From assembly GCA_021787665.1 (NCBI GenBank), contig JAJYLN010000018.1:1-47305 (forward strand): a DNA stretch of 47,305 bases, in the 5' to 3' direction. The DNA comes from a bacterium (GTDB lineage: Bacteria > JAMCPX01). Shown piece after piece: positions 1 to 47,305 of this stretch; position 1 is the first letter of the stretch, and every line of letters begins with the position of its first letter. Position numbers and translations under genes: made by a program. Below the pieces are notes generated by a model. The model was not told the origin of the DNA. It searched no databases and saw nothing but the letters and a program-made list of their open reading frames with translations.

Positions 1-96
1 ATTCAGCGAAGAGCCTACGGACTAAAAGATCCTGAATACTTCCAGCTAAAAGTCCTGACTTGTATGCTGCCACCTCTCGACTACAAAAAAACCTGA
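1..96 (+). CDS. C-terminal end of a transposase-like ORF, cut by the left window edge
   Basis: Reading frame 1 is open from the first base to TGA at 94-96 and gives 31 residues. The stretch RRAYGLKDPEYFQLKVLT resembles the conserved C-terminus of ISL3-type transposases (Arg-x-Ala-Tyr-Gly, then Asp-x-Glu-Tyr-Phe-x-Leu-Lys). The rest of the gene lies outside the window, so the family is a recognition from a short tail only. It overlaps the start of the Kelch ORF in another frame, which suggests the element inserted into or beside the 5' part of that gene. No terminal inverted repeat could be identified. Confidence 0.42.
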   Translation: MQRRAYGLKDPEYFQLKVLTCMLPPLDYKKT

Positions 97-1295
97 AATT
101 CACCCACTCGGTAAGGAGAAGAACCATAGTAAATAATAAAATATACGCCATAGGAGGAGATACAGAAAATACAGTTGAGTATGCTGATATAAACACTGAC
201 GGAACGTTGGGGACATGGAATATTATTCTGTCTACGTCTTCCATCATGTTCCCAGATATGGCGGCAGTAAGTTGTCAGGACCACATCTATTTACTTGGTG
301 GAGGAGGAACACTCTGTTCTACATGGGTGCCAGTTTCTTTTACACAATCGAAGATATACATCATAGGGGGCAATGCCCCTACAACAACAGGCAGCATAGC
401 CTTTGCGAACATAATAAGTGGGACGACATTGAGCGGGTGGACGGAAACCACAGGGCTATGGGAACCAAGAGCTGGGTTTGGAGCCGTTGCGACTGATGGG
501 GTCTTCTATGCTGTTGGAGGCGAAAATGCGGGCAATGCATTGAACAACCTTGAGATTATAGATCCCGTAAATTTGGCGGAGATAGGTGGCGGAGCAGATG
601 AAAGTGGAGCACTCAAGAAAGGTATTGTTATCGATGCTATGCACGATATACCTGCGGGTTCGGCTACACTGTTTACCTGTGGTATTTATGTCATTGGAGG
701 CAAGAGTAACACGAGATATTTGAATGAGGTTGGAACTATAGTTGATAATGATATATGGAGAGGCATTTATTCATGCAACCAACTATATTCCCTTGGGGGA
801 CTAGGTAGTGAACTTCCGTTGGTACGCCCAGGTCTATCTTTTACTTATCAGGCGACTTCATCGTTAAATATCCCACGTTACAAGCCATCAGCAGTAAACT
901 ATGGTAATTATGTCTATGCCCTCGGTGGGTATTACAACGGCACGTCCATAACAAACTCGGTTGAGATGGCACAGGTGCAGACAGACGGAACACTCGGTAA
1001 CTGGCAATATACAAGCCCCATGAACCTGCCGAGGGCAGGGTTTGCGGCGGTCGCGATCAGCGGGTGGGTGTACGCGGTCGGAGGATACACGGACAACGGG
1101 GTAACAAATACAGTAGAGAAGGCCTTGATAAATGCAGATGGGACGCTCGGCAAATGGACATTCACAACGCCGCTTACCGTTCCGCGGGCAGACCTTGCAG
1201 TAGTAGAGGACAGCGGCTGGATATATGCGCTCGGAGGTATATCAAAGTCTGGCGGCCAGCCGCTGGACACTATAGAGGCGTTGAAGGTGTATTGA
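60..1295 (+). CDS. Kelch-repeat beta-propeller protein, probably 5'-truncated
   Basis: The 411-residue ORF contains nine blade motifs of the form aromatic/aliphatic-Tyr-x-x-Gly-Gly (KIYAIGG, HIYLLGG, KIYIIGG, VFYAVGG, then IYVIGG, LYSLGG, YVYALGG, WVYAVGG and WIYALGG). The last three blades share the linker DGTLG-x-W. This is a Kelch-type propeller, usually a secreted or surface binding module. No signal peptide is visible: the frame is open only from position 36 and the first usable start is TTG at 60 with no good ribosome site. Exported relatives normally begin with a signal sequence, so the 5' end is probably lost next to the transposase-like tail at the left edge. Base composition is clearly AT-richer than the genes after 2573. 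Ligand unknown. Confidence 0.6.
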   Translation: MYAATSRLQKNLKFTHSVRRRTIVNNKIYAIGGDTENTVEYADINTDGTLGTWNIILSTSSIMFPDMAAVSCQDHIYLLGGGGTLCSTWVPVSFTQSKIYIIGGNAPTTTGSIAFANIISGTTLSGWTETTGLWEPRAGFGAVATDGVFYAVGGENAGNALNNLEIIDPVNLAEIGGGADESGALKKGIVIDAMHDIPAGSATLFTCGIYVIGGKSNTRYLNEVGTIVDNDIWRGIYSCNQLYSLGGLGSELPLVRPGLSFTYQATSSLNIPRYKPSAVNYGNYVYALGGYYNGTSITNSVEMAQVQTDGTLGNWQYTSPMNLPRAGFAAVAISGWVYAVGGYTDNGVTNTVEKALINADGTLGKWTFTTPLTVPRADLAVVEDSGWIYALGGISKSGGQPLDTIEALKVY

Positions 1296-1331
1296 ATAAA
1301 AGAGGCGGATAGGCAAAGGGAAGTTAAAATT

Positions 1332-1433
1332 ATGAATACATTATCAAGGCTTGCGATAGTTAGTTTTGCTGTAGGTATGATTTTTGTAATACAGGAATGC
1401 AGTAATGTTTCCAGCAACTCGCCTTGTGTGTAA
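1332..1433 (+). CDS. 33-residue ORF consisting of a signal-peptide-like sequence
   Basis: ATG at 1332 is preceded by the ribosome-site-like AAGGGAAG eight bases upstream. The 33 residues have a positive N-terminus (Arg6), a hydrophobic core (LAIVSFAVGMIFVI) and a Cys at residue 23 in a poor lipobox (VIQEC), then stop after ten more residues. It could be a very small lipoprotein, but in this decayed neighbourhood it is more likely the start of a lipoprotein gene whose body has been deleted. Function unknown. Confidence 0.35.
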   Translation: MNTLSRLAIVSFAVGMIFVIQECSNVSSNSPCV

Positions 1434-1483
1434 GAAGACGAATAAAAAGAAAAAAAGCAAGTGTGAGGTACTGAAGACAGAAA

Positions 1484-2112
1484 ATGAAAAAGGATTATCT
1501 TATTAAAATCTTTAGGATTGCTATAATAATAATAGTGATGGCGTATGTCGCAGGGTGTGGGAGCAGCTCCAAAGGTTATACCGCCCATACGTATACTGTA
1601 GGTGAGTGGCCATCCAGTATAGCGATAGACGGTTCAGGCAATGTGTGGGTTACGAATTTTTATGACAGCACAGTAACCAAATTAAGCGCTACGGGTGTAA
1701 CCATTGGGACGTATGGCACAGGCTTTACTCCAGCCTGCATAGCGATAGATTCAAAGGACAATGTTTGGATTACCAATCAGGGAAGTAACACTGTAACCGG
1801 GAACCGAATTAAGTCCAGCAGGTACCACTATAAGAACTTATGTAGTTGGCCCAATCCCGATCGGCATAGCAATTGATTGTCAGGGTAATGTCTGGGTTGC
1901 GAATTATAACATTCTTCCTGGCCTTGGTACTACTAACGTAACCGAATTGAGTTCGACAGGCGTAACCATCAGGACATATCCTGTCTGCACGAGACCAGGT
2001 GATATAAAGATAGATGCATCCGGGAATGCCTGGGTTATATGTTACAATGGTCCCCTATTCAAATTGAGCCCAATAGGTTCGCTTGTTAAAATCTACACAA
2101 GTTCTACAAGTT
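1484..2112 (+). pseudogene. Frameshifted lipoprotein with Vgb/NHL-like propeller repeats
   Basis: ATG at 1484 opens a lipoprotein signal peptide (hydrophobic core, then VAGC with Cys at about residue 25), followed by repeats of the type I-A-I-D-x-x-G-N-V-W-V-x-N seen in virginiamycin B lyase-like and NHL-like propellers. The frame breaks at about 1797-1806, where AACCGGG is followed by AACCGAA: seven extra bases. From 1806 the repeats continue in another frame (PIGIAIDCQGNVWVANYN, then PGDIKIDASGNAWVICYN) up to about 2112, where the group II intron fragment begins and homology stops. Four repeats remain, so the propeller is incomplete. The enzyme name reflects fold similarity only; antibiotic-lyase activity is not implied. 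Confidence 0.7.
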
Positions 2113-2486
2113 ATGCTACCGTCCTTTGCCGAGGTCCCTTTGCTGTACGAACCGATTCCACCAGTGCCCATGATTCATACACTTCGTTACCTATCTTGCG
2201 CTTACATTGTCGTAAATACATTCCCGATTCTCTTTTATGTGAATCAAAGTATCTACCAGAGGGCTTTTATTGATGTAATTTCTTACGCTGCTGACGAACT
2301 TGGGTTAAAGCCTTGTATACGGTTCTTATTCATCAGGCCGAGACTTTGCCTCCGGCTTCCTTCAGATTCCTTCCGACCCAAGCTTCGCTCGTGTGCCCGA
2401 GAACACCCTTGCCTTCAGCTAATGATACTTATGGCCAAGCTCATAGCGGACTTACACCGCCAAGTTATCGCCCATGCTGGGCGCAC
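2110..2486 (-). mobile_element. 5' fragment of a bacterial group II intron, without its reverse transcriptase
   Basis: Read on the minus strand from 2486, the sequence starts GTGCGCCCAGCATGGGCG and then shows GGTGTAAGTCC, GAAGGCAAGGGTG and GAATCTGAAGGAAGCCGG, ending with a GAATAAGAACC...ACAAGGC block. I recognise this series as the 5' domain I region that precedes the RT gene in many bacterial group II introns. Only about 375 bases remain; no RT ORF and no domain V/VI are present, and the far end abuts the Vgb-like pseudogene. The 5' end lies eight bases downstream of an intrinsic terminator on the same strand, the kind of site used by class C introns, although I cannot assign the class from sequence alone. 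Confidence 0.68.
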
Positions 2487-2494
2487 AAATGCAA

Positions 2495-2520
2495 GGGCGG
2501 GTTTTCAACCCGCCCTTTTT
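2495..2520. terminator. Bidirectional intrinsic terminator downstream of rarA
   Basis: GGGCGGGTT and AACCCGCCC form a nine-pair stem with a three-base loop, followed by TTTTT on the plus strand. On the minus strand the stem is followed by TTGCATTT and then the group II intron start. It sits about 55 bases beyond the rarA stop and fits as the rarA terminator. Confidence 0.75.
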
Positions 2521-2572
2521 ATAAGACTGCAAAGGTGTCTGGTTTGACGTTTGATAAAAACGGAGCCCTTGG

Positions 2573-3889
2573 TCATTTCCCCTCCTTTGCACGGGGGGCG
2601 GGCATGTCCCTATCGCCAGCGCCATTCTTCATCCGCTCCAGGTATTCCTTAATGATCTTCTCGTACCCGATGTCCTTGGGCACGTAGTAGCGCGTGCCTT
2701 TCAGCCTGTCCGGCAGGTATTGCTGGTCCACATACCCGCCTTCGTAGTCATGAGGATATTTGTATCCGTCGCCGTAGCCGAGTTTCTCGCCCAGCTCGGT
2801 TACCGGGTTGACGATGTGCTTTGGTATGTCGAGATACCCATGCTCCTGCAGGTCTGCCTTTGCCTTCAGGTAGGCCTTGTATGACGCATTGCTCTTGGGA
2901 GACGATGCGAGAAAGGCCACCGCGTGCGCCATCGGTATGAAGCCCTCCGGCATGCCGACTGCCTCGAACGCGTGGAATGCAGAGACCGCTACGGACAAGG
3001 CAACCGGGTCCGCGTTGCCGATGTCCTCGGATGCGAATATGATCATCCTGCGCAGGACGAACCGCGGGTCTTCCCCTGATTCTATCATCCTTGCGAGGTA
3101 ATAGATCGCCGCGTCCGGATCAGAGCCGCGCATGCTCTTGATAAACGCGGAGATCGTATGGTAGTGCTCGTCCTCTTTCCGGTCATAGGGCAGCAAGTTT
3201 ATCGCGGAAAGTTTCGATGCGTCGGACACCGTAATGGTCCTGTCAGCCTTTTTCAGGGCAACATCCGACAGGAGCTCAACAGCGTTGAGCGCTTTCCTCG
3301 CGTCCCCGTTGCTTTGGACCATGATGAAATCCAGGGCATCTGAGTCTATGGCGATGCCCTCGCTCCCGAGGCCCCTTTCTCTGTCACGGAGCGACCGCTG
3401 TATGATAGTCTTCAGGGCCTGCTCTTTCAGGGGCTCGAACACGACTAGCGTGGTTCTGGAAAGGAGGGCACGGTTGAGCGCGAACGAGGGGTTGTCCGTG
3501 GAGATACCGATGAAGATCACGCTCCCGTCCTCTACGTACGGCAGCAGGACCTCCTGCTGTGATCGGTTGAGATGTTGCAGCTCGTCGATCACGAGCACGA
3601 GTTTCTTGCTCGTGAATCTGAGATCCCTTGTCTCCTGCAGCACCTTGCTGATCTCCCTGGTACCTGCGGACACCGCCGTCATGTAGATGGGATCGTACCG
3701 GGGGTGGGAGGTGATGATCCGTATGAACGATGTCTTGCCGGAGCCCGGCGGCCCCCAGATGATCATCGAGGGCAGGACACCTGCATCAAGGGCCTGGCGC
3801 AGGGGCTTTCCTTCGCCGAGCACGTGTTCCTGCCCCACGAGTTCGCTGAGGCTTTGCGGCCGTAGTCTGTGGGCAAGGGGCTGTCTCAT
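2573..3889 (-). CDS. rarA: Replication-associated recombination protein A (AAA+ ATPase)
   Basis: This 438-residue protein has the full RarA/MgsA/WRNIP1 layout: an N-terminal AAA+ module with Walker A GPPGSGKT at 46-53, a Walker B region VLVIDELQHLN followed by the family sequence RSQQEVLLPYVEDGSVIFIG, and the sensor STDNPSFALN-ALLSR. A C-terminal tetramerisation domain follows, ending near KYPHDYEGGYVDQQYLPDR. RarA acts at stalled replication forks with SSB and the clamp loader. Length matches the family. It is divergent from the nadK operon (110 bases between the starts); the ATG at 3889 has no strong Shine-Dalgarno. Confidence 0.95.
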   Translation of the reverse strand: MRQPLAHRLRPQSLSELVGQEHVLGEGKPLRQALDAGVLPSMIIWGPPGSGKTSFIRIITSHPRYDPIYMTAVSAGTREISKVLQETRDLRFTSKKLVLVIDELQHLNRSQQEVLLPYVEDGSVIFIGISTDNPSFALNRALLSRTTLVVFEPLKEQALKTIIQRSLRDRERGLGSEGIAIDSDALDFIMVQSNGDARKALNAVELLSDVALKKADRTITVSDASKLSAINLLPYDRKEDEHYHTISAFIKSMRGSDPDAAIYYLARMIESGEDPRFVLRRMIIFASEDIGNADPVALSVAVSAFHAFEAVGMPEGFIPMAHAVAFLASSPKSNASYKAYLKAKADLQEHGYLDIPKHIVNPVTELGEKLGYGDGYKYPHDYEGGYVDQQYLPDRLKGTRYYVPKDIGYEKIIKEYLERMKNGAGDRDMPAPRAKEGK

Positions 3890-3946
3890 ATACTTGTGTT
3901 AAGTTTCGTCCTGTTTTATGCTATCAGAAATTAAAACAGGGAGGAA

Positions 3947-3979
3947 GTGAAAATAAAGGACACCGGCAGTATCGGGTGA
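3947..3979 (+). other. Possible ten-codon leader ORF upstream of nadK
   Basis: CAGGGAGGAA (3938-3946 region) is an excellent ribosome site placed directly before GTG at 3947. The frame it opens encodes only ten codons and stops with TGA at 3977-3979, overlapping the upstream GTG start candidate of nadK (3976) as GTGA. The same GTGA coupling joins later genes of this operon. It could be a translational coupler or simply a chance ORF downstream of a misplaced ribosome site. Confidence 0.3.
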
Positions 3980-3999
3980 AGAGGAACGGTGTTGTTACG

Positions 4000-4857
4000 A
4001 TGAAGATAGCGCTGGTCGTAAAGAGTAAAAAGTCTGCTGACACGTATCAGGAGATCAAGAGGTACGCCGCGTACCTCCGCAAGCGGGACATCGGGGTCGC
4101 GATAGAGGCAAGCATGGCTGAGGCCGTTGATCCCGGGCTCATGCGCTTCAAGGGCAGGATCCCGGACGACGCAGATATCGTCGTCGTGTTCGGCGGCGAC
4201 GGCACTTTTTTGTGGGCTATACGGCTCATGGGAGATCAGAATATCCCCATCATAGGGGTGAACATAGGAGGCCTCGGCTTTCTTACGGAAATCACCATGG
4301 AGGAACTGTTCACGGTCACGGACCTCGTCATTTCCGGAAGTGCGGTCTACGAGAAAAGGATGCGCCTCCATGTCCAGGTCCTGGACAACGGCACGCCTCC
4401 CGGTATGACCTATGACGTGCTCAACGATGCGGTGATAACAAAGGGCACGATAGCGAGGATGATCCTGCTGAAGACGAGCGTGGACCACAACTACCTTACG
4501 ACCTACAAGGCGGACGGCCTCATCATAGCGACCTCGACCGGCTCCACGGCGTACTCGATGGCCTCCGGCGGGCCCATAGTCTACCCCACGACGGACTCGA
4601 TCATCCTTGCTCCCATATCCCCGCACACGCTGACGAACAGGCCTATCGTTCTGTCACCCGAGGCGGTCGTGGAGGCCACGCTCGAGTCCGGGGAGGAGGA
4701 CGTCGTCGTGACCCTCGACGGACAGGTCTCAAGGCCCATTAAAAAAGATACGATGATCGTGGTATCGAAGTCGTCCCATGACATAACGGTCATCAAGTCA
4801 CCGTTCAGGAACTACTTCGAGATCCTTCGGGAAAAGCTGAAGTGGGGTGAGCGGTAG
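4000..4857 (+). CDS. nadK: NAD kinase
   Basis: The enzyme phosphorylates NAD to NADP in the cytoplasm. Diagnostic motifs are present: GGDGT at residues 65-69 counted from ATG 4000, the NDAVI motif (NE/D motif of the family), and TSTGSTAYSMASGGPIV of the C-terminal domain. Length (285 residues) is normal. ATG 4000 gives MKIALVVKS, matching the usual family N-terminus; an in-frame GTG at 3976 would add eight residues and overlaps the stop of a putative leader ORF, so the start is not settled. The stop (4855-4857) directly abuts the recN ATG, so the two are co-transcribed. Confidence 0.95.
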   Translation: MKIALVVKSKKSADTYQEIKRYAAYLRKRDIGVAIEASMAEAVDPGLMRFKGRIPDDADIVVVFGGDGTFLWAIRLMGDQNIPIIGVNIGGLGFLTEITMEELFTVTDLVISGSAVYEKRMRLHVQVLDNGTPPGMTYDVLNDAVITKGTIARMILLKTSVDHNYLTTYKADGLIIATSTGSTAYSMASGGPIVYPTTDSIILAPISPHTLTNRPIVLSPEAVVEATLESGEEDVVVTLDGQVSRPIKKDTMIVVSKSSHDITVIKSPFRNYFEILREKLKWGER

Positions 4858-6558
4858 ATGCTGAAATCCCTGCGGCTGAAGGACTTCGCGATCTTCAAAG
4901 ACGTGACCGTCCCGTTCTCGGACCACCTGTGCGTGATCAGCGGAGAGACCGGCGCTGGCAAGTCCATCATGGTCGACGGTATGCTCGCGCTGCTGGGCGG
5001 CAGGGCCGAGCCTGGCGTCGTCAGGAGCGGCGCGCCGGAGGCCGTCATTGAAGGGCTATTTGAGACGGCAGACAACGCCCCGGTACAGGAGTTCCTGAAG
5101 GAACGCGGGTTCGAGCCATCGCCGGAACTCCTTATAAAGCGGATTATAAGCGCGCAGGGTAAGAGCAGGGCCTATATAAACGGCTCAGCGTCGACGCTCT
5201 CGATGCTCGCGTGGCTGTCGAAGTCCCTGGTAGATATACATGGCCAGCACGAGCACCAGAGCCTGCTCGACGAATCGACGCACCTGAGATTGCTTGACGC
5301 TTACGCGGGCCTTGAGGAACAGGCAGCGCGCGTGCGTGTACTATTCACGGAATTAAAGGACGCCGCCGCTGCGTTGGACAAACTACAGGCGAGGCTGGCG
5401 GGCTCGAAGAAAGAAGAGGAACTGCTGAGGTTCCAGCTCTCGGAGATCACGGCAGCAAACCTCACGCCAGACGAGGACGCCCAGCTCGAAAAGGAGCACA
5501 ACATACTCGCCCATGTGCAGCGCCTGATGACCGGGCTCACGATCGCGTCCGAGGCCCTGTCCGGAGAGGAAGGCAGCGCGGTCGCCGGCGTATACAGGGC
5601 ACTGAAGGCGGTGACCGGGCTACAGGAAATCGATCCTTCACTACAGCAGTATGCAGGGAGGCTCGATGCCTTGCTGGTGGAATTAAAAGACACCGCGTCG
5701 GATGTAAGCGCCTACCTATCGAGGATAGATCTCGATCCCCGGAAGCTCGAGCAGACGGAGCAGCGCATGGAAATGCTGGACAGGCTGAAAAAGAAGTACG
5801 GCAGCACGATAAGGGAGATCATGGAGTTTGCGGGTTCTGTCGAACGGCAGTTGAAGGGAATCCGGAACATGGATGGTGACATCGCAGGATTGGGGGAAAA
5901 GAAGGCCGCCCTCCAAAAGGAGCTTTATGCACGGGCGGAGGGGCTTTCGAAGTCCAGGAAAAGCGCTGCTGCCGGGCTCGGTAAAAAGATCGCCGGCGAG
6001 CTGAAGGCGCTGGGCATGAAGGATGCAGTGTTCGAGATCGGGTTCGAAGCGCCGGGGGCGAAAGACGCCGTCATGATCGACGACAGACCGGTAAGTGCCG
6101 ACGGTATCGACCGTGTGGCATTTTATTTCTCTGCCAACCCCGGGTTTCCGGCGAAGCCCCTGACAGAGATCATCTCCGGTGGCGAGCTTTCAAGGACGAT
6201 GCTCGCGATAAAGAGGGTCCTGGTGAAGGCTTCTCCGGTGCCGATACTCGTGTTCGACGAGATAGATGCGGGCATCGGCGGACCGACTGCGGAGATCGTC
6301 GGGAGGAAGCTGAAGGAGCTTTCCGCGTATCATCAGGTCATCTGCATAACCCACCTGCACCAGATTGCCGGGTTCGGTGATTATCATATCAGTGTATCCA
6401 AGCGCGTGTCAGGCAACAGGACCGAGGTCGAGGTAAAGGTGCTGGACGAGAAAGAGCGGGTAGACGAGATCGCACGGATGCTCTCCGGCGAGTCGGTCAC
6501 GGAGCTCGGAAAGAGACAGGCAAGGGAACTTCTAAGGCAGGCGAGGGAACTCAAGTGA
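4858..6558 (+). CDS. recN: DNA repair protein RecN (SMC-like ATPase)
   Basis: RecN is an SMC-like protein acting in double-strand break repair. Residues 29-36 are the Walker A GETGAGKS. A long Lys/Glu/Ala-rich coiled coil occupies roughly residues 155-365. The C-terminal half carries the signature ISGGELSR and Walker B VFDEIDAGIGG, followed by THLHQIAGFGDYHISVSK, which is the RecN form of the D-loop/H-loop region (family TH-x-x-Q-x-A). At 566 residues it is full length. It starts one base after the nadK stop and its TGA overlaps the next start as GTGA. Confidence 0.96.
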   Translation: MLKSLRLKDFAIFKDVTVPFSDHLCVISGETGAGKSIMVDGMLALLGGRAEPGVVRSGAPEAVIEGLFETADNAPVQEFLKERGFEPSPELLIKRIISAQGKSRAYINGSASTLSMLAWLSKSLVDIHGQHEHQSLLDESTHLRLLDAYAGLEEQAARVRVLFTELKDAAAALDKLQARLAGSKKEEELLRFQLSEITAANLTPDEDAQLEKEHNILAHVQRLMTGLTIASEALSGEEGSAVAGVYRALKAVTGLQEIDPSLQQYAGRLDALLVELKDTASDVSAYLSRIDLDPRKLEQTEQRMEMLDRLKKKYGSTIREIMEFAGSVERQLKGIRNMDGDIAGLGEKKAALQKELYARAEGLSKSRKSAAAGLGKKIAGELKALGMKDAVFEIGFEAPGAKDAVMIDDRPVSADGIDRVAFYFSANPGFPAKPLTEIISGGELSRTMLAIKRVLVKASPVPILVFDEIDAGIGGPTAEIVGRKLKELSAYHQVICITHLHQIAGFGDYHISVSKRVSGNRTEVEVKVLDEKERVDEIARMLSGESVTELGKRQARELLRQARELK

Positions 6559-7057
6559 TACGAAAAGCGAACATGGGCGATGTGAAGGATATGCAGAAGC
6601 TGATCGAGTCCTATGCAAAAAAGGGGGAAATGCTCCAGCGCTCCCTGCTCGAGCTGTACGAGAACATCCGCGACTACAGCGTGTACACCGGGGACGGGAC
6701 CGGGATCATCGGCGTGTGCGCGGTGCATATGTTCTGGGACGGCCTCGCGGAGATCAGGTCCCTCGCGGTAAAGCAGGAGTACACACGACAGGGGATCGGC
6801 TCTGCCCTCGCGAAATCGTGCATCGGGGAGGCCAGGGACTTCGGCATTAGCCAGCTCTTCTCGCTGACCTACAAGTCCGCGTTTTTCGAGAAGCTCGGCT
6901 TCAGGATCGTGGATAAGTCGCTCCTGCCGCAGAAGATATGGAGCGACTGCCTCAAATGTCCGCAGTTTCCTGACTGTAACGAGATCGCGCTGATTCTTGA
7001 GCTCAACGGAAAATCAACCGGGGGCAGAACAGAAGAGGCCGGAGGGCAGGGCCCGTC

Positions 7058-7061
<4 letters not shown>
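6555..7061 (+). CDS. GNAT N-acetyltransferase, probable short-form N-acetylglutamate synthase
   Basis: A single GNAT domain fills the 168 residues: beta-strand region AEIRSLAVKQEYTRQGIGSAL holds the acetyl-CoA loop (Arg/Gln-x-x-Gly-Ile-Gly-Ser), and YKSAFFEKLGFRIVDKSLLP is the conserved C-terminal half. The tail WSDCLKCPQFPDCNEIA, with three cysteines, matches what I know of the short stand-alone ArgA-type synthases of Desulfobacterota relatives, which make N-acetylglutamate for arginine synthesis without the kinase-like domain. Start GTG 6555 overlaps the recN stop by four bases. No other arginine gene is in the window, so substrate is inferred from family resemblance. Confidence 0.75.
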
Positions 7062-7975
<914 letters not shown>

Positions 7976-7996
7976 CCGGCTTGCAGACCGGCGCCT

Positions 7997-8968
7997 TCAC
8001 CACCTGATGAGGCTTGCGCCCCACGTCAATCCGCTGCCGAACGCGGCGAGCAGCACGTTGTCTCCGCTCTTTATCTTCCCGGCCCTGACCGCCTCATCGA
8101 GCGCGATGGGGATGGAGGCCGCTGAAGTGTTCCCATACCTCTCGATATTGACGAACACCTTTTCCGGCGGGTAGCCGAGTTTTCTGGTGAGCGCCTCTAT
8201 GATGCGCACGTTCGCCTGGTGCGGTATGACGATGTCGACTTCATCCGGCGAAAGATGGCACCGCTCCAGCAGATCCACGATGGCCTGCTCGAGTCCTCTG
8301 ACGGCTACCTTGAAGGTGTCGTGGCCCTTCATTCTCAGGTAGCAATTGGTCTTGTCCGCCACAGAGGATGGCGTCCTTGAGCCCCCTGCAGGAACGTAGA
8401 TGTAGTCCCACTTGCTTCCGTCTGCATAGAGCGTCGAGCCGACGACCCCCTTTTTCTCGTGCGTCGCCCTCACCACGATGGCACCGGCACCATCTCCGAA
8501 GATCACGCACGTCGTCCGGTCGTTGTAGTCCGTGAACTTCGTAAGGGTGTCCACGCCGATAAGCAGGATGGTCCTGTATGCGCCGGACCGGATGAAGGCA
8601 TCTGCGGTCGAAAGGCCGTAGATGAACCCGGTGCACACCGCGGAGAGATCGAACGCAGGGACGTGCTTCAGTCCGAGCCTTCCCTGCACGATGCAGGCGG
8701 TCGATGGAAGGAGCATGTCCGGCGTCGCGGTGGCGACCAGAACGAGGTCGACCTCGTCGGCCCGTATGCCGGCATCCTTGAGTGCATGCCTCGCCGCGCT
8801 GTAGGCAAGGTCAGAAGACGCCTCGTCATGCCCGGCACGCCTGCGCTCCCTGATGCCGGTCCTCGAGACGATCCACTCGTCCGAGGTATCGACCAGTTCT
8901 TCGAGTGCCTTGTTCGTCAGGACCTGGTCCGGAACGCAGGCGCCCGTGCCGATTATTGCAGCCTGCAC
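7997..8968 (-). CDS. fabH: 3-oxoacyl-ACP synthase III (FabH)
   Basis: This condensing enzyme starts fatty acid synthesis by joining an acyl-CoA to malonyl-ACP. The catalytic triad is visible: Cys112 in SAVCTGF, His250 in IPHQANVRI and Asn280 in YGNTSAAS. The N-terminal TSDEWIVSRTGIRERR and the C-terminal LLAAFGSGLTWG are typical, and 323 residues is the usual length. The gene starts one base after the thiolase stop, so they form one unit. There is no plsX, fabD or acpP neighbour as in the common fab cluster. A role in a specialised acyl pathway with the thiolase is possible but not shown. Confidence 0.93.
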   Translation of the reverse strand: MQAAIIGTGACVPDQVLTNKALEELVDTSDEWIVSRTGIRERRRAGHDEASSDLAYSAARHALKDAGIRADEVDLVLVATATPDMLLPSTACIVQGRLGLKHVPAFDLSAVCTGFIYGLSTADAFIRSGAYRTILLIGVDTLTKFTDYNDRTTCVIFGDGAGAIVVRATHEKKGVVGSTLYADGSKWDYIYVPAGGSRTPSSVADKTNCYLRMKGHDTFKVAVRGLEQAIVDLLERCHLSPDEVDIVIPHQANVRIIEALTRKLGYPPEKVFVNIERYGNTSAASIPIALDEAVRAGKIKSGDNVLLAAFGSGLTWGASLIRW

Positions 8969-8969
8969 C

Positions 8970-10157
8970 TCATCCTCTCTCCACCAGTGTGGCGACTCCC
9001 ATCCCGCCTCCGACGCACATGCTCTCGATACCGAAAGTCAGGTTGTTGGCCACCATCTCATGAACGAGTGTCGTCATGATCCGTGCGCCGGTTGCGCCGA
9101 GGGGATGGCCGAGCGCAATCGCTCCACCTCTGGGGTTCAGCTTCTCGGCCGGTATGCCGAGCTCTCTGGAGACCGCGAGCGACTGGGAGGCAAACGCCTC
9201 GTTGAGCTCGACGACCCCGATGTCATTCATCGTGAGCTTTGCCTTGGAGAGCAGCTTCCTTATCGCGTAGATGGGACCTATGCCCATGAGCTCTGGCTTC
9301 ACGCCTGCGACCGCCATCGCGCGTATGGTCGCCAGGGGTTCGAGGCCGAGCGCCTTCGCCTTTTCCCTGGACATGATCATGACCGCGGCAGCGCCGTCAT
9401 TGAGCGGGCTCGAGTTTCCGGCGGTCACACTGCCGGTCTCCGAGAATGCCGGGGCCAGCGTGGCAAGCTTCTCGAGGGACGTGTTTTCCCTCGGACACTC
9501 GTCCGTATCAAAAAGCTTCGTCGAACCATCGGCCTGCAGGGCGTTGATGCCGATGATCTCCTTTTTGAACAGCCCAGCCTTTATGGATTTTACGGCCTTC
9601 ATGTGGCTATCGAACGAGAATTTATCCTGGTCCTGTCTGGAAACCTTGTACTCGGCCGCGACGTTCTCAGCAGTCTGTCCCATGGTTACGTAGATGTTTG
9701 GCTTCTTGCCTTCCTGTATCTCATTCAAGAGCTGGACGTTCAGCGCCTTGTCCGGGTTGAGGCCTCCCATGGGTATGTGGCTCATGTTCTCTATCCCGGC
9801 GCCGATGCCGGTATCTATGAACCCAGCCATGATCCGCAGGGCAATGAAGTTTATCGCCTCGAGGCTCGAAGAGCAGAACCGGTTGAGGGTCGCGGCCGGG
9901 ACCTCTACCGGCAGCTCCGCGATGACACCGACGGCCCGTGCCACGTTCAGCCCCTGCTCTCCCTCGGTCATCGCGCACCCTACGACGAGATCCTCAATCT
10001 CTTTGGGATTGATCTTCGGCGTCCTTTTGACGACCTCCCGAACCACTACGGCACCCATATCGTCGGCCCGCACGTTTATCAGGCTCCCTTTGTTCGCCCT
10101 TCCTATCGCGGTCCTTACCGCGGCGACCACAACAGCATCTCTTGGTCCTTTATTCAT
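8970..10157 (-). CDS. Thiolase family acyl-CoA acetyltransferase/acyltransferase
   Basis: A full-length 395-residue thiolase. The nucleophilic Cys95 lies in [11 protein letters not shown]; the other conserved elements are [24 protein letters not shown] (catalytic His) and the C-terminal CVGGGMG (second Cys). It either cleaves 3-ketoacyl-CoA in beta-oxidation or condenses acetyl-CoA; the sequence alone does not decide, though the [11 protein letters not shown] context is more like FadA-type enzymes than PhaA. The start is well supported by AAAGGAGGCTG just upstream of ATG. fabH follows in the same operon, and a promoter candidate lies 30-55 bases upstream. Confidence 0.9.
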
Positions 10158-10184
10158 AATCAGCCTCCTTTTGAATTTTTGATT

Positions 10185-10213
10185 TTATTATCAATTTAAA
10201 TGTGGCGTGTCCA
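10185..10213 (-). promoter_or_regulatory. Candidate sigma-70 promoter for the thiolase-fabH operon
   Basis: On the minus strand TGGACA (10213-10208) and TAATAA (10190-10185) are separated by 17 bases. They lie just upstream of the thiolase ribosome site in an AT-rich patch. Confidence 0.4.
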
Positions 10214-10361
10214 GTGTTTTCTGACCCGGGTACCCTCTGTTGCTGCTCCACCGTAGCGGGCTCGGAACTCTACGAGGATGCTCCCCACGCCGGACGCCGG
10301 ACATGCACGGGATGAATAAGCTTTTCAACCACCTGCCCGCGCAAACCACGACCTGTTTCTG

Positions 10362-10390
10362 TTTACAAGGGACGGTAGCGATTGTATAAG
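10362..10390 (+). promoter_or_regulatory. Sigma-70 promoter for the GH31 lipoprotein gene
   Basis: TTTACA (10362-10367), a 17-base spacer and TATAAG (10385-10390) form a near-consensus promoter 34 bases upstream of ATG 10424. The rest of the 266-base divergent gap (10158-10423) shows nothing else I can name. Confidence 0.6.
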
Positions 10391-10394
10391 AGAA

Positions 10395-10409
10395 TCCCCT
10401 ATCAGGGGA
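10395..10409 (+). promoter_or_regulatory. Short inverted repeat at the expected transcription start
   Basis: TCCCCT-ATC-AGGGGA is a perfect six-base inverted repeat that begins five bases after the -10 element and shares bases with the purine-rich GGGGAAAGG ribosome site of the GH31 gene. It could be an operator or an RNA hairpin limiting ribosome access. Confidence 0.35.
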
Positions 10410-10423
10410 AAGGATGGTGCGGT

Positions 10424-12451
10424 ATGAAAAAGAACCTGATGGCCCTGTTTGCCGCCGTTCTCCTGTCAGTGTCCTCCGGGTGCGGTAGCAGGACCAGCGG
10501 CCTGAACTTGCAGCCGATGCCCCCCACGCTTGTCCTTGGCGGACAGAGCTATACGCTTACGGTGAACAGGTCGCCCTACAGCTTCACCGTGGCATATGGC
10601 GCGAAGACGGTACTGTCGTCCATACCCTGCACGGCATCGTCTCCGGTGAGCGCTACCGGGAGCTATTCGACCGGAAGCTCCACCACGTGCACGTCTTCTG
10701 CGTCCGGGTATAGTCTCACGCCGGACGGCGCGGACGTCTACCTCCGCAGCAGCCGGGCAGGCTGGATCACCTATAGTTTCCGCTTGTCCGATACGATGAT
10801 ACAGGTAACGATATCAAGCCAGAGCGCCGCTGTAGAGAATATCGGGGACGCCTTCTCAGTAGCAACGTCCGGTCACTGGTACGGTCAGGGAGAGCTCGGC
10901 AACTACGAGAACCCGGTCGATGGGACCACACAGGACGGAGAGCAGTGGTTCCCCCTGGAGACCGGCAGCTTTACACGGTGTCCGCTGGAGACTGCCGATC
11001 AGAACAACATCACCACGCCGCTGTGGCTCACGTCGAACGGTGCGGGCCTGTTCGTTGACAGCTACGGGCCGATCTGCGTCAGCATGGGCAGCGACGTGTT
11101 TATGCTGTCCGGCAACGGGGACAGGTTCTCGTATGACGTTCTCGTGGACAGGGACATCCCTTCCCTGTACCGGGACTGGATATCAACGGACTTTACGCTC
11201 AAGAAGGCATGGCGCCCGGTACCCCTGCCAGCACCGGACATGTTCAAGGGCCCGGTATGGTCGACGTGGGCTCAGTACCTGTGGAACATCAGCCAAACCA
11301 CCGTCATCTCCTTTGCCAAGGACATCGAGTTTCAAGGGTTCCCGTACTCGATACTCGAGATCGACGACAAATGGCAGAAGCACTGGGGGGACACCGACTT
11401 CGACCCGGCGAAGTTTCCGGACCCTAAGGCCATGGTATCGCAGCTCCATGCCATGGGGTTCAAAGTCTCGCTCTGGGTACCGCCGTTCGTAGACAACGAC
11501 TCCTCCAATTTCGATGCCTCGACCCGGAGATACTTTGTCCAGGCGAAGTCAGGCGGCGTCGACCTGATAGATTGGTGGGACACTTTCGGCATCAAGAAGG
11601 CCGGGCTCATAAACTTCGCCGACCATGACAGCCTCGCATGGTGGGCCGGTCTGCTGGCCGGCATCGTGTCCGACTACGGGATCGACGGGTTCAAGTTCGA
11701 TGCCGGCGAGGCGAACTGGTTCCCCCCGGACGGTATCACGTCCGGCTATCTGTCGCCGAACCAGTACGCGGACTTCTACATAGCGCTTCATGAGCGCGTT
11801 CCTGCGATGGAATTCAGATCCGGCTGGTTCAGCCAGGATCAGGGACAGATCATGCGGGAGTACGACAAGGATTCGACCTGGGGCAACGATAACGGACTGA
11901 AGTCCGTGCTGACGCAGATGTTTGCGCTCGGGATGATTGGGTACCCGTTCGTACTGCCGGACATGATCGGCGGTAACGCGTACCCGCCGTACGGTATGCC
12001 GGATTCCGAACTCTACATCCGGTGGATAGAGATGAACGCATTCATGCCCCTTATGCAGATATCCATCGCGCCGTGGAACCCGACTATGGGGGGACTCAGC
12101 ACGCAGACGACGTCGTCGATAGCACGGTTCTACGCCGGGATACACGAATCCCTTTCGACCTATATGACAGACCTTGCCCTCAGCTCCGCACAGACCGGCA
12201 TGCCCATGGTCAAGCCGCTGTTCTTCGACTATCCCACGGATAGTACCACCTATACGATAGATGACGAGTTTCTGCTCGGGAACACCTACCTCGTGTGCCC
12301 GGTGTTCAACGCTGGCCAGACCTCCAGGGACGTCTATTTGCCGGCAGGGACATGGACGGACTACTTTACCCGGGTCACGTTCACCGGGCCTGTCACCCTG
12401 AAGGACTACCCGGCACCGCTCCAGCGCATCCCGGTATTCATAAAACAATAG
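10424..12451 (+). CDS. Glycoside hydrolase family 31 lipoprotein, MYORG-like subgroup
   Basis: ATG 10424 follows GGGGAAAGG and opens a lipoprotein signal peptide (LLSVSSGC, Cys at residue 20), so the 675-residue enzyme should be anchored in the envelope. The GH31 catalytic barrel shows YSILEIDDKWQKHWGD, the nucleophile loop DGFKFDAGE with Asp426, and PDMIGGN, where the family acid/base Asp is expected. The FKFDAGE and DMIGG forms are those of the MYORG-like branch rather than of classical alpha-glucosidases (which read DxNE and GGDIGG). Known members cleave alpha-linked galactose or glucose; the substrate here is unknown. An SDR gene follows after ten bases. Confidence 0.88.
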   Translation: MKKNLMALFAAVLLSVSSGCGSRTSGLNLQPMPPTLVLGGQSYTLTVNRSPYSFTVAYGAKTVLSSIPCTASSPVSATGSYSTGSSTTCTSSASGYSLTPDGADVYLRSSRAGWITYSFRLSDTMIQVTISSQSAAVENIGDAFSVATSGHWYGQGELGNYENPVDGTTQDGEQWFPLETGSFTRCPLETADQNNITTPLWLTSNGAGLFVDSYGPICVSMGSDVFMLSGNGDRFSYDVLVDRDIPSLYRDWISTDFTLKKAWRPVPLPAPDMFKGPVWSTWAQYLWNISQTTVISFAKDIEFQGFPYSILEIDDKWQKHWGDTDFDPAKFPDPKAMVSQLHAMGFKVSLWVPPFVDNDSSNFDASTRRYFVQAKSGGVDLIDWWDTFGIKKAGLINFADHDSLAWWAGLLAGIVSDYGIDGFKFDAGEANWFPPDGITSGYLSPNQYADFYIALHERVPAMEFRSGWFSQDQGQIMREYDKDSTWGNDNGLKSVLTQMFALGMIGYPFVLPDMIGGNAYPPYGMPDSELYIRWIEMNAFMPLMQISIAPWNPTMGGLSTQTTSSIARFYAGIHESLSTYMTDLALSSAQTGMPMVKPLFFDYPTDSTTYTIDDEFLLGNTYLVCPVFNAGQTSRDVYLPAGTWTDYFTRVTFTGPVTLKDYPAPLQRIPVFIKQ

Positions 12452-12461
12452 GAGAAAGATC

Positions 12462-13259
12462 ATGAAACTAAACGATAAGGTCGTACTTCTCACCGGCGCG
12501 TCCGGCGGGATCGGCAGCGCCCTTGCAAGGCTACTCGTCAAGAAAGGCGCGGGACTTGCACTCATGGCGAGGGATATACGGAGACTCAGCGAACTCCGGG
12601 AAGATCTGGGCGGCGCTATCATTGCTGTTGCCGGAGACGTCGGTGACAAGAGAGACGCAGAGAGGGCTGTGAAAGAGACCATCAGCCGCTTCAGGAGACT
12701 CGATGTCCTGATCAACAACGCAGGGGTCGCTTATTACGGTTCTATCGAGCGTATGGACATGAAGTCCTTCGGTGTCATGATGAAGACGAACGTGGAAGGG
12801 GTGATACATATGATACAGGGCTCGCTGCCCTTCCTCAAGAAAACGAAGGGCATGATCGTCAATATCTCGTCCGTTGCCGGGAGGCGCGCGATACCCCTCC
12901 TCGGGGCATACGCCGGCTCGAAGTGTATGGTCGATGCCCTGTCGGATGCCCTGCGTGTAGAGGTCATGGGTTACGGCATCAAGGTGCTCAACTTCTGCCC
13001 TCCTGAGGTGGATACTCGGTTCGCAAAGAACGCATTCAAAGAGAGCGGCGTGGATTTCGAGAAACAAAAGAACATACGCCGGATAATGACCCTCAGGCCG
13101 GAAAAGGTGGCAGGGATGATCGTGAGGGGCATAGAAAAGGAAAAAAGGGAGATAGTTGTCATGAAGTCCGTACAGCCGGTAAACTACCTGATGCCCGGGG
13201 TGCTCGACAGGTTATTCTACCAGTTCATCATGAAGCCGTACCACGACAGGTATTCCTGA
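12462..13259 (+). CDS. Short-chain dehydrogenase/reductase
   Basis: A classical 265-residue SDR: cofactor loop TGASGGIG at the N-terminus, NNAG, the catalytic Ser in IVNISSVAGRR and the Tyr-x-x-x-Lys pair in GAYAGSKCMVDAL. Asp/Arg-type residues after strand two (ARDIRRL) favour NADP(H). The C-terminal segment ending VLDRLFYQFIMKPY is hydrophobic and may touch the membrane. GGAGAAAG precedes ATG 12462, ten bases after the GH31 stop, so it is probably co-transcribed. Substrate cannot be predicted. Confidence 0.88.
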   Translation: MKLNDKVVLLTGASGGIGSALARLLVKKGAGLALMARDIRRLSELREDLGGAIIAVAGDVGDKRDAERAVKETISRFRRLDVLINNAGVAYYGSIERMDMKSFGVMMKTNVEGVIHMIQGSLPFLKKTKGMIVNISSVAGRRAIPLLGAYAGSKCMVDALSDALRVEVMGYGIKVLNFCPPEVDTRFAKNAFKESGVDFEKQKNIRRIMTLRPEKVAGMIVRGIEKEKREIVVMKSVQPVNYLMPGVLDRLFYQFIMKPYHDRYS

Positions 13260-13271
13260 ACATAAAAAAGA

Positions 13272-13293
13272 AGCCCCCCTGGGGAGGGGGGCT
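13272..13293 (-). terminator. Intrinsic terminator for the multiheme cytochrome gene
   Basis: AGCCCCCCT and AGGGGGGCT form a nine-pair stem with a GGGG loop. On the minus strand the stem is followed by TCTTTTTTATG, a good U-tract, about 95 bases past the cytochrome stop. It may also stop plus-strand transcripts from the SDR gene. Confidence 0.65.
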
Positions 13294-13340
13294 GTTACTC
13301 CGCTTGATGCGGAGGAGGGGAAAATCGAAAAAGTTAGTTC

Positions 13341-13371
13341 GGGGCAGCGGCGCTTTTGCGCCGCTATCCCC
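13341..13371. terminator. Strong hairpin between convergent genes
   Basis: GGGGCAGCGGCGC, loop TTTT, then GCGCCGCTATCCCC gives a stem of about 13 pairs with one bulge. It lies 17 bases past the cytochrome stop and is a second termination or mRNA-protecting structure in the convergent gap. Confidence 0.5.
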
Positions 13372-13387
13372 AAAATACTATCTTTCC

Positions 13388-15970
13388 TCAATACTTATCG
13401 AGCGTGTTGAGCGTGTTGTTCAGTATGGTCAGCACATACGTCGGGTTGTGGATGCCGAGGCTGCCGTCGTTATTCACCAATGAGTAGTTCCAAATAGACT
13501 CCATAATCGAAGTCGCTGTGACATTGGAACCGTCAATCGGGAATACATACCCTGTCGAAGTGCCCGTCGTTATCGTATTGATCGCAACGGATGAATACAC
13601 CGTGCCGTTATTGTCGGTTATGGTAAGATTCGCCATGCCATAGCCGCTGAAGCCCGTGACGGTGACCGGTACAGCAGTTATTTGCGTATTACCGAGATAC
13701 AACGGCGAAGCAGCGTTGATCACCGCACTTGCGTCGCTGAGAATCGCCGTCTGGATCGTATTCAGAAGACCCTGAACCTCCGTCTGCAGGCCGGAGCCGT
13801 CTACACCCGTTCCATGACAGTTTGCACACACCGTAGCGACACTCGGATCCAGTTGATCAATTTGATTGGCAGCCCCGATCGCGAAGGTGTGCCCGTATGT
13901 CGCGATACCTCTGTCAGGATTGTACTGCATATGACATGTCGCGCAGGTATCAGCGATATTTGCGTGCTTGGATACGTATATTGTCGTCGTCCCGGTAATG
14001 CCGCAGAAGTATGCGTTCTCTCCCATCAATATGTCAGCCTGTGACGGTGTGTGCGGGAACATCGTGCTGTAGGTCAGCGGCACGGACTCGTTGTGCAGGC
14101 CGTTGCGCTGGTTGTGACACTGCATACATACCGCCCCTGCTCCGACTGAATTTACGGTAAACCCTGCTGCAAGTATCGTACTGTCGTATATCCTTAATTG
14201 ATGGGGGAGCGATGCATCGTGCGGGTCATGACAAGCCTGACATGTCTGAGGCTGTACCTGAGATACGGTAAGTCCCATGGCTGCAAGCTGACTCGTAGTC
14301 AATGTACCGAAACCAAGCACATTTGTGGCCCCGGTAAACCCGTACAATGCAATCTGATCGAGGTACGCACCAAATCCCTGCGCAGAGTGACACCTTCCAC
14401 AATGCGCTGCTGTCGTACCACGGTTCTGGATTGTTGCTTCACCCATGGCAAGATCATACTGCGCGTGTGGCGATTGCTGCCACTGGGTACCCATAATATG
14501 GTGGGTCGGCGCGTCGTGACACTGGTTGCAAACGCCCGCCGTCCACCCGACCCTTTCGGCAAGGTCCTGCGGGGAACTGCCGTGCGCAAGGGAATTGCTC
14601 GGTCCGTGGCAATTTTCACACTGTATGTTTGCAAGTGCTGCGACAGTCGGTGCTGTACCCTCCATGGTAGACCAGTTTGTCGACACCAGTGAGGTCGGGA
14701 ACGTCCATCCAAACTGGGCGGCAACGTCGTCGAACCCGTTATTGTTTGCGAGCGATGCCTGATCAAAGCCTACCGTGTGGCACGGCTCGCACGATGAGCC
14801 GTAATGGCTGCCGAGAACGCCGTTGATACCATTGGTAAACATGCTTGCATGCGGTGTCTGTGACCACGGCGCAAAGTTTCCGGTCAAGCTACCGCTGTGA
14901 CACATAACACAGTTGCTGTACCCTCCCGCTACCGGCTGCCCTACGCCATCCCACGTTCCGGCAACTATCGTAAATGAACTGCCGGATGACGTCACGTTAT
15001 AGACACCCGCCTTGTCCGGCGTAAAGGTAACTACCGTATAGGGACTTGCTGCTACATTTTTAAGTGTTGCAATCGAACCCGTTGGAACTGTTGTGAGCTG
15101 TGCATTGGGAGTGGTTTCGATAAAATTAAGGTAAACAGGAACGCCAACGGCCACGTTTTCTATACCGGGCTGTTTGTCGCTCGCCCTTACCGTAATACTG
15201 GAGCTGCTCGACACACCCTTCGAGTTTTTAGCAGTCAGTGTCAAGGTGTAGCTGCCCATCTCATTATAGCTGATAGGAACAATGGCGTCCCGATTGACCA
15301 ATAATCCGCCCACCGGATCCACCAGAGACGGGTCCATGGATGCCAGGGCCGCAAAGGTGTCGGTCGTAAATGATACGGACGAGCAACTGGTCGTGTTGCT
15401 CAGCGCCGGGGCCGTTGCCAGCGGTGAAGAGATTGTCCATGCACAAGTATACGATAAATTATTCGGGTCGCTCACCGCGGTAGTCACGGTCACTTGGGTC
15501 CCGTAGCCCACATTTAATTGGTTAGCGAGGCCGGAAATCAGCGGTGCCTGATAGGGCCCGTGGACCAGCAGGAGCTGGGTCGTCGATGTTACCCCGGCCA
15601 CGACCGGTATTACCGCTGACGTGTATTGATTATAACCCGATATGCTCACCACGGCCTGATACGAGCCTATCGGGACATCGGTGAACGAAAAGCCCCCGCC
15701 CGCATCGGTTGTCGCATTCGATGCAACCGCCGGGGTTATGGCCACCGTCGCGCCCGCTATAGGCGCTAGTGATACGCTGTCCACGACCGTGCCGGAGATG
15801 CTGCCTACACTCAGACCAGGCGCGCCGTTCGTGCCGTTGGTACCATTGGACCCGTTGGTCCCGCTCGTACCATTGGTACCATTACTGCCGTTGCTACCGC
15901 TGCACCCTGCTATCAGTACACCTGCGAGGAGCGCGAGACTTGCAAGCCTAACTATCTTTTTAAAACTCAT
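13388..15970 (-). CDS. Nine-heme c-type cytochrome lipoprotein with collagen-like stalk
   Basis: The 860-residue protein begins with a lipoprotein signal (GVLIAGC, Cys23), then a Gly-x-y run of about 27 residues rich in Gly-Thr-Asn and Gly-Ser-Asn, a carboxypeptidase-regulatory-like beta domain (about 52-135) and Ig-like segments to about 340. The second half holds nine CxxCH heme motifs: CVMCH, CEPCH, CENCH, CNQCH, CGRCH, CQACH, CMQCH, CATCH and CANCH. It should face the outside or the periplasm and move electrons, possibly in extracellular electron transfer; partners (porin, inner-membrane quinol oxidase) are not in the window. AAGGAGG precedes the ATG. The C-terminal 130 residues have no heme motif. 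Confidence 0.9.
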   Translation of the reverse strand: MSFKKIVRLASLALLAGVLIAGCSGSNGSNGTNGTSGTNGSNGTNGTNGAPGLSVGSISGTVVDSVSLAPIAGATVAITPAVASNATTDAGGGFSFTDVPIGSYQAVVSISGYNQYTSAVIPVVAGVTSTTQLLLVHGPYQAPLISGLANQLNVGYGTQVTVTTAVSDPNNLSYTCAWTISSPLATAPALSNTTSCSSVSFTTDTFAALASMDPSLVDPVGGLLVNRDAIVPISYNEMGSYTLTLTAKNSKGVSSSSSITVRASDKQPGIENVAVGVPVYLNFIETTPNAQLTTVPTGSIATLKNVAASPYTVVTFTPDKAGVYNVTSSGSSFTIVAGTWDGVGQPVAGGYSNCVMCHSGSLTGNFAPWSQTPHASMFTNGINGVLGSHYGSSCEPCHTVGFDQASLANNNGFDDVAAQFGWTFPTSLVSTNWSTMEGTAPTVAALANIQCENCHGPSNSLAHGSSPQDLAERVGWTAGVCNQCHDAPTHHIMGTQWQQSPHAQYDLAMGEATIQNRGTTAAHCGRCHSAQGFGAYLDQIALYGFTGATNVLGFGTLTTSQLAAMGLTVSQVQPQTCQACHDPHDASLPHQLRIYDSTILAAGFTVNSVGAGAVCMQCHNQRNGLHNESVPLTYSTMFPHTPSQADILMGENAYFCGITGTTTIYVSKHANIADTCATCHMQYNPDRGIATYGHTFAIGAANQIDQLDPSVATVCANCHGTGVDGSGLQTEVQGLLNTIQTAILSDASAVINAASPLYLGNTQITAVPVTVTGFSGYGMANLTITDNNGTVYSSVAINTITTGTSTGYVFPIDGSNVTATSIMESIWNYSLVNNDGSLGIHNPTYVLTILNNTLNTLDKY
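15817..15898 (-). repeat. Tandem repeat encoding the collagen-like Gly-x-y stalk
   Basis: Nine-base units of the type GGT-ACC-AAT / GGC-AGT-AAT repeat about nine times directly after the lipobox Cys codon of the cytochrome gene. Such repeats change length easily by slippage, which would change the distance of the heme domain from the membrane. Confidence 0.7.
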
Positions 15971-16304
15971 AAAACCTCCTTCAATGGGTTTTGGTCAACA
16001 TGTAAAGCAAGTCCCATACCAAGTTAAGAAAAAAACTGCTCGCAGATAACTTGTTGGTTTATCAAGCATACTATAGGTGCCAGGTCCCGCAATCGGGAAT
16101 ACCGGGGCAAAACACACATCTTTGGGTGATAACACGCACCACCCGGGAAAGGCGTACTTCATTATAGTTGACACGAAGCGCTTTTCGGTAGTATCATAGG
16201 AAAGATTTATTAAAGGATCGAGAAAACAAATTGGTAAAGCATGGCAGAGAGGTCTGACCCAGCCCACGGGGCGTCCGATAGGATAACCAGACGGGACATA
16301 ATGA
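15971..16304. other. Divergent intergenic region between cytochrome and M6 peptidase genes
   Basis: This 334-base gap has the cytochrome ribosome site at its left end, a plus-strand promoter at 16168-16197, and a perfect AAGCGCTT palindrome (16176-16183) inside that promoter spacer. A TATAAT on the minus strand (16166-16161) could be the -10 of the cytochrome gene but lacks a good -35. I see no riboswitch or tRNA. Confidence 0.5.
16168..16197 (+). promoter_or_regulatory. Sigma-70 promoter for the M6 peptidase gene
   Basis: TTGACA (16168-16173), 18-base spacer, TATCAT (16192-16197). The spacer contains the palindrome AAGCGCTT, a possible operator. The leader to ATG 16305 would be about 100 bases. 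Confidence 0.6.
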
Positions 16305-18914
16305 ATGAATAAAATATCTTTTACCATCGTTGTTGCGGTTCTGTCCATTTTTGCCGGCGTACCGCGGTCACACGCCGGCAGCCTGTACCAATATTTCCCG
16401 CTGCGGAAGGGGACGATATGGATATATACGGTGACAACGACGACCAAGCCCCTGATGGAAATCGGCACCATAACGCGGAAGGTCACGGGCTCACACAAGG
16501 GCACCTACACCGTAAATCAATACTCCGTCGTGATGGGCGCGTCCCTTCAGTCTCAATGGACCTACAGGTTTACGAAGTCAGGTCTTCTCGAGCACGGGGT
16601 TCTGCGACACCATATACCTACGGAAAAGCTTCTTTTGAAATGGCCCCTGAAGAAGGGCAAGACGTGGCACTATAAAGACCTGACTTTCGTCATCGGATCG
16701 ACGCATGACAAGGTCGTAACCCCGGCCGGAGAGTATACCGGGTGCATCCACGTGTTCGAGTACGAAAGGCAAAGCCTCGTACAGGAATACTGGTACAAGA
16801 AGTACATCGGTTGGGTACGGATTGTGAGCTATCCGGGGGGTGAGCTCCTGCTCAAACGGTTCTCGAGGCAGCTCCCGTCTCCGCCGGACATACGACTGAT
16901 GCAAAAAAAAAATAATCAGGCCTTAGAAATAAGCAGCAGCGATCTTGAAAAGAACACGGGTCGCTTCCTCAATTTTCTGTCTTCTCCGGCGATTGCCCCG
17001 CTGGATGCCATCGGTTCGGGCGTCAAATTTACTCCATCGAGCCGCACAATAAGCCTGCCGGTGCTCCTTATCAATTTCTCGGACACCACCACGTTGACCA
17101 CGACCACGAATCAATATTTCGAGCAGATGTTTTTCTCCCGGCAATCGCCTGCACCGCTTTATCCTTATGCAAGTCTTGCGCTGTATTACCAGGACATGTC
17201 CCACGGCTCGCTCGCCATTACCGGCACGGTATACGGATGGTTTACAGCACCCGACTCGCACGACTACTACGGGACCTGCGGCGGGACCGGCGTCTACGGT
17301 CTCTGCACCTCCACGGGCGGGGGCGATGCCCTTGCACGCGAAGCTATCGCGGATGCGTGCGCTGCCGGGGTCCCGTTCTCGAGCTTCGGCGACCAGAACG
17401 GAACGCGGTATGTCGTCGTCGTCCACCAGGGGCACGGCGCGGAGCAAACTTCCTACTATACCACGACGGATATATGGTCGTACGAGATGACCTTCGGTAC
17501 GCCCATCACCTGCAACGGTACCGCCATAGACGGCTATATCATCGTGCCGGAGCAGACGATCCTTCCGTACTTCGACGAGCAGACAGACCCGAACCCGATC
17601 ACCGGAAAGACGGGCCCCATCGACATCGGGGTCGCCTGTCATGAGTTCGGCCATACCCTGGGTCTGCCGGACCTCTACGACCCAAACTGGCAGACGACCG
17701 GGGCCTACGGCATTGGGCTGTTCGATCTCATGTCGTATGGAGGACACGGTCCGTATCCCACGGAGCTTTCGCCGTGGTCCAGGCAGTTCCTCGGATGGAT
17801 GACGCCCACCACGGTCACCTCGAATGCGTGCAACGTGACCCTGCAGCCGATCGAGCGAGGCGGGGGCACGATACGGCTGCAGGGACCCGGCATGGGGCCG
17901 CTCGAATATTTCCTCGTATCGGACTCAGCGCCCATCTCGTTCGACAGGGATCTCCCGGGGGCCGGGCTGCTCGTGTGGCACGTCGATGACTCGGTACCGC
18001 CGGACGCCAATGGCTTTTACAATTATTGCCCCTGGTATCCCCCGGGACACACGACCTGCCACTATAGGGTCGCACTCGTCCAGGCGGACGGCACGTACGA
18101 TCTCGAGAAGGGAATCAACGCAGGAGACGCGCAGGACTACTATAGCGCAGGCGACGTCCTGTCCACGACTTCCGATCCATCCAGCGTAAGCTACGCCGGG
18201 TACAACACGAACATCGAGCTCGAAAACATCCGCCTCAACCCGGACGGCAGCTCCACGTTCAACATCATCGTGGACCCGGGTGACGCGGAGCCCTACCTGA
18301 CAGCGACAGCCCCCCTCGCCGTCAGTACGGACGCTGGCGCGTCGTTGTCATTCTCGCTCCCGGTCGTCGGGGCACAGCCGATGAACTACACGGTAACGAG
18401 CGGGCCGGCCGGGCTCACGGTCGACCGCAGCGGTGTCGTACACTGGCAGCCAACGGCATCGGACACGGGCGTGAATGCCGTCTCCATAAGCATAGCCAAC
18501 TGTTATGGTTCGACCTCCGTCCAGATGGAGATAACCGTCCTTTCTGCGTCCATGAGTAACAGGGGATGCGTACTGTCTGCTCTGTTCGGCAGCGGCAACG
18601 ACTTCTTAGACCCGATACGGGACATACGGGCGAAGCTCATGGAGACGCGCCTAGGCAGGAGGCTCGTTTACAGCTATTATTACAGGACCTCGCCCCTTCT
18701 GATAAAGGCGATGTCCCGAAGCGCACTCGCAGGCTTTCTCCTGCGGCTTACGCTGGTCCCGCTGACCGTTATGCTCGTCCTGATCCTGTCGGACGTGAAA
18801 CTCTTCGTCTCCGTGATGGCTCTCGTGTGGTTTGCACGGAAGATGCGCTGGGTGCCCGGTATCGGCGAAAAGTCTTTCCTCCTGCACAGCAGGGAGGGTG
18901 ACCTTACTCGGTGA
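16305..18914 (+). CDS. Secreted M6-family metalloprotease with degenerate CFI-box C-terminal anchor
   Basis: The 869-residue protein has a Sec signal peptide (cleavage near SHA-GS at 24-26), an N-terminal domain to about 195, then an immune-inhibitor-A-like M6 catalytic domain with the zinc site HEFGHTLGLPD (446-456) and the family sequence DLMSYGG. An Ig/cadherin-like domain (about 665-745) follows. From Cys755 the tail reads GCVLSALFGSG, then RDIRAKLMETRLGRRLVYSYYYRTSP and a transmembrane segment; this matches the layout of the CFI-box C-terminal sorting domain, though the usual CFIATAAYGS core is altered. An A10 run at 16903-16912 lies in the linker before the catalytic domain. The 3' end overlaps the convergent gene by 11 bases. 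Confidence 0.85.
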   Translation: MNKISFTIVVAVLSIFAGVPRSHAGSLYQYFPLRKGTIWIYTVTTTTKPLMEIGTITRKVTGSHKGTYTVNQYSVVMGASLQSQWTYRFTKSGLLEHGVLRHHIPTEKLLLKWPLKKGKTWHYKDLTFVIGSTHDKVVTPAGEYTGCIHVFEYERQSLVQEYWYKKYIGWVRIVSYPGGELLLKRFSRQLPSPPDIRLMQKKNNQALEISSSDLEKNTGRFLNFLSSPAIAPLDAIGSGVKFTPSSRTISLPVLLINFSDTTTLTTTTNQYFEQMFFSRQSPAPLYPYASLALYYQDMSHGSLAITGTVYGWFTAPDSHDYYGTCGGTGVYGLCTSTGGGDALAREAIADACAAGVPFSSFGDQNGTRYVVVVHQGHGAEQTSYYTTTDIWSYEMTFGTPITCNGTAIDGYIIVPEQTILPYFDEQTDPNPITGKTGPIDIGVACHEFGHTLGLPDLYDPNWQTTGAYGIGLFDLMSYGGHGPYPTELSPWSRQFLGWMTPTTVTSNACNVTLQPIERGGGTIRLQGPGMGPLEYFLVSDSAPISFDRDLPGAGLLVWHVDDSVPPDANGFYNYCPWYPPGHTTCHYRVALVQADGTYDLEKGINAGDAQDYYSAGDVLSTTSDPSSVSYAGYNTNIELENIRLNPDGSSTFNIIVDPGDAEPYLTATAPLAVSTDAGASLSFSLPVVGAQPMNYTVTSGPAGLTVDRSGVVHWQPTASDTGVNAVSISIANCYGSTSVQMEITVLSASMSNRGCVLSALFGSGNDFLDPIRDIRAKLMETRLGRRLVYSYYYRTSPLLIKAMSRSALAGFLLRLTLVPLTVMLVLILSDVKLFVSVMALVWFARKMRWVPGIGEKSFLLHSREGDLTR

Positions 18915-19758
18915 AGGGATCCGCTATAACGACCACAGGGCAGGCCGGGAGCGAGCCGTCGACGCTTTTCAGCCTGTCCGCATCGGCGAACGAGACGACG
19001 ATATCGCTGTGCTGCGGACCTGCGGCACGCAACGCCTTTACCTCGACGTCGTCCTGCTGTAGCGCCGTCGACGTGACATACACAGCCATCCCCTTGTTCA
19101 GGAGATCGGACACGGCCACGTCCCTCGTGGAATAGACGTCCCGCCCGGTCTGGTCTTTGATCTTGATAAACAATGCCGGCGTGAGTCCGGTACCCCGTGC
19201 GTCTATCACGACACATCGTGTCCGGGTCTGCCTCGCCCTGCCAGAACCGGACTTCACGTACTCATCGTGGAAGATACCCTGAATGCCCCGCGTACCGTAC
19301 AGGGGGACCCGTATCCTGACGATATAAACCCCCTTGTTCTTGTGCTGGTCAAAGGCCCGGACCCTCGCTATGAGTCCCTTGAGCCCGTAAAATAATCTCT
19401 GGTTCCTTGCTATGGATTCCTTCACGGTCATGGTCCCGTCAAGTCTTATTCCCTGGACCATCCGGAGCACCTTCGCCTGGGCGTCGAGTAGGGCCGCTCT
19501 CCTTGCCATCGAATCGCATATACGCAGGTTCGGTCCTTTTATGATCTTCCCCTCTCCGGAAGTTGCCACATACCCGTCCGTCCAATTTATTTCCCCGCTT
19601 GACGTCTTTTGCATCAAGACCCCCGGGACAGCGGACGTCACCGTGGTGATCTGTGCTGCCTGAACACCTCCCTGTTTGGAGACAGGGGTGTTTCCGGTGA
19701 ACGACAACGCCGGCCCCATGAACAGTACCGACAGAGCACACAGATACTTGGCCCTCAT
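18904..19758 (-). CDS. Exported LPP20/FlgT-like protein of unknown function
   Basis: The 284-residue protein starts with a hydrophobic signal sequence. The central part GEINWTDGYVATSGEGK, then ARRAALLDAQAKVLRMVQGIRLDG and IVRIRVPLYG, resembles the LPP20/FlgT-N type fold (small periplasmic or outer-membrane-associated domains). The C-terminal half (VVIDARGTGLTPALFIKI, then MAVYVTSTALQQDDVEVKALRA) is a repeated element typical of the same exported proteins. It follows nagZ by eight bases with an AGGTGG ribosome site, last gene of the permease-nagZ operon. Role unknown; a cell-wall-linked function is an inference from the operon. Confidence 0.6.
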   Translation of the reverse strand: MRAKYLCALSVLFMGPALSFTGNTPVSKQGGVQAAQITTVTSAVPGVLMQKTSSGEINWTDGYVATSGEGKIIKGPNLRICDSMARRAALLDAQAKVLRMVQGIRLDGTMTVKESIARNQRLFYGLKGLIARVRAFDQHKNKGVYIVRIRVPLYGTRGIQGIFHDEYVKSGSGRARQTRTRCVVIDARGTGLTPALFIKIKDQTGRDVYSTRDVAVSDLLNKGMAVYVTSTALQQDDVEVKALRAAGPQHSDIVVSFADADRLKSVDGSLPACPVVVIADPFTE

Positions 19759-19766
19759 ATATCCAC

Positions 19767-20843
19767 CTAGAGCTTCTTCACGAACGCCCTGTGCCTCTCA
19801 TCGCCGAGTATATGTGCCATCTCCTGAGCAGAGTACAGGATGTTTTCACGCGCTCCTATCTCTCCCTTGATGATGTCAGCCCTTACGAACGAGTCCTCGA
19901 TGAGGTCCCTGCTCAAGTCGCCCTCTGTCAGGGCGACCTCCACATCATCGAACACCCTCTTCAGACCTTCGGGTGTTATGTTGCCCACCATGACCATGTC
20001 CGCTCCGGCCTTCAGCGATCCGATGACCGCACCGGATACCGAAAAGTTCTGCGATACCGCGGCCATCTGAATGTCGTCCGTAATCACCATGCCCTTGAAG
20101 CCCATCTCCTTCTTCAGAAGGAAATTGATGACCCGGTGCGACAGGGACGCCGGGACGCTTTCCATGCCCTTGAAGACGGTGTGGGACACCATGATACTGC
20201 CGACCCTGTTCTTGATCGCATGGATGAACGGGGTCATGTGCTTCATGAGCGCGTCGGGTGTAATGTCTGCGACGGCCTGGCCCTTGTGCGGGTCCGTCTT
20301 CGTGTCCGTATGTCCGGGGAAGTGTTTCGCGCAGGCGATGATGCCGTTGTCCTGCATACCCGCGATCATGCTGACGCCGATCTCCTCCACGATGAGCGGG
20401 ACATCCGAGAAGGCCCTGTCTCCTATCACGCCGCCTTCCTTCTCCGGCAGATCGAGCACCGGGGCGAGCGCCATGTTGAACCCTGCTGCAGAGAGCTCTT
20501 TCGCGATGAAGGTCCCGTACTCGTAAATAAAATCTATACTTTTGTGCCTCTGGTACAGCTCCCCGATCTTCCGTGCGGAGGGCAGGTGCGTGAACGGATG
20601 CTTCAATCTCTGTACTCTGCCGCCCTCGTGATCGACCGCTAACACGGGCACGAATCCTTCGTCGACCCTGAGGAGCTGTTTGTTCAGCATGAGGATCTGT
20701 TCCGGGGTCTTGAGGTTCCTCTCGAAAAGCACAAAGCCACCGATACCGTAGTCCCGTAGCAGGGATACCATGTCCTTCGACAGCTCGGTGCCCTCAAAGC
20801 CTATCATCAACAGCCTGCCTATCTTCGTGTTCTTATCGTTCAT
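19767..20843 (-). CDS. nagZ: Beta-N-acetylhexosaminidase NagZ (GH3)
   Basis: NagZ removes GlcNAc from anhydromuropeptides during peptidoglycan recycling, usually in the cytoplasm. The protein has no signal peptide. It shows the GH3 motifs VDHEGGRVQRL, the catalytic loop KHFPGHTDTKTDPH with the His of the NagZ Asp-His dyad, and the nucleophile region VITDDIQM. At 358 residues it is the usual length. The start overlaps the end of the DppC-like permease gene by 11 bases, so it is translationally coupled to a peptide permease, which suggests muropeptide uptake and processing. Confidence 0.92.
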   Translation of the reverse strand: MNDKNTKIGRLLMIGFEGTELSKDMVSLLRDYGIGGFVLFERNLKTPEQILMLNKQLLRVDEGFVPVLAVDHEGGRVQRLKHPFTHLPSARKIGELYQRHKSIDFIYEYGTFIAKELSAAGFNMALAPVLDLPEKEGGVIGDRAFSDVPLIVEEIGVSMIAGMQDNGIIACAKHFPGHTDTKTDPHKGQAVADITPDALMKHMTPFIHAIKNRVGSIMVSHTVFKGMESVPASLSHRVINFLLKKEMGFKGMVITDDIQMAAVSQNFSVSGAVIGSLKAGADMVMVGNITPEGLKRVFDDVEVALTEGDLSRDLIEDSFVRADIIKGEIGARENILYSAQEMAHILGDERHRAFVKKL

Positions 20844-21612
20844 ACCTTTTCCTTACCGCTTCGCCTATATCATTAAACGATAAGACCATGATAGTCAATG
20901 TCAGCCCCGGGAACAGGACCATCCACGGAGACACATTCATGACCGAAATGGCCTCGGCAAGCATCCTTCCGAGGCTCGGCGTCGTCGGGCTCGACAGCCC
21001 GAGAAAGGAGAGACTCGCTTCGGAGATGATCGCTACGCCGATGCCGAGGCTCGCCTCGACGAGCAGTGGCTCCAGCACGTTGGGGAGGATATCGGTAAGG
21101 ACGATCCGTATGCTGCTCTTCCCGGACGCCCGTGCCGAGAGGATGAAGTCCCTCTGCCGCAGTGACATGACCATCCCCCTCGTGTACCGTGCGTACCCCA
21201 CCCAGCCCGACACACACAGCGCTATCACGACGTTGACGGTACTTGGCCCCATGACGCCCGCGATGCCTATCGACAGGAGCATACCCGGGAATGCCATCAT
21301 GACATCGATGACGCGCGAGAACAGGTGGTCTGCATATCCTCCGGCATAACCCGTCAGACCTCCGAGGAGCACGCCGATCAGGAGGGACACAGCGACCACA
21401 GTAAAGCCGATCAGCATGGATGTCCGTATCCCGTACAGGACCCTGCTCAAAACGTCCCTCCCGAGCTCGTCCCTGCCCAGGGGAGACGAGAGCGTTGGCC
21501 CCTCGAACGCCAGCCGGAGTACCTGCTTGTGCGGATCATGCGGGCTGATGAGGGGGGCCGACAGGCCCGCGCAGAGCAGGAGCAGCATGATCGCGACGCT
21601 CCCGCGCCTCAT
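20833..21612 (-). CDS. ABC transporter permease, DppC/OppC type
   Basis: A 259-residue inner-membrane permease of the peptide/nickel ABC family. ATG 21612 overlaps the upstream DppB-like stop as ATGA, which fixes the start. Features: an N-terminal transmembrane segment, the DppC entry sequence HPLGRDELGRD-like (here SSPLGRDELGRDVLSRVLYG), and the EAA loop YTRGMVMSLRQRDFILSARASG for the ATPase contact, then SFLGLSSPTTPSLGRML typical of the family. The ATPase and binding protein genes are not adjacent. Confidence 0.9.
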   Translation of the reverse strand: MRRGSVAIMLLLLCAGLSAPLISPHDPHKQVLRLAFEGPTLSSPLGRDELGRDVLSRVLYGIRTSMLIGFTVVAVSLLIGVLLGGLTGYAGGYADHLFSRVIDVMMAFPGMLLSIGIAGVMGPSTVNVVIALCVSGWVGYARYTRGMVMSLRQRDFILSARASGKSSIRIVLTDILPNVLEPLLVEASLGIGVAIISEASLSFLGLSSPTTPSLGRMLAEAISVMNVSPWMVLFPGLTLTIMVLSFNDIGEAVRKRYER

Positions 21613-22532
21613 TGCACCCTTCTCATCCTCGGCTCCACGAGGTAGTACGCGATATCGGTGACAAGGTTTACCACGACGTAGACGGAGGCGATCACCAGGA
21701 CTGCCGCGCTCAGGAGCGGGTAGTCCCTCGTGGTCACACTGTCCACGAGCAGCTTGCCGATGCCCGGCCATGAGAAAACGGTCTCCGTCACGATCGCGCC
21801 GGACAGCAACAGACCGAACTGCATGCCGATAAGGGTGATGACGGGTATGAGAGCGGCCTTCAGCGCATGGAAAAACAGCGCCCTGCCCGTGCCCAGTCCT
21901 CTGGCAAGACCGGCGGTAAAGCTCTCGTGCCGTATCGCAGCTATCATGTTCGCCCGCACCATCCTGATCGTCATCGCGCTCATACCGATCGCGAGGGTCA
22001 GCCCCGGGAGGACCAGGGAGGAAAGCGACTGTGCCCCGGCAACGGGCAATAGGTCCAGTTTGACCGAAAACATCAGGATCAGGACGATCCCTATCAGGAA
22101 GTTCGGGAGCGACAGCCCGACTACCGAGGCGCCCCCGATGGCCTTGTCGAGCCATGAGTCCTGCCGAAAGGCCGCTATGATGCCGAGTGGCGTGGAGATA
22201 AGCAGGGAGAGCAGCATCGCAAATAGGGCGAGGACAGCGGTGTACCCGAACCTGCGGAGGACGATGCCTGCTGCCGGCCTCTTGTAGTAAATGGACGTCC
22301 CCAGATCGCCATGGATAAGATCATCGAGGTACATCCCGTACTGGCTGAGGAGGGGCCTGTCCAGATTGAGCCGGTGGCGCATGGACTGTACCTCCTGTTT
22401 GGTCGCATAGTCTCCCAGCATGAGTACGACAGGGTCGCCCGGGACCATATGGATGAAGAAGAACACCAGCGTTACCACGCCGAGAATGGTCGGCACGATC
22501 AAAAGTGACCTTATAACGATAAATCGCAGCAT
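21609..22532 (-). CDS. ABC transporter permease, DppB/OppB type
   Basis: A 307-residue permease with the family N-terminus MLRFIVIRSLLIVPTILGV, the FFIHMVPGDP element, GDLGTSIYY and the EAA loop region RANMIAAIRHESFTAGLARG. Six transmembrane segments are expected, and the C-terminus VEPRMRRVQ is typical of DppB-like proteins. First gene of a minus-strand operon DppB-like, DppC-like, nagZ, LPP20-like. The 136 bases upstream (22533-22668) hold no other gene; no convincing promoter could be assigned. Confidence 0.9.
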   Translation of the reverse strand: MLRFIVIRSLLIVPTILGVVTLVFFFIHMVPGDPVVLMLGDYATKQEVQSMRHRLNLDRPLLSQYGMYLDDLIHGDLGTSIYYKRPAAGIVLRRFGYTAVLALFAMLLSLLISTPLGIIAAFRQDSWLDKAIGGASVVGLSLPNFLIGIVLILMFSVKLDLLPVAGAQSLSSLVLPGLTLAIGMSAMTIRMVRANMIAAIRHESFTAGLARGLGTGRALFFHALKAALIPVITLIGMQFGLLLSGAIVTETVFSWPGIGKLLVDSVTTRDYPLLSAAVLVIASVYVVVNLVTDIAYYLVEPRMRRVQ

Positions 22533-22668
22533 GGAAATTATCTATCAGAATTCAGGGTATAAGGCTACCGCCGGGATGCATAAGATCCATCGGTAAAAGA
22601 TAGTCCCACCGTGCATACAAGCGGGCCGGATTCACACGAGGAACGGGTAGCGGGTCATGGTAAACAGC

Positions 22669-24387
22669 TTACCCCAGCTTCCTCGGCAGCAGGGCGCCGG
22701 TCTCGAACTGCCCGGCCGAGAGATACCACTGTACGAGCACCCCTTCTTTCACCTTTGCGTCCGGCGGTTTCCAAGAGGAAAGCCTCCGCCGTATCTCCTC
22801 GTCCGTAATGCCGGCGGATACCTCCCGCTTGTCTACATCGATGGTTATGGTGTCTCCGTCTTGCAGGGCCGCGATGGGGCCTGCCACCTGCGCCTCCGGG
22901 GAGATGTACCCCACATAGAGGGCCCCGGTCGTCGCTCCGGAGAACCTCGAGTCCGTGATGACCGCGACGTCGTGCAGTCCCAGCGAGCCGAGGATGAGAA
23001 CGGTCCTGAAGTTCTCAGCAAACCCGGGGCCGCCCCTGGGTCCCTGATACCGCAGGACGATCACGTCCCCGGACTGGATGTCGCCGTTGAGTATGGCGAA
23101 GATCGCGAGCTGTTCCTCGTCGAAGCACCGCGCCCTGCCGGTGAATCGTCTGTTCTCCTTCGCGACAATGGTATAGCGCGCGAGCGCGCCGTTCGGTGCG
23201 ATGTTGCCCTTCATAACGACGATGCCGCCGAACGGCGATACTGCCTTGGCTACCGGCAGGATGACCCGCTCGTCGCAGACCCTGGCCCTGTCCAGCCTCT
23301 GGCCCAAGGTCTCCCCGGTCACCGTGGGCCTGCCGGTGTCCACGTCTCCTCGTATCTGCCTGAGCACGGCCATGGGACCGCCCGCGTGGTGCAGGTCGAT
23401 CATGGTGAATGGGCCGCTCGGTCGTACCGGTACGAGATAGGGCGTCCGGTCCGAGATCTCGGAGACGGTATCGAGTCCCACAGCGAGCCCGAGCGTATGC
23501 GCGAGCGCGAGCAGGTGGAGGACTCCGTTGGTGCTGCCGGATACGGCCATGACGAGCCTCAGTGCGTCCTTTATCGCCGACGCCGTTGCGAATTCCCTGA
23601 ACCTCCTGCCCTGCTTGGCGAGCGCGACGATGGCATACCCGGTCTGCTTCGCAAGCCTTGTCCTCTGCATAAGGCTGCCCCCGGGGGTCGTGGACATGCC
23701 GGGCAGAGTCAGCCCCATCACCTCGGTAGCCATCTGGACCGTGTTCGCCGTGGTAAGCTCCGGGCATGCGCCGCACGACGTGACCCATTTGTCCTCCATG
23801 TCGTACATGGTCCTCTTGAATTCTTCTTCGCTCATCCTGCCGGACAGAGTCCGGTTGACGCCCTCCAATATCACGTCCGTGGGGAAGGTCGTGGGCTGGC
23901 CCATGAACTCGCCCGGTTCGGCCGGCCCGCCGGTATAGAATATCGTCGGGAGGTCGAGCCGCGCCCCGGCGAGCCACAGCCCCGGCACGGACTTGTCGCA
24001 GGTCCCCATCATGACCACGCCGTCCGCCCCCAGGTTCTTTACCTGGATCTCCACGGAGTCCGCGATGGTATCGCGCTGGGGAAGGTCATAGAGCAGCAGG
24101 GTCGGGTCGAGCGAGCCGTCCTTGCAGTATCCGGCGCACGGCCCTATGGTGCTGAACTCGACGGGCGTGCCGCCGGCGAGATAGATACCGGCCTTCACCG
24201 CATCGGCGAGCGCCCTCAGGTGTACGTGCCCGATGCCGGCATCCTGCACCGAGTTGGCGATCGCGACGATGGGCCTCTCGAGCTCCTCGTCCGTGAACCC
24301 GCTCGCCTTGTAGAAGAACCTGTGGGTCTTTACCTGGGCGAAGAGCCCGAGGGATTTCAGGCGCTGCTCCTTCGAAAGCCTGTCCAT
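22669..24387 (-). CDS. IlvD/Edd family dehydratase (dihydroxy-acid or sugar-acid dehydratase)
   Basis: The 572-residue protein shows the IlvD/Edd layout: GHVHLRAL near the N-terminus, CDKSVPG (cluster ligand Cys), CGACPELTTANTV (second ligand Cys) and the C-terminal DSRFSGATTGALYVGYISPEA. The first of the three cysteines found in [2Fe-2S] enzymes (NPCN-x-H) is replaced by NSVQDAGIGHVHL, which resembles the [4Fe-4S] E. coli IlvD pattern. It may be the branched-chain enzyme, but the unusual CPELTTANT and lack of ilv neighbours leave room for a sugar-acid dehydratase. It is divergent from the TPR-barrel gene. Confidence 0.82.
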   Translation of the reverse strand: MDRLSKEQRLKSLGLFAQVKTHRFFYKASGFTDEELERPIVAIANSVQDAGIGHVHLRALADAVKAGIYLAGGTPVEFSTIGPCAGYCKDGSLDPTLLLYDLPQRDTIADSVEIQVKNLGADGVVMMGTCDKSVPGLWLAGARLDLPTIFYTGGPAEPGEFMGQPTTFPTDVILEGVNRTLSGRMSEEEFKRTMYDMEDKWVTSCGACPELTTANTVQMATEVMGLTLPGMSTTPGGSLMQRTRLAKQTGYAIVALAKQGRRFREFATASAIKDALRLVMAVSGSTNGVLHLLALAHTLGLAVGLDTVSEISDRTPYLVPVRPSGPFTMIDLHHAGGPMAVLRQIRGDVDTGRPTVTGETLGQRLDRARVCDERVILPVAKAVSPFGGIVVMKGNIAPNGALARYTIVAKENRRFTGRARCFDEEQLAIFAILNGDIQSGDVIVLRYQGPRGGPGFAENFRTVLILGSLGLHDVAVITDSRFSGATTGALYVGYISPEAQVAGPIAALQDGDTITIDVDKREVSAGITDEEIRRRLSSWKPPDAKVKEGVLVQWYLSAGQFETGALLPRKLG

Positions 24388-24465
24388 GCCCTCGTTTTAT
24401 ACCTTTCCATCGCCCTTTGCAAGCGGGCGGCCTTGCTTGCCCACCCCACAAACCACTGCAGACCC

Positions 24466-24479
24466 GTGACCTTGATCAC
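24466..24479. promoter_or_regulatory. CRP-like palindrome in the divergent region
   Basis: GTGA-CCTTGA-TCAC has perfect half-sites with the six-base spacing of CRP-family binding sites (consensus TGTGA-N6-TCACA; here CGTGA and TCACA). It lies between the dehydratase gene and the TPR-FecR-propeller genes, and the same block encodes an adenylate cyclase. The regulator is not in the window. Confidence 0.45.
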
Positions 24480-24547
24480 AGACAAATATTTCGTTTACCT
24501 ATAGAGGTGTCAGGATAATACCAAAGATTTTACTTGCTACACGATCG

Positions 24548-24576
24548 TACGGTGATATGCAATGTCTCCGTATAAT
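24548..24576 (+). promoter_or_regulatory. Promoter candidate for the TPR-FecR-propeller operon
   Basis: TATAAT at 24571-24576 is a perfect -10, with a poor -35 (TACGGT, 24548-24553) at 17 bases. A weak -35 would fit an activated promoter, and the CRP-like palindrome lies about 110 bases upstream of the expected start. A second -10-like GATAAT is at 24513-24518. Confidence 0.4.
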
Positions 24577-24609
24577 TTTCTAAGAATCTAAGGAGAGTAA
24601 GAGTAGACA

Positions 24610-25998
24610 ATGTACATAAGATGTGCCGTGTTATTGTGTGTTTCTTCTATTCTTATACCGGGGGGCGCCGTGGCGTCCGGGCACACGGAGGTCGTCCTGT
24701 CGCGGGCGATTGTCCTGCAGCAGGAGCACCAGTTCGACCGATCGATCGCGCTGCTCGAGGAAGCATCAAAGCAACATCCCGGCAACCCGGATATCCTGTA
24801 TTACCTTTCAAAGGCGTACCTGCTCGACAGCATGCCGCTGCGCGCACTCCACTCCATAGGGCAGGTCATAGCTCTGCGTCCGTCGGACGCTCGGGCGTAT
24901 TTCCTGGAGGGCATAATTCTTTATCGACTGAAAAGTTACGACGCTGCCGTATCTGTATTGAGTAAGTCCTCTTCGATCGACAGATCCATGCTCGGCCCTT
25001 CAAAGTACTGGACGGGTATTGTCCTGGAGGCTGCGGGCGACTATGCGGGCGCCAGGGCCGCTTATGCACAATCCATCGGTGCCTCTCCGGCATCGAACGA
25101 AGCAATGCTGTCACAGGAGAGACTGACAGCCCTGTCGCATGCAATCGCAGAGCACCTGTACTACAGCTCGAGCGTATCCACAGGCGTGCAATACGACTCC
25201 AACGTGGTGGATCAACCTTCGACGCTCCCTTCCCGAAAGTCGGACGAGCGGTGGGTCATAGGCGCGGATGCCGGGCTCGACTACAGGCCCAGGGCCCTGT
25301 CCGTCAAAATGGGTCTCGATCTCGACGCAGGGATAAACACGAGGCTACACGATTTCGATACGAAGTCCGTACTGTTCTCCGTCGAGCCGTACAGGGACAT
25401 CGGCAGATTCAGGATAGCCATAAAGGGCCGTACATCGTACATGTTATTTGGGAGATATCCGTACATAGCGGAGGAGGACGTCATACCTTCGGTCACCCTC
25501 CATACCCCAGGCGACATGGGCTTCCGCGTCTATGCAAAATTGGACCATCTGGACTTCCTCGATCAGGCTGAACAACAGACGTACGGGAGGTCTACGGAGC
25601 CCCTCGGAGACAGGACACTCGGCGCGGACATAACGGAAAACTTCGCACAGGGATATATAAGGGCAGGATACGGATACGAAGACTATGACGCCAGGGGGCA
25701 GTACGCCGACATGTGGGACGACACTGCCCAGTATGGAGCCATCTCCGGAGAGATAGGGATAGCCAAAAGCTTCTTCCTGGACATAGGCATCGATTACGGA
25801 GACACCTCCTATACGGACCAACCGGTGTCCCCGAAAAGACACGATCGGATCGCATCCGCCGACGTGGGAATTTTCTATCGGTTCGTCGATTCGTGGTTCG
25901 CAAGTATTTCTGATCTTTACACAGCCAACAGCAGCAACCAGAGCGACTATGCATACAACAGGAACATCGTATCCCTACTTCTTACAAAGGAGTTTTAG
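24610..25998 (+). CDS. Outer-membrane protein: periplasmic TPR domain plus C-terminal beta-barrel
   Basis: The 462-residue protein has a signal peptide (cleavage near AVAS, about 23), TPR helices over about 27-175 (RAIVLQQEHQFDRSIALLEE, then YYLSKAYLLDSMPLRALHSI, AYFLEGIILYRLKSYDAAVS and WTGIVLEAAGDYAGARAAY), and from about 180 alternating beta strands with aromatic girdles ending in LLLTKEF. The terminal Phe is the usual barrel signal. The layout is like TPR-barrel proteins (Slam-like or DUF560-like architecture), but I cannot assign a family. It is followed two bases later by the FecR gene, so both are co-translated. The ribosome site AAGGAGAG is rather far (about 14 bases) from ATG 24610. 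Confidence 0.75.
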   Translation: MYIRCAVLLCVSSILIPGGAVASGHTEVVLSRAIVLQQEHQFDRSIALLEEASKQHPGNPDILYYLSKAYLLDSMPLRALHSIGQVIALRPSDARAYFLEGIILYRLKSYDAAVSVLSKSSSIDRSMLGPSKYWTGIVLEAAGDYAGARAAYAQSIGASPASNEAMLSQERLTALSHAIAEHLYYSSSVSTGVQYDSNVVDQPSTLPSRKSDERWVIGADAGLDYRPRALSVKMGLDLDAGINTRLHDFDTKSVLFSVEPYRDIGRFRIAIKGRTSYMLFGRYPYIAEEDVIPSVTLHTPGDMGFRVYAKLDHLDFLDQAEQQTYGRSTEPLGDRTLGADITENFAQGYIRAGYGYEDYDARGQYADMWDDTAQYGAISGEIGIAKSFFLDIGIDYGDTSYTDQPVSPKRHDRIASADVGIFYRFVDSWFASISDLYTANSSNQSDYAYNRNIVSLLLTKEF

Positions 25999-26000
25999 CC

Positions 26001-26822
26001 ATGCTTCTAAAAAGAATGATTCTGTTTATCGTAGGTATGTCGATCCCGTCGATGGCGTTTGCACAATCTATAGGCAATGTCGTATCGTATACCGGACGGG
26101 TTGAGATAAGAAGGGGCGCGGGGGTCCTTCTGCCAGAGATCGGAACAGACATCTTCAGGAAAGATGTTGTCCTGACAGGGGCCAACGGGAGAGTACGGAT
26201 CCTGTTCATGGACAACAGCGTCGTGAACATCGGTCCCGGCTCAGAGATACGTATGCAGCACTACGAGTCCACGCCCTCAAAGAGGGACGTTTTGTTATCC
26301 ATGCTCAGGGGAAAAATTCGGTTTTTCGTATCGAAGCTGACCAACATGTTCAACACCTACGATATCCATACGATAACAGCGATAATAGGGATACGGGGCA
26401 CCAATTTTATCGTAGCGGCGTCCGGTAAAGCAACCGACCTCTATGTAGTAGGAGGCGTTGTAAACTTCAAGAATATCCTCCAGCCACAATCCCCCGGTAT
26501 CGAAGTCGTGGAAGGCACGATGAGCTCTGTCCGGACGAGCGGTGAGCCATCAGCACCCGTGAGATACACCGATGCGCAGATACGCCAGATGATACAAGAT
26601 ACAACGGTACCTTTCAGTGACAACTTGACCACCAGCTATAACTCTATCGCTCCCCCCCCACCACCCCCTGTTGGGAATCTGTCGAGGACAATCCCGGTGG
26701 TTCAGAACGTGCTCCAGCAACCGCAGCACCAGACGACCACGCCTGCAGCCGTGCCCGGAGCCGTGCCGCCCCCCCCGGTGTCCGTCAATATCGGCGTAAA
26801 TTACGGCAAGGTCGCACGATAG
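26001..26822 (+). CDS. Exported FecR-domain protein
   Basis: The 273-residue protein has a clear signal peptide (cleavage after SMAFA, residue 22) and a FecR domain over about 25-155: IGNVVSYTGRVEIRRGAG, then TGANGRVRILFMDNSVVNIGPGSEI and the typical TITAIIGIRGTNFIVAAS. The C-terminal third is Pro/Gln-rich, with a six-Pro run. No sigma factor or TonB receptor is nearby, so it is unlikely to be a FecI-type regulator; stand-alone exported FecR domains act as envelope scaffolds. Two C8 tracts (26652-26659 and 26769-26776) lie in the tail. Two bases after the TPR-barrel gene and nine before the propeller gene. Confidence 0.85.
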   Translation: MLLKRMILFIVGMSIPSMAFAQSIGNVVSYTGRVEIRRGAGVLLPEIGTDIFRKDVVLTGANGRVRILFMDNSVVNIGPGSEIRMQHYESTPSKRDVLLSMLRGKIRFFVSKLTNMFNTYDIHTITAIIGIRGTNFIVAASGKATDLYVVGGVVNFKNILQPQSPGIEVVEGTMSSVRTSGEPSAPVRYTDAQIRQMIQDTTVPFSDNLTTSYNSIAPPPPPPVGNLSRTIPVVQNVLQQPQHQTTTPAAVPGAVPPPPVSVNIGVNYGKVAR

Positions 26823-26831
26823 GAGAATGGC

Positions 26832-29198
26832 ATGAAAAGATATACTCTCTATGGTTGTGCACTGATCGTCATCACTGCCCTGAGTGCAGGAATAGCGGGC
26901 TGCAGCCCTGCAAAGGGACTGGTCCCGGTCACGGTCCGAATCGGCCTGTTCTCACAAAACACCCTGCACACGCTTTCAAGCTCGACCCTGACCGGCAACA
27001 CATCGCTCCCCACACTCACGGCCCTTCAGTTCCATATCGCGATGTATGATCTCAGAATAACCGGCACCGGCTTCTCGCCCATCCACGTCGTCGTGCCCGC
27101 GTCCCTCTCTTCCGCCGGTACAGCGATAACTGCGCTCGTAGAACCCGGCGCCAACAGGTATTTCTCACTTACCGCAATACCCGATTCTATCTTTACATTT
27201 CAGTCCGGAAGCCCCTCGCCGTCGTACTCTTATTATTATGCGTCCACACAGGCGGACATAGCCCCAACAGCCAATCAGGTGATAACCATGCAGATGCAAG
27301 CCGTACCCCAGACAACGGTAACGATAAGCCTCGTCGACCCTTCAGGGGCCCCCTACGGAGGGGAAGCGCTTGTCGTCGTACAGGACATGGATACCGGATA
27401 TCAGTTGTTTTCCTATGGGTATTCGTCATACCTCAATAGTGTGTACTCTCCGGCAACGCTGACGCTCCCCATAGGCTATAGCATCCATGTGGTCGCCATC
27501 GACGGTACCAACATGAGTACCGGCACGGTCGACTTTATGCCATTTACATCGACAATTACCCAGACGACGATAACCATGACGAAGGTAACACAGACAACCA
27601 TCTCCGGCTCATATTCGGGCAGCCTGTGGGTTGGCGAGGGCATCACTCCGCTGGCACAGAGCGGTCTGGTCGTCCAGCTCTTTACGGGGGCTTCCACGCC
27701 CGCATTCAGCACGACCACGGATGCCTACGGGAGTTTCCATATTCCAGACATGCCGTTCGGCAGCAGCGATTTCGAGATTATCGATCCGATCACACAAAAC
27801 ATGATAACTTCGTACAGCGTCGTCATATCGTATAATGGTCAGGCCCTTCAGTCCAGACTGCCGATATACGTACCGAGTTTGTATACCATGTCGTATCTGG
27901 CCACTATTACAGGCACGTACCCGAACAATACCAAGCTCCTGTGTCTCATACCCGCCAGTAAGGCCAACATCTCTTTTGACCCTCCGCCTGTAACGGCACT
28001 GATCCAGTTGACGTTTACCACATCGCCGGCAGTCTTTGCCCAGTCCATCACGCTGTCCGCTGTCAACAGCACCTACCCTCTCGCATTCGATACGACTCCC
28101 CTCACGGGCACCTCAAGCACCTACACCGTTAGTGCGGTGTTTGCTGACGGCAGTGATATTCCTCTCATGACGTCACCATGGTATAGGTTCCACGGCAACA
28201 TGCAGTCGACAGGCTTGAGCACCATAGACACGGGGCCTGATGTCGGGGCATTATCCTGGTCATTCACCACGGGAAACCAGATAGTCTCCTCCCCTGTCAT
28301 AGGTGCGGACGGCACGATCTATGTCGGCTCGAACGATGACCGACTCTACGCATTTTACTATGGCGGTCTTAAATGGTCATGCACAACCAATGGGTGGATA
28401 CAGGCCACCCCGGCGATAGGCCTACATGGCACGATCTATGCGAGCTCGTACGACGGTAACCTTTATGCGGTCAATCCCGACGGCACCGTCAAATGGCTAT
28501 ACACAACGGGTAACAATTTAGCCTCTTCTCCTGTCGTGGGCCCGGACGGTACGATCTATGTCGGGTCGAACGACGATCACCTCTATGCGATCGCCCCCAC
28601 CGGGGTACTGAAGTGGTCGTTTACGACAGGCAACTGGGTGAAGTCCACGCCGGCTATAGGCGCGGACGGCACGATCTACGTGGGCTCGCAGGACGATTAC
28701 CTCTATGCGATCACCCCGACCGGCGGGCTGAAGTGGTCATTCCCTACCGGCAACTATGTCCTGTCTTCGCCTGCCATAGGTCCGGACGGGACGATCTACA
28801 TCGGCTCGTACGACCATAACCTGTACGCGATCACGCAGAGTGGAGGACTCTCCTGGTCGTACACGACAGGCAACTCCATACTGTCCACGCCGGCCATTGC
28901 CCCGGACGGCACGATCTACGTCGGGTCTCAGGACGGTGCCCTTTATGCATTATCCCCGACCGGCGGGCTGAAGTGGTCTTACACGACGGGTAACGCGATA
29001 TGGTCATCGCCCGCGATCGGGGCCGACGGCACCGTCTACGTGGGCTCTTACGACGACCGTCTCTACGCTATTACCCCGACCGGCGGTGTGAAATGGTCGT
29101 ACACGACCGGTAACTGGATATATTCTTCGCCCGCGATCGGGGCCGACGGCACCGTCTATGTCGGATCAGACGATGGGACCCTGTACGCAATTCATTGA
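26832..29198 (+). CDS. Lipoprotein with an eight-repeat PQQ-like beta-propeller
   Basis: ATG 26832 follows AGGAGAA; the signal peptide ends SAGIAGC (Cys24), so this 788-residue protein is lipid-anchored. Residues 30-470 are beta-rich with carboxypeptidase-regulatory-like segments (for example TISGSYSGSLWVGEGITPL). Residues about 472-788 form eight repeats of about 39-40 residues with the pattern W-S-x-T-T-G-N, then S-S/T-P-A-I-G-x-D-G-T-I-Y-V-G-S, then LYAI. This is a PQQ-like (WD-shaped) propeller of the BamB fold type; the cofactor-binding residues of true quinoproteins are not expected in such short blades. It may bind or scaffold envelope partners. A hairpin terminator follows. Confidence 0.85.
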   Translation: MKRYTLYGCALIVITALSAGIAGCSPAKGLVPVTVRIGLFSQNTLHTLSSSTLTGNTSLPTLTALQFHIAMYDLRITGTGFSPIHVVVPASLSSAGTAITALVEPGANRYFSLTAIPDSIFTFQSGSPSPSYSYYYASTQADIAPTANQVITMQMQAVPQTTVTISLVDPSGAPYGGEALVVVQDMDTGYQLFSYGYSSYLNSVYSPATLTLPIGYSIHVVAIDGTNMSTGTVDFMPFTSTITQTTITMTKVTQTTISGSYSGSLWVGEGITPLAQSGLVVQLFTGASTPAFSTTTDAYGSFHIPDMPFGSSDFEIIDPITQNMITSYSVVISYNGQALQSRLPIYVPSLYTMSYLATITGTYPNNTKLLCLIPASKANISFDPPPVTALIQLTFTTSPAVFAQSITLSAVNSTYPLAFDTTPLTGTSSTYTVSAVFADGSDIPLMTSPWYRFHGNMQSTGLSTIDTGPDVGALSWSFTTGNQIVSSPVIGADGTIYVGSNDDRLYAFYYGGLKWSCTTNGWIQATPAIGLHGTIYASSYDGNLYAVNPDGTVKWLYTTGNNLASSPVVGPDGTIYVGSNDDHLYAIAPTGVLKWSFTTGNWVKSTPAIGADGTIYVGSQDDYLYAITPTGGLKWSFPTGNYVLSSPAIGPDGTIYIGSYDHNLYAITQSGGLSWSYTTGNSILSTPAIAPDGTIYVGSQDGALYALSPTGGLKWSYTTGNAIWSSPAIGADGTVYVGSYDDRLYAITPTGGVKWSYTTGNWIYSSPAIGADGTVYVGSDDGTLYAIH
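28246..29196 (+). repeat. Eight tandem coding repeats of about 117-120 bp
   Basis: The units share near-identical DNA such as GACGGCACGATCTA(T/C)GT(C/G)GG around each GTIYVGS, and the last two share long identical runs (for example GCCCGCGATCGGGGCCGACG). Nucleotide-level similarity suggests recent expansion by unequal recombination. Confidence 0.8.
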
Positions 29199-29223
29199 TA
29201 AAGCCGCGGGCTTTCCCTATCGT

Positions 29224-29269
29224 GTGCGGCCGGAACGATCCGTGTTCATCGGTCGGGCCGCACGGTTTT
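29224..29269 (+). terminator. Terminator-like hairpin after the propeller gene
   Basis: GTGCGGCC (29224-29231) pairs with GGCCGCAC (29256-29263), with an inner CGAT/ATCG pairing, and GGTTTT follows. It separates the TPR-FecR-propeller genes from the MoxR-VWA-cyclase genes, so the second group may have its own promoter or depend on read-through. Confidence 0.5.
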
Positions 29270-29309
29270 GATACGCTGGTCGCTGTTGCATAATGGAGGA
29301 ATAGCGGCT

Positions 29310-30269
29310 ATGATTGACGTGGAGCCACTACCCCGAAAGGAACAGGTTATGAAGAAGATACGGCAGTTCAAGTCCCCGGGCGAGATCACGGCACTATTGA
29401 GGCAGGGAGAGTACATAGCGAACGAGGACATAGCCACGGCGATATACATAGCGGGCCTTCTCTCGAAGCCCCTGCTCGTAGAGGGACAGCCCGGGGTAGG
29501 TAAGACGGAACTCGCAAAGTCCTTCTCAAGGGCGCTCGGTCTGGAACTCATACGTCTGCAGTGCTACGAGGGCATCGACGATACGAAGGCGGTGTACGAG
29601 TGGGAGTATTCCAAACAGCTCCTGTACGCGCAGATGCTGAAGGGAAAGATAGACGAAATACTTGGGGACGCTGCCGACCTCGCATCCGCGATGGGCAGGC
29701 TGAAGTCCTTCAACAGCACCTTCTTCTCCGAGGAGTTCATCATCAAAAGGCCCCTGCTCAGGGCGATATCGTCGCCGGAGCCGGTGGTCCTTCTCATCGA
29801 CGAGGTCGACAAATCCGAGCCCTCGTTCGAGGCGCTTCTCCTGGAGGTCCTGAGCGACTACCAGATCTCGATACCGGAGATAGGCACGATCCGGGCGGCG
29901 TCGATTCCCTTCGTAGTGCTGACGAGCAACAACGCGCGGGACCTCTCGGACGAGCTACGGCGGCGCTGTATTTACCTCTATATGAACATGCCGGACAGCG
30001 CCCGGCAGATGGAAATCGTCGGGGCGAAGCTCGGCAACAGGGTATCCGCTGATTTCCTGAAGATGGTCAGCGGTATGCTCTCGCTGATCAACGCGCAGGA
30101 CCTGAAGAGGCCCCCGAGCCTCTCCGAGATCATCGACTGGTCCGTATCGATCGCGTCCGCGGGTATCGACAAGGACCACGTCTCCGTATCCTCGCTGGGC
30201 AGCCTGCTCAAGGACGATTCCGACCAGCAGAAGGCGTTCGCGGCGCTATGGAAGTCGCAGAGTCGGTAA
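29310..30269 (+). CDS. MoxR-family AAA+ ATPase
   Basis: Start ATG 29310 is chosen because GGAGGA lies nine bases upstream; ATG 29349 with AAAGGAA is a second option and would remove 13 residues. From 29310 the protein has 319 residues, with Walker A GQPGVGKT at 59-66, Walker B VVLLIDEVDKSEPSFEALLLE, sensor 1 VVLTSNNARDLSDELRRRC and the MoxR C-terminal lid. MoxR ATPases work with VWA partners as chaperone-like remodelling machines, for example in maturing metalloenzymes. The next gene, a VWA protein, overlaps it by 22 bases, which is the classic arrangement. The target is unknown. Confidence 0.9.
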   Translation: MIDVEPLPRKEQVMKKIRQFKSPGEITALLRQGEYIANEDIATAIYIAGLLSKPLLVEGQPGVGKTELAKSFSRALGLELIRLQCYEGIDDTKAVYEWEYSKQLLYAQMLKGKIDEILGDAADLASAMGRLKSFNSTFFSEEFIIKRPLLRAISSPEPVVLLIDEVDKSEPSFEALLLEVLSDYQISIPEIGTIRAASIPFVVLTSNNARDLSDELRRRCIYLYMNMPDSARQMEIVGAKLGNRVSADFLKMVSGMLSLINAQDLKRPPSLSEIIDWSVSIASAGIDKDHVSVSSLGSLLKDDSDQQKAFAALWKSQSR

Positions 30270-31636
30270 AGCTCGCCTCCCGGTTGTACACCTTCCTTGC
30301 CGGGCTCGGGATGCCCGTGTCCCCGGTAGAATTTGCACAGACGGCCTTCACCATAGAGCAGTCAAGGCCGGACACCTACGATGCCCTGAAGCGCACGATC
30401 GTGCCGATCATGGCGAAGAACAAGGAGCACCAGGTATTGCTGCAGCAAATCATGGACTTCCTGCTGACGACGTCGGACGACTGGGAAAGGCTCGGCCAGA
30501 CGCTTGGCTCCCGGGTAATCGACCCGGACATCCTGAGGCAGACTGCCCCGTCTATCGCGCGGATGGCAGCATGGCTAAACCACCCCGAGCTCTTTTACAA
30601 GAGGCTTCAGGATCTCTATAGGGAGCTGTACGACCGCTACGGCGAGAGGGTGATGAACTCCGGTTACATGATGCTTTCTGACGCACTCGAGCTCGGAAGG
30701 CCGGAGAAGGAACTCGCCGCACTCGCCGGGGCGCTCGGGCTTGCGGGATGGAGCCCGGCAGAAATCAAGCAGCTGATCTCCGCCATCGAAAACATGCTGC
30801 TCTTCGTACGGAAAGGTATATCCGAGTTCATCATGAACGCGTCAAAAGTAATGGGCGCGGTGAGCGTGCTCCACGCGGGCGAGCCGAAGTCCGGGCCCAA
30901 AGAGCTCTGGAATATCCCGCTGTCGTTCCTCTCTATGAAGGACATGGAGGCTATAAACCAGATCATCAAGCGTCTGGCACTGCGCCTGCGGCAGGACATC
31001 AGGAGGAGACAGTACGGGGTGCTCTCGAGCGAGGTCTCGATACGGCAAACTCTGAGAAGCAATGCGGGTCGGGATGCCCTCATCCAGCTCGGGCACAGCA
31101 AGATCAAGAAACTCGAGTCGCCGCTTATCGTGTTGTGCGATATATCCGGCTCGATGCGCAACTACGCGAGGTTTTTCATGCAATTCATCTCTATCATCAA
31201 GGATACGTTCAAGAGGCTGCGGGTATTCGTCTTCGTATCAGACATACAGGATGTGACTTCGCTCGTGCGGTCCCGGCCGGCGGACGAGGCCATCGACAGG
31301 ATATTCGCGGATTACCGGGAAGCAAGGACCTACACGGACTATGGCAATGTCTTCAGGCAGTTTACGCGGAAGGGACTCGGCCTGGTCACGACGAAGACGA
31401 GGCTCCTGATAATCGGCGACGGCAGGTCGAACTACCAATACCCCGGCGACCAGGAGCTCGCCACGATCAGGAAGAAGTCGAAGGACATCCTCTGGTTCAC
31501 CCCGGACGAGCAGTACTCGTGGTTCGTAGGCGACAGCGAGATGAACCTCTACAGCCGGTATACGGACGAGTTGTTCGTGGTGAGGACGCTCGGCGAGCTG
31601 ACGATCGCGCTCGAGTCGCTGCTGGACCACCGATAA
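30248..31636 (+). CDS. VWA protein of the CoxE type, partner of the MoxR ATPase
   Basis: The 462-residue cytoplasmic protein has a helical N-terminal part (about 1-250) and a CoxE-like von Willebrand A domain in the C-terminal part. The MIDAS motif is DISGSM, starting at Asp298; TYTDYGNVFRQF supplies the Thr position and IIGDGRSNY the second Asp. The domain ends with FVVRTLGELTIALESL. It overlaps the MoxR gene by 22 bases, so the two are translationally coupled, as in CoxD/CoxE and CbbQ/CbbO pairs. None of the known partner enzymes (CO dehydrogenase, Rubisco, nitric oxide reductase) is visible here, so the client is open. Confidence 0.88.
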   Translation: MEVAESVKLASRLYTFLAGLGMPVSPVEFAQTAFTIEQSRPDTYDALKRTIVPIMAKNKEHQVLLQQIMDFLLTTSDDWERLGQTLGSRVIDPDILRQTAPSIARMAAWLNHPELFYKRLQDLYRELYDRYGERVMNSGYMMLSDALELGRPEKELAALAGALGLAGWSPAEIKQLISAIENMLLFVRKGISEFIMNASKVMGAVSVLHAGEPKSGPKELWNIPLSFLSMKDMEAINQIIKRLALRLRQDIRRRQYGVLSSEVSIRQTLRSNAGRDALIQLGHSKIKKLESPLIVLCDISGSMRNYARFFMQFISIIKDTFKRLRVFVFVSDIQDVTSLVRSRPADEAIDRIFADYREARTYTDYGNVFRQFTRKGLGLVTTKTRLLIIGDGRSNYQYPGDQELATIRKKSKDILWFTPDEQYSWFVGDSEMNLYSRYTDELFVVRTLGELTIALESLLDHR

Positions 31637-31674
31637 CATCGCTGCGCCACTCCGCCACGCGGGGGAGCCAGGCG

Positions 31675-33918
31675 ATGGACTTTTTATGTTTGTTTATGTA
31701 TACCGTGGCAATGGCTAAAAAATATGCATATTATGCCATGGGGGGCATACTGCTCTTTCTGCTCATGGCACTTGTCGTCGTTAATCCGTATCCGCTCATT
31801 GCGATCAACCTTAAACTGACCGATTTTATGATGATGCATAGGATTTACCACGCTCCACGGTCCCACGTGGTCGTCGTTGCCGTAGACGAAAAGAGCCTCG
31901 AGCAATTGGGCAGATGGCCATGGGACAGGTCCACGCTCGCATCCATCATAAACAACCTGAGTGCCGCACATCCCTCTGCGATAGGACTGGACATAGTGTT
32001 CTCGGAGCAACAGCACAATAGGACAAGACATTTACTCATGCGGATCGACGGGGAACTCAGTACCCTGCGCGGAACAGCCGGCGTACGGGAGGACATACAA
32101 CAGATGTTGACGGGCCTACCCAACTCGGACGAGGTCCTTGCCGGATCCATAGCGAGGGCAGTAAACGTGGTGCTTGGCTATTTCTTCTACATGTCGAAGA
32201 GCCAGATACCGGTCGGCATGGACATTACGGACATGTCCTTTGCATTCTCCCAGATATCGTCCAGCACGCTCCCGGTAATCAGGATAGGTACCCCGAACAT
32301 CAGACAGGCTTACTTCCCTGTGGTGAACATACCCACGATCAGCGCCGCAAGCCTCTATAAGGGTTTCTTCAATATGTCCCCTGATCCCGACGGTGTCGTA
32401 AGGGACTATACGCTTGTCCAGATCGCCCACGGCAGAACCTTCCCTTCCTTCGCGCTGGCACTCGCCTCCCTCTACACCGGGACACAGCCGCTCGTTACCG
32501 AGGACAGTACCGGGATAGATTCCATAAAATTACTTCCGCAGTCCGGCAGTGCGATCCGAATCCCTGTGGACAACTATGGCAGGATGATCATAAACTATCC
32601 ACCCACAGGGCACGCTGTTCCGGTGCTCTCCGCGGTAGACGTGCTGAGAAACAGCTTTCCCCGCAATCTCATCTCGCATAGGGCTGTGCTCATCGGTGTA
32701 ACGGCGCCGGGACTGTACGATCTGAGGGTCACCCCGGTGAGTAACGCCCTCCCGGGCATACTCGTCCACGCCTATACTGCAGAGCAGATAATAGACAGAC
32801 GCTTCCTGACGGACCTCTCGCAGAACCCGCTCGTGAACATCCTGATTGTGATTGTCCTGGCCGCCGTTTTAATCGCGGCCATGAAGAAGACATCTTCACT
32901 GCTGTTCCTGATCGAACTCGCGGCATCGGCGCTGGGCTTCATTGTCACAGTATTCATGCTGCTTTCCTATACCTCCACCATCCTTAATATCGTGTATCCT
33001 GTCTCGGCCATAGTACTCTTCGGCATCGTCCTGTCTTCCTACAAGTACGCCGTAGAGGAAAAAAAGGGACGCGGGATCAGAAAGGCGTTCAGCCACTATG
33101 TCAGCCCTACTGTGGTAAGGGAGATCATAAAGGCGCCGGACGCGTTGAAATGGGGCGGCGAGAAGAAAGACATCTCCATCCTGTTTTCTGATATAAGGGG
33201 GTTCACCAGGCTTTCCGCGTACCTTATGCCGGAACAGGTGGCCCTATTGCTGCACGAATACATGACAGGCATGACCAGGGTCATCTTGAACAACGAAGGC
33301 ATGCTGGATAAGTACATAGGCGATGCGATCATGGCGCTGTTCGGCACACCGCTGTCGGTAGCCGACCATGCCGACAGGGCAGTATCGTGCAGCATGGAGA
33401 TGCGCAGGGCCCTCGAGGACGTCAACAGAAGGCTCCGCAGCCTGAGCCTGCCTTCGATATCCATAGGTATCGGCATCAACAGCGGAGAGGCCATCGTCGG
33501 GAATATGGGTTCCTCGATGTTGTTCAATTACACGGCCATAGGAGACCACGTGAATATCGCATCAAGACTCGAAGGCCTGAACAAATATTACGGCACGAAC
33601 CTTATCATATCGGAGTATACCTACGATCGCCTGCCTTCGAAGGAGCCGTTGTGCAGACTGGACAGGGTCATCCCGCAAGGTGCAGACAGACCTATCTCCC
33701 TCTATACGATACTTCCCGAGGACATCCGCGGTTTTAAGGAGACCTATGAGCGCGCGGTATCGATGTACCTGGATGGCAGGTTTCAGGATGCCCGAACAAT
33801 ATTTTCTGGACTCTCATGGAACTTCCAGGCCGCACGGCTCATGGAAGAGAGGTGTGCCATGCTCGCTACGGCTGATAAGGCGACATGGGAAGGCTTCTAC
33901 AGGTTTGAAAAAAAGTAA
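31675..33918 (+). CDS. CHASE2-domain adenylate cyclase
   Basis: ATG 31675 has GGGGGAG upstream; the longer open frame to the left is only the shadow of the VWA gene. The 747-residue protein has one N-terminal transmembrane helix, an extracytoplasmic CHASE2 sensor domain (about 41-370), three further helices (about 383-465) and a class III cyclase domain. Metal-binding aspartates are Asp506 (LFSDIRGFT) and Asp550 (KYIGDAIM); Lys546 and the Asp of NYTAIGDHVNIASR are adenine-type specificity residues, and Asn and Arg of VNIASRLEG are the transition-state pair. All catalytic residues are present, so cAMP production is likely. A short TPR-like tail follows (SMYLDGRFQDARTIFSGL). Confidence 0.9.
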   Translation: MDFLCLFMYTVAMAKKYAYYAMGGILLFLLMALVVVNPYPLIAINLKLTDFMMMHRIYHAPRSHVVVVAVDEKSLEQLGRWPWDRSTLASIINNLSAAHPSAIGLDIVFSEQQHNRTRHLLMRIDGELSTLRGTAGVREDIQQMLTGLPNSDEVLAGSIARAVNVVLGYFFYMSKSQIPVGMDITDMSFAFSQISSSTLPVIRIGTPNIRQAYFPVVNIPTISAASLYKGFFNMSPDPDGVVRDYTLVQIAHGRTFPSFALALASLYTGTQPLVTEDSTGIDSIKLLPQSGSAIRIPVDNYGRMIINYPPTGHAVPVLSAVDVLRNSFPRNLISHRAVLIGVTAPGLYDLRVTPVSNALPGILVHAYTAEQIIDRRFLTDLSQNPLVNILIVIVLAAVLIAAMKKTSSLLFLIELAASALGFIVTVFMLLSYTSTILNIVYPVSAIVLFGIVLSSYKYAVEEKKGRGIRKAFSHYVSPTVVREIIKAPDALKWGGEKKDISILFSDIRGFTRLSAYLMPEQVALLLHEYMTGMTRVILNNEGMLDKYIGDAIMALFGTPLSVADHADRAVSCSMEMRRALEDVNRRLRSLSLPSISIGIGINSGEAIVGNMGSSMLFNYTAIGDHVNIASRLEGLNKYYGTNLIISEYTYDRLPSKEPLCRLDRVIPQGADRPISLYTILPEDIRGFKETYERAVSMYLDGRFQDARTIFSGLSWNFQAARLMEERCAMLATADKATWEGFYRFEKK

Positions 33919-33977
33919 ATGGCGTTTCTTCCGGTTTCGTGCTACAGAGGACTACCGATTTTATGCAGGGAGGAAAC

Positions 33978-36900
33978 ATGCTGTCGAAAACACGAGCACG
34001 GTTGTTCAGGGCAGGACGGGCGGTCTTCGTCGTGTCCGCATTGGCGCTTGCGGGCTGTATCGGGAGCCACAGCTCCGGGACTTCGATAGGTCCGAACGAC
34101 CCGTTCACGGGTCTCTCCGTAAACCAGACGATACCGGTGCCGGGGGGCCAGCTGCAGTCTCCGGTCGAGATCATCAGGGACACATGGGGCATCCCCCACA
34201 TATACGGGAGGACGATGACCGATGTCGCGTTCGCGCAGGGCTATGCGGAGGCGTCGGACAGGCTCTTCGAGATGGACATGTTCAGGCACATCGCCGAAGG
34301 TACGCTGACAGAGTACTTCGGTCCGGGTCCGGGCAACTCCGTACTGAACCAGGACATCCACTCGAGGATCATGGGTTTCTCCACGATCGCACAGATCGTC
34401 TATGACCAGACCCCCGCGGACCTGAAGGGGGTGCTCCAGTCGTTCTGCAACGGGATAAACTTCTACCTTAGTCAGCTTGCCCAGCAGGTACAGGCGAACC
34501 CGAATGCAAACGTTCTGCCCGCGGAATACTCGAGCGCCCTGATGGGGATCACCATCGGCGACATAAAGCCGTTCACGCCCCAGCAGATCATAGCGTTCGG
34601 AAAGTTCGAGTCCTACAGCCTCACGATGGAGGACGAGGGCATGAAGATACACGCCACGCACTACTTCGACGCAGCGTCCACGAAGTTCACGTCCAGCTCG
34701 TCGGACCCCGGACTGGCCCACTTCTCCGGGCTGTCGTACGACTTTGCACGCTCGGAGCCGGCTGCGAAGGCGCCGGCCGTGCCCCTGCCGAACCCGTTTT
34801 CCTATGCGACGTCGACCACGTTTTCGTCTCTTTCTGCAGGCGCGCTCCTCAACCCTCAGTCTCTTTCCGGCCGACCGGTAGGCCCTGCTCTGCAGCCCCT
34901 GCAAGCAGACCAGGCAGCCGTACAGGGCGCCGAGGGATTCTATAACTCCCTGCGCAACGGCCCCTTCGGGTTCCTGTATAAGGACCGCGAGGCAGGGCAG
35001 ATAGGCAGCAACAATTGGGTCATCAGCGCACGGCTGACAAAGGACGGGTATCCGATACTGGAGAACGACACGCACCTCCCGCTGTATAACCCGCCGATCT
35101 GGTACGAGGTCCAGGTCAACACGAAGGCCCTCGGCAACGGCAACATCAACGTCATCGGTGTCGTGTTCCCGCTGGCCCCGGGGGTTATTATAGGACACAA
35201 CGACAACATCGCGTGGGGCGATACGGTGTTCCCGTCCGACGTGATAGACGTCTATCAGGACACCGTGGTCCCGGGGGGGGCTGGCAGCCCGGACTCGATC
35301 ATCTACAACGGACAGCTCCTACCGATACAGACCGTGCCCATGACCTTCCGGTATGGGGGTGCCTTGAGCAGGGGACTGACGGCAAAGAGTATCACGGTGG
35401 ACACCTACTATGTCACGATACCAGGGCATGGCACGATGCCCCTCTACCCCGGCAGCTACACGAAGGGATCCTCTGCGGCGCTGGCTTTTACCTGGACCGG
35501 CATGATGCCGTCGAACGAGTTCCAGGCATTCTACGGCATCGACCAGGCACAGAACCTCGCTCAGTTCATCACTGCGCAGAGCTTCTTCAAGGTCGGCGGA
35601 CAGAACTTCGTTTACGCGGATACCGCCGGGCATATCTACCTGACGGACCAGAGCTGGATACCGATACGCGGGGCGTATACCATGAGTTATACGACGAATT
35701 CCCTGCCGAGCGGCCTGGCTTTCAGCGACTTCACCTATCCCCCGTACCTCATTCTCCCGGGGAGCGATCCCAATTTCTACTGGACCGGCGCCATGGTACC
35801 TGCGGCAGCGGTCCCGTTCACGGAGGATCCGGCACAGGGCTACATAGCAACGGCGAACCAGGACCCGGTCGGCGTGACATTCAACAACGAGCCGCTCGAC
35901 AACCCGTATTATCTGGGCGGCTTCTTCGACCCCGGGTTCAGGGCACAGCAGATAGACAGGGACATAGAGGCCGCAGGCACGGGGAACATCGACCTCCCTT
36001 ATGTCCAGAACATACAGTCGGATCACACGGACACCTATGCTGAGAGGATACTGCCGTTCCTGCAGAAGGCGTATAACGACATGGCGAGCTCGATCACCGT
36101 GACCTCGGACCCGCAGATAGCGGTCGCGATGAATTATCTGGATCAGTGGACGACTTCCACGCGTCCCTACGATACGCCGACCGGGCTCTCGTCGTCCGCC
36201 TCGGCACAGGACATCAGCGACAGCATCGCAACCTCCCTGTTCGAGGGATTCGCGCAGAGGCTGTTTTACAATATCTTCTATGACAAGATACAGGCCATCG
36301 GGCAGGACAGGGCGATAAGCGACAACATCATCATCAACACGCTGCTCACCATACTCGAGCACCCGGAGCAATGCGCCACGTATGCGCCCCTGGAAGGACG
36401 CAGCACGCTGCTCGACGCGCTCGTGCCCACGACTTCGGGCTACACCTTCAGCGAAAGGACCCTGGACCAGGTCATGATCCAGAGCCTTGCACAGGGGATC
36501 AGCGACCTCACGGTTGCCACGGACCCCAAGCTTGCGGTGACCACGAGCTTCGGGACCTCCGCTATGTCGCAGTGGGAATGGGGAAAGCTACATACCCTGA
36601 CCTTCTTCGATCTGCTCAACCTCGCCGCGGGTAACATATTCCCGCAATTTAACCTGCCCAACAGCGGTACCGGCTATCCCAGACCAGGGAGCATGTTCTC
36701 GGTCGACCCCGGGACGTTCGGATTCGAGATGGGCAACGGCGGTGCGCCGTTCTACACGGATTACACCTATGGTGACGGCCCGGCGATACGGTTCTCTGTG
36801 GAGATGAAGCCGGGCGCCATTGTCGGCTACAACGTCCTGCCTGGCGGAGAGTCAGGCATGGGGCCCGATCCGAACAACCCGCCAAAGCATTACGGCGATC

Positions 36901-37001
36901 AGGTAAGCCTGTGGATTAACAATCAGGTCCACCCGCAGTGGTTCTACGCCAAGGATATCATAAACCACGAAGAGTCGAGGATGATATTCATGCCACAGTA
37001 A
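33978..37001 (+). CDS. Penicillin acylase family (Ntn-hydrolase) lipoprotein
   Basis: ATG 33978 directly follows GGGAGGAAAC. The signal peptide ends ALALAGC, so this 1007-residue enzyme is lipid-anchored. The family N-terminal half (IIRDTWGIPHIYGRTMTDVA, then FAQGYAEASDRLFEMDMFR) precedes the autocatalytic cleavage site at IGSNNWVIS, where Ser344 should become the N-terminal nucleophile of the beta subunit; HLPLYNPPIWYEVQV and GHNDNIAWGDT follow. Family members hydrolyse amide-linked acyl groups such as penicillins or acyl-homoserine lactones; the substrate is not predictable. It is longer than typical members (about 750-850). A G8 run lies at 35273-35280. Confidence 0.9.
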   Translation: MLSKTRARLFRAGRAVFVVSALALAGCIGSHSSGTSIGPNDPFTGLSVNQTIPVPGGQLQSPVEIIRDTWGIPHIYGRTMTDVAFAQGYAEASDRLFEMDMFRHIAEGTLTEYFGPGPGNSVLNQDIHSRIMGFSTIAQIVYDQTPADLKGVLQSFCNGINFYLSQLAQQVQANPNANVLPAEYSSALMGITIGDIKPFTPQQIIAFGKFESYSLTMEDEGMKIHATHYFDAASTKFTSSSSDPGLAHFSGLSYDFARSEPAAKAPAVPLPNPFSYATSTTFSSLSAGALLNPQSLSGRPVGPALQPLQADQAAVQGAEGFYNSLRNGPFGFLYKDREAGQIGSNNWVISARLTKDGYPILENDTHLPLYNPPIWYEVQVNTKALGNGNINVIGVVFPLAPGVIIGHNDNIAWGDTVFPSDVIDVYQDTVVPGGAGSPDSIIYNGQLLPIQTVPMTFRYGGALSRGLTAKSITVDTYYVTIPGHGTMPLYPGSYTKGSSAALAFTWTGMMPSNEFQAFYGIDQAQNLAQFITAQSFFKVGGQNFVYADTAGHIYLTDQSWIPIRGAYTMSYTTNSLPSGLAFSDFTYPPYLILPGSDPNFYWTGAMVPAAAVPFTEDPAQGYIATANQDPVGVTFNNEPLDNPYYLGGFFDPGFRAQQIDRDIEAAGTGNIDLPYVQNIQSDHTDTYAERILPFLQKAYNDMASSITVTSDPQIAVAMNYLDQWTTSTRPYDTPTGLSSSASAQDISDSIATSLFEGFAQRLFYNIFYDKIQAIGQDRAISDNIIINTLLTILEHPEQCATYAPLEGRSTLLDALVPTTSGYTFSERTLDQVMIQSLAQGISDLTVATDPKLAVTTSFGTSAMSQWEWGKLHTLTFFDLLNLAAGNIFPQFNLPNSGTGYPRPGSMFSVDPGTFGFEMGNGGAPFYTDYTYGDGPAIRFSVEMKPGAIVGYNVLPGGESGMGPDPNNPPKHYGDQVSLWINNQVHPQWFYAKDIINHEESRMIFMPQ

Positions 37002-37050
37002 GGAAAAACGCAGTAAAGCAGGGCCAGGAGGACTGTTACATCCGAAGAAC

Positions 37051-37084
37051 AACGCCCGGACCTGCGGAGCAGGGACCGGGCGTT
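37051..37084. terminator. Hairpin between the convergent acylase and proS genes
   Basis: AACGCCCGG (37051-37059) pairs with CCGGGCGTT (37076-37084), extended inside by CCTG/CAGG. It lies 50 bases past the acylase stop and just before the end of proS; the T-tract is weak on either strand. Confidence 0.5.
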
Positions 37085-37098
37085 TGTCGAGAAAGCCT

Positions 37099-38814
37099 TT
37101 ACTGCGGCATGAGCGAAGTGCGGAGCGCGTGCAGCTTCTCATAGAGCTGCGGCTGCGTGGCCATGATGACCTCTCCGGTCTTCCGGACCTTAATCTCCAG
37201 CAGGCCCTCTTTTTTGAGCCTCGAGCCGACGACGACCCTCAGGGGGAACCCTATCAGGTCCGCGTCTTTCAGCTTCATGCCCGGTGAGATGTCACGGTCA
37301 TCATAGATGACGTCGAGCCCCTTCTCCAGCATCTTTGTGTACAGGCCATGCGCTGTATCGGCTATATCCCTGTCCTTCATATTGATGGCGACAAGCTCTA
37401 TTTCGTACGGCGCTATAGACGGGGGGAAAATAATACCGTCTCTGTCGTTTCCCTGCTCTATGGCTGCCGCGAGTGTCCTGCTTACGCCGATACCGTAGGT
37501 CCCCATGATGAAAGGCTTCGATACGCCGTGCTCGTCGAGGAACTCTGCGTGCAGCTTTGCCGAATACTTCGTACCGAGCTTGAATATATGCCCCACCTCT
37601 ATACCCCTGGTTATGCCCATGGGGCTGGAACATCGGGGACAGGCATCGCCGGAGACCGCATTGCGGATGTCAGCAAACAGAGCGGGAGTAAAATCGATGT
37701 CTATGTTTACGCCCGTATAATGGAAGTTGTCATCGTTTGCGCCCACGACGGCGTCTCTCATGTACCTGACTTCCGTGTCGGCTATGATCTTCAGCTTCAG
37801 CCCCACCGGCCCGATCGAGCCGACATGCGCGCCGGTAAGACCCGGGCAGTCGCCGTCTTTTGCGAGCTCTATCGAGGCTGCATTGACTGCGTTCTTCAAT
37901 TTTAGCAGGTTCAGTTCCCGGTCGCCCCTGACCAGCGCGGCAACGAACTCATGACCGGTCTTTACGATCATCGTCTTGATGATACCAGCCGGCGGGACCT
38001 TCAAAAACGCCGATACCTCTTCGACGGCACACGTGCCCGGCGTCGGGACCTTCTGGATCCTCGATGTAGTGGCAGCTTCCGCGGCGGGCTGCGGATAGCC
38101 TATCTCCGCCTTTTCCACGTTTGCACCATAGCCGCATGCGCTGCATGAGACAATGGCTTCCTCCCCGCTGTTCGCGAGCACCATGAACTCGTGCGAGAAG
38201 TTGCCGCCTATCGTGCCGGTGTCGGCCTCGACGGCCCTGAAGTTCAGTCCGCATTGTCTGAATATCCAGTTGTAGGCGTCGAACATGCGCTGGTACGATA
38301 TGTTCGCATGCTCTTCGTCCATGTCGAAGCTATAGCCGTCCTTCATGATGAATTCCCTGCCGCGCATGAGCCCGAACCGCGGTCTGATCTCATCTCTGAA
38401 CTTAGGCCCTATCTGATAGAGGTTGACCGGCAATTGCTTGTATGACTGCACTTCATTGCGGACCAGGTCTACCATGACCTCCTCGTGGGTCGGTCCTATG
38501 GTAAACCATTTCTCGTGCCGGTCCTGAAACCGCAGGAGCTCCTTGCCGTAAACCTGCCACCTGCCGCTCTCTTCCCATAGCTCTTTTTGGACAACGAGTG
38601 GCAGCAGTACCTCCTGTGCTCCCCACGTGCTCATCCCCTGCCGTATAATATCGGTGATTTTCCGGATGGACCTTAAGCCCAGCGGCAGGTACGAGTATAT
38701 GCCGGACGACAGCTTCCTGATGAGCCCGGCCCTGAACAGGAGCTTGTGGCTTACGATCTCCGCGTCTTTCGGCGCTTCCTTGAGTGTGGGTATAAACGTC
38801 TCTGAAAACTTCAT
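37099..38814 (-). CDS. proS: Proline--tRNA ligase, bacterial type with editing domain
   Basis: This cytoplasmic enzyme charges tRNA-Pro. The 571-residue length is that of the bacterial form. The class II core shows LGLRSIRKI, GPTHEEV and the motif 2 region KFRDEIRPRFGLMRGREFIMKD (in two pieces here), an insertion editing domain over about 225-400, motif 3 TYGIGVSRTLAA and a C-terminal anticodon-binding domain (YEIELVAIN, YDDRD, GFPLRVVVG). Its ATG is nine bases beyond the stop of an orphan ATPase gene; ispG lies upstream of that. The ispG-proS pairing is common in related phyla. Confidence 0.96.
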   Translation of the reverse strand: MKFSETFIPTLKEAPKDAEIVSHKLLFRAGLIRKLSSGIYSYLPLGLRSIRKITDIIRQGMSTWGAQEVLLPLVVQKELWEESGRWQVYGKELLRFQDRHEKWFTIGPTHEEVMVDLVRNEVQSYKQLPVNLYQIGPKFRDEIRPRFGLMRGREFIMKDGYSFDMDEEHANISYQRMFDAYNWIFRQCGLNFRAVEADTGTIGGNFSHEFMVLANSGEEAIVSCSACGYGANVEKAEIGYPQPAAEAATTSRIQKVPTPGTCAVEEVSAFLKVPPAGIIKTMIVKTGHEFVAALVRGDRELNLLKLKNAVNAASIELAKDGDCPGLTGAHVGSIGPVGLKLKIIADTEVRYMRDAVVGANDDNFHYTGVNIDIDFTPALFADIRNAVSGDACPRCSSPMGITRGIEVGHIFKLGTKYSAKLHAEFLDEHGVSKPFIMGTYGIGVSRTLAAAIEQGNDRDGIIFPPSIAPYEIELVAINMKDRDIADTAHGLYTKMLEKGLDVIYDDRDISPGMKLKDADLIGFPLRVVVGSRLKKEGLLEIKVRKTGEVIMATQPQLYEKLHALRTSLMPQ

Positions 38815-38823
38815 GCATTCTCC

Positions 38824-39990
38824 TTACTGCTCGCTCTCTTTTATCAAAGCCGGGAGGCTTATGAACTTCACGGAGATATTTTCGTACCTCTGGCTGAATG
38901 CCCTGTCAACATTATGAGCGACGACGATGTTCTTGCCGTCGGGATACCGCTTGCGGAACGCAATGAGGTTTTTCGGCTCGAAGCCGTCATAAGTCCACGT
39001 ACATTCGATTGCGATCGGCATGCCTTTTTTAGGCGTCATAACGAAATCGACCTCGTGCCCGCGCTTGTCCCTCCAATAATAAACCTTTTCGGTCTGCAGG
39101 TTTCCATAAATCTCGTTGAGAACAAAGTGCTCCCACAGGATCCCCAGGTCTTCCTGCCGCAATTTCTCCCATCCCTTCCACGAGCATACGAACCCCGTAT
39201 CGAAGGCGTACACTCTGGGAGCGGAGATGATCTCGGACGGCTTATAAGAGCTGAATGGCCTGATAATGTTTACAATCGAGGTTGCCTCGAGGACTTTCAA
39301 ATAGTTGTTTACCGTCTCCCTGCTTACCTCGCACGGCTTTGAAAAGCGTGTGGCCTCGAAGATACTGCCGCTTTGCGTGAAGATCAATTCTATGCATTTC
39401 TGAAAAGAGTACCGTCTCTCGATCCTGAACAGCTCCTGTATGTCCTTTGCCCAGAAATCGTCCATCCAGTCCTGGAACTCGCGCTCCGGGACGCTACCGG
39501 AAAGGAAAAGATGCGGCAGTCCGCCGTAGAGGAAACGGCGGGTAAGACTGGTATTGCCGAAGTCCACGAGGTCCTGCCATATCATGGGCACAAGCCGGAG
39601 GTTCTTTTTCCTTCCGGTGAGCGTGTCCCTGAACTTTGCCGAAGACCCCAGGGTCGAAGAGCCGGTAGCGATGACCTTTGTGTCCGGGAAGTAATCGGTT
39701 GCGATCTTTAACACCTCTGACGGGTTGCCGAGCCTGTGTATCTCGTCAATGACAACCTTTTTTCCCTTCAACTCTTTGAAAAATCCCTCCGGATCATCGA
39801 GCATCCTCCTTACCCCGGGCAGTTCGCAGTCGAAATATTCTATTCCCCGGATACTGCGGCATAGGTATGTTTTACCGACACGCCTGACACCGTACAGCCA
39901 TATAAGACTGCTTTGCTCCCATAGCTCGTCTATCTTTTTCAGCCACAATGTCCGCCTTTTGATCTGTTCCATATGCAACTTTATTAGCAT
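38824..39990 (-). CDS. Orphan AAA_14/DUF4143 ATPase
   Basis: The 388-residue protein has Walker A GVRRVGKT (34-41), Walker B VVIDEIHRLG, sensor TGSSTLGSSAKFRDTLTGR and, in the C-terminal half, the DUF4143 pattern (SRETVNNYLKVLEATSIV, then RVYAFDTGF, WEHFVLNEI and YYWRDKRGHEVDFV). The last segment is like a PD-(D/E)xK nuclease core (E/D-V-D-F then Ala-Ile-Glu-Cys). Proteins of this family are widespread, usually orphan and often in variable regions; their role is unknown. M7 (39972) is a second possible start. It sits between ispG and proS with an inverted repeat just upstream. Confidence 0.85.
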   Translation of the reverse strand: MLIKLHMEQIKRRTLWLKKIDELWEQSSLIWLYGVRRVGKTYLCRSIRGIEYFDCELPGVRRMLDDPEGFFKELKGKKVVIDEIHRLGNPSEVLKIATDYFPDTKVIATGSSTLGSSAKFRDTLTGRKKNLRLVPMIWQDLVDFGNTSLTRRFLYGGLPHLFLSGSVPEREFQDWMDDFWAKDIQELFRIERRYSFQKCIELIFTQSGSIFEATRFSKPCEVSRETVNNYLKVLEATSIVNIIRPFSSYKPSEIISAPRVYAFDTGFVCSWKGWEKLRQEDLGILWEHFVLNEIYGNLQTEKVYYWRDKRGHEVDFVMTPKKGMPIAIECTWTYDGFEPKNLIAFRKRYPDGKNIVVAHNVDRAFSQRYENISVKFISLPALIKESEQ

Positions 39991-39998
39991 ATAGTGTC

Positions 39999-40026
39999 AC
40001 CAAACGCAAGTATGGACGCGTTTGGT
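39999..40026. promoter_or_regulatory. Perfect nine-base inverted repeat upstream of the orphan ATPase
   Basis: ACCAAACGC (39999-40007) and GCGTTTGGT (40018-40026) are separated by ten bases. It begins nine bases upstream of the ATPase start. On the minus strand TTGCGT (inside the left arm) and TAATAA stand 17 bases apart, so it could be an operator over a promoter that would favour the M7 start. It may also be a weak hairpin ending ispG transcripts. Confidence 0.4.
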
Positions 40027-40066
40027 ACGGCAGGTCACGCACGGGAATCCGTTGGAAAGGAATGGG

Positions 40067-41143
40067 TTAGCTCTTTTTCCCCTCTTTGAGCAGGCCTTGG
40101 ACCTCCGCGAGCAGCACCTTCTCATAGTCGGTCTCTTTTATCTTACCGACGACCTTTCCGTGCTTGAACAGCATGCCGCTGCCCCTGCCGCACGCAATGC
40201 CGATGTCCGCCTCCCGCGCCTCGCCTGGGCCATTCACCACGCAGCCCATGACCGCGATTGTCAGGTGCTCTTTAACACTGATCAGCTTCCTTTCGAGCGA
40301 ATTGACGAGACCGATAACATCGAATTCAGCCCGTGCGCATGTGGGGCATGATATAATCTCGATACCGTGCTGTGCAAGTCCCAGCGCCCTGAGGATCTCA
40401 TAGCCGGCCTTCACCTCGATGACCGGGTCGTCCGTAAGCGATACCCGTATGGTGTCGCCGATGCCTCTGGACAGCAGTATGCCCATGCCTATAGCGGATT
40501 TTATGCTGCCGGACAGGACGGTGCCTGCCTCGGTCACGCCGAGGTGCAGCGGGTAGTCCACAGCCCTTGAGAGCTGCCTGTACGCGTCTATCATGATCAG
40601 GACATTGCTCGACTTTACGGACACCTTGATGTCATGGAAGCCGAGGTCCTCGAGCTCATGAACATTCCTTAGGGCCGCCTCGACCAGTGCGCCTGCCGTG
40701 GGACGGAAGCTATGCCTTTCCAGGATGTCCTGCGGCAGAGAGCCTGCATTGACGCCCACCCGTATCGGTATGCCTGCGCCCTTCGCAGCTTTTACGACCT
40801 CTCCAACACGCTCTTTGCTGCCGATGTTTCCGGGATTGATCCTCAGGCCGTCGACACCGCCCTTTATCGCCAGGAGAGCGAGCCGATAGTCGAAATGGAT
40901 GTCAGCGATCAGGGGTACGGACACAGCCTTCTTTATAGCCTTCAGCGCCGTTGCGGACTCCCTGTCCGGTACTGCGATCCTCACGATCCGGGCGCCGGCA
41001 TCCGCGAGCTGATTGATCTGCTTTGTCGTGGCGTCGACGTCCCTGGTATGGGTGTTGGTCATGCTCTGGACAACGATCGGGTTATCACCGCCTATCCTGA
41101 CGTCGCCGAGCTCTATTACCCTTGTTCTACGCCTTCCTGCCAT
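40067..41143 (-). CDS. ispG: (E)-4-hydroxy-3-methylbut-2-enyl-diphosphate synthase
   Basis: IspG (GcpE) carries out the penultimate step of the MEP isoprenoid pathway with a [4Fe-4S] cluster. The N-terminal barrel shows GGDNPIVVQSMTNT, VPLIADIHFDYRLAL and LRINPGNIG; the C-terminal cluster domain has IISCPTCAR (two Cys) and VMGCVVNGPGEA (third Cys). ATG 41143 gives MAGRRRTRVIELGDV, which matches the usual start, with a GGAG about 15 bases upstream; an in-frame ATG at 41176 would add 11 residues. Still longer open frame upstream is non-coding. Length (358) is normal. dxr and rseP, frequent neighbours, are not here. Confidence 0.95.
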   Translation of the reverse strand: MAGRRRTRVIELGDVRIGGDNPIVVQSMTNTHTRDVDATTKQINQLADAGARIVRIAVPDRESATALKAIKKAVSVPLIADIHFDYRLALLAIKGGVDGLRINPGNIGSKERVGEVVKAAKGAGIPIRVGVNAGSLPQDILERHSFRPTAGALVEAALRNVHELEDLGFHDIKVSVKSSNVLIMIDAYRQLSRAVDYPLHLGVTEAGTVLSGSIKSAIGMGILLSRGIGDTIRVSLTDDPVIEVKAGYEILRALGLAQHGIEIISCPTCARAEFDVIGLVNSLERKLISVKEHLTIAVMGCVVNGPGEAREADIGIACGRGSGMLFKHGKVVGKIKETDYEKVLLAEVQGLLKEGKKS

Positions 41144-41300
41144 ACGGGTCTGGTGTCTCTCCTGCTTATATTCCATGGCCACGACAGGTACATCGGGCCT
41201 GCACAGGGTATACCGATTAGCGTCAGGCAAGTCAATTATTGAGGGAACCTTTTCTGCGCGCCGGCCGTTTAAAAATATAAGACAGGATGAAGGAGGCCTT

Positions 41301-43151
41301 ATGAAAAGGTTGTTTGTATCCCTGATAGTTTCCGTAGTCCTGACCATCCCGCTGTCCGGACGATGTGCCTCTCCAGGCGATGCGAGGATAAGCCTTATCA
41401 GCGGCAATGTCTCGGTCCATGGCGATGATACGAACGGCGCATGGGAAGGCATTTCGATCAACACGCCGGTCATGCAGGATGACACGCTCTGGGTGCCGGA
41501 GGGCGCGCGGGCCGAGGTACAGTTCTACGGGGGCACGTACCTCAGGGCGGACCAGTACACCGAGTTCCGGGTGGCCAATCTTGAAGACGCCACGAGTACC
41601 GTGCACATCAGCCTGCTGAGCGGCAGGGTCTATATCGACAGGCTGGCAGACACCACAGGCACGGTCTTCGAGATCGATACACCCCTCGCTTCCGTGACCG
41701 TGGACAGCGGCGCGCGGTTCGATATACATATACGCGAGGACGGCGTTACAGAGGTCTCGGTTGTCGGCGGCAGCGTGCGAATCGGGACCGGCTCCGGGCG
41801 TACGCGCATCGGCGCCGGAAACATGCTCTCGATAAGCAAGAGCGGTACAGCCGAAGTCGCTTCCTATGTACCAGACGACGGGTGGATGAGATGGAACGAG
41901 TCCCGCGACGCTCTGCTGGACAGGAGCTACCGCACGGCAGCGTACCTGCCGCCGGAGCTTTCCTCCTACAGCTTCGATCTCGACAGCAGTGGCGACTGGA
42001 CCTACGTGGCCGACTACGGCTATGTATGGGCCCGGGTCGGTGTGGCTCCGGGATGGGCACCCTACAGACTCGGCAGGTGGATGTGGCTCGACAACGACTA
42101 CGTCTGGATCTCTTCTGAGCCCTGGGGCTGGGTGACTTATCACTACGGCAGGTGGGCCTTCAGGAGCGGCATCGGATGGTTCTGGGTACCGCCCGTAGCG
42201 CAGCATTTGTTCTGGTGTCCCGGCTACGTCGCATGGATATACACCCCTACCTATGTTTCCTGGATACCGCTCGCCCCCGGGGAGGTCTACTATGGGTACG
42301 GCTACTACGGGCCCCGCAGTGTCGACATCGTGAACACCCCTGCAGCCCGTCTCCGGGTCCCACCCGTATATGAGAACGCGCGGATTCAGGGCGCTGTGAC
42401 GACCGTAAGCGAGCGGAGCTTCGTAACCGGCAGTGCCTATAAAAGACTGACCATACCAGAAAACCCCTTCACCATGAAAGGACAGCCGGTTATTGCAAGG
42501 CCTTCTTACCTTAGACCGGCACCCGGCACTGCAAGGCAGGCCCATGTATCGATACCGGAGAGGCCTTTTGGTCCTCATGCTCTGCCTGTTATAAGGAGCG
42601 AACAGAAGCGAGCGTCCCAAAAGCTTCAGGGCCCGGCAACAAAACTCAAACTGCTCACACCGCCCCGTACACCGGTTGGTCAGGAAAGACTGGTCTCACG
42701 GCCACCGGTATCAACAGAACCATCCAGAGGGATTTCATCGCTCCGCATACCAGCATATCAGGGGCATCCGGTGTCGGGCTCCCAGCAACCGGTAAGACAA
42801 CCAGGATGGATCGGGCCGCCCCGGACGCAGGTCGGTGTGAGCCGGCTGGTATCGAGACGACCCGCGCCGTCAAATTCGTTCCGGCCGATCACAGTCCCGG
42901 GAACGCCTATGGTGAATAGCGTTACCCGCGGACCGCAGGTTAACGCCTTCGGGAGACCTGGAGGTAACAGCGCAGGGGCACCAATGTTCAGGGGCAAGGT
43001 GCAGCCGCAGCGTCCGCAGACGAGCTGGTTGCCACAGCCTCAGCGGACCTTTTCATGGGGCCGGGCCAATCCCGGGCCCGGCACGCCGTATCGGAGCATA
43101 ACACCCTCGCCGCGGAGCAACGGCAGCGTCATAAACGCACGCAGGTTCTGA
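41301..43151 (+). CDS. Exported FecR-domain protein with Trp-rich DUF6600-like region and Pro-rich tail
   Basis: AAGGAGG precedes ATG 41301. The 616-residue protein has a signal peptide (cleavage near GRCAS, about 22), a FecR-like domain (about 25-185: ARISLISGNVSVHG, then WVPEGARAEVQFYGG and VTVDSGARFDI), a tryptophan/tyrosine-rich segment (about 230-330: GDWTYVADYGYVWARVGV, YRLGRWMWLDNDYVWIS, PWGWVTYHYGRWAF) that matches the DUF6600 pattern, and a basic, Pro/Arg/Gln-rich tail of nearly 280 residues that looks unstructured. It is probably an envelope protein of unknown role. Divergent from ispG. Confidence 0.82.
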   Translation: MKRLFVSLIVSVVLTIPLSGRCASPGDARISLISGNVSVHGDDTNGAWEGISINTPVMQDDTLWVPEGARAEVQFYGGTYLRADQYTEFRVANLEDATSTVHISLLSGRVYIDRLADTTGTVFEIDTPLASVTVDSGARFDIHIREDGVTEVSVVGGSVRIGTGSGRTRIGAGNMLSISKSGTAEVASYVPDDGWMRWNESRDALLDRSYRTAAYLPPELSSYSFDLDSSGDWTYVADYGYVWARVGVAPGWAPYRLGRWMWLDNDYVWISSEPWGWVTYHYGRWAFRSGIGWFWVPPVAQHLFWCPGYVAWIYTPTYVSWIPLAPGEVYYGYGYYGPRSVDIVNTPAARLRVPPVYENARIQGAVTTVSERSFVTGSAYKRLTIPENPFTMKGQPVIARPSYLRPAPGTARQAHVSIPERPFGPHALPVIRSEQKRASQKLQGPATKLKLLTPPRTPVGQERLVSRPPVSTEPSRGISSLRIPAYQGHPVSGSQQPVRQPGWIGPPRTQVGVSRLVSRRPAPSNSFRPITVPGTPMVNSVTRGPQVNAFGRPGGNSAGAPMFRGKVQPQRPQTSWLPQPQRTFSWGRANPGPGTPYRSITPSPRSNGSVINARRF

Positions 43152-43247
43152 TTACCAGCGAGCCTCTCTCCCTTAAAGAATTGTTGTCAGGGGCGAATGG
43201 ATGTGCTTATAACAAGGCAAAAGGAAGCACACGAAGGGAGCACACGA

Positions 43248-43964
43248 ATGATGGTAAGAACACTCAAAGTATTGCTGATTATCGGCACACTATTCCTGTC
43301 GGCACCTTCCTATGCCGTGAACATTACCCCGGAACAGTGGTCCCGCCTTAAAGAGGGCGAGATCATCAAATGGCTCGATAACATCAAGGGGACCGAGGTA
43401 AAAAAAGGCGTTGCTATCGGCATCGTCAATGCGCCGCCGGAACGGGTTTGGAAGGTCATACACGAGAACAACGATTTCACCCACTTCATGCCGAGAATGC
43501 TGGAGAGCATCCTTATATCTCCCTCCGTACTCCCGGAGGCTGAGTCGCTGAAGTTCGACCATGACACCGGCGATCCGAAGCAGCTCATCAGTCTCCTGAA
43601 AAAGCACAGGGTCCCCGGGTTCACCGGCACTACCGGGTATTTCTTTGCCGTGCTGAGCGTGCCCTGGCCGGCGACTAACAGATGGTACATCCTCAAACTC
43701 GAGGACGTCGTCACGTCGGACAGGTGGTTCCAGCACTGGAGCATGGTCATGGGCAACCTGAAGACGAACGACGGCTCCTGGGAGCTGACCCCGCTCGACA
43801 ACGGAAGGACACTCGCGACCTATACCGTGTTTGCTGACCCCGGTGGGCTTATCCCTGACTGGATCATAAACCTGGGCACGACCCAGACCCTGCCGGACGT
43901 GATAAGGTCGCTCAGGAAGAGGGTCAAAGAGGAGTCCCGCCCGGAGCTTGGGAACAAAAAATAG
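43248..43964 (+). CDS. Exported START/SRPBCC-like lipid-binding protein
   Basis: ATG 43248 (followed by a second ATG) has GGGAG seven bases upstream; the longer frame adds an unlikely basic extension before the signal peptide. The 238-residue protein starts with a signal sequence (LLIIGTLFLSAPSYA, cleavage near residue 23). The mature part (KKGVAIGIVNAPPERVWKVI, then HFMPRMLESILI and a Trp-rich second half) has the SRPBCC/START order of a hydrophobic ligand cavity. Most bacterial members are cytoplasmic, so export is notable. Ten bases separate it from the GH1 gene. Ligand unknown. Confidence 0.72.
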   Translation: MMVRTLKVLLIIGTLFLSAPSYAVNITPEQWSRLKEGEIIKWLDNIKGTEVKKGVAIGIVNAPPERVWKVIHENNDFTHFMPRMLESILISPSVLPEAESLKFDHDTGDPKQLISLLKKHRVPGFTGTTGYFFAVLSVPWPATNRWYILKLEDVVTSDRWFQHWSMVMGNLKTNDGSWELTPLDNGRTLATYTVFADPGGLIPDWIINLGTTQTLPDVIRSLRKRVKEESRPELGNKK

Positions 43965-43974
43965 AGGAGAAGGT

Positions 43975-45522
43975 ATGAAGCACTATGGATCACTGTCGAT
44001 TGTCCTGATCGTGCTGGGCGTGCTGGCGTCGTGCAGCAGCAAGTCCGGTGGCACAGCGCGGATCAATTTCCCGAAGGGTTTTCTGTGGGGTGTCTCCACT
44101 GCGGCCGAGCAGAGCGAGGGAGGCATCACGAACAACGACTGGTATGTATGGGAGCAGATGGGCAAGACACCGCCGGTAGGGCTCGCGGATAATTTCTACA
44201 ACCTCTACGCCGAGGACTTCACGAACGCGCAGACGATGCACCTCAACGCCTTCAGGCTGACCTTCGAGTGGTCGAGGATAGTCCCGAACAAACCCGCGAA
44301 CATCTACGCCCCCCTGATACCGGCCGACGTCGATATGAGGGAGGTCAACCACTACCATGCAGTCATAAGCTCCCTGATCGCCCACGGCCTGGTGCCGGTC
44401 GTCACCCTGACGCACTATACCGTGCCCCAATGGGTTGACGACCCCGCCGCGTACGACAAGACGAGCAATAGTTTTACGGACGGCTCCCTGGGTGGCTGGA
44501 CAAACACCGCAACCGCATACGCATTTGCCAACTACGCCGGCTTCATGGCGCAGCAGTTCTCGGCCACCGTGAAGTACTGGCTCACGGAGAACGAGCCGCT
44601 GCCGGACACCCTTGCCGGCTATGTACTGGGCCAATATCCGCCCGGCTTCATGAATATCAGCTATCTTACCGCCACGACGATGCCTTTCTCTGCGAGCGTC
44701 GTTACCGTGTTAAAGAACATGATCCAGGGACACGTCCTCGCCTACCATGCGATACACGCTGCGGAGCCGAACGCCATGGTGAGCATCGCTAAGAACTCCA
44801 TTTATGCCAGTGCCATACCGAACGACCCTGCATCTGCCAGAGCGGCAGTGGCCTTCGATCACGCATACAACCTGGTATATCTCGACGCCGTGACCAGGGG
44901 CGTATTCGACAACGGCCTGACCGGCACCACGTTCACGGAGCTGCACCCTGCTTGGGCGAACACGCTCGATTACATCGGCGTGAACTACTACAGCAACGAC
45001 TATGTCGTCCCTTTCTCCGGCATCCTGATCCCGATAAATGCGGTGCCGTGTGACCCGACCATAGGGGCGGTGATCCCGCTCAACTCATTGGGCTGCCCTG
45101 CCCAGAATCCATCGGAGACGCAGGGCCTCACGGATATCCTGACGGAGTACGCGCAGCGCTATCATCTTCCCATGCTGATAACGGAGAACGGGTACGGGAA
45201 GGCCGATCCCATAGGCAAGACCAGGTACATCGTACAAAACATCATGGCAGTAAAGGACGCCATGGACCTCGGCGCGAACATGCTCGGGTACCTGTACTGG
45301 ACCATGGATTACGACTACGAGTGGACTTCCGGCTACGCCCAGAACTTCGGGCTTTTCTACGTGGATGACTTCACCAGTTGTACGAAGCCGGACTGCGGGC
45401 TTGTCCCTGCCACGGCAACGGACTTCACCAGAACATCGGTCCAGCCGGCCGTGGACGTCTATGCGGCCATAGCGGCGGGGAGCAGCATAAGCCCGTCGAT
45501 CATCGACCAGTATGGGCATTGA
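43975..45522 (+). CDS. Glycoside hydrolase family 1 beta-glycosidase lipoprotein
   Basis: ATG 43975 follows GGAGAAGG. The signal peptide ends LGVLASC, so the 515-residue enzyme should be a lipoprotein; most GH1 enzymes are cytoplasmic. GH1 hallmarks are FPKGFLWGVSTAAEQSEG, FRLTFEWSRI, the acid/base motif TENEP (Glu207), YIGVNYYSND and the nucleophile ITENGYG (Glu404), then LGYLYWTMDYDYEW. Family members cleave beta-linked glucose, galactose or fucose; the substrate is unknown. The NNDWYVWEQ segment resembles the archaeal/thermophile branch. It overlaps by none with, but ends one base before, the next gene start. Confidence 0.9.
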   Translation: MKHYGSLSIVLIVLGVLASCSSKSGGTARINFPKGFLWGVSTAAEQSEGGITNNDWYVWEQMGKTPPVGLADNFYNLYAEDFTNAQTMHLNAFRLTFEWSRIVPNKPANIYAPLIPADVDMREVNHYHAVISSLIAHGLVPVVTLTHYTVPQWVDDPAAYDKTSNSFTDGSLGGWTNTATAYAFANYAGFMAQQFSATVKYWLTENEPLPDTLAGYVLGQYPPGFMNISYLTATTMPFSASVVTVLKNMIQGHVLAYHAIHAAEPNAMVSIAKNSIYASAIPNDPASARAAVAFDHAYNLVYLDAVTRGVFDNGLTGTTFTELHPAWANTLDYIGVNYYSNDYVVPFSGILIPINAVPCDPTIGAVIPLNSLGCPAQNPSETQGLTDILTEYAQRYHLPMLITENGYGKADPIGKTRYIVQNIMAVKDAMDLGANMLGYLYWTMDYDYEWTSGYAQNFGLFYVDDFTSCTKPDCGLVPATATDFTRTSVQPAVDVYAAIAAGSSISPSIIDQYGH

Positions 45523-45523
45523 G

Positions 45524-46198
45524 ATGAAAAGGGCAGTTCTCCTGATCACGTGTGTTACGGTGGTACTGCTGTCGGCCCCTGCGATGGCGGTCTCCATCGG
45601 TAACCTGTCGGTGGGACAGAAGGCGGGCGATGTCTCGCTCGGATTCGGCATAGACTACCGGATGCGCCGGGTAACCTCATCGAATAGCGGTGTCCCGGAC
45701 GCCGACCTGTCATCGAAAGGCTTTTCCATCGTGGCGCGGTACAACATCTTGAGCTCCCTCGGCGTATTTGCGTACGGGGGCTTTTCCGATATATGGCTCT
45801 CGGACCCGGACTTCAGGGGCTATCTCGGTGCTTCTTACGGCGGAGGGATAAGGCTTTCGCTCCCGGACCCCCACCGGAGCAAGTTCACCATCGATATCGA
45901 CGCAGACATCAGCAATACACTGAGCGGCAACAGCGTGCGCAGCACCTCGGATTTCGAGTACAGGGGCGCGGTCTACGCAGCGTTCAAGAACGCGAATACC
46001 ATAACCTACGGCGGACTCGAGGGGTCGAACGTGGACCTCTCGTTTACCAACCCCCATGTCAGCTATACTTCGAAGTACAACATCGGCGGCATATTCGGGC
46101 TCGACGAGTTCATCACGCCGTATGTGTTCTTCAACTTCGAGGTGCATGTCTTCGACGAGGAGTTCCTGGAGGGCAGCATCGGGTACACCTTCTTTTAA
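45524..46198 (+). CDS. Small outer-membrane beta-barrel protein
   Basis: ATG 45524 begins one base after the GH1 stop. The 224-residue protein has a signal peptide (VVLLSAPAMA, cleavage near residue 22), glycine- and aromatic-rich alternating strands such as LGASYGGGIRLSLP and YRGAVYAAFKNANTITYGGLEG, and it ends SIGYTFF. The C-terminal Phe and the Tyr/Phe pattern are outer-membrane barrel signals; about eight strands fit the length. Probably co-transcribed with the START-like and GH1 genes. Function unknown. Confidence 0.68.
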   Translation: MKRAVLLITCVTVVLLSAPAMAVSIGNLSVGQKAGDVSLGFGIDYRMRRVTSSNSGVPDADLSSKGFSIVARYNILSSLGVFAYGGFSDIWLSDPDFRGYLGASYGGGIRLSLPDPHRSKFTIDIDADISNTLSGNSVRSTSDFEYRGAVYAAFKNANTITYGGLEGSNVDLSFTNPHVSYTSKYNIGGIFGLDEFITPYVFFNFEVHVFDEEFLEGSIGYTFF

Positions 46199-46251
46199 GG
46201 CCCGGGCAAGGCAGCAACAGGATCAAGGGACAATAAAAAGGAGAGCAGCGT

Positions 46252-46908
46252 ATGAAGATCTTTCTCGATACCGCGAATGTCCAGGAGATAAAGAGGGCCG
46301 TGGAGCTCGGGCTGATAGACGGGGTCACCACGAACCCGAGCCTCCTCTCGAAAGAGGGGAAGGAGCCGGTGGTACAACTGAAGGAAATCGTGAAGCTGGT
46401 GAAGGGACCCATCAGCGCGGAGGTCGTCGCGAAGGACGCGGACGGCATGGTCAGGGAAGCCATCCCTCTTGCGAGGCTGGGCAAGGGCATCGTAATAAAG
46501 GTCCCCCTGTGCGAGCAGGGACTGGTCGCGGTCCGCAGGCTCGCCGGACAGGGGATCAGGACGAACGTGACCCTTGTCTTCTCCTCTTCACAGGCGCTGC
46601 TCGCCGCAAAGGCCGGCGCGAGCTACGTGAGCCCGTTCGTCGGAAGGATAGACGACATAGCCGGCAACGGCATGGCGCTCATCGAGGAAATCGTGACGAT
46701 CTTCAACAACTACCTGTTCAAGACGGAGATCATCGTCGCGAGCATCCGGCACCCCCTGCACTTCGTCCAGTCCGCGCTCATCGGGGCCCACATTGCCACC
46801 ATACCGTTCGGCGTGCTCGAGAAGCTCATGAGGCACCCCCTGACCGACCGCGGGATCGAGGCGTTCAACAAAGACTGGGAGAAGCTGAAGAGCTCGCTGA
46901 AGAAATAA
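46252..46908 (+). CDS. tal: Transaldolase, small TalC/FSA-type
   Basis: The 218-residue protein is the short decameric form of the transaldolase/fructose-6-phosphate aldolase family, acting in the pentose phosphate pathway. The Schiff-base Lys83 is in [13 protein letters not shown], and [10 protein letters not shown] and [30 protein letters not shown]-type segments are present. Glu57 (AEVV) and Phe129 (SPFVGR) stand where FSA has Gln and Tyr, which favours transaldolase. AAGGAGAG precedes ATG 46252, 53 bases after the barrel gene. Confidence 0.92.
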
Positions 46909-47018
46909 AGAAAACGCGCGCTTGCCCCCCCCCAACACGTTTAGCCATAGACTCATAAGATCTTTGGCTTAATTAAAGAAATGGCCCTTCGTTTCGTAAA
47001 AATCGTCTTAAAAATTTC

Positions 47019-47046
47019 TTGACACCCCCATTCGTGTGTATATAAA
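47019..47046 (+). promoter_or_regulatory. Strong sigma-70 promoter near the right edge
   Basis: TTGACA (47019-47024), 16-base spacer, TATAAA (47041-47046) in an AT-rich stretch. It would give a leader of about 100 bases before ATG 47155. The remainder of the gap after transaldolase (46909-47018) holds a C9 run at 46925-46933 and no gene. Confidence 0.65.
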
Positions 47047-47154
47047 GCAGTCAAGAGCGAATCAGCACCGTTTTGACTATCTCCTGAGACAGATTGGTTT
47101 AGATTGTTGGAACCCTTCAGTGGGTCGGACGATATAGACAATAAAGGAGGCTCT

Positions 47155-47295
47155 ATGAAGCAGTCAAAGGCTGTGTGGTCGACACACACACACTATAGGT
47201 TTGTATCTTTATTCCATCATCTCTCAGTTATTTCAACATGTAGTTTTTTCTATGGTGCCATCCCTGCGGAAGCTGGGAGCAGGTATTCCCACTAA
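47155..47295 (+). CDS. 46-residue ORF of unknown function at the right edge
   Basis: AAAGGAGG lies five bases before ATG 47155, and the strong promoter at 47019-47046 points at it, so it is probably expressed. The peptide is basic and His/Ser-rich, with a hydrophobic middle (FVSLFHHLSVISTCSFFYGAIPA) that resembles a signal peptide ending near AEA. It stops at 47293-47295, ten bases before the window end. It may be a small exported peptide or the broken 5' end of a secreted protein gene continuing in another frame beyond the window. Confidence 0.35.
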   Translation: MKQSKAVWSTHTHYRFVSLFHHLSVISTCSFFYGAIPAEAGSRYSH

Positions 47296-47305
47296 ACCAA
47301 ATTGA

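Follow-up and report, generated by a model that had tools for sequence, protein, structure and literature searches.

A TPR-barrel, FecR and CHASE2-cyclase gene row as a candidate local version of a recurring envelope-to-cAMP module

Few cues and partners have been described for CHASE2, a common receptor domain. In many phyla its gene is regularly accompanied by one for a FecR protein, often together with a TPR-barrel gene. The closest described arrangement comes from the Campylobacterota: Every adenylate cyclase identified there is a CHASE2 protein, mostly encoded in a cluster with FecR, TPR and phosphodiesterase genes, for which the authors proposed a single pathway (PMC9239204). Functional data stem mainly from one rhizobium, Sinorhizobium meliloti, in which the barrel is needed and the FecR protein is not. 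The outer-membrane barrel NsrA is reported to be required there to activate CHASE2 cyclases and for Clr-dependent transcription (PMC7529298, PMC13001267), the cyclases of this pathway being CyaD1, CyaD2 and CyaK (PMC7529298, PMC13001267, PMC5498481). Next to cyaD1 lies the gene of the FecR protein smc02177, a target of cAMP/Clr that Clr activates and that is dispensable for signal perception (PMC5498481). A FecR-domain periplasmic protein also stands beside a CHASE2 sensor in the Burkholderia BiofilmReg operon (PMC5192318); this system differs by its histidine kinase/response regulator output, by a LysM domain on the FecR protein and by having neither a cyclase nor a TPR-barrel.

The locus analyzed here lies in a stretch of 47,305 bp (contig JAJYLN010000018.1 of assembly GCA_021787665.1; hereafter the window) and is one local copy of this cluster type, which has already been published for Campylobacterota and partly characterized in S. 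meliloti. Seven plus-strand genes form one row that is flanked by the minus-strand genes ilvD (start at 24387) and proS. The row opens with a TPR protein (24610–25998; Pfam TPR, AlphaFold2 model) that carries a signal peptide and a 14-stranded β-barrel and is predicted to reside in the outer membrane. It is followed after 2 bp by a predicted periplasmic FecR-domain protein with an N-terminal signal peptide and a proline-rich tail (26001–26822; PF04773, 8.6e-15) and, in the same tight packing, after a further 9 bp by a PQQ-type β-propeller lipoprotein (26832–29198; PF13570/PF13360; lipobox IAGC, read from the sequence as were the two signal peptides), which may act at the envelope or surface. 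A gap of 112 bp leads to a MoxR/MadB-like AAA ATPase (29311–30269; AAA_5), for which 29311 is the better start and whose gene overlaps that of a VWA_CoxE/MadC-like protein (30248–31636; PF05762). The CHASE2 class III adenylate cyclase of the inner membrane begins 38 bp later (31675–33918; PF05226, 9e-57; PF00211, 7.5e-21), and 59 bp past it the row continues with a penicillin-acylase family lipoprotein (33978–37001; PF01804, 2e-135; ATG at 33978). Gene calls and Pfam searches agree with the original prediction on the first six proteins, their domains, their order and their common strand; the penicillin acylase had been omitted there.

Class III cyclases rely on two metal aspartates, a lysine/aspartate pair that binds adenine and an asparagine/arginine pair. 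The window cyclase retains all of these, and its catalytic residues (D506, D550, K546, D624, N627 and R631), which had been claimed to be intact, are indeed so and are invariant in an alignment of 12 CHASE2-cyclases. It is the sole CHASE2 protein in the genome and one of three class III cyclases. The window cyclase was consequently rejected as the only cAMP source, since the two further enzymes mean that cAMP may also come from elsewhere. The C-terminal half of the TPR protein gave no Pfam match. Its AlphaFold model, built on a 10-row alignment and reaching a mean pLDDT of 82, places TPR helices before 14 β-strands; in the PDB, the nearest fold along the protein's length is BcsC, while the barrel comes closest to CymA and OmpG and the TPR array to MamA. 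Ten proteins encoded 5′ of FecR in other clusters align with it along its length. With 462 aa it is far smaller than NsrA, whose barrel portion is described as spanning residues 600–1200. In the FecR protein, PF04773 is the only Pfam domain found. Its domain is predicted to be periplasmic and an outer-membrane partner gene lies nearby, as in the FecA-FecR-FecI system; unlike the FecR of that system, it has an N-terminal signal peptide instead of a cytoplasmic anti-sigma part and a membrane anchor, and neither a sigma factor gene nor a TonB-dependent receptor gene is adjacent in the row. We rejected a role as canonical anti-sigma factor on the basis of the lone PF04773 domain, the signal peptide and the lack of a sigma factor gene in the row.

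The linkage of these families extends far beyond the window. In 60 sampled genomes, a FecR domain is encoded within 10 kb of 11 of the 59 CHASE2 genes, compared to 0.65 expected by random placement, with the window left out of the hits; the predicted co-occurrence is thus far above chance. A GTDB scan further supplied 80 named loci of CHASE2-cyclases, and a FecR HMM built in this analysis detected FecR in the flanks of 33 of them (32 of these ORFs were confirmed by Pfam). About 24 of the 33 ORFs are located less than 400 bp from the cyclase gene and most directly adjoin it; the 47 loci at which no FecR was detected include some that are cut by contig ends. The genes directly 5′ of FecR mostly encode TPR proteins (11 of the 17 tested match TPR_19), making the TPR-barrel, as predicted, a regular third partner of FecR and the CHASE2-cyclase. 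Contiguous operons of all three occur in Sulfurimonas, Geobacteraceae, other Deltaproteobacteria and Paracoccus, while FecR directly precedes the cyclase in Trichlorobacter and Geobacter MAGs and in a Nitrospirae bacterium, whose FecR protein matches TPR weakly in the tail region. TPR-barrel, FecR and CHASE2-cyclase therefore constitute a real recurring unit with non-random linkage. The propeller lipoprotein probably belongs to this core as well: In the distant genome G049, TPR, FecR, an NHL propeller and a CHASE2-cyclase share one locus.

The close spacing and common strand of the row would also fit a single module that includes the MoxR/VWA pair, as originally predicted, with the ATPase and the VWA protein maturing or activating a membrane complex. 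This is highly improbable. Almost every genome of the organism's family has a MoxR-VWA pair, and in all the others that have one it stands in other contexts, for example after rseP- and tsaB-like genes, also in genomes where CHASE2 was not found. Across the 80 CHASE2-cyclase loci there are no homologues of MoxR, VWA, the acylase or the PQQ-propeller, and in the 60 sampled genomes, the window again left out of the hits, no VWA_CoxE gene lies within 10 kb of any of the 59 CHASE2 genes. In a genome of the same genus, moreover, MoxR, VWA, acylase and proS are contiguous with the acylase leader conserved and no cyclase between VWA and acylase. The module claim hence stands for the recurring core of TPR-barrel, FecR and CHASE2-cyclase and fails for MoxR/VWA, which we rejected as members; MoxR, VWA and the penicillin acylase are neighbours that were brought together by rearrangement.

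The same-genus genome also bears on a further reading, in which rearrangement produced the row and this organism's cyclase, FecR protein and barrel are functionally independent of one another. There, the orthologs of the cyclase (70% identity) and of the FecR protein (50%) are solitary, and cyclase, FecR and MoxR-VWA-acylase lie on three separate contigs, the cyclase being absent between VWA and acylase. Against this stand the linkage across phyla as well as a remnant and a conserved site in another genus (G004), and solitary genes may still cooperate in trans, so that we consider independence of these genes improbable. The contig with the solitary cyclase was deposited as 'Deltaproteobacteria bacterium isolate FK_Sedi_A_Bin.102'. 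The G004 remnant is a decayed, frameshifted fragment that fuses codons 7–64 of the TPR-barrel to codons 529–749 of the cyclase, which indicates that both genes once stood there in the same order, at a different chromosomal place, and were fused by an internal deletion. An assembly chimera was judged unlikely because the cyclase part has further frameshifts in the pattern of a decayed gene.

Like the Campylobacterota cluster, the window contains a CHASE2-cyclase with intact catalytic residues as well as FecR and TPR proteins in one row; unlike it, the window interleaves the propeller lipoprotein, MoxR, VWA and the acylase and has no cAMP phosphodiesterase gene. We treat the phosphodiesterase as a usual rather than an obligatory member, since it is reported for most and not all of the Campylobacterota clusters (PMC9239204). 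A class-II-type phosphodiesterase is present at 17 of the 80 CHASE2-cyclase loci. CRP-like and phosphodiesterase genes are found among the cyclase neighbours in other genomes, with the order cyclase, CRP, phosphodiesterase in the myxobacterium Citreicoccus. A search of the window yielded no phosphodiesterase homologue; one lies on another contig of the genome (G000:C14:63841-64533), where it adjoins a CRP-like gene, and this pair is homologous to that of Citreicoccus.

The recognition helix of E. coli CRP reads RETVGR, and the protein carries a T127/S128 pair. As the original prediction required, the genome under study encodes a CRP homologue. It combines a cNMP-binding domain with a Crp-type HTH domain, and its recognition helix, RETVSR, is of the GTGA type. 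A CRP with this helix is present in all seven family genomes searched, where GE and RS of the nucleotide pocket are conserved as well; the T127/S128 pair is not kept. The genome has two CRP-like proteins, encoded at G000:C15:44199-44873 and G000:C14:63144-63815. The two points on which the original prediction had hinged, co-occurrence beyond chance and a CRP-family regulator in the genome, are both found.

The predicted CRP-type palindrome GTGACCTTGATCAC is located upstream of the row at 24466–24479, as had been noted, 144 bp 5′ of the start codon of the TPR-barrel gene. It is the only exact GTGA-N6-TCAC in the window, where 0.77 are expected by shuffling, and the chance of an exact site in the 222-bp gap 5′ of the TPR-barrel gene is 0.23%. 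The genome as a whole lends no support: Its 2.25 Mb contain 22 exact sites compared to about 37 expected from scaled window shuffles, so that the count alone is at chance level. Neither is an enrichment near the 80 CHASE2-cyclase loci convincing, as upstream regions have 2.1 sites per 100 kb versus 1.6 elsewhere and palindromic control patterns range at roughly 0.3–1.6 per 100 kb; single cases (L090, L116 and L135) look good. More telling is the second genus: An exact site, TGTGATTGTTATCACA, lies at G004:C35:2527-2540, 99 bp 5′ of the TPR-barrel remnant (0.34% chance for this gap), and shares ATCACAGACA with the window site, while the similarity of the two TPR promoters outside the site is not significant. 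The divergent neighbour is clpB-like in G004 and ilvD in the window, leaving the TPR gene as the common factor, which disfavours the palindrome as an ilvD element. With an exact site retained before the remnant despite the different neighbour, the candidate site most likely belongs to the TPR-barrel/FecR/cyclase cluster. The local layout is unusual for the known cluster type, and a CRP-type site is retained across genera.

The S. meliloti pathway and the genome under study have in common an outer-membrane barrel, a CHASE2-cyclase, a FecR gene in the cyclase row and a CRP-family regulator. In S. meliloti this regulator acts on the FecR gene; here, the RETVSR-type CRP and the conserved candidate site might allow the same for the barrel-FecR genes, with the difference that the Clr core motif is GTNNCNNNNGNNAC and the window palindrome is GTGA-N6-TCAC. 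The best explanation in our view, to which we assign about an even chance, sees in the core of the row the local form of a widespread module that relays envelope signals to cAMP, with CRP feedback on the barrel-FecR genes. It builds on the gene set and its architecture, the intact catalytic residues, the non-random linkage, the conserved site and a CRP with a fitting helix. From these we infer the direction of signalling, with the barrel or the FecR protein feeding the cyclase, as well as the physical contacts, a cue, cAMP binding by CRP and regulation via the site. The barrel would span the outer membrane, its TPR part facing the periplasm. Jointly with the periplasmic FecR protein it would pass on a cue from outside or from the envelope, and the inner-membrane cyclase would receive this cue through its periplasmic CHASE2 domain. 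The cAMP produced would load the CRP-family regulator, which in turn would bind the palindrome and tune barrel-FecR transcription. For this relay speak the NsrA precedent and the G004 remnant with its palindrome; against it speak the solitary same-genus cyclase and FecR genes, the 47 of 80 loci lacking a detected FecR, the dispensability of smc02177, the unenriched palindrome and the two further class III cyclases. The barrel-to-cyclase step has a precedent in S. meliloti; for the FecR-to-cyclase step, the one system examined gave a negative result. The general idea of the original prediction is sound and largely anticipated by the literature.

The dispensable, Clr-activated smc02177 and the predicted CRP-type site 5′ of the barrel gene would suit the reversed direction, in which the CHASE2 cyclase senses alone and TPR-barrel, FecR and propeller are cAMP/CRP-controlled outputs, the barrel exporting or anchoring surface proteins in a SLAM/type-11-like manner. 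As in SLAM proteins of type 11 secretion (DUF560), the modelled window protein has an N-terminal TPR part that leads into a barrel of 14 strands. SlipAM is matched by some cluster relatives (4 of the 17 tested proteins directly 5′ of FecR), two FecR proteins match TbpB_B_D, and many FecR partners are giant cadherin/Ig/RTX proteins. The window barrel itself, however, has no match to SlipAM at E 10 (TPR_Slam only, 0.13), and the S. meliloti cyclases need NsrA for activation. Pairs of FecR with CHASE2 kinases exist as well and point to the sensor domain, rather than cAMP, as what FecR is partnered with. We regard the reversed direction as possible but rather less probable than the relay. The compact three-gene operon with its conserved CRP-type site makes the placement of barrel and FecR upstream or downstream of cAMP directly testable.

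In another reading, an exporter-related TPR-barrel and FecR would inform the CHASE2 cyclase of whether surface proteins are assembled or occupied, with cAMP-CRP feeding back on the barrel operon. We consider this unlikely as matters stand; if true, many phyla would share a general sensor of outer-membrane status that is coupled to cAMP. The surface proteins would then be the propeller lipoprotein in the window and the giant cadherin/Ig/RTX proteins elsewhere.

The cyclase cluster has been lost by an internal deletion in G004, a genome of another genus: The start of the TPR-barrel gene is joined to the end of the cyclase gene, forming a pseudogene, upstream of which the CRP-type palindrome GTGA-N6-TCAC is still intact (pseudogene and palindrome together, G004:C35:1598-2540, L069/L171). 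In Citreicoccus (L106), a gene pair for a CRP-like protein and a class-II-type phosphodiesterase lies directly 3' of the CHASE2-cyclase. The genome containing the window has the same pair on another contig, where the two genes overlap (G000:C14:63144-64593, L067).

The FecR protein of the cyclase row ends much like that of a Geobacteraceae locus (L125:9013-9933): both have a proline-rich linker and, at the C-terminus, a VNIGV stretch that resembles a β-strand (window 26760-26822), possibly a docking tail. In Bradyrhizobium and related genera (L104, L130, L133, L135, L157), the CHASE2-cyclase is partnered by a much longer FecR protein of 1200-1800 residues, a group in which cadherin-like, Ig, and RTX domains are represented. 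The second FecR protein of the window genome (41013-43151, + strand), which combines FecR and DUF6600 domains, is retained in G003 and G006, which both belong to one other genus within the family, and in neither is it linked to CHASE2.

Nine to 12 kb upstream of the cyclase row, the window carries nagZ and an ABC permease gene, and the same two genes lie near a more distant CHASE2-cyclase in two other genera (G002, G005; L039, L040). The window forms a single stretch with numerous envelope hydrolases and propellers, including the glycosidases GH31 and GH1 (10382-12451 and 43948-45522), which are lipoprotein-like in appearance.
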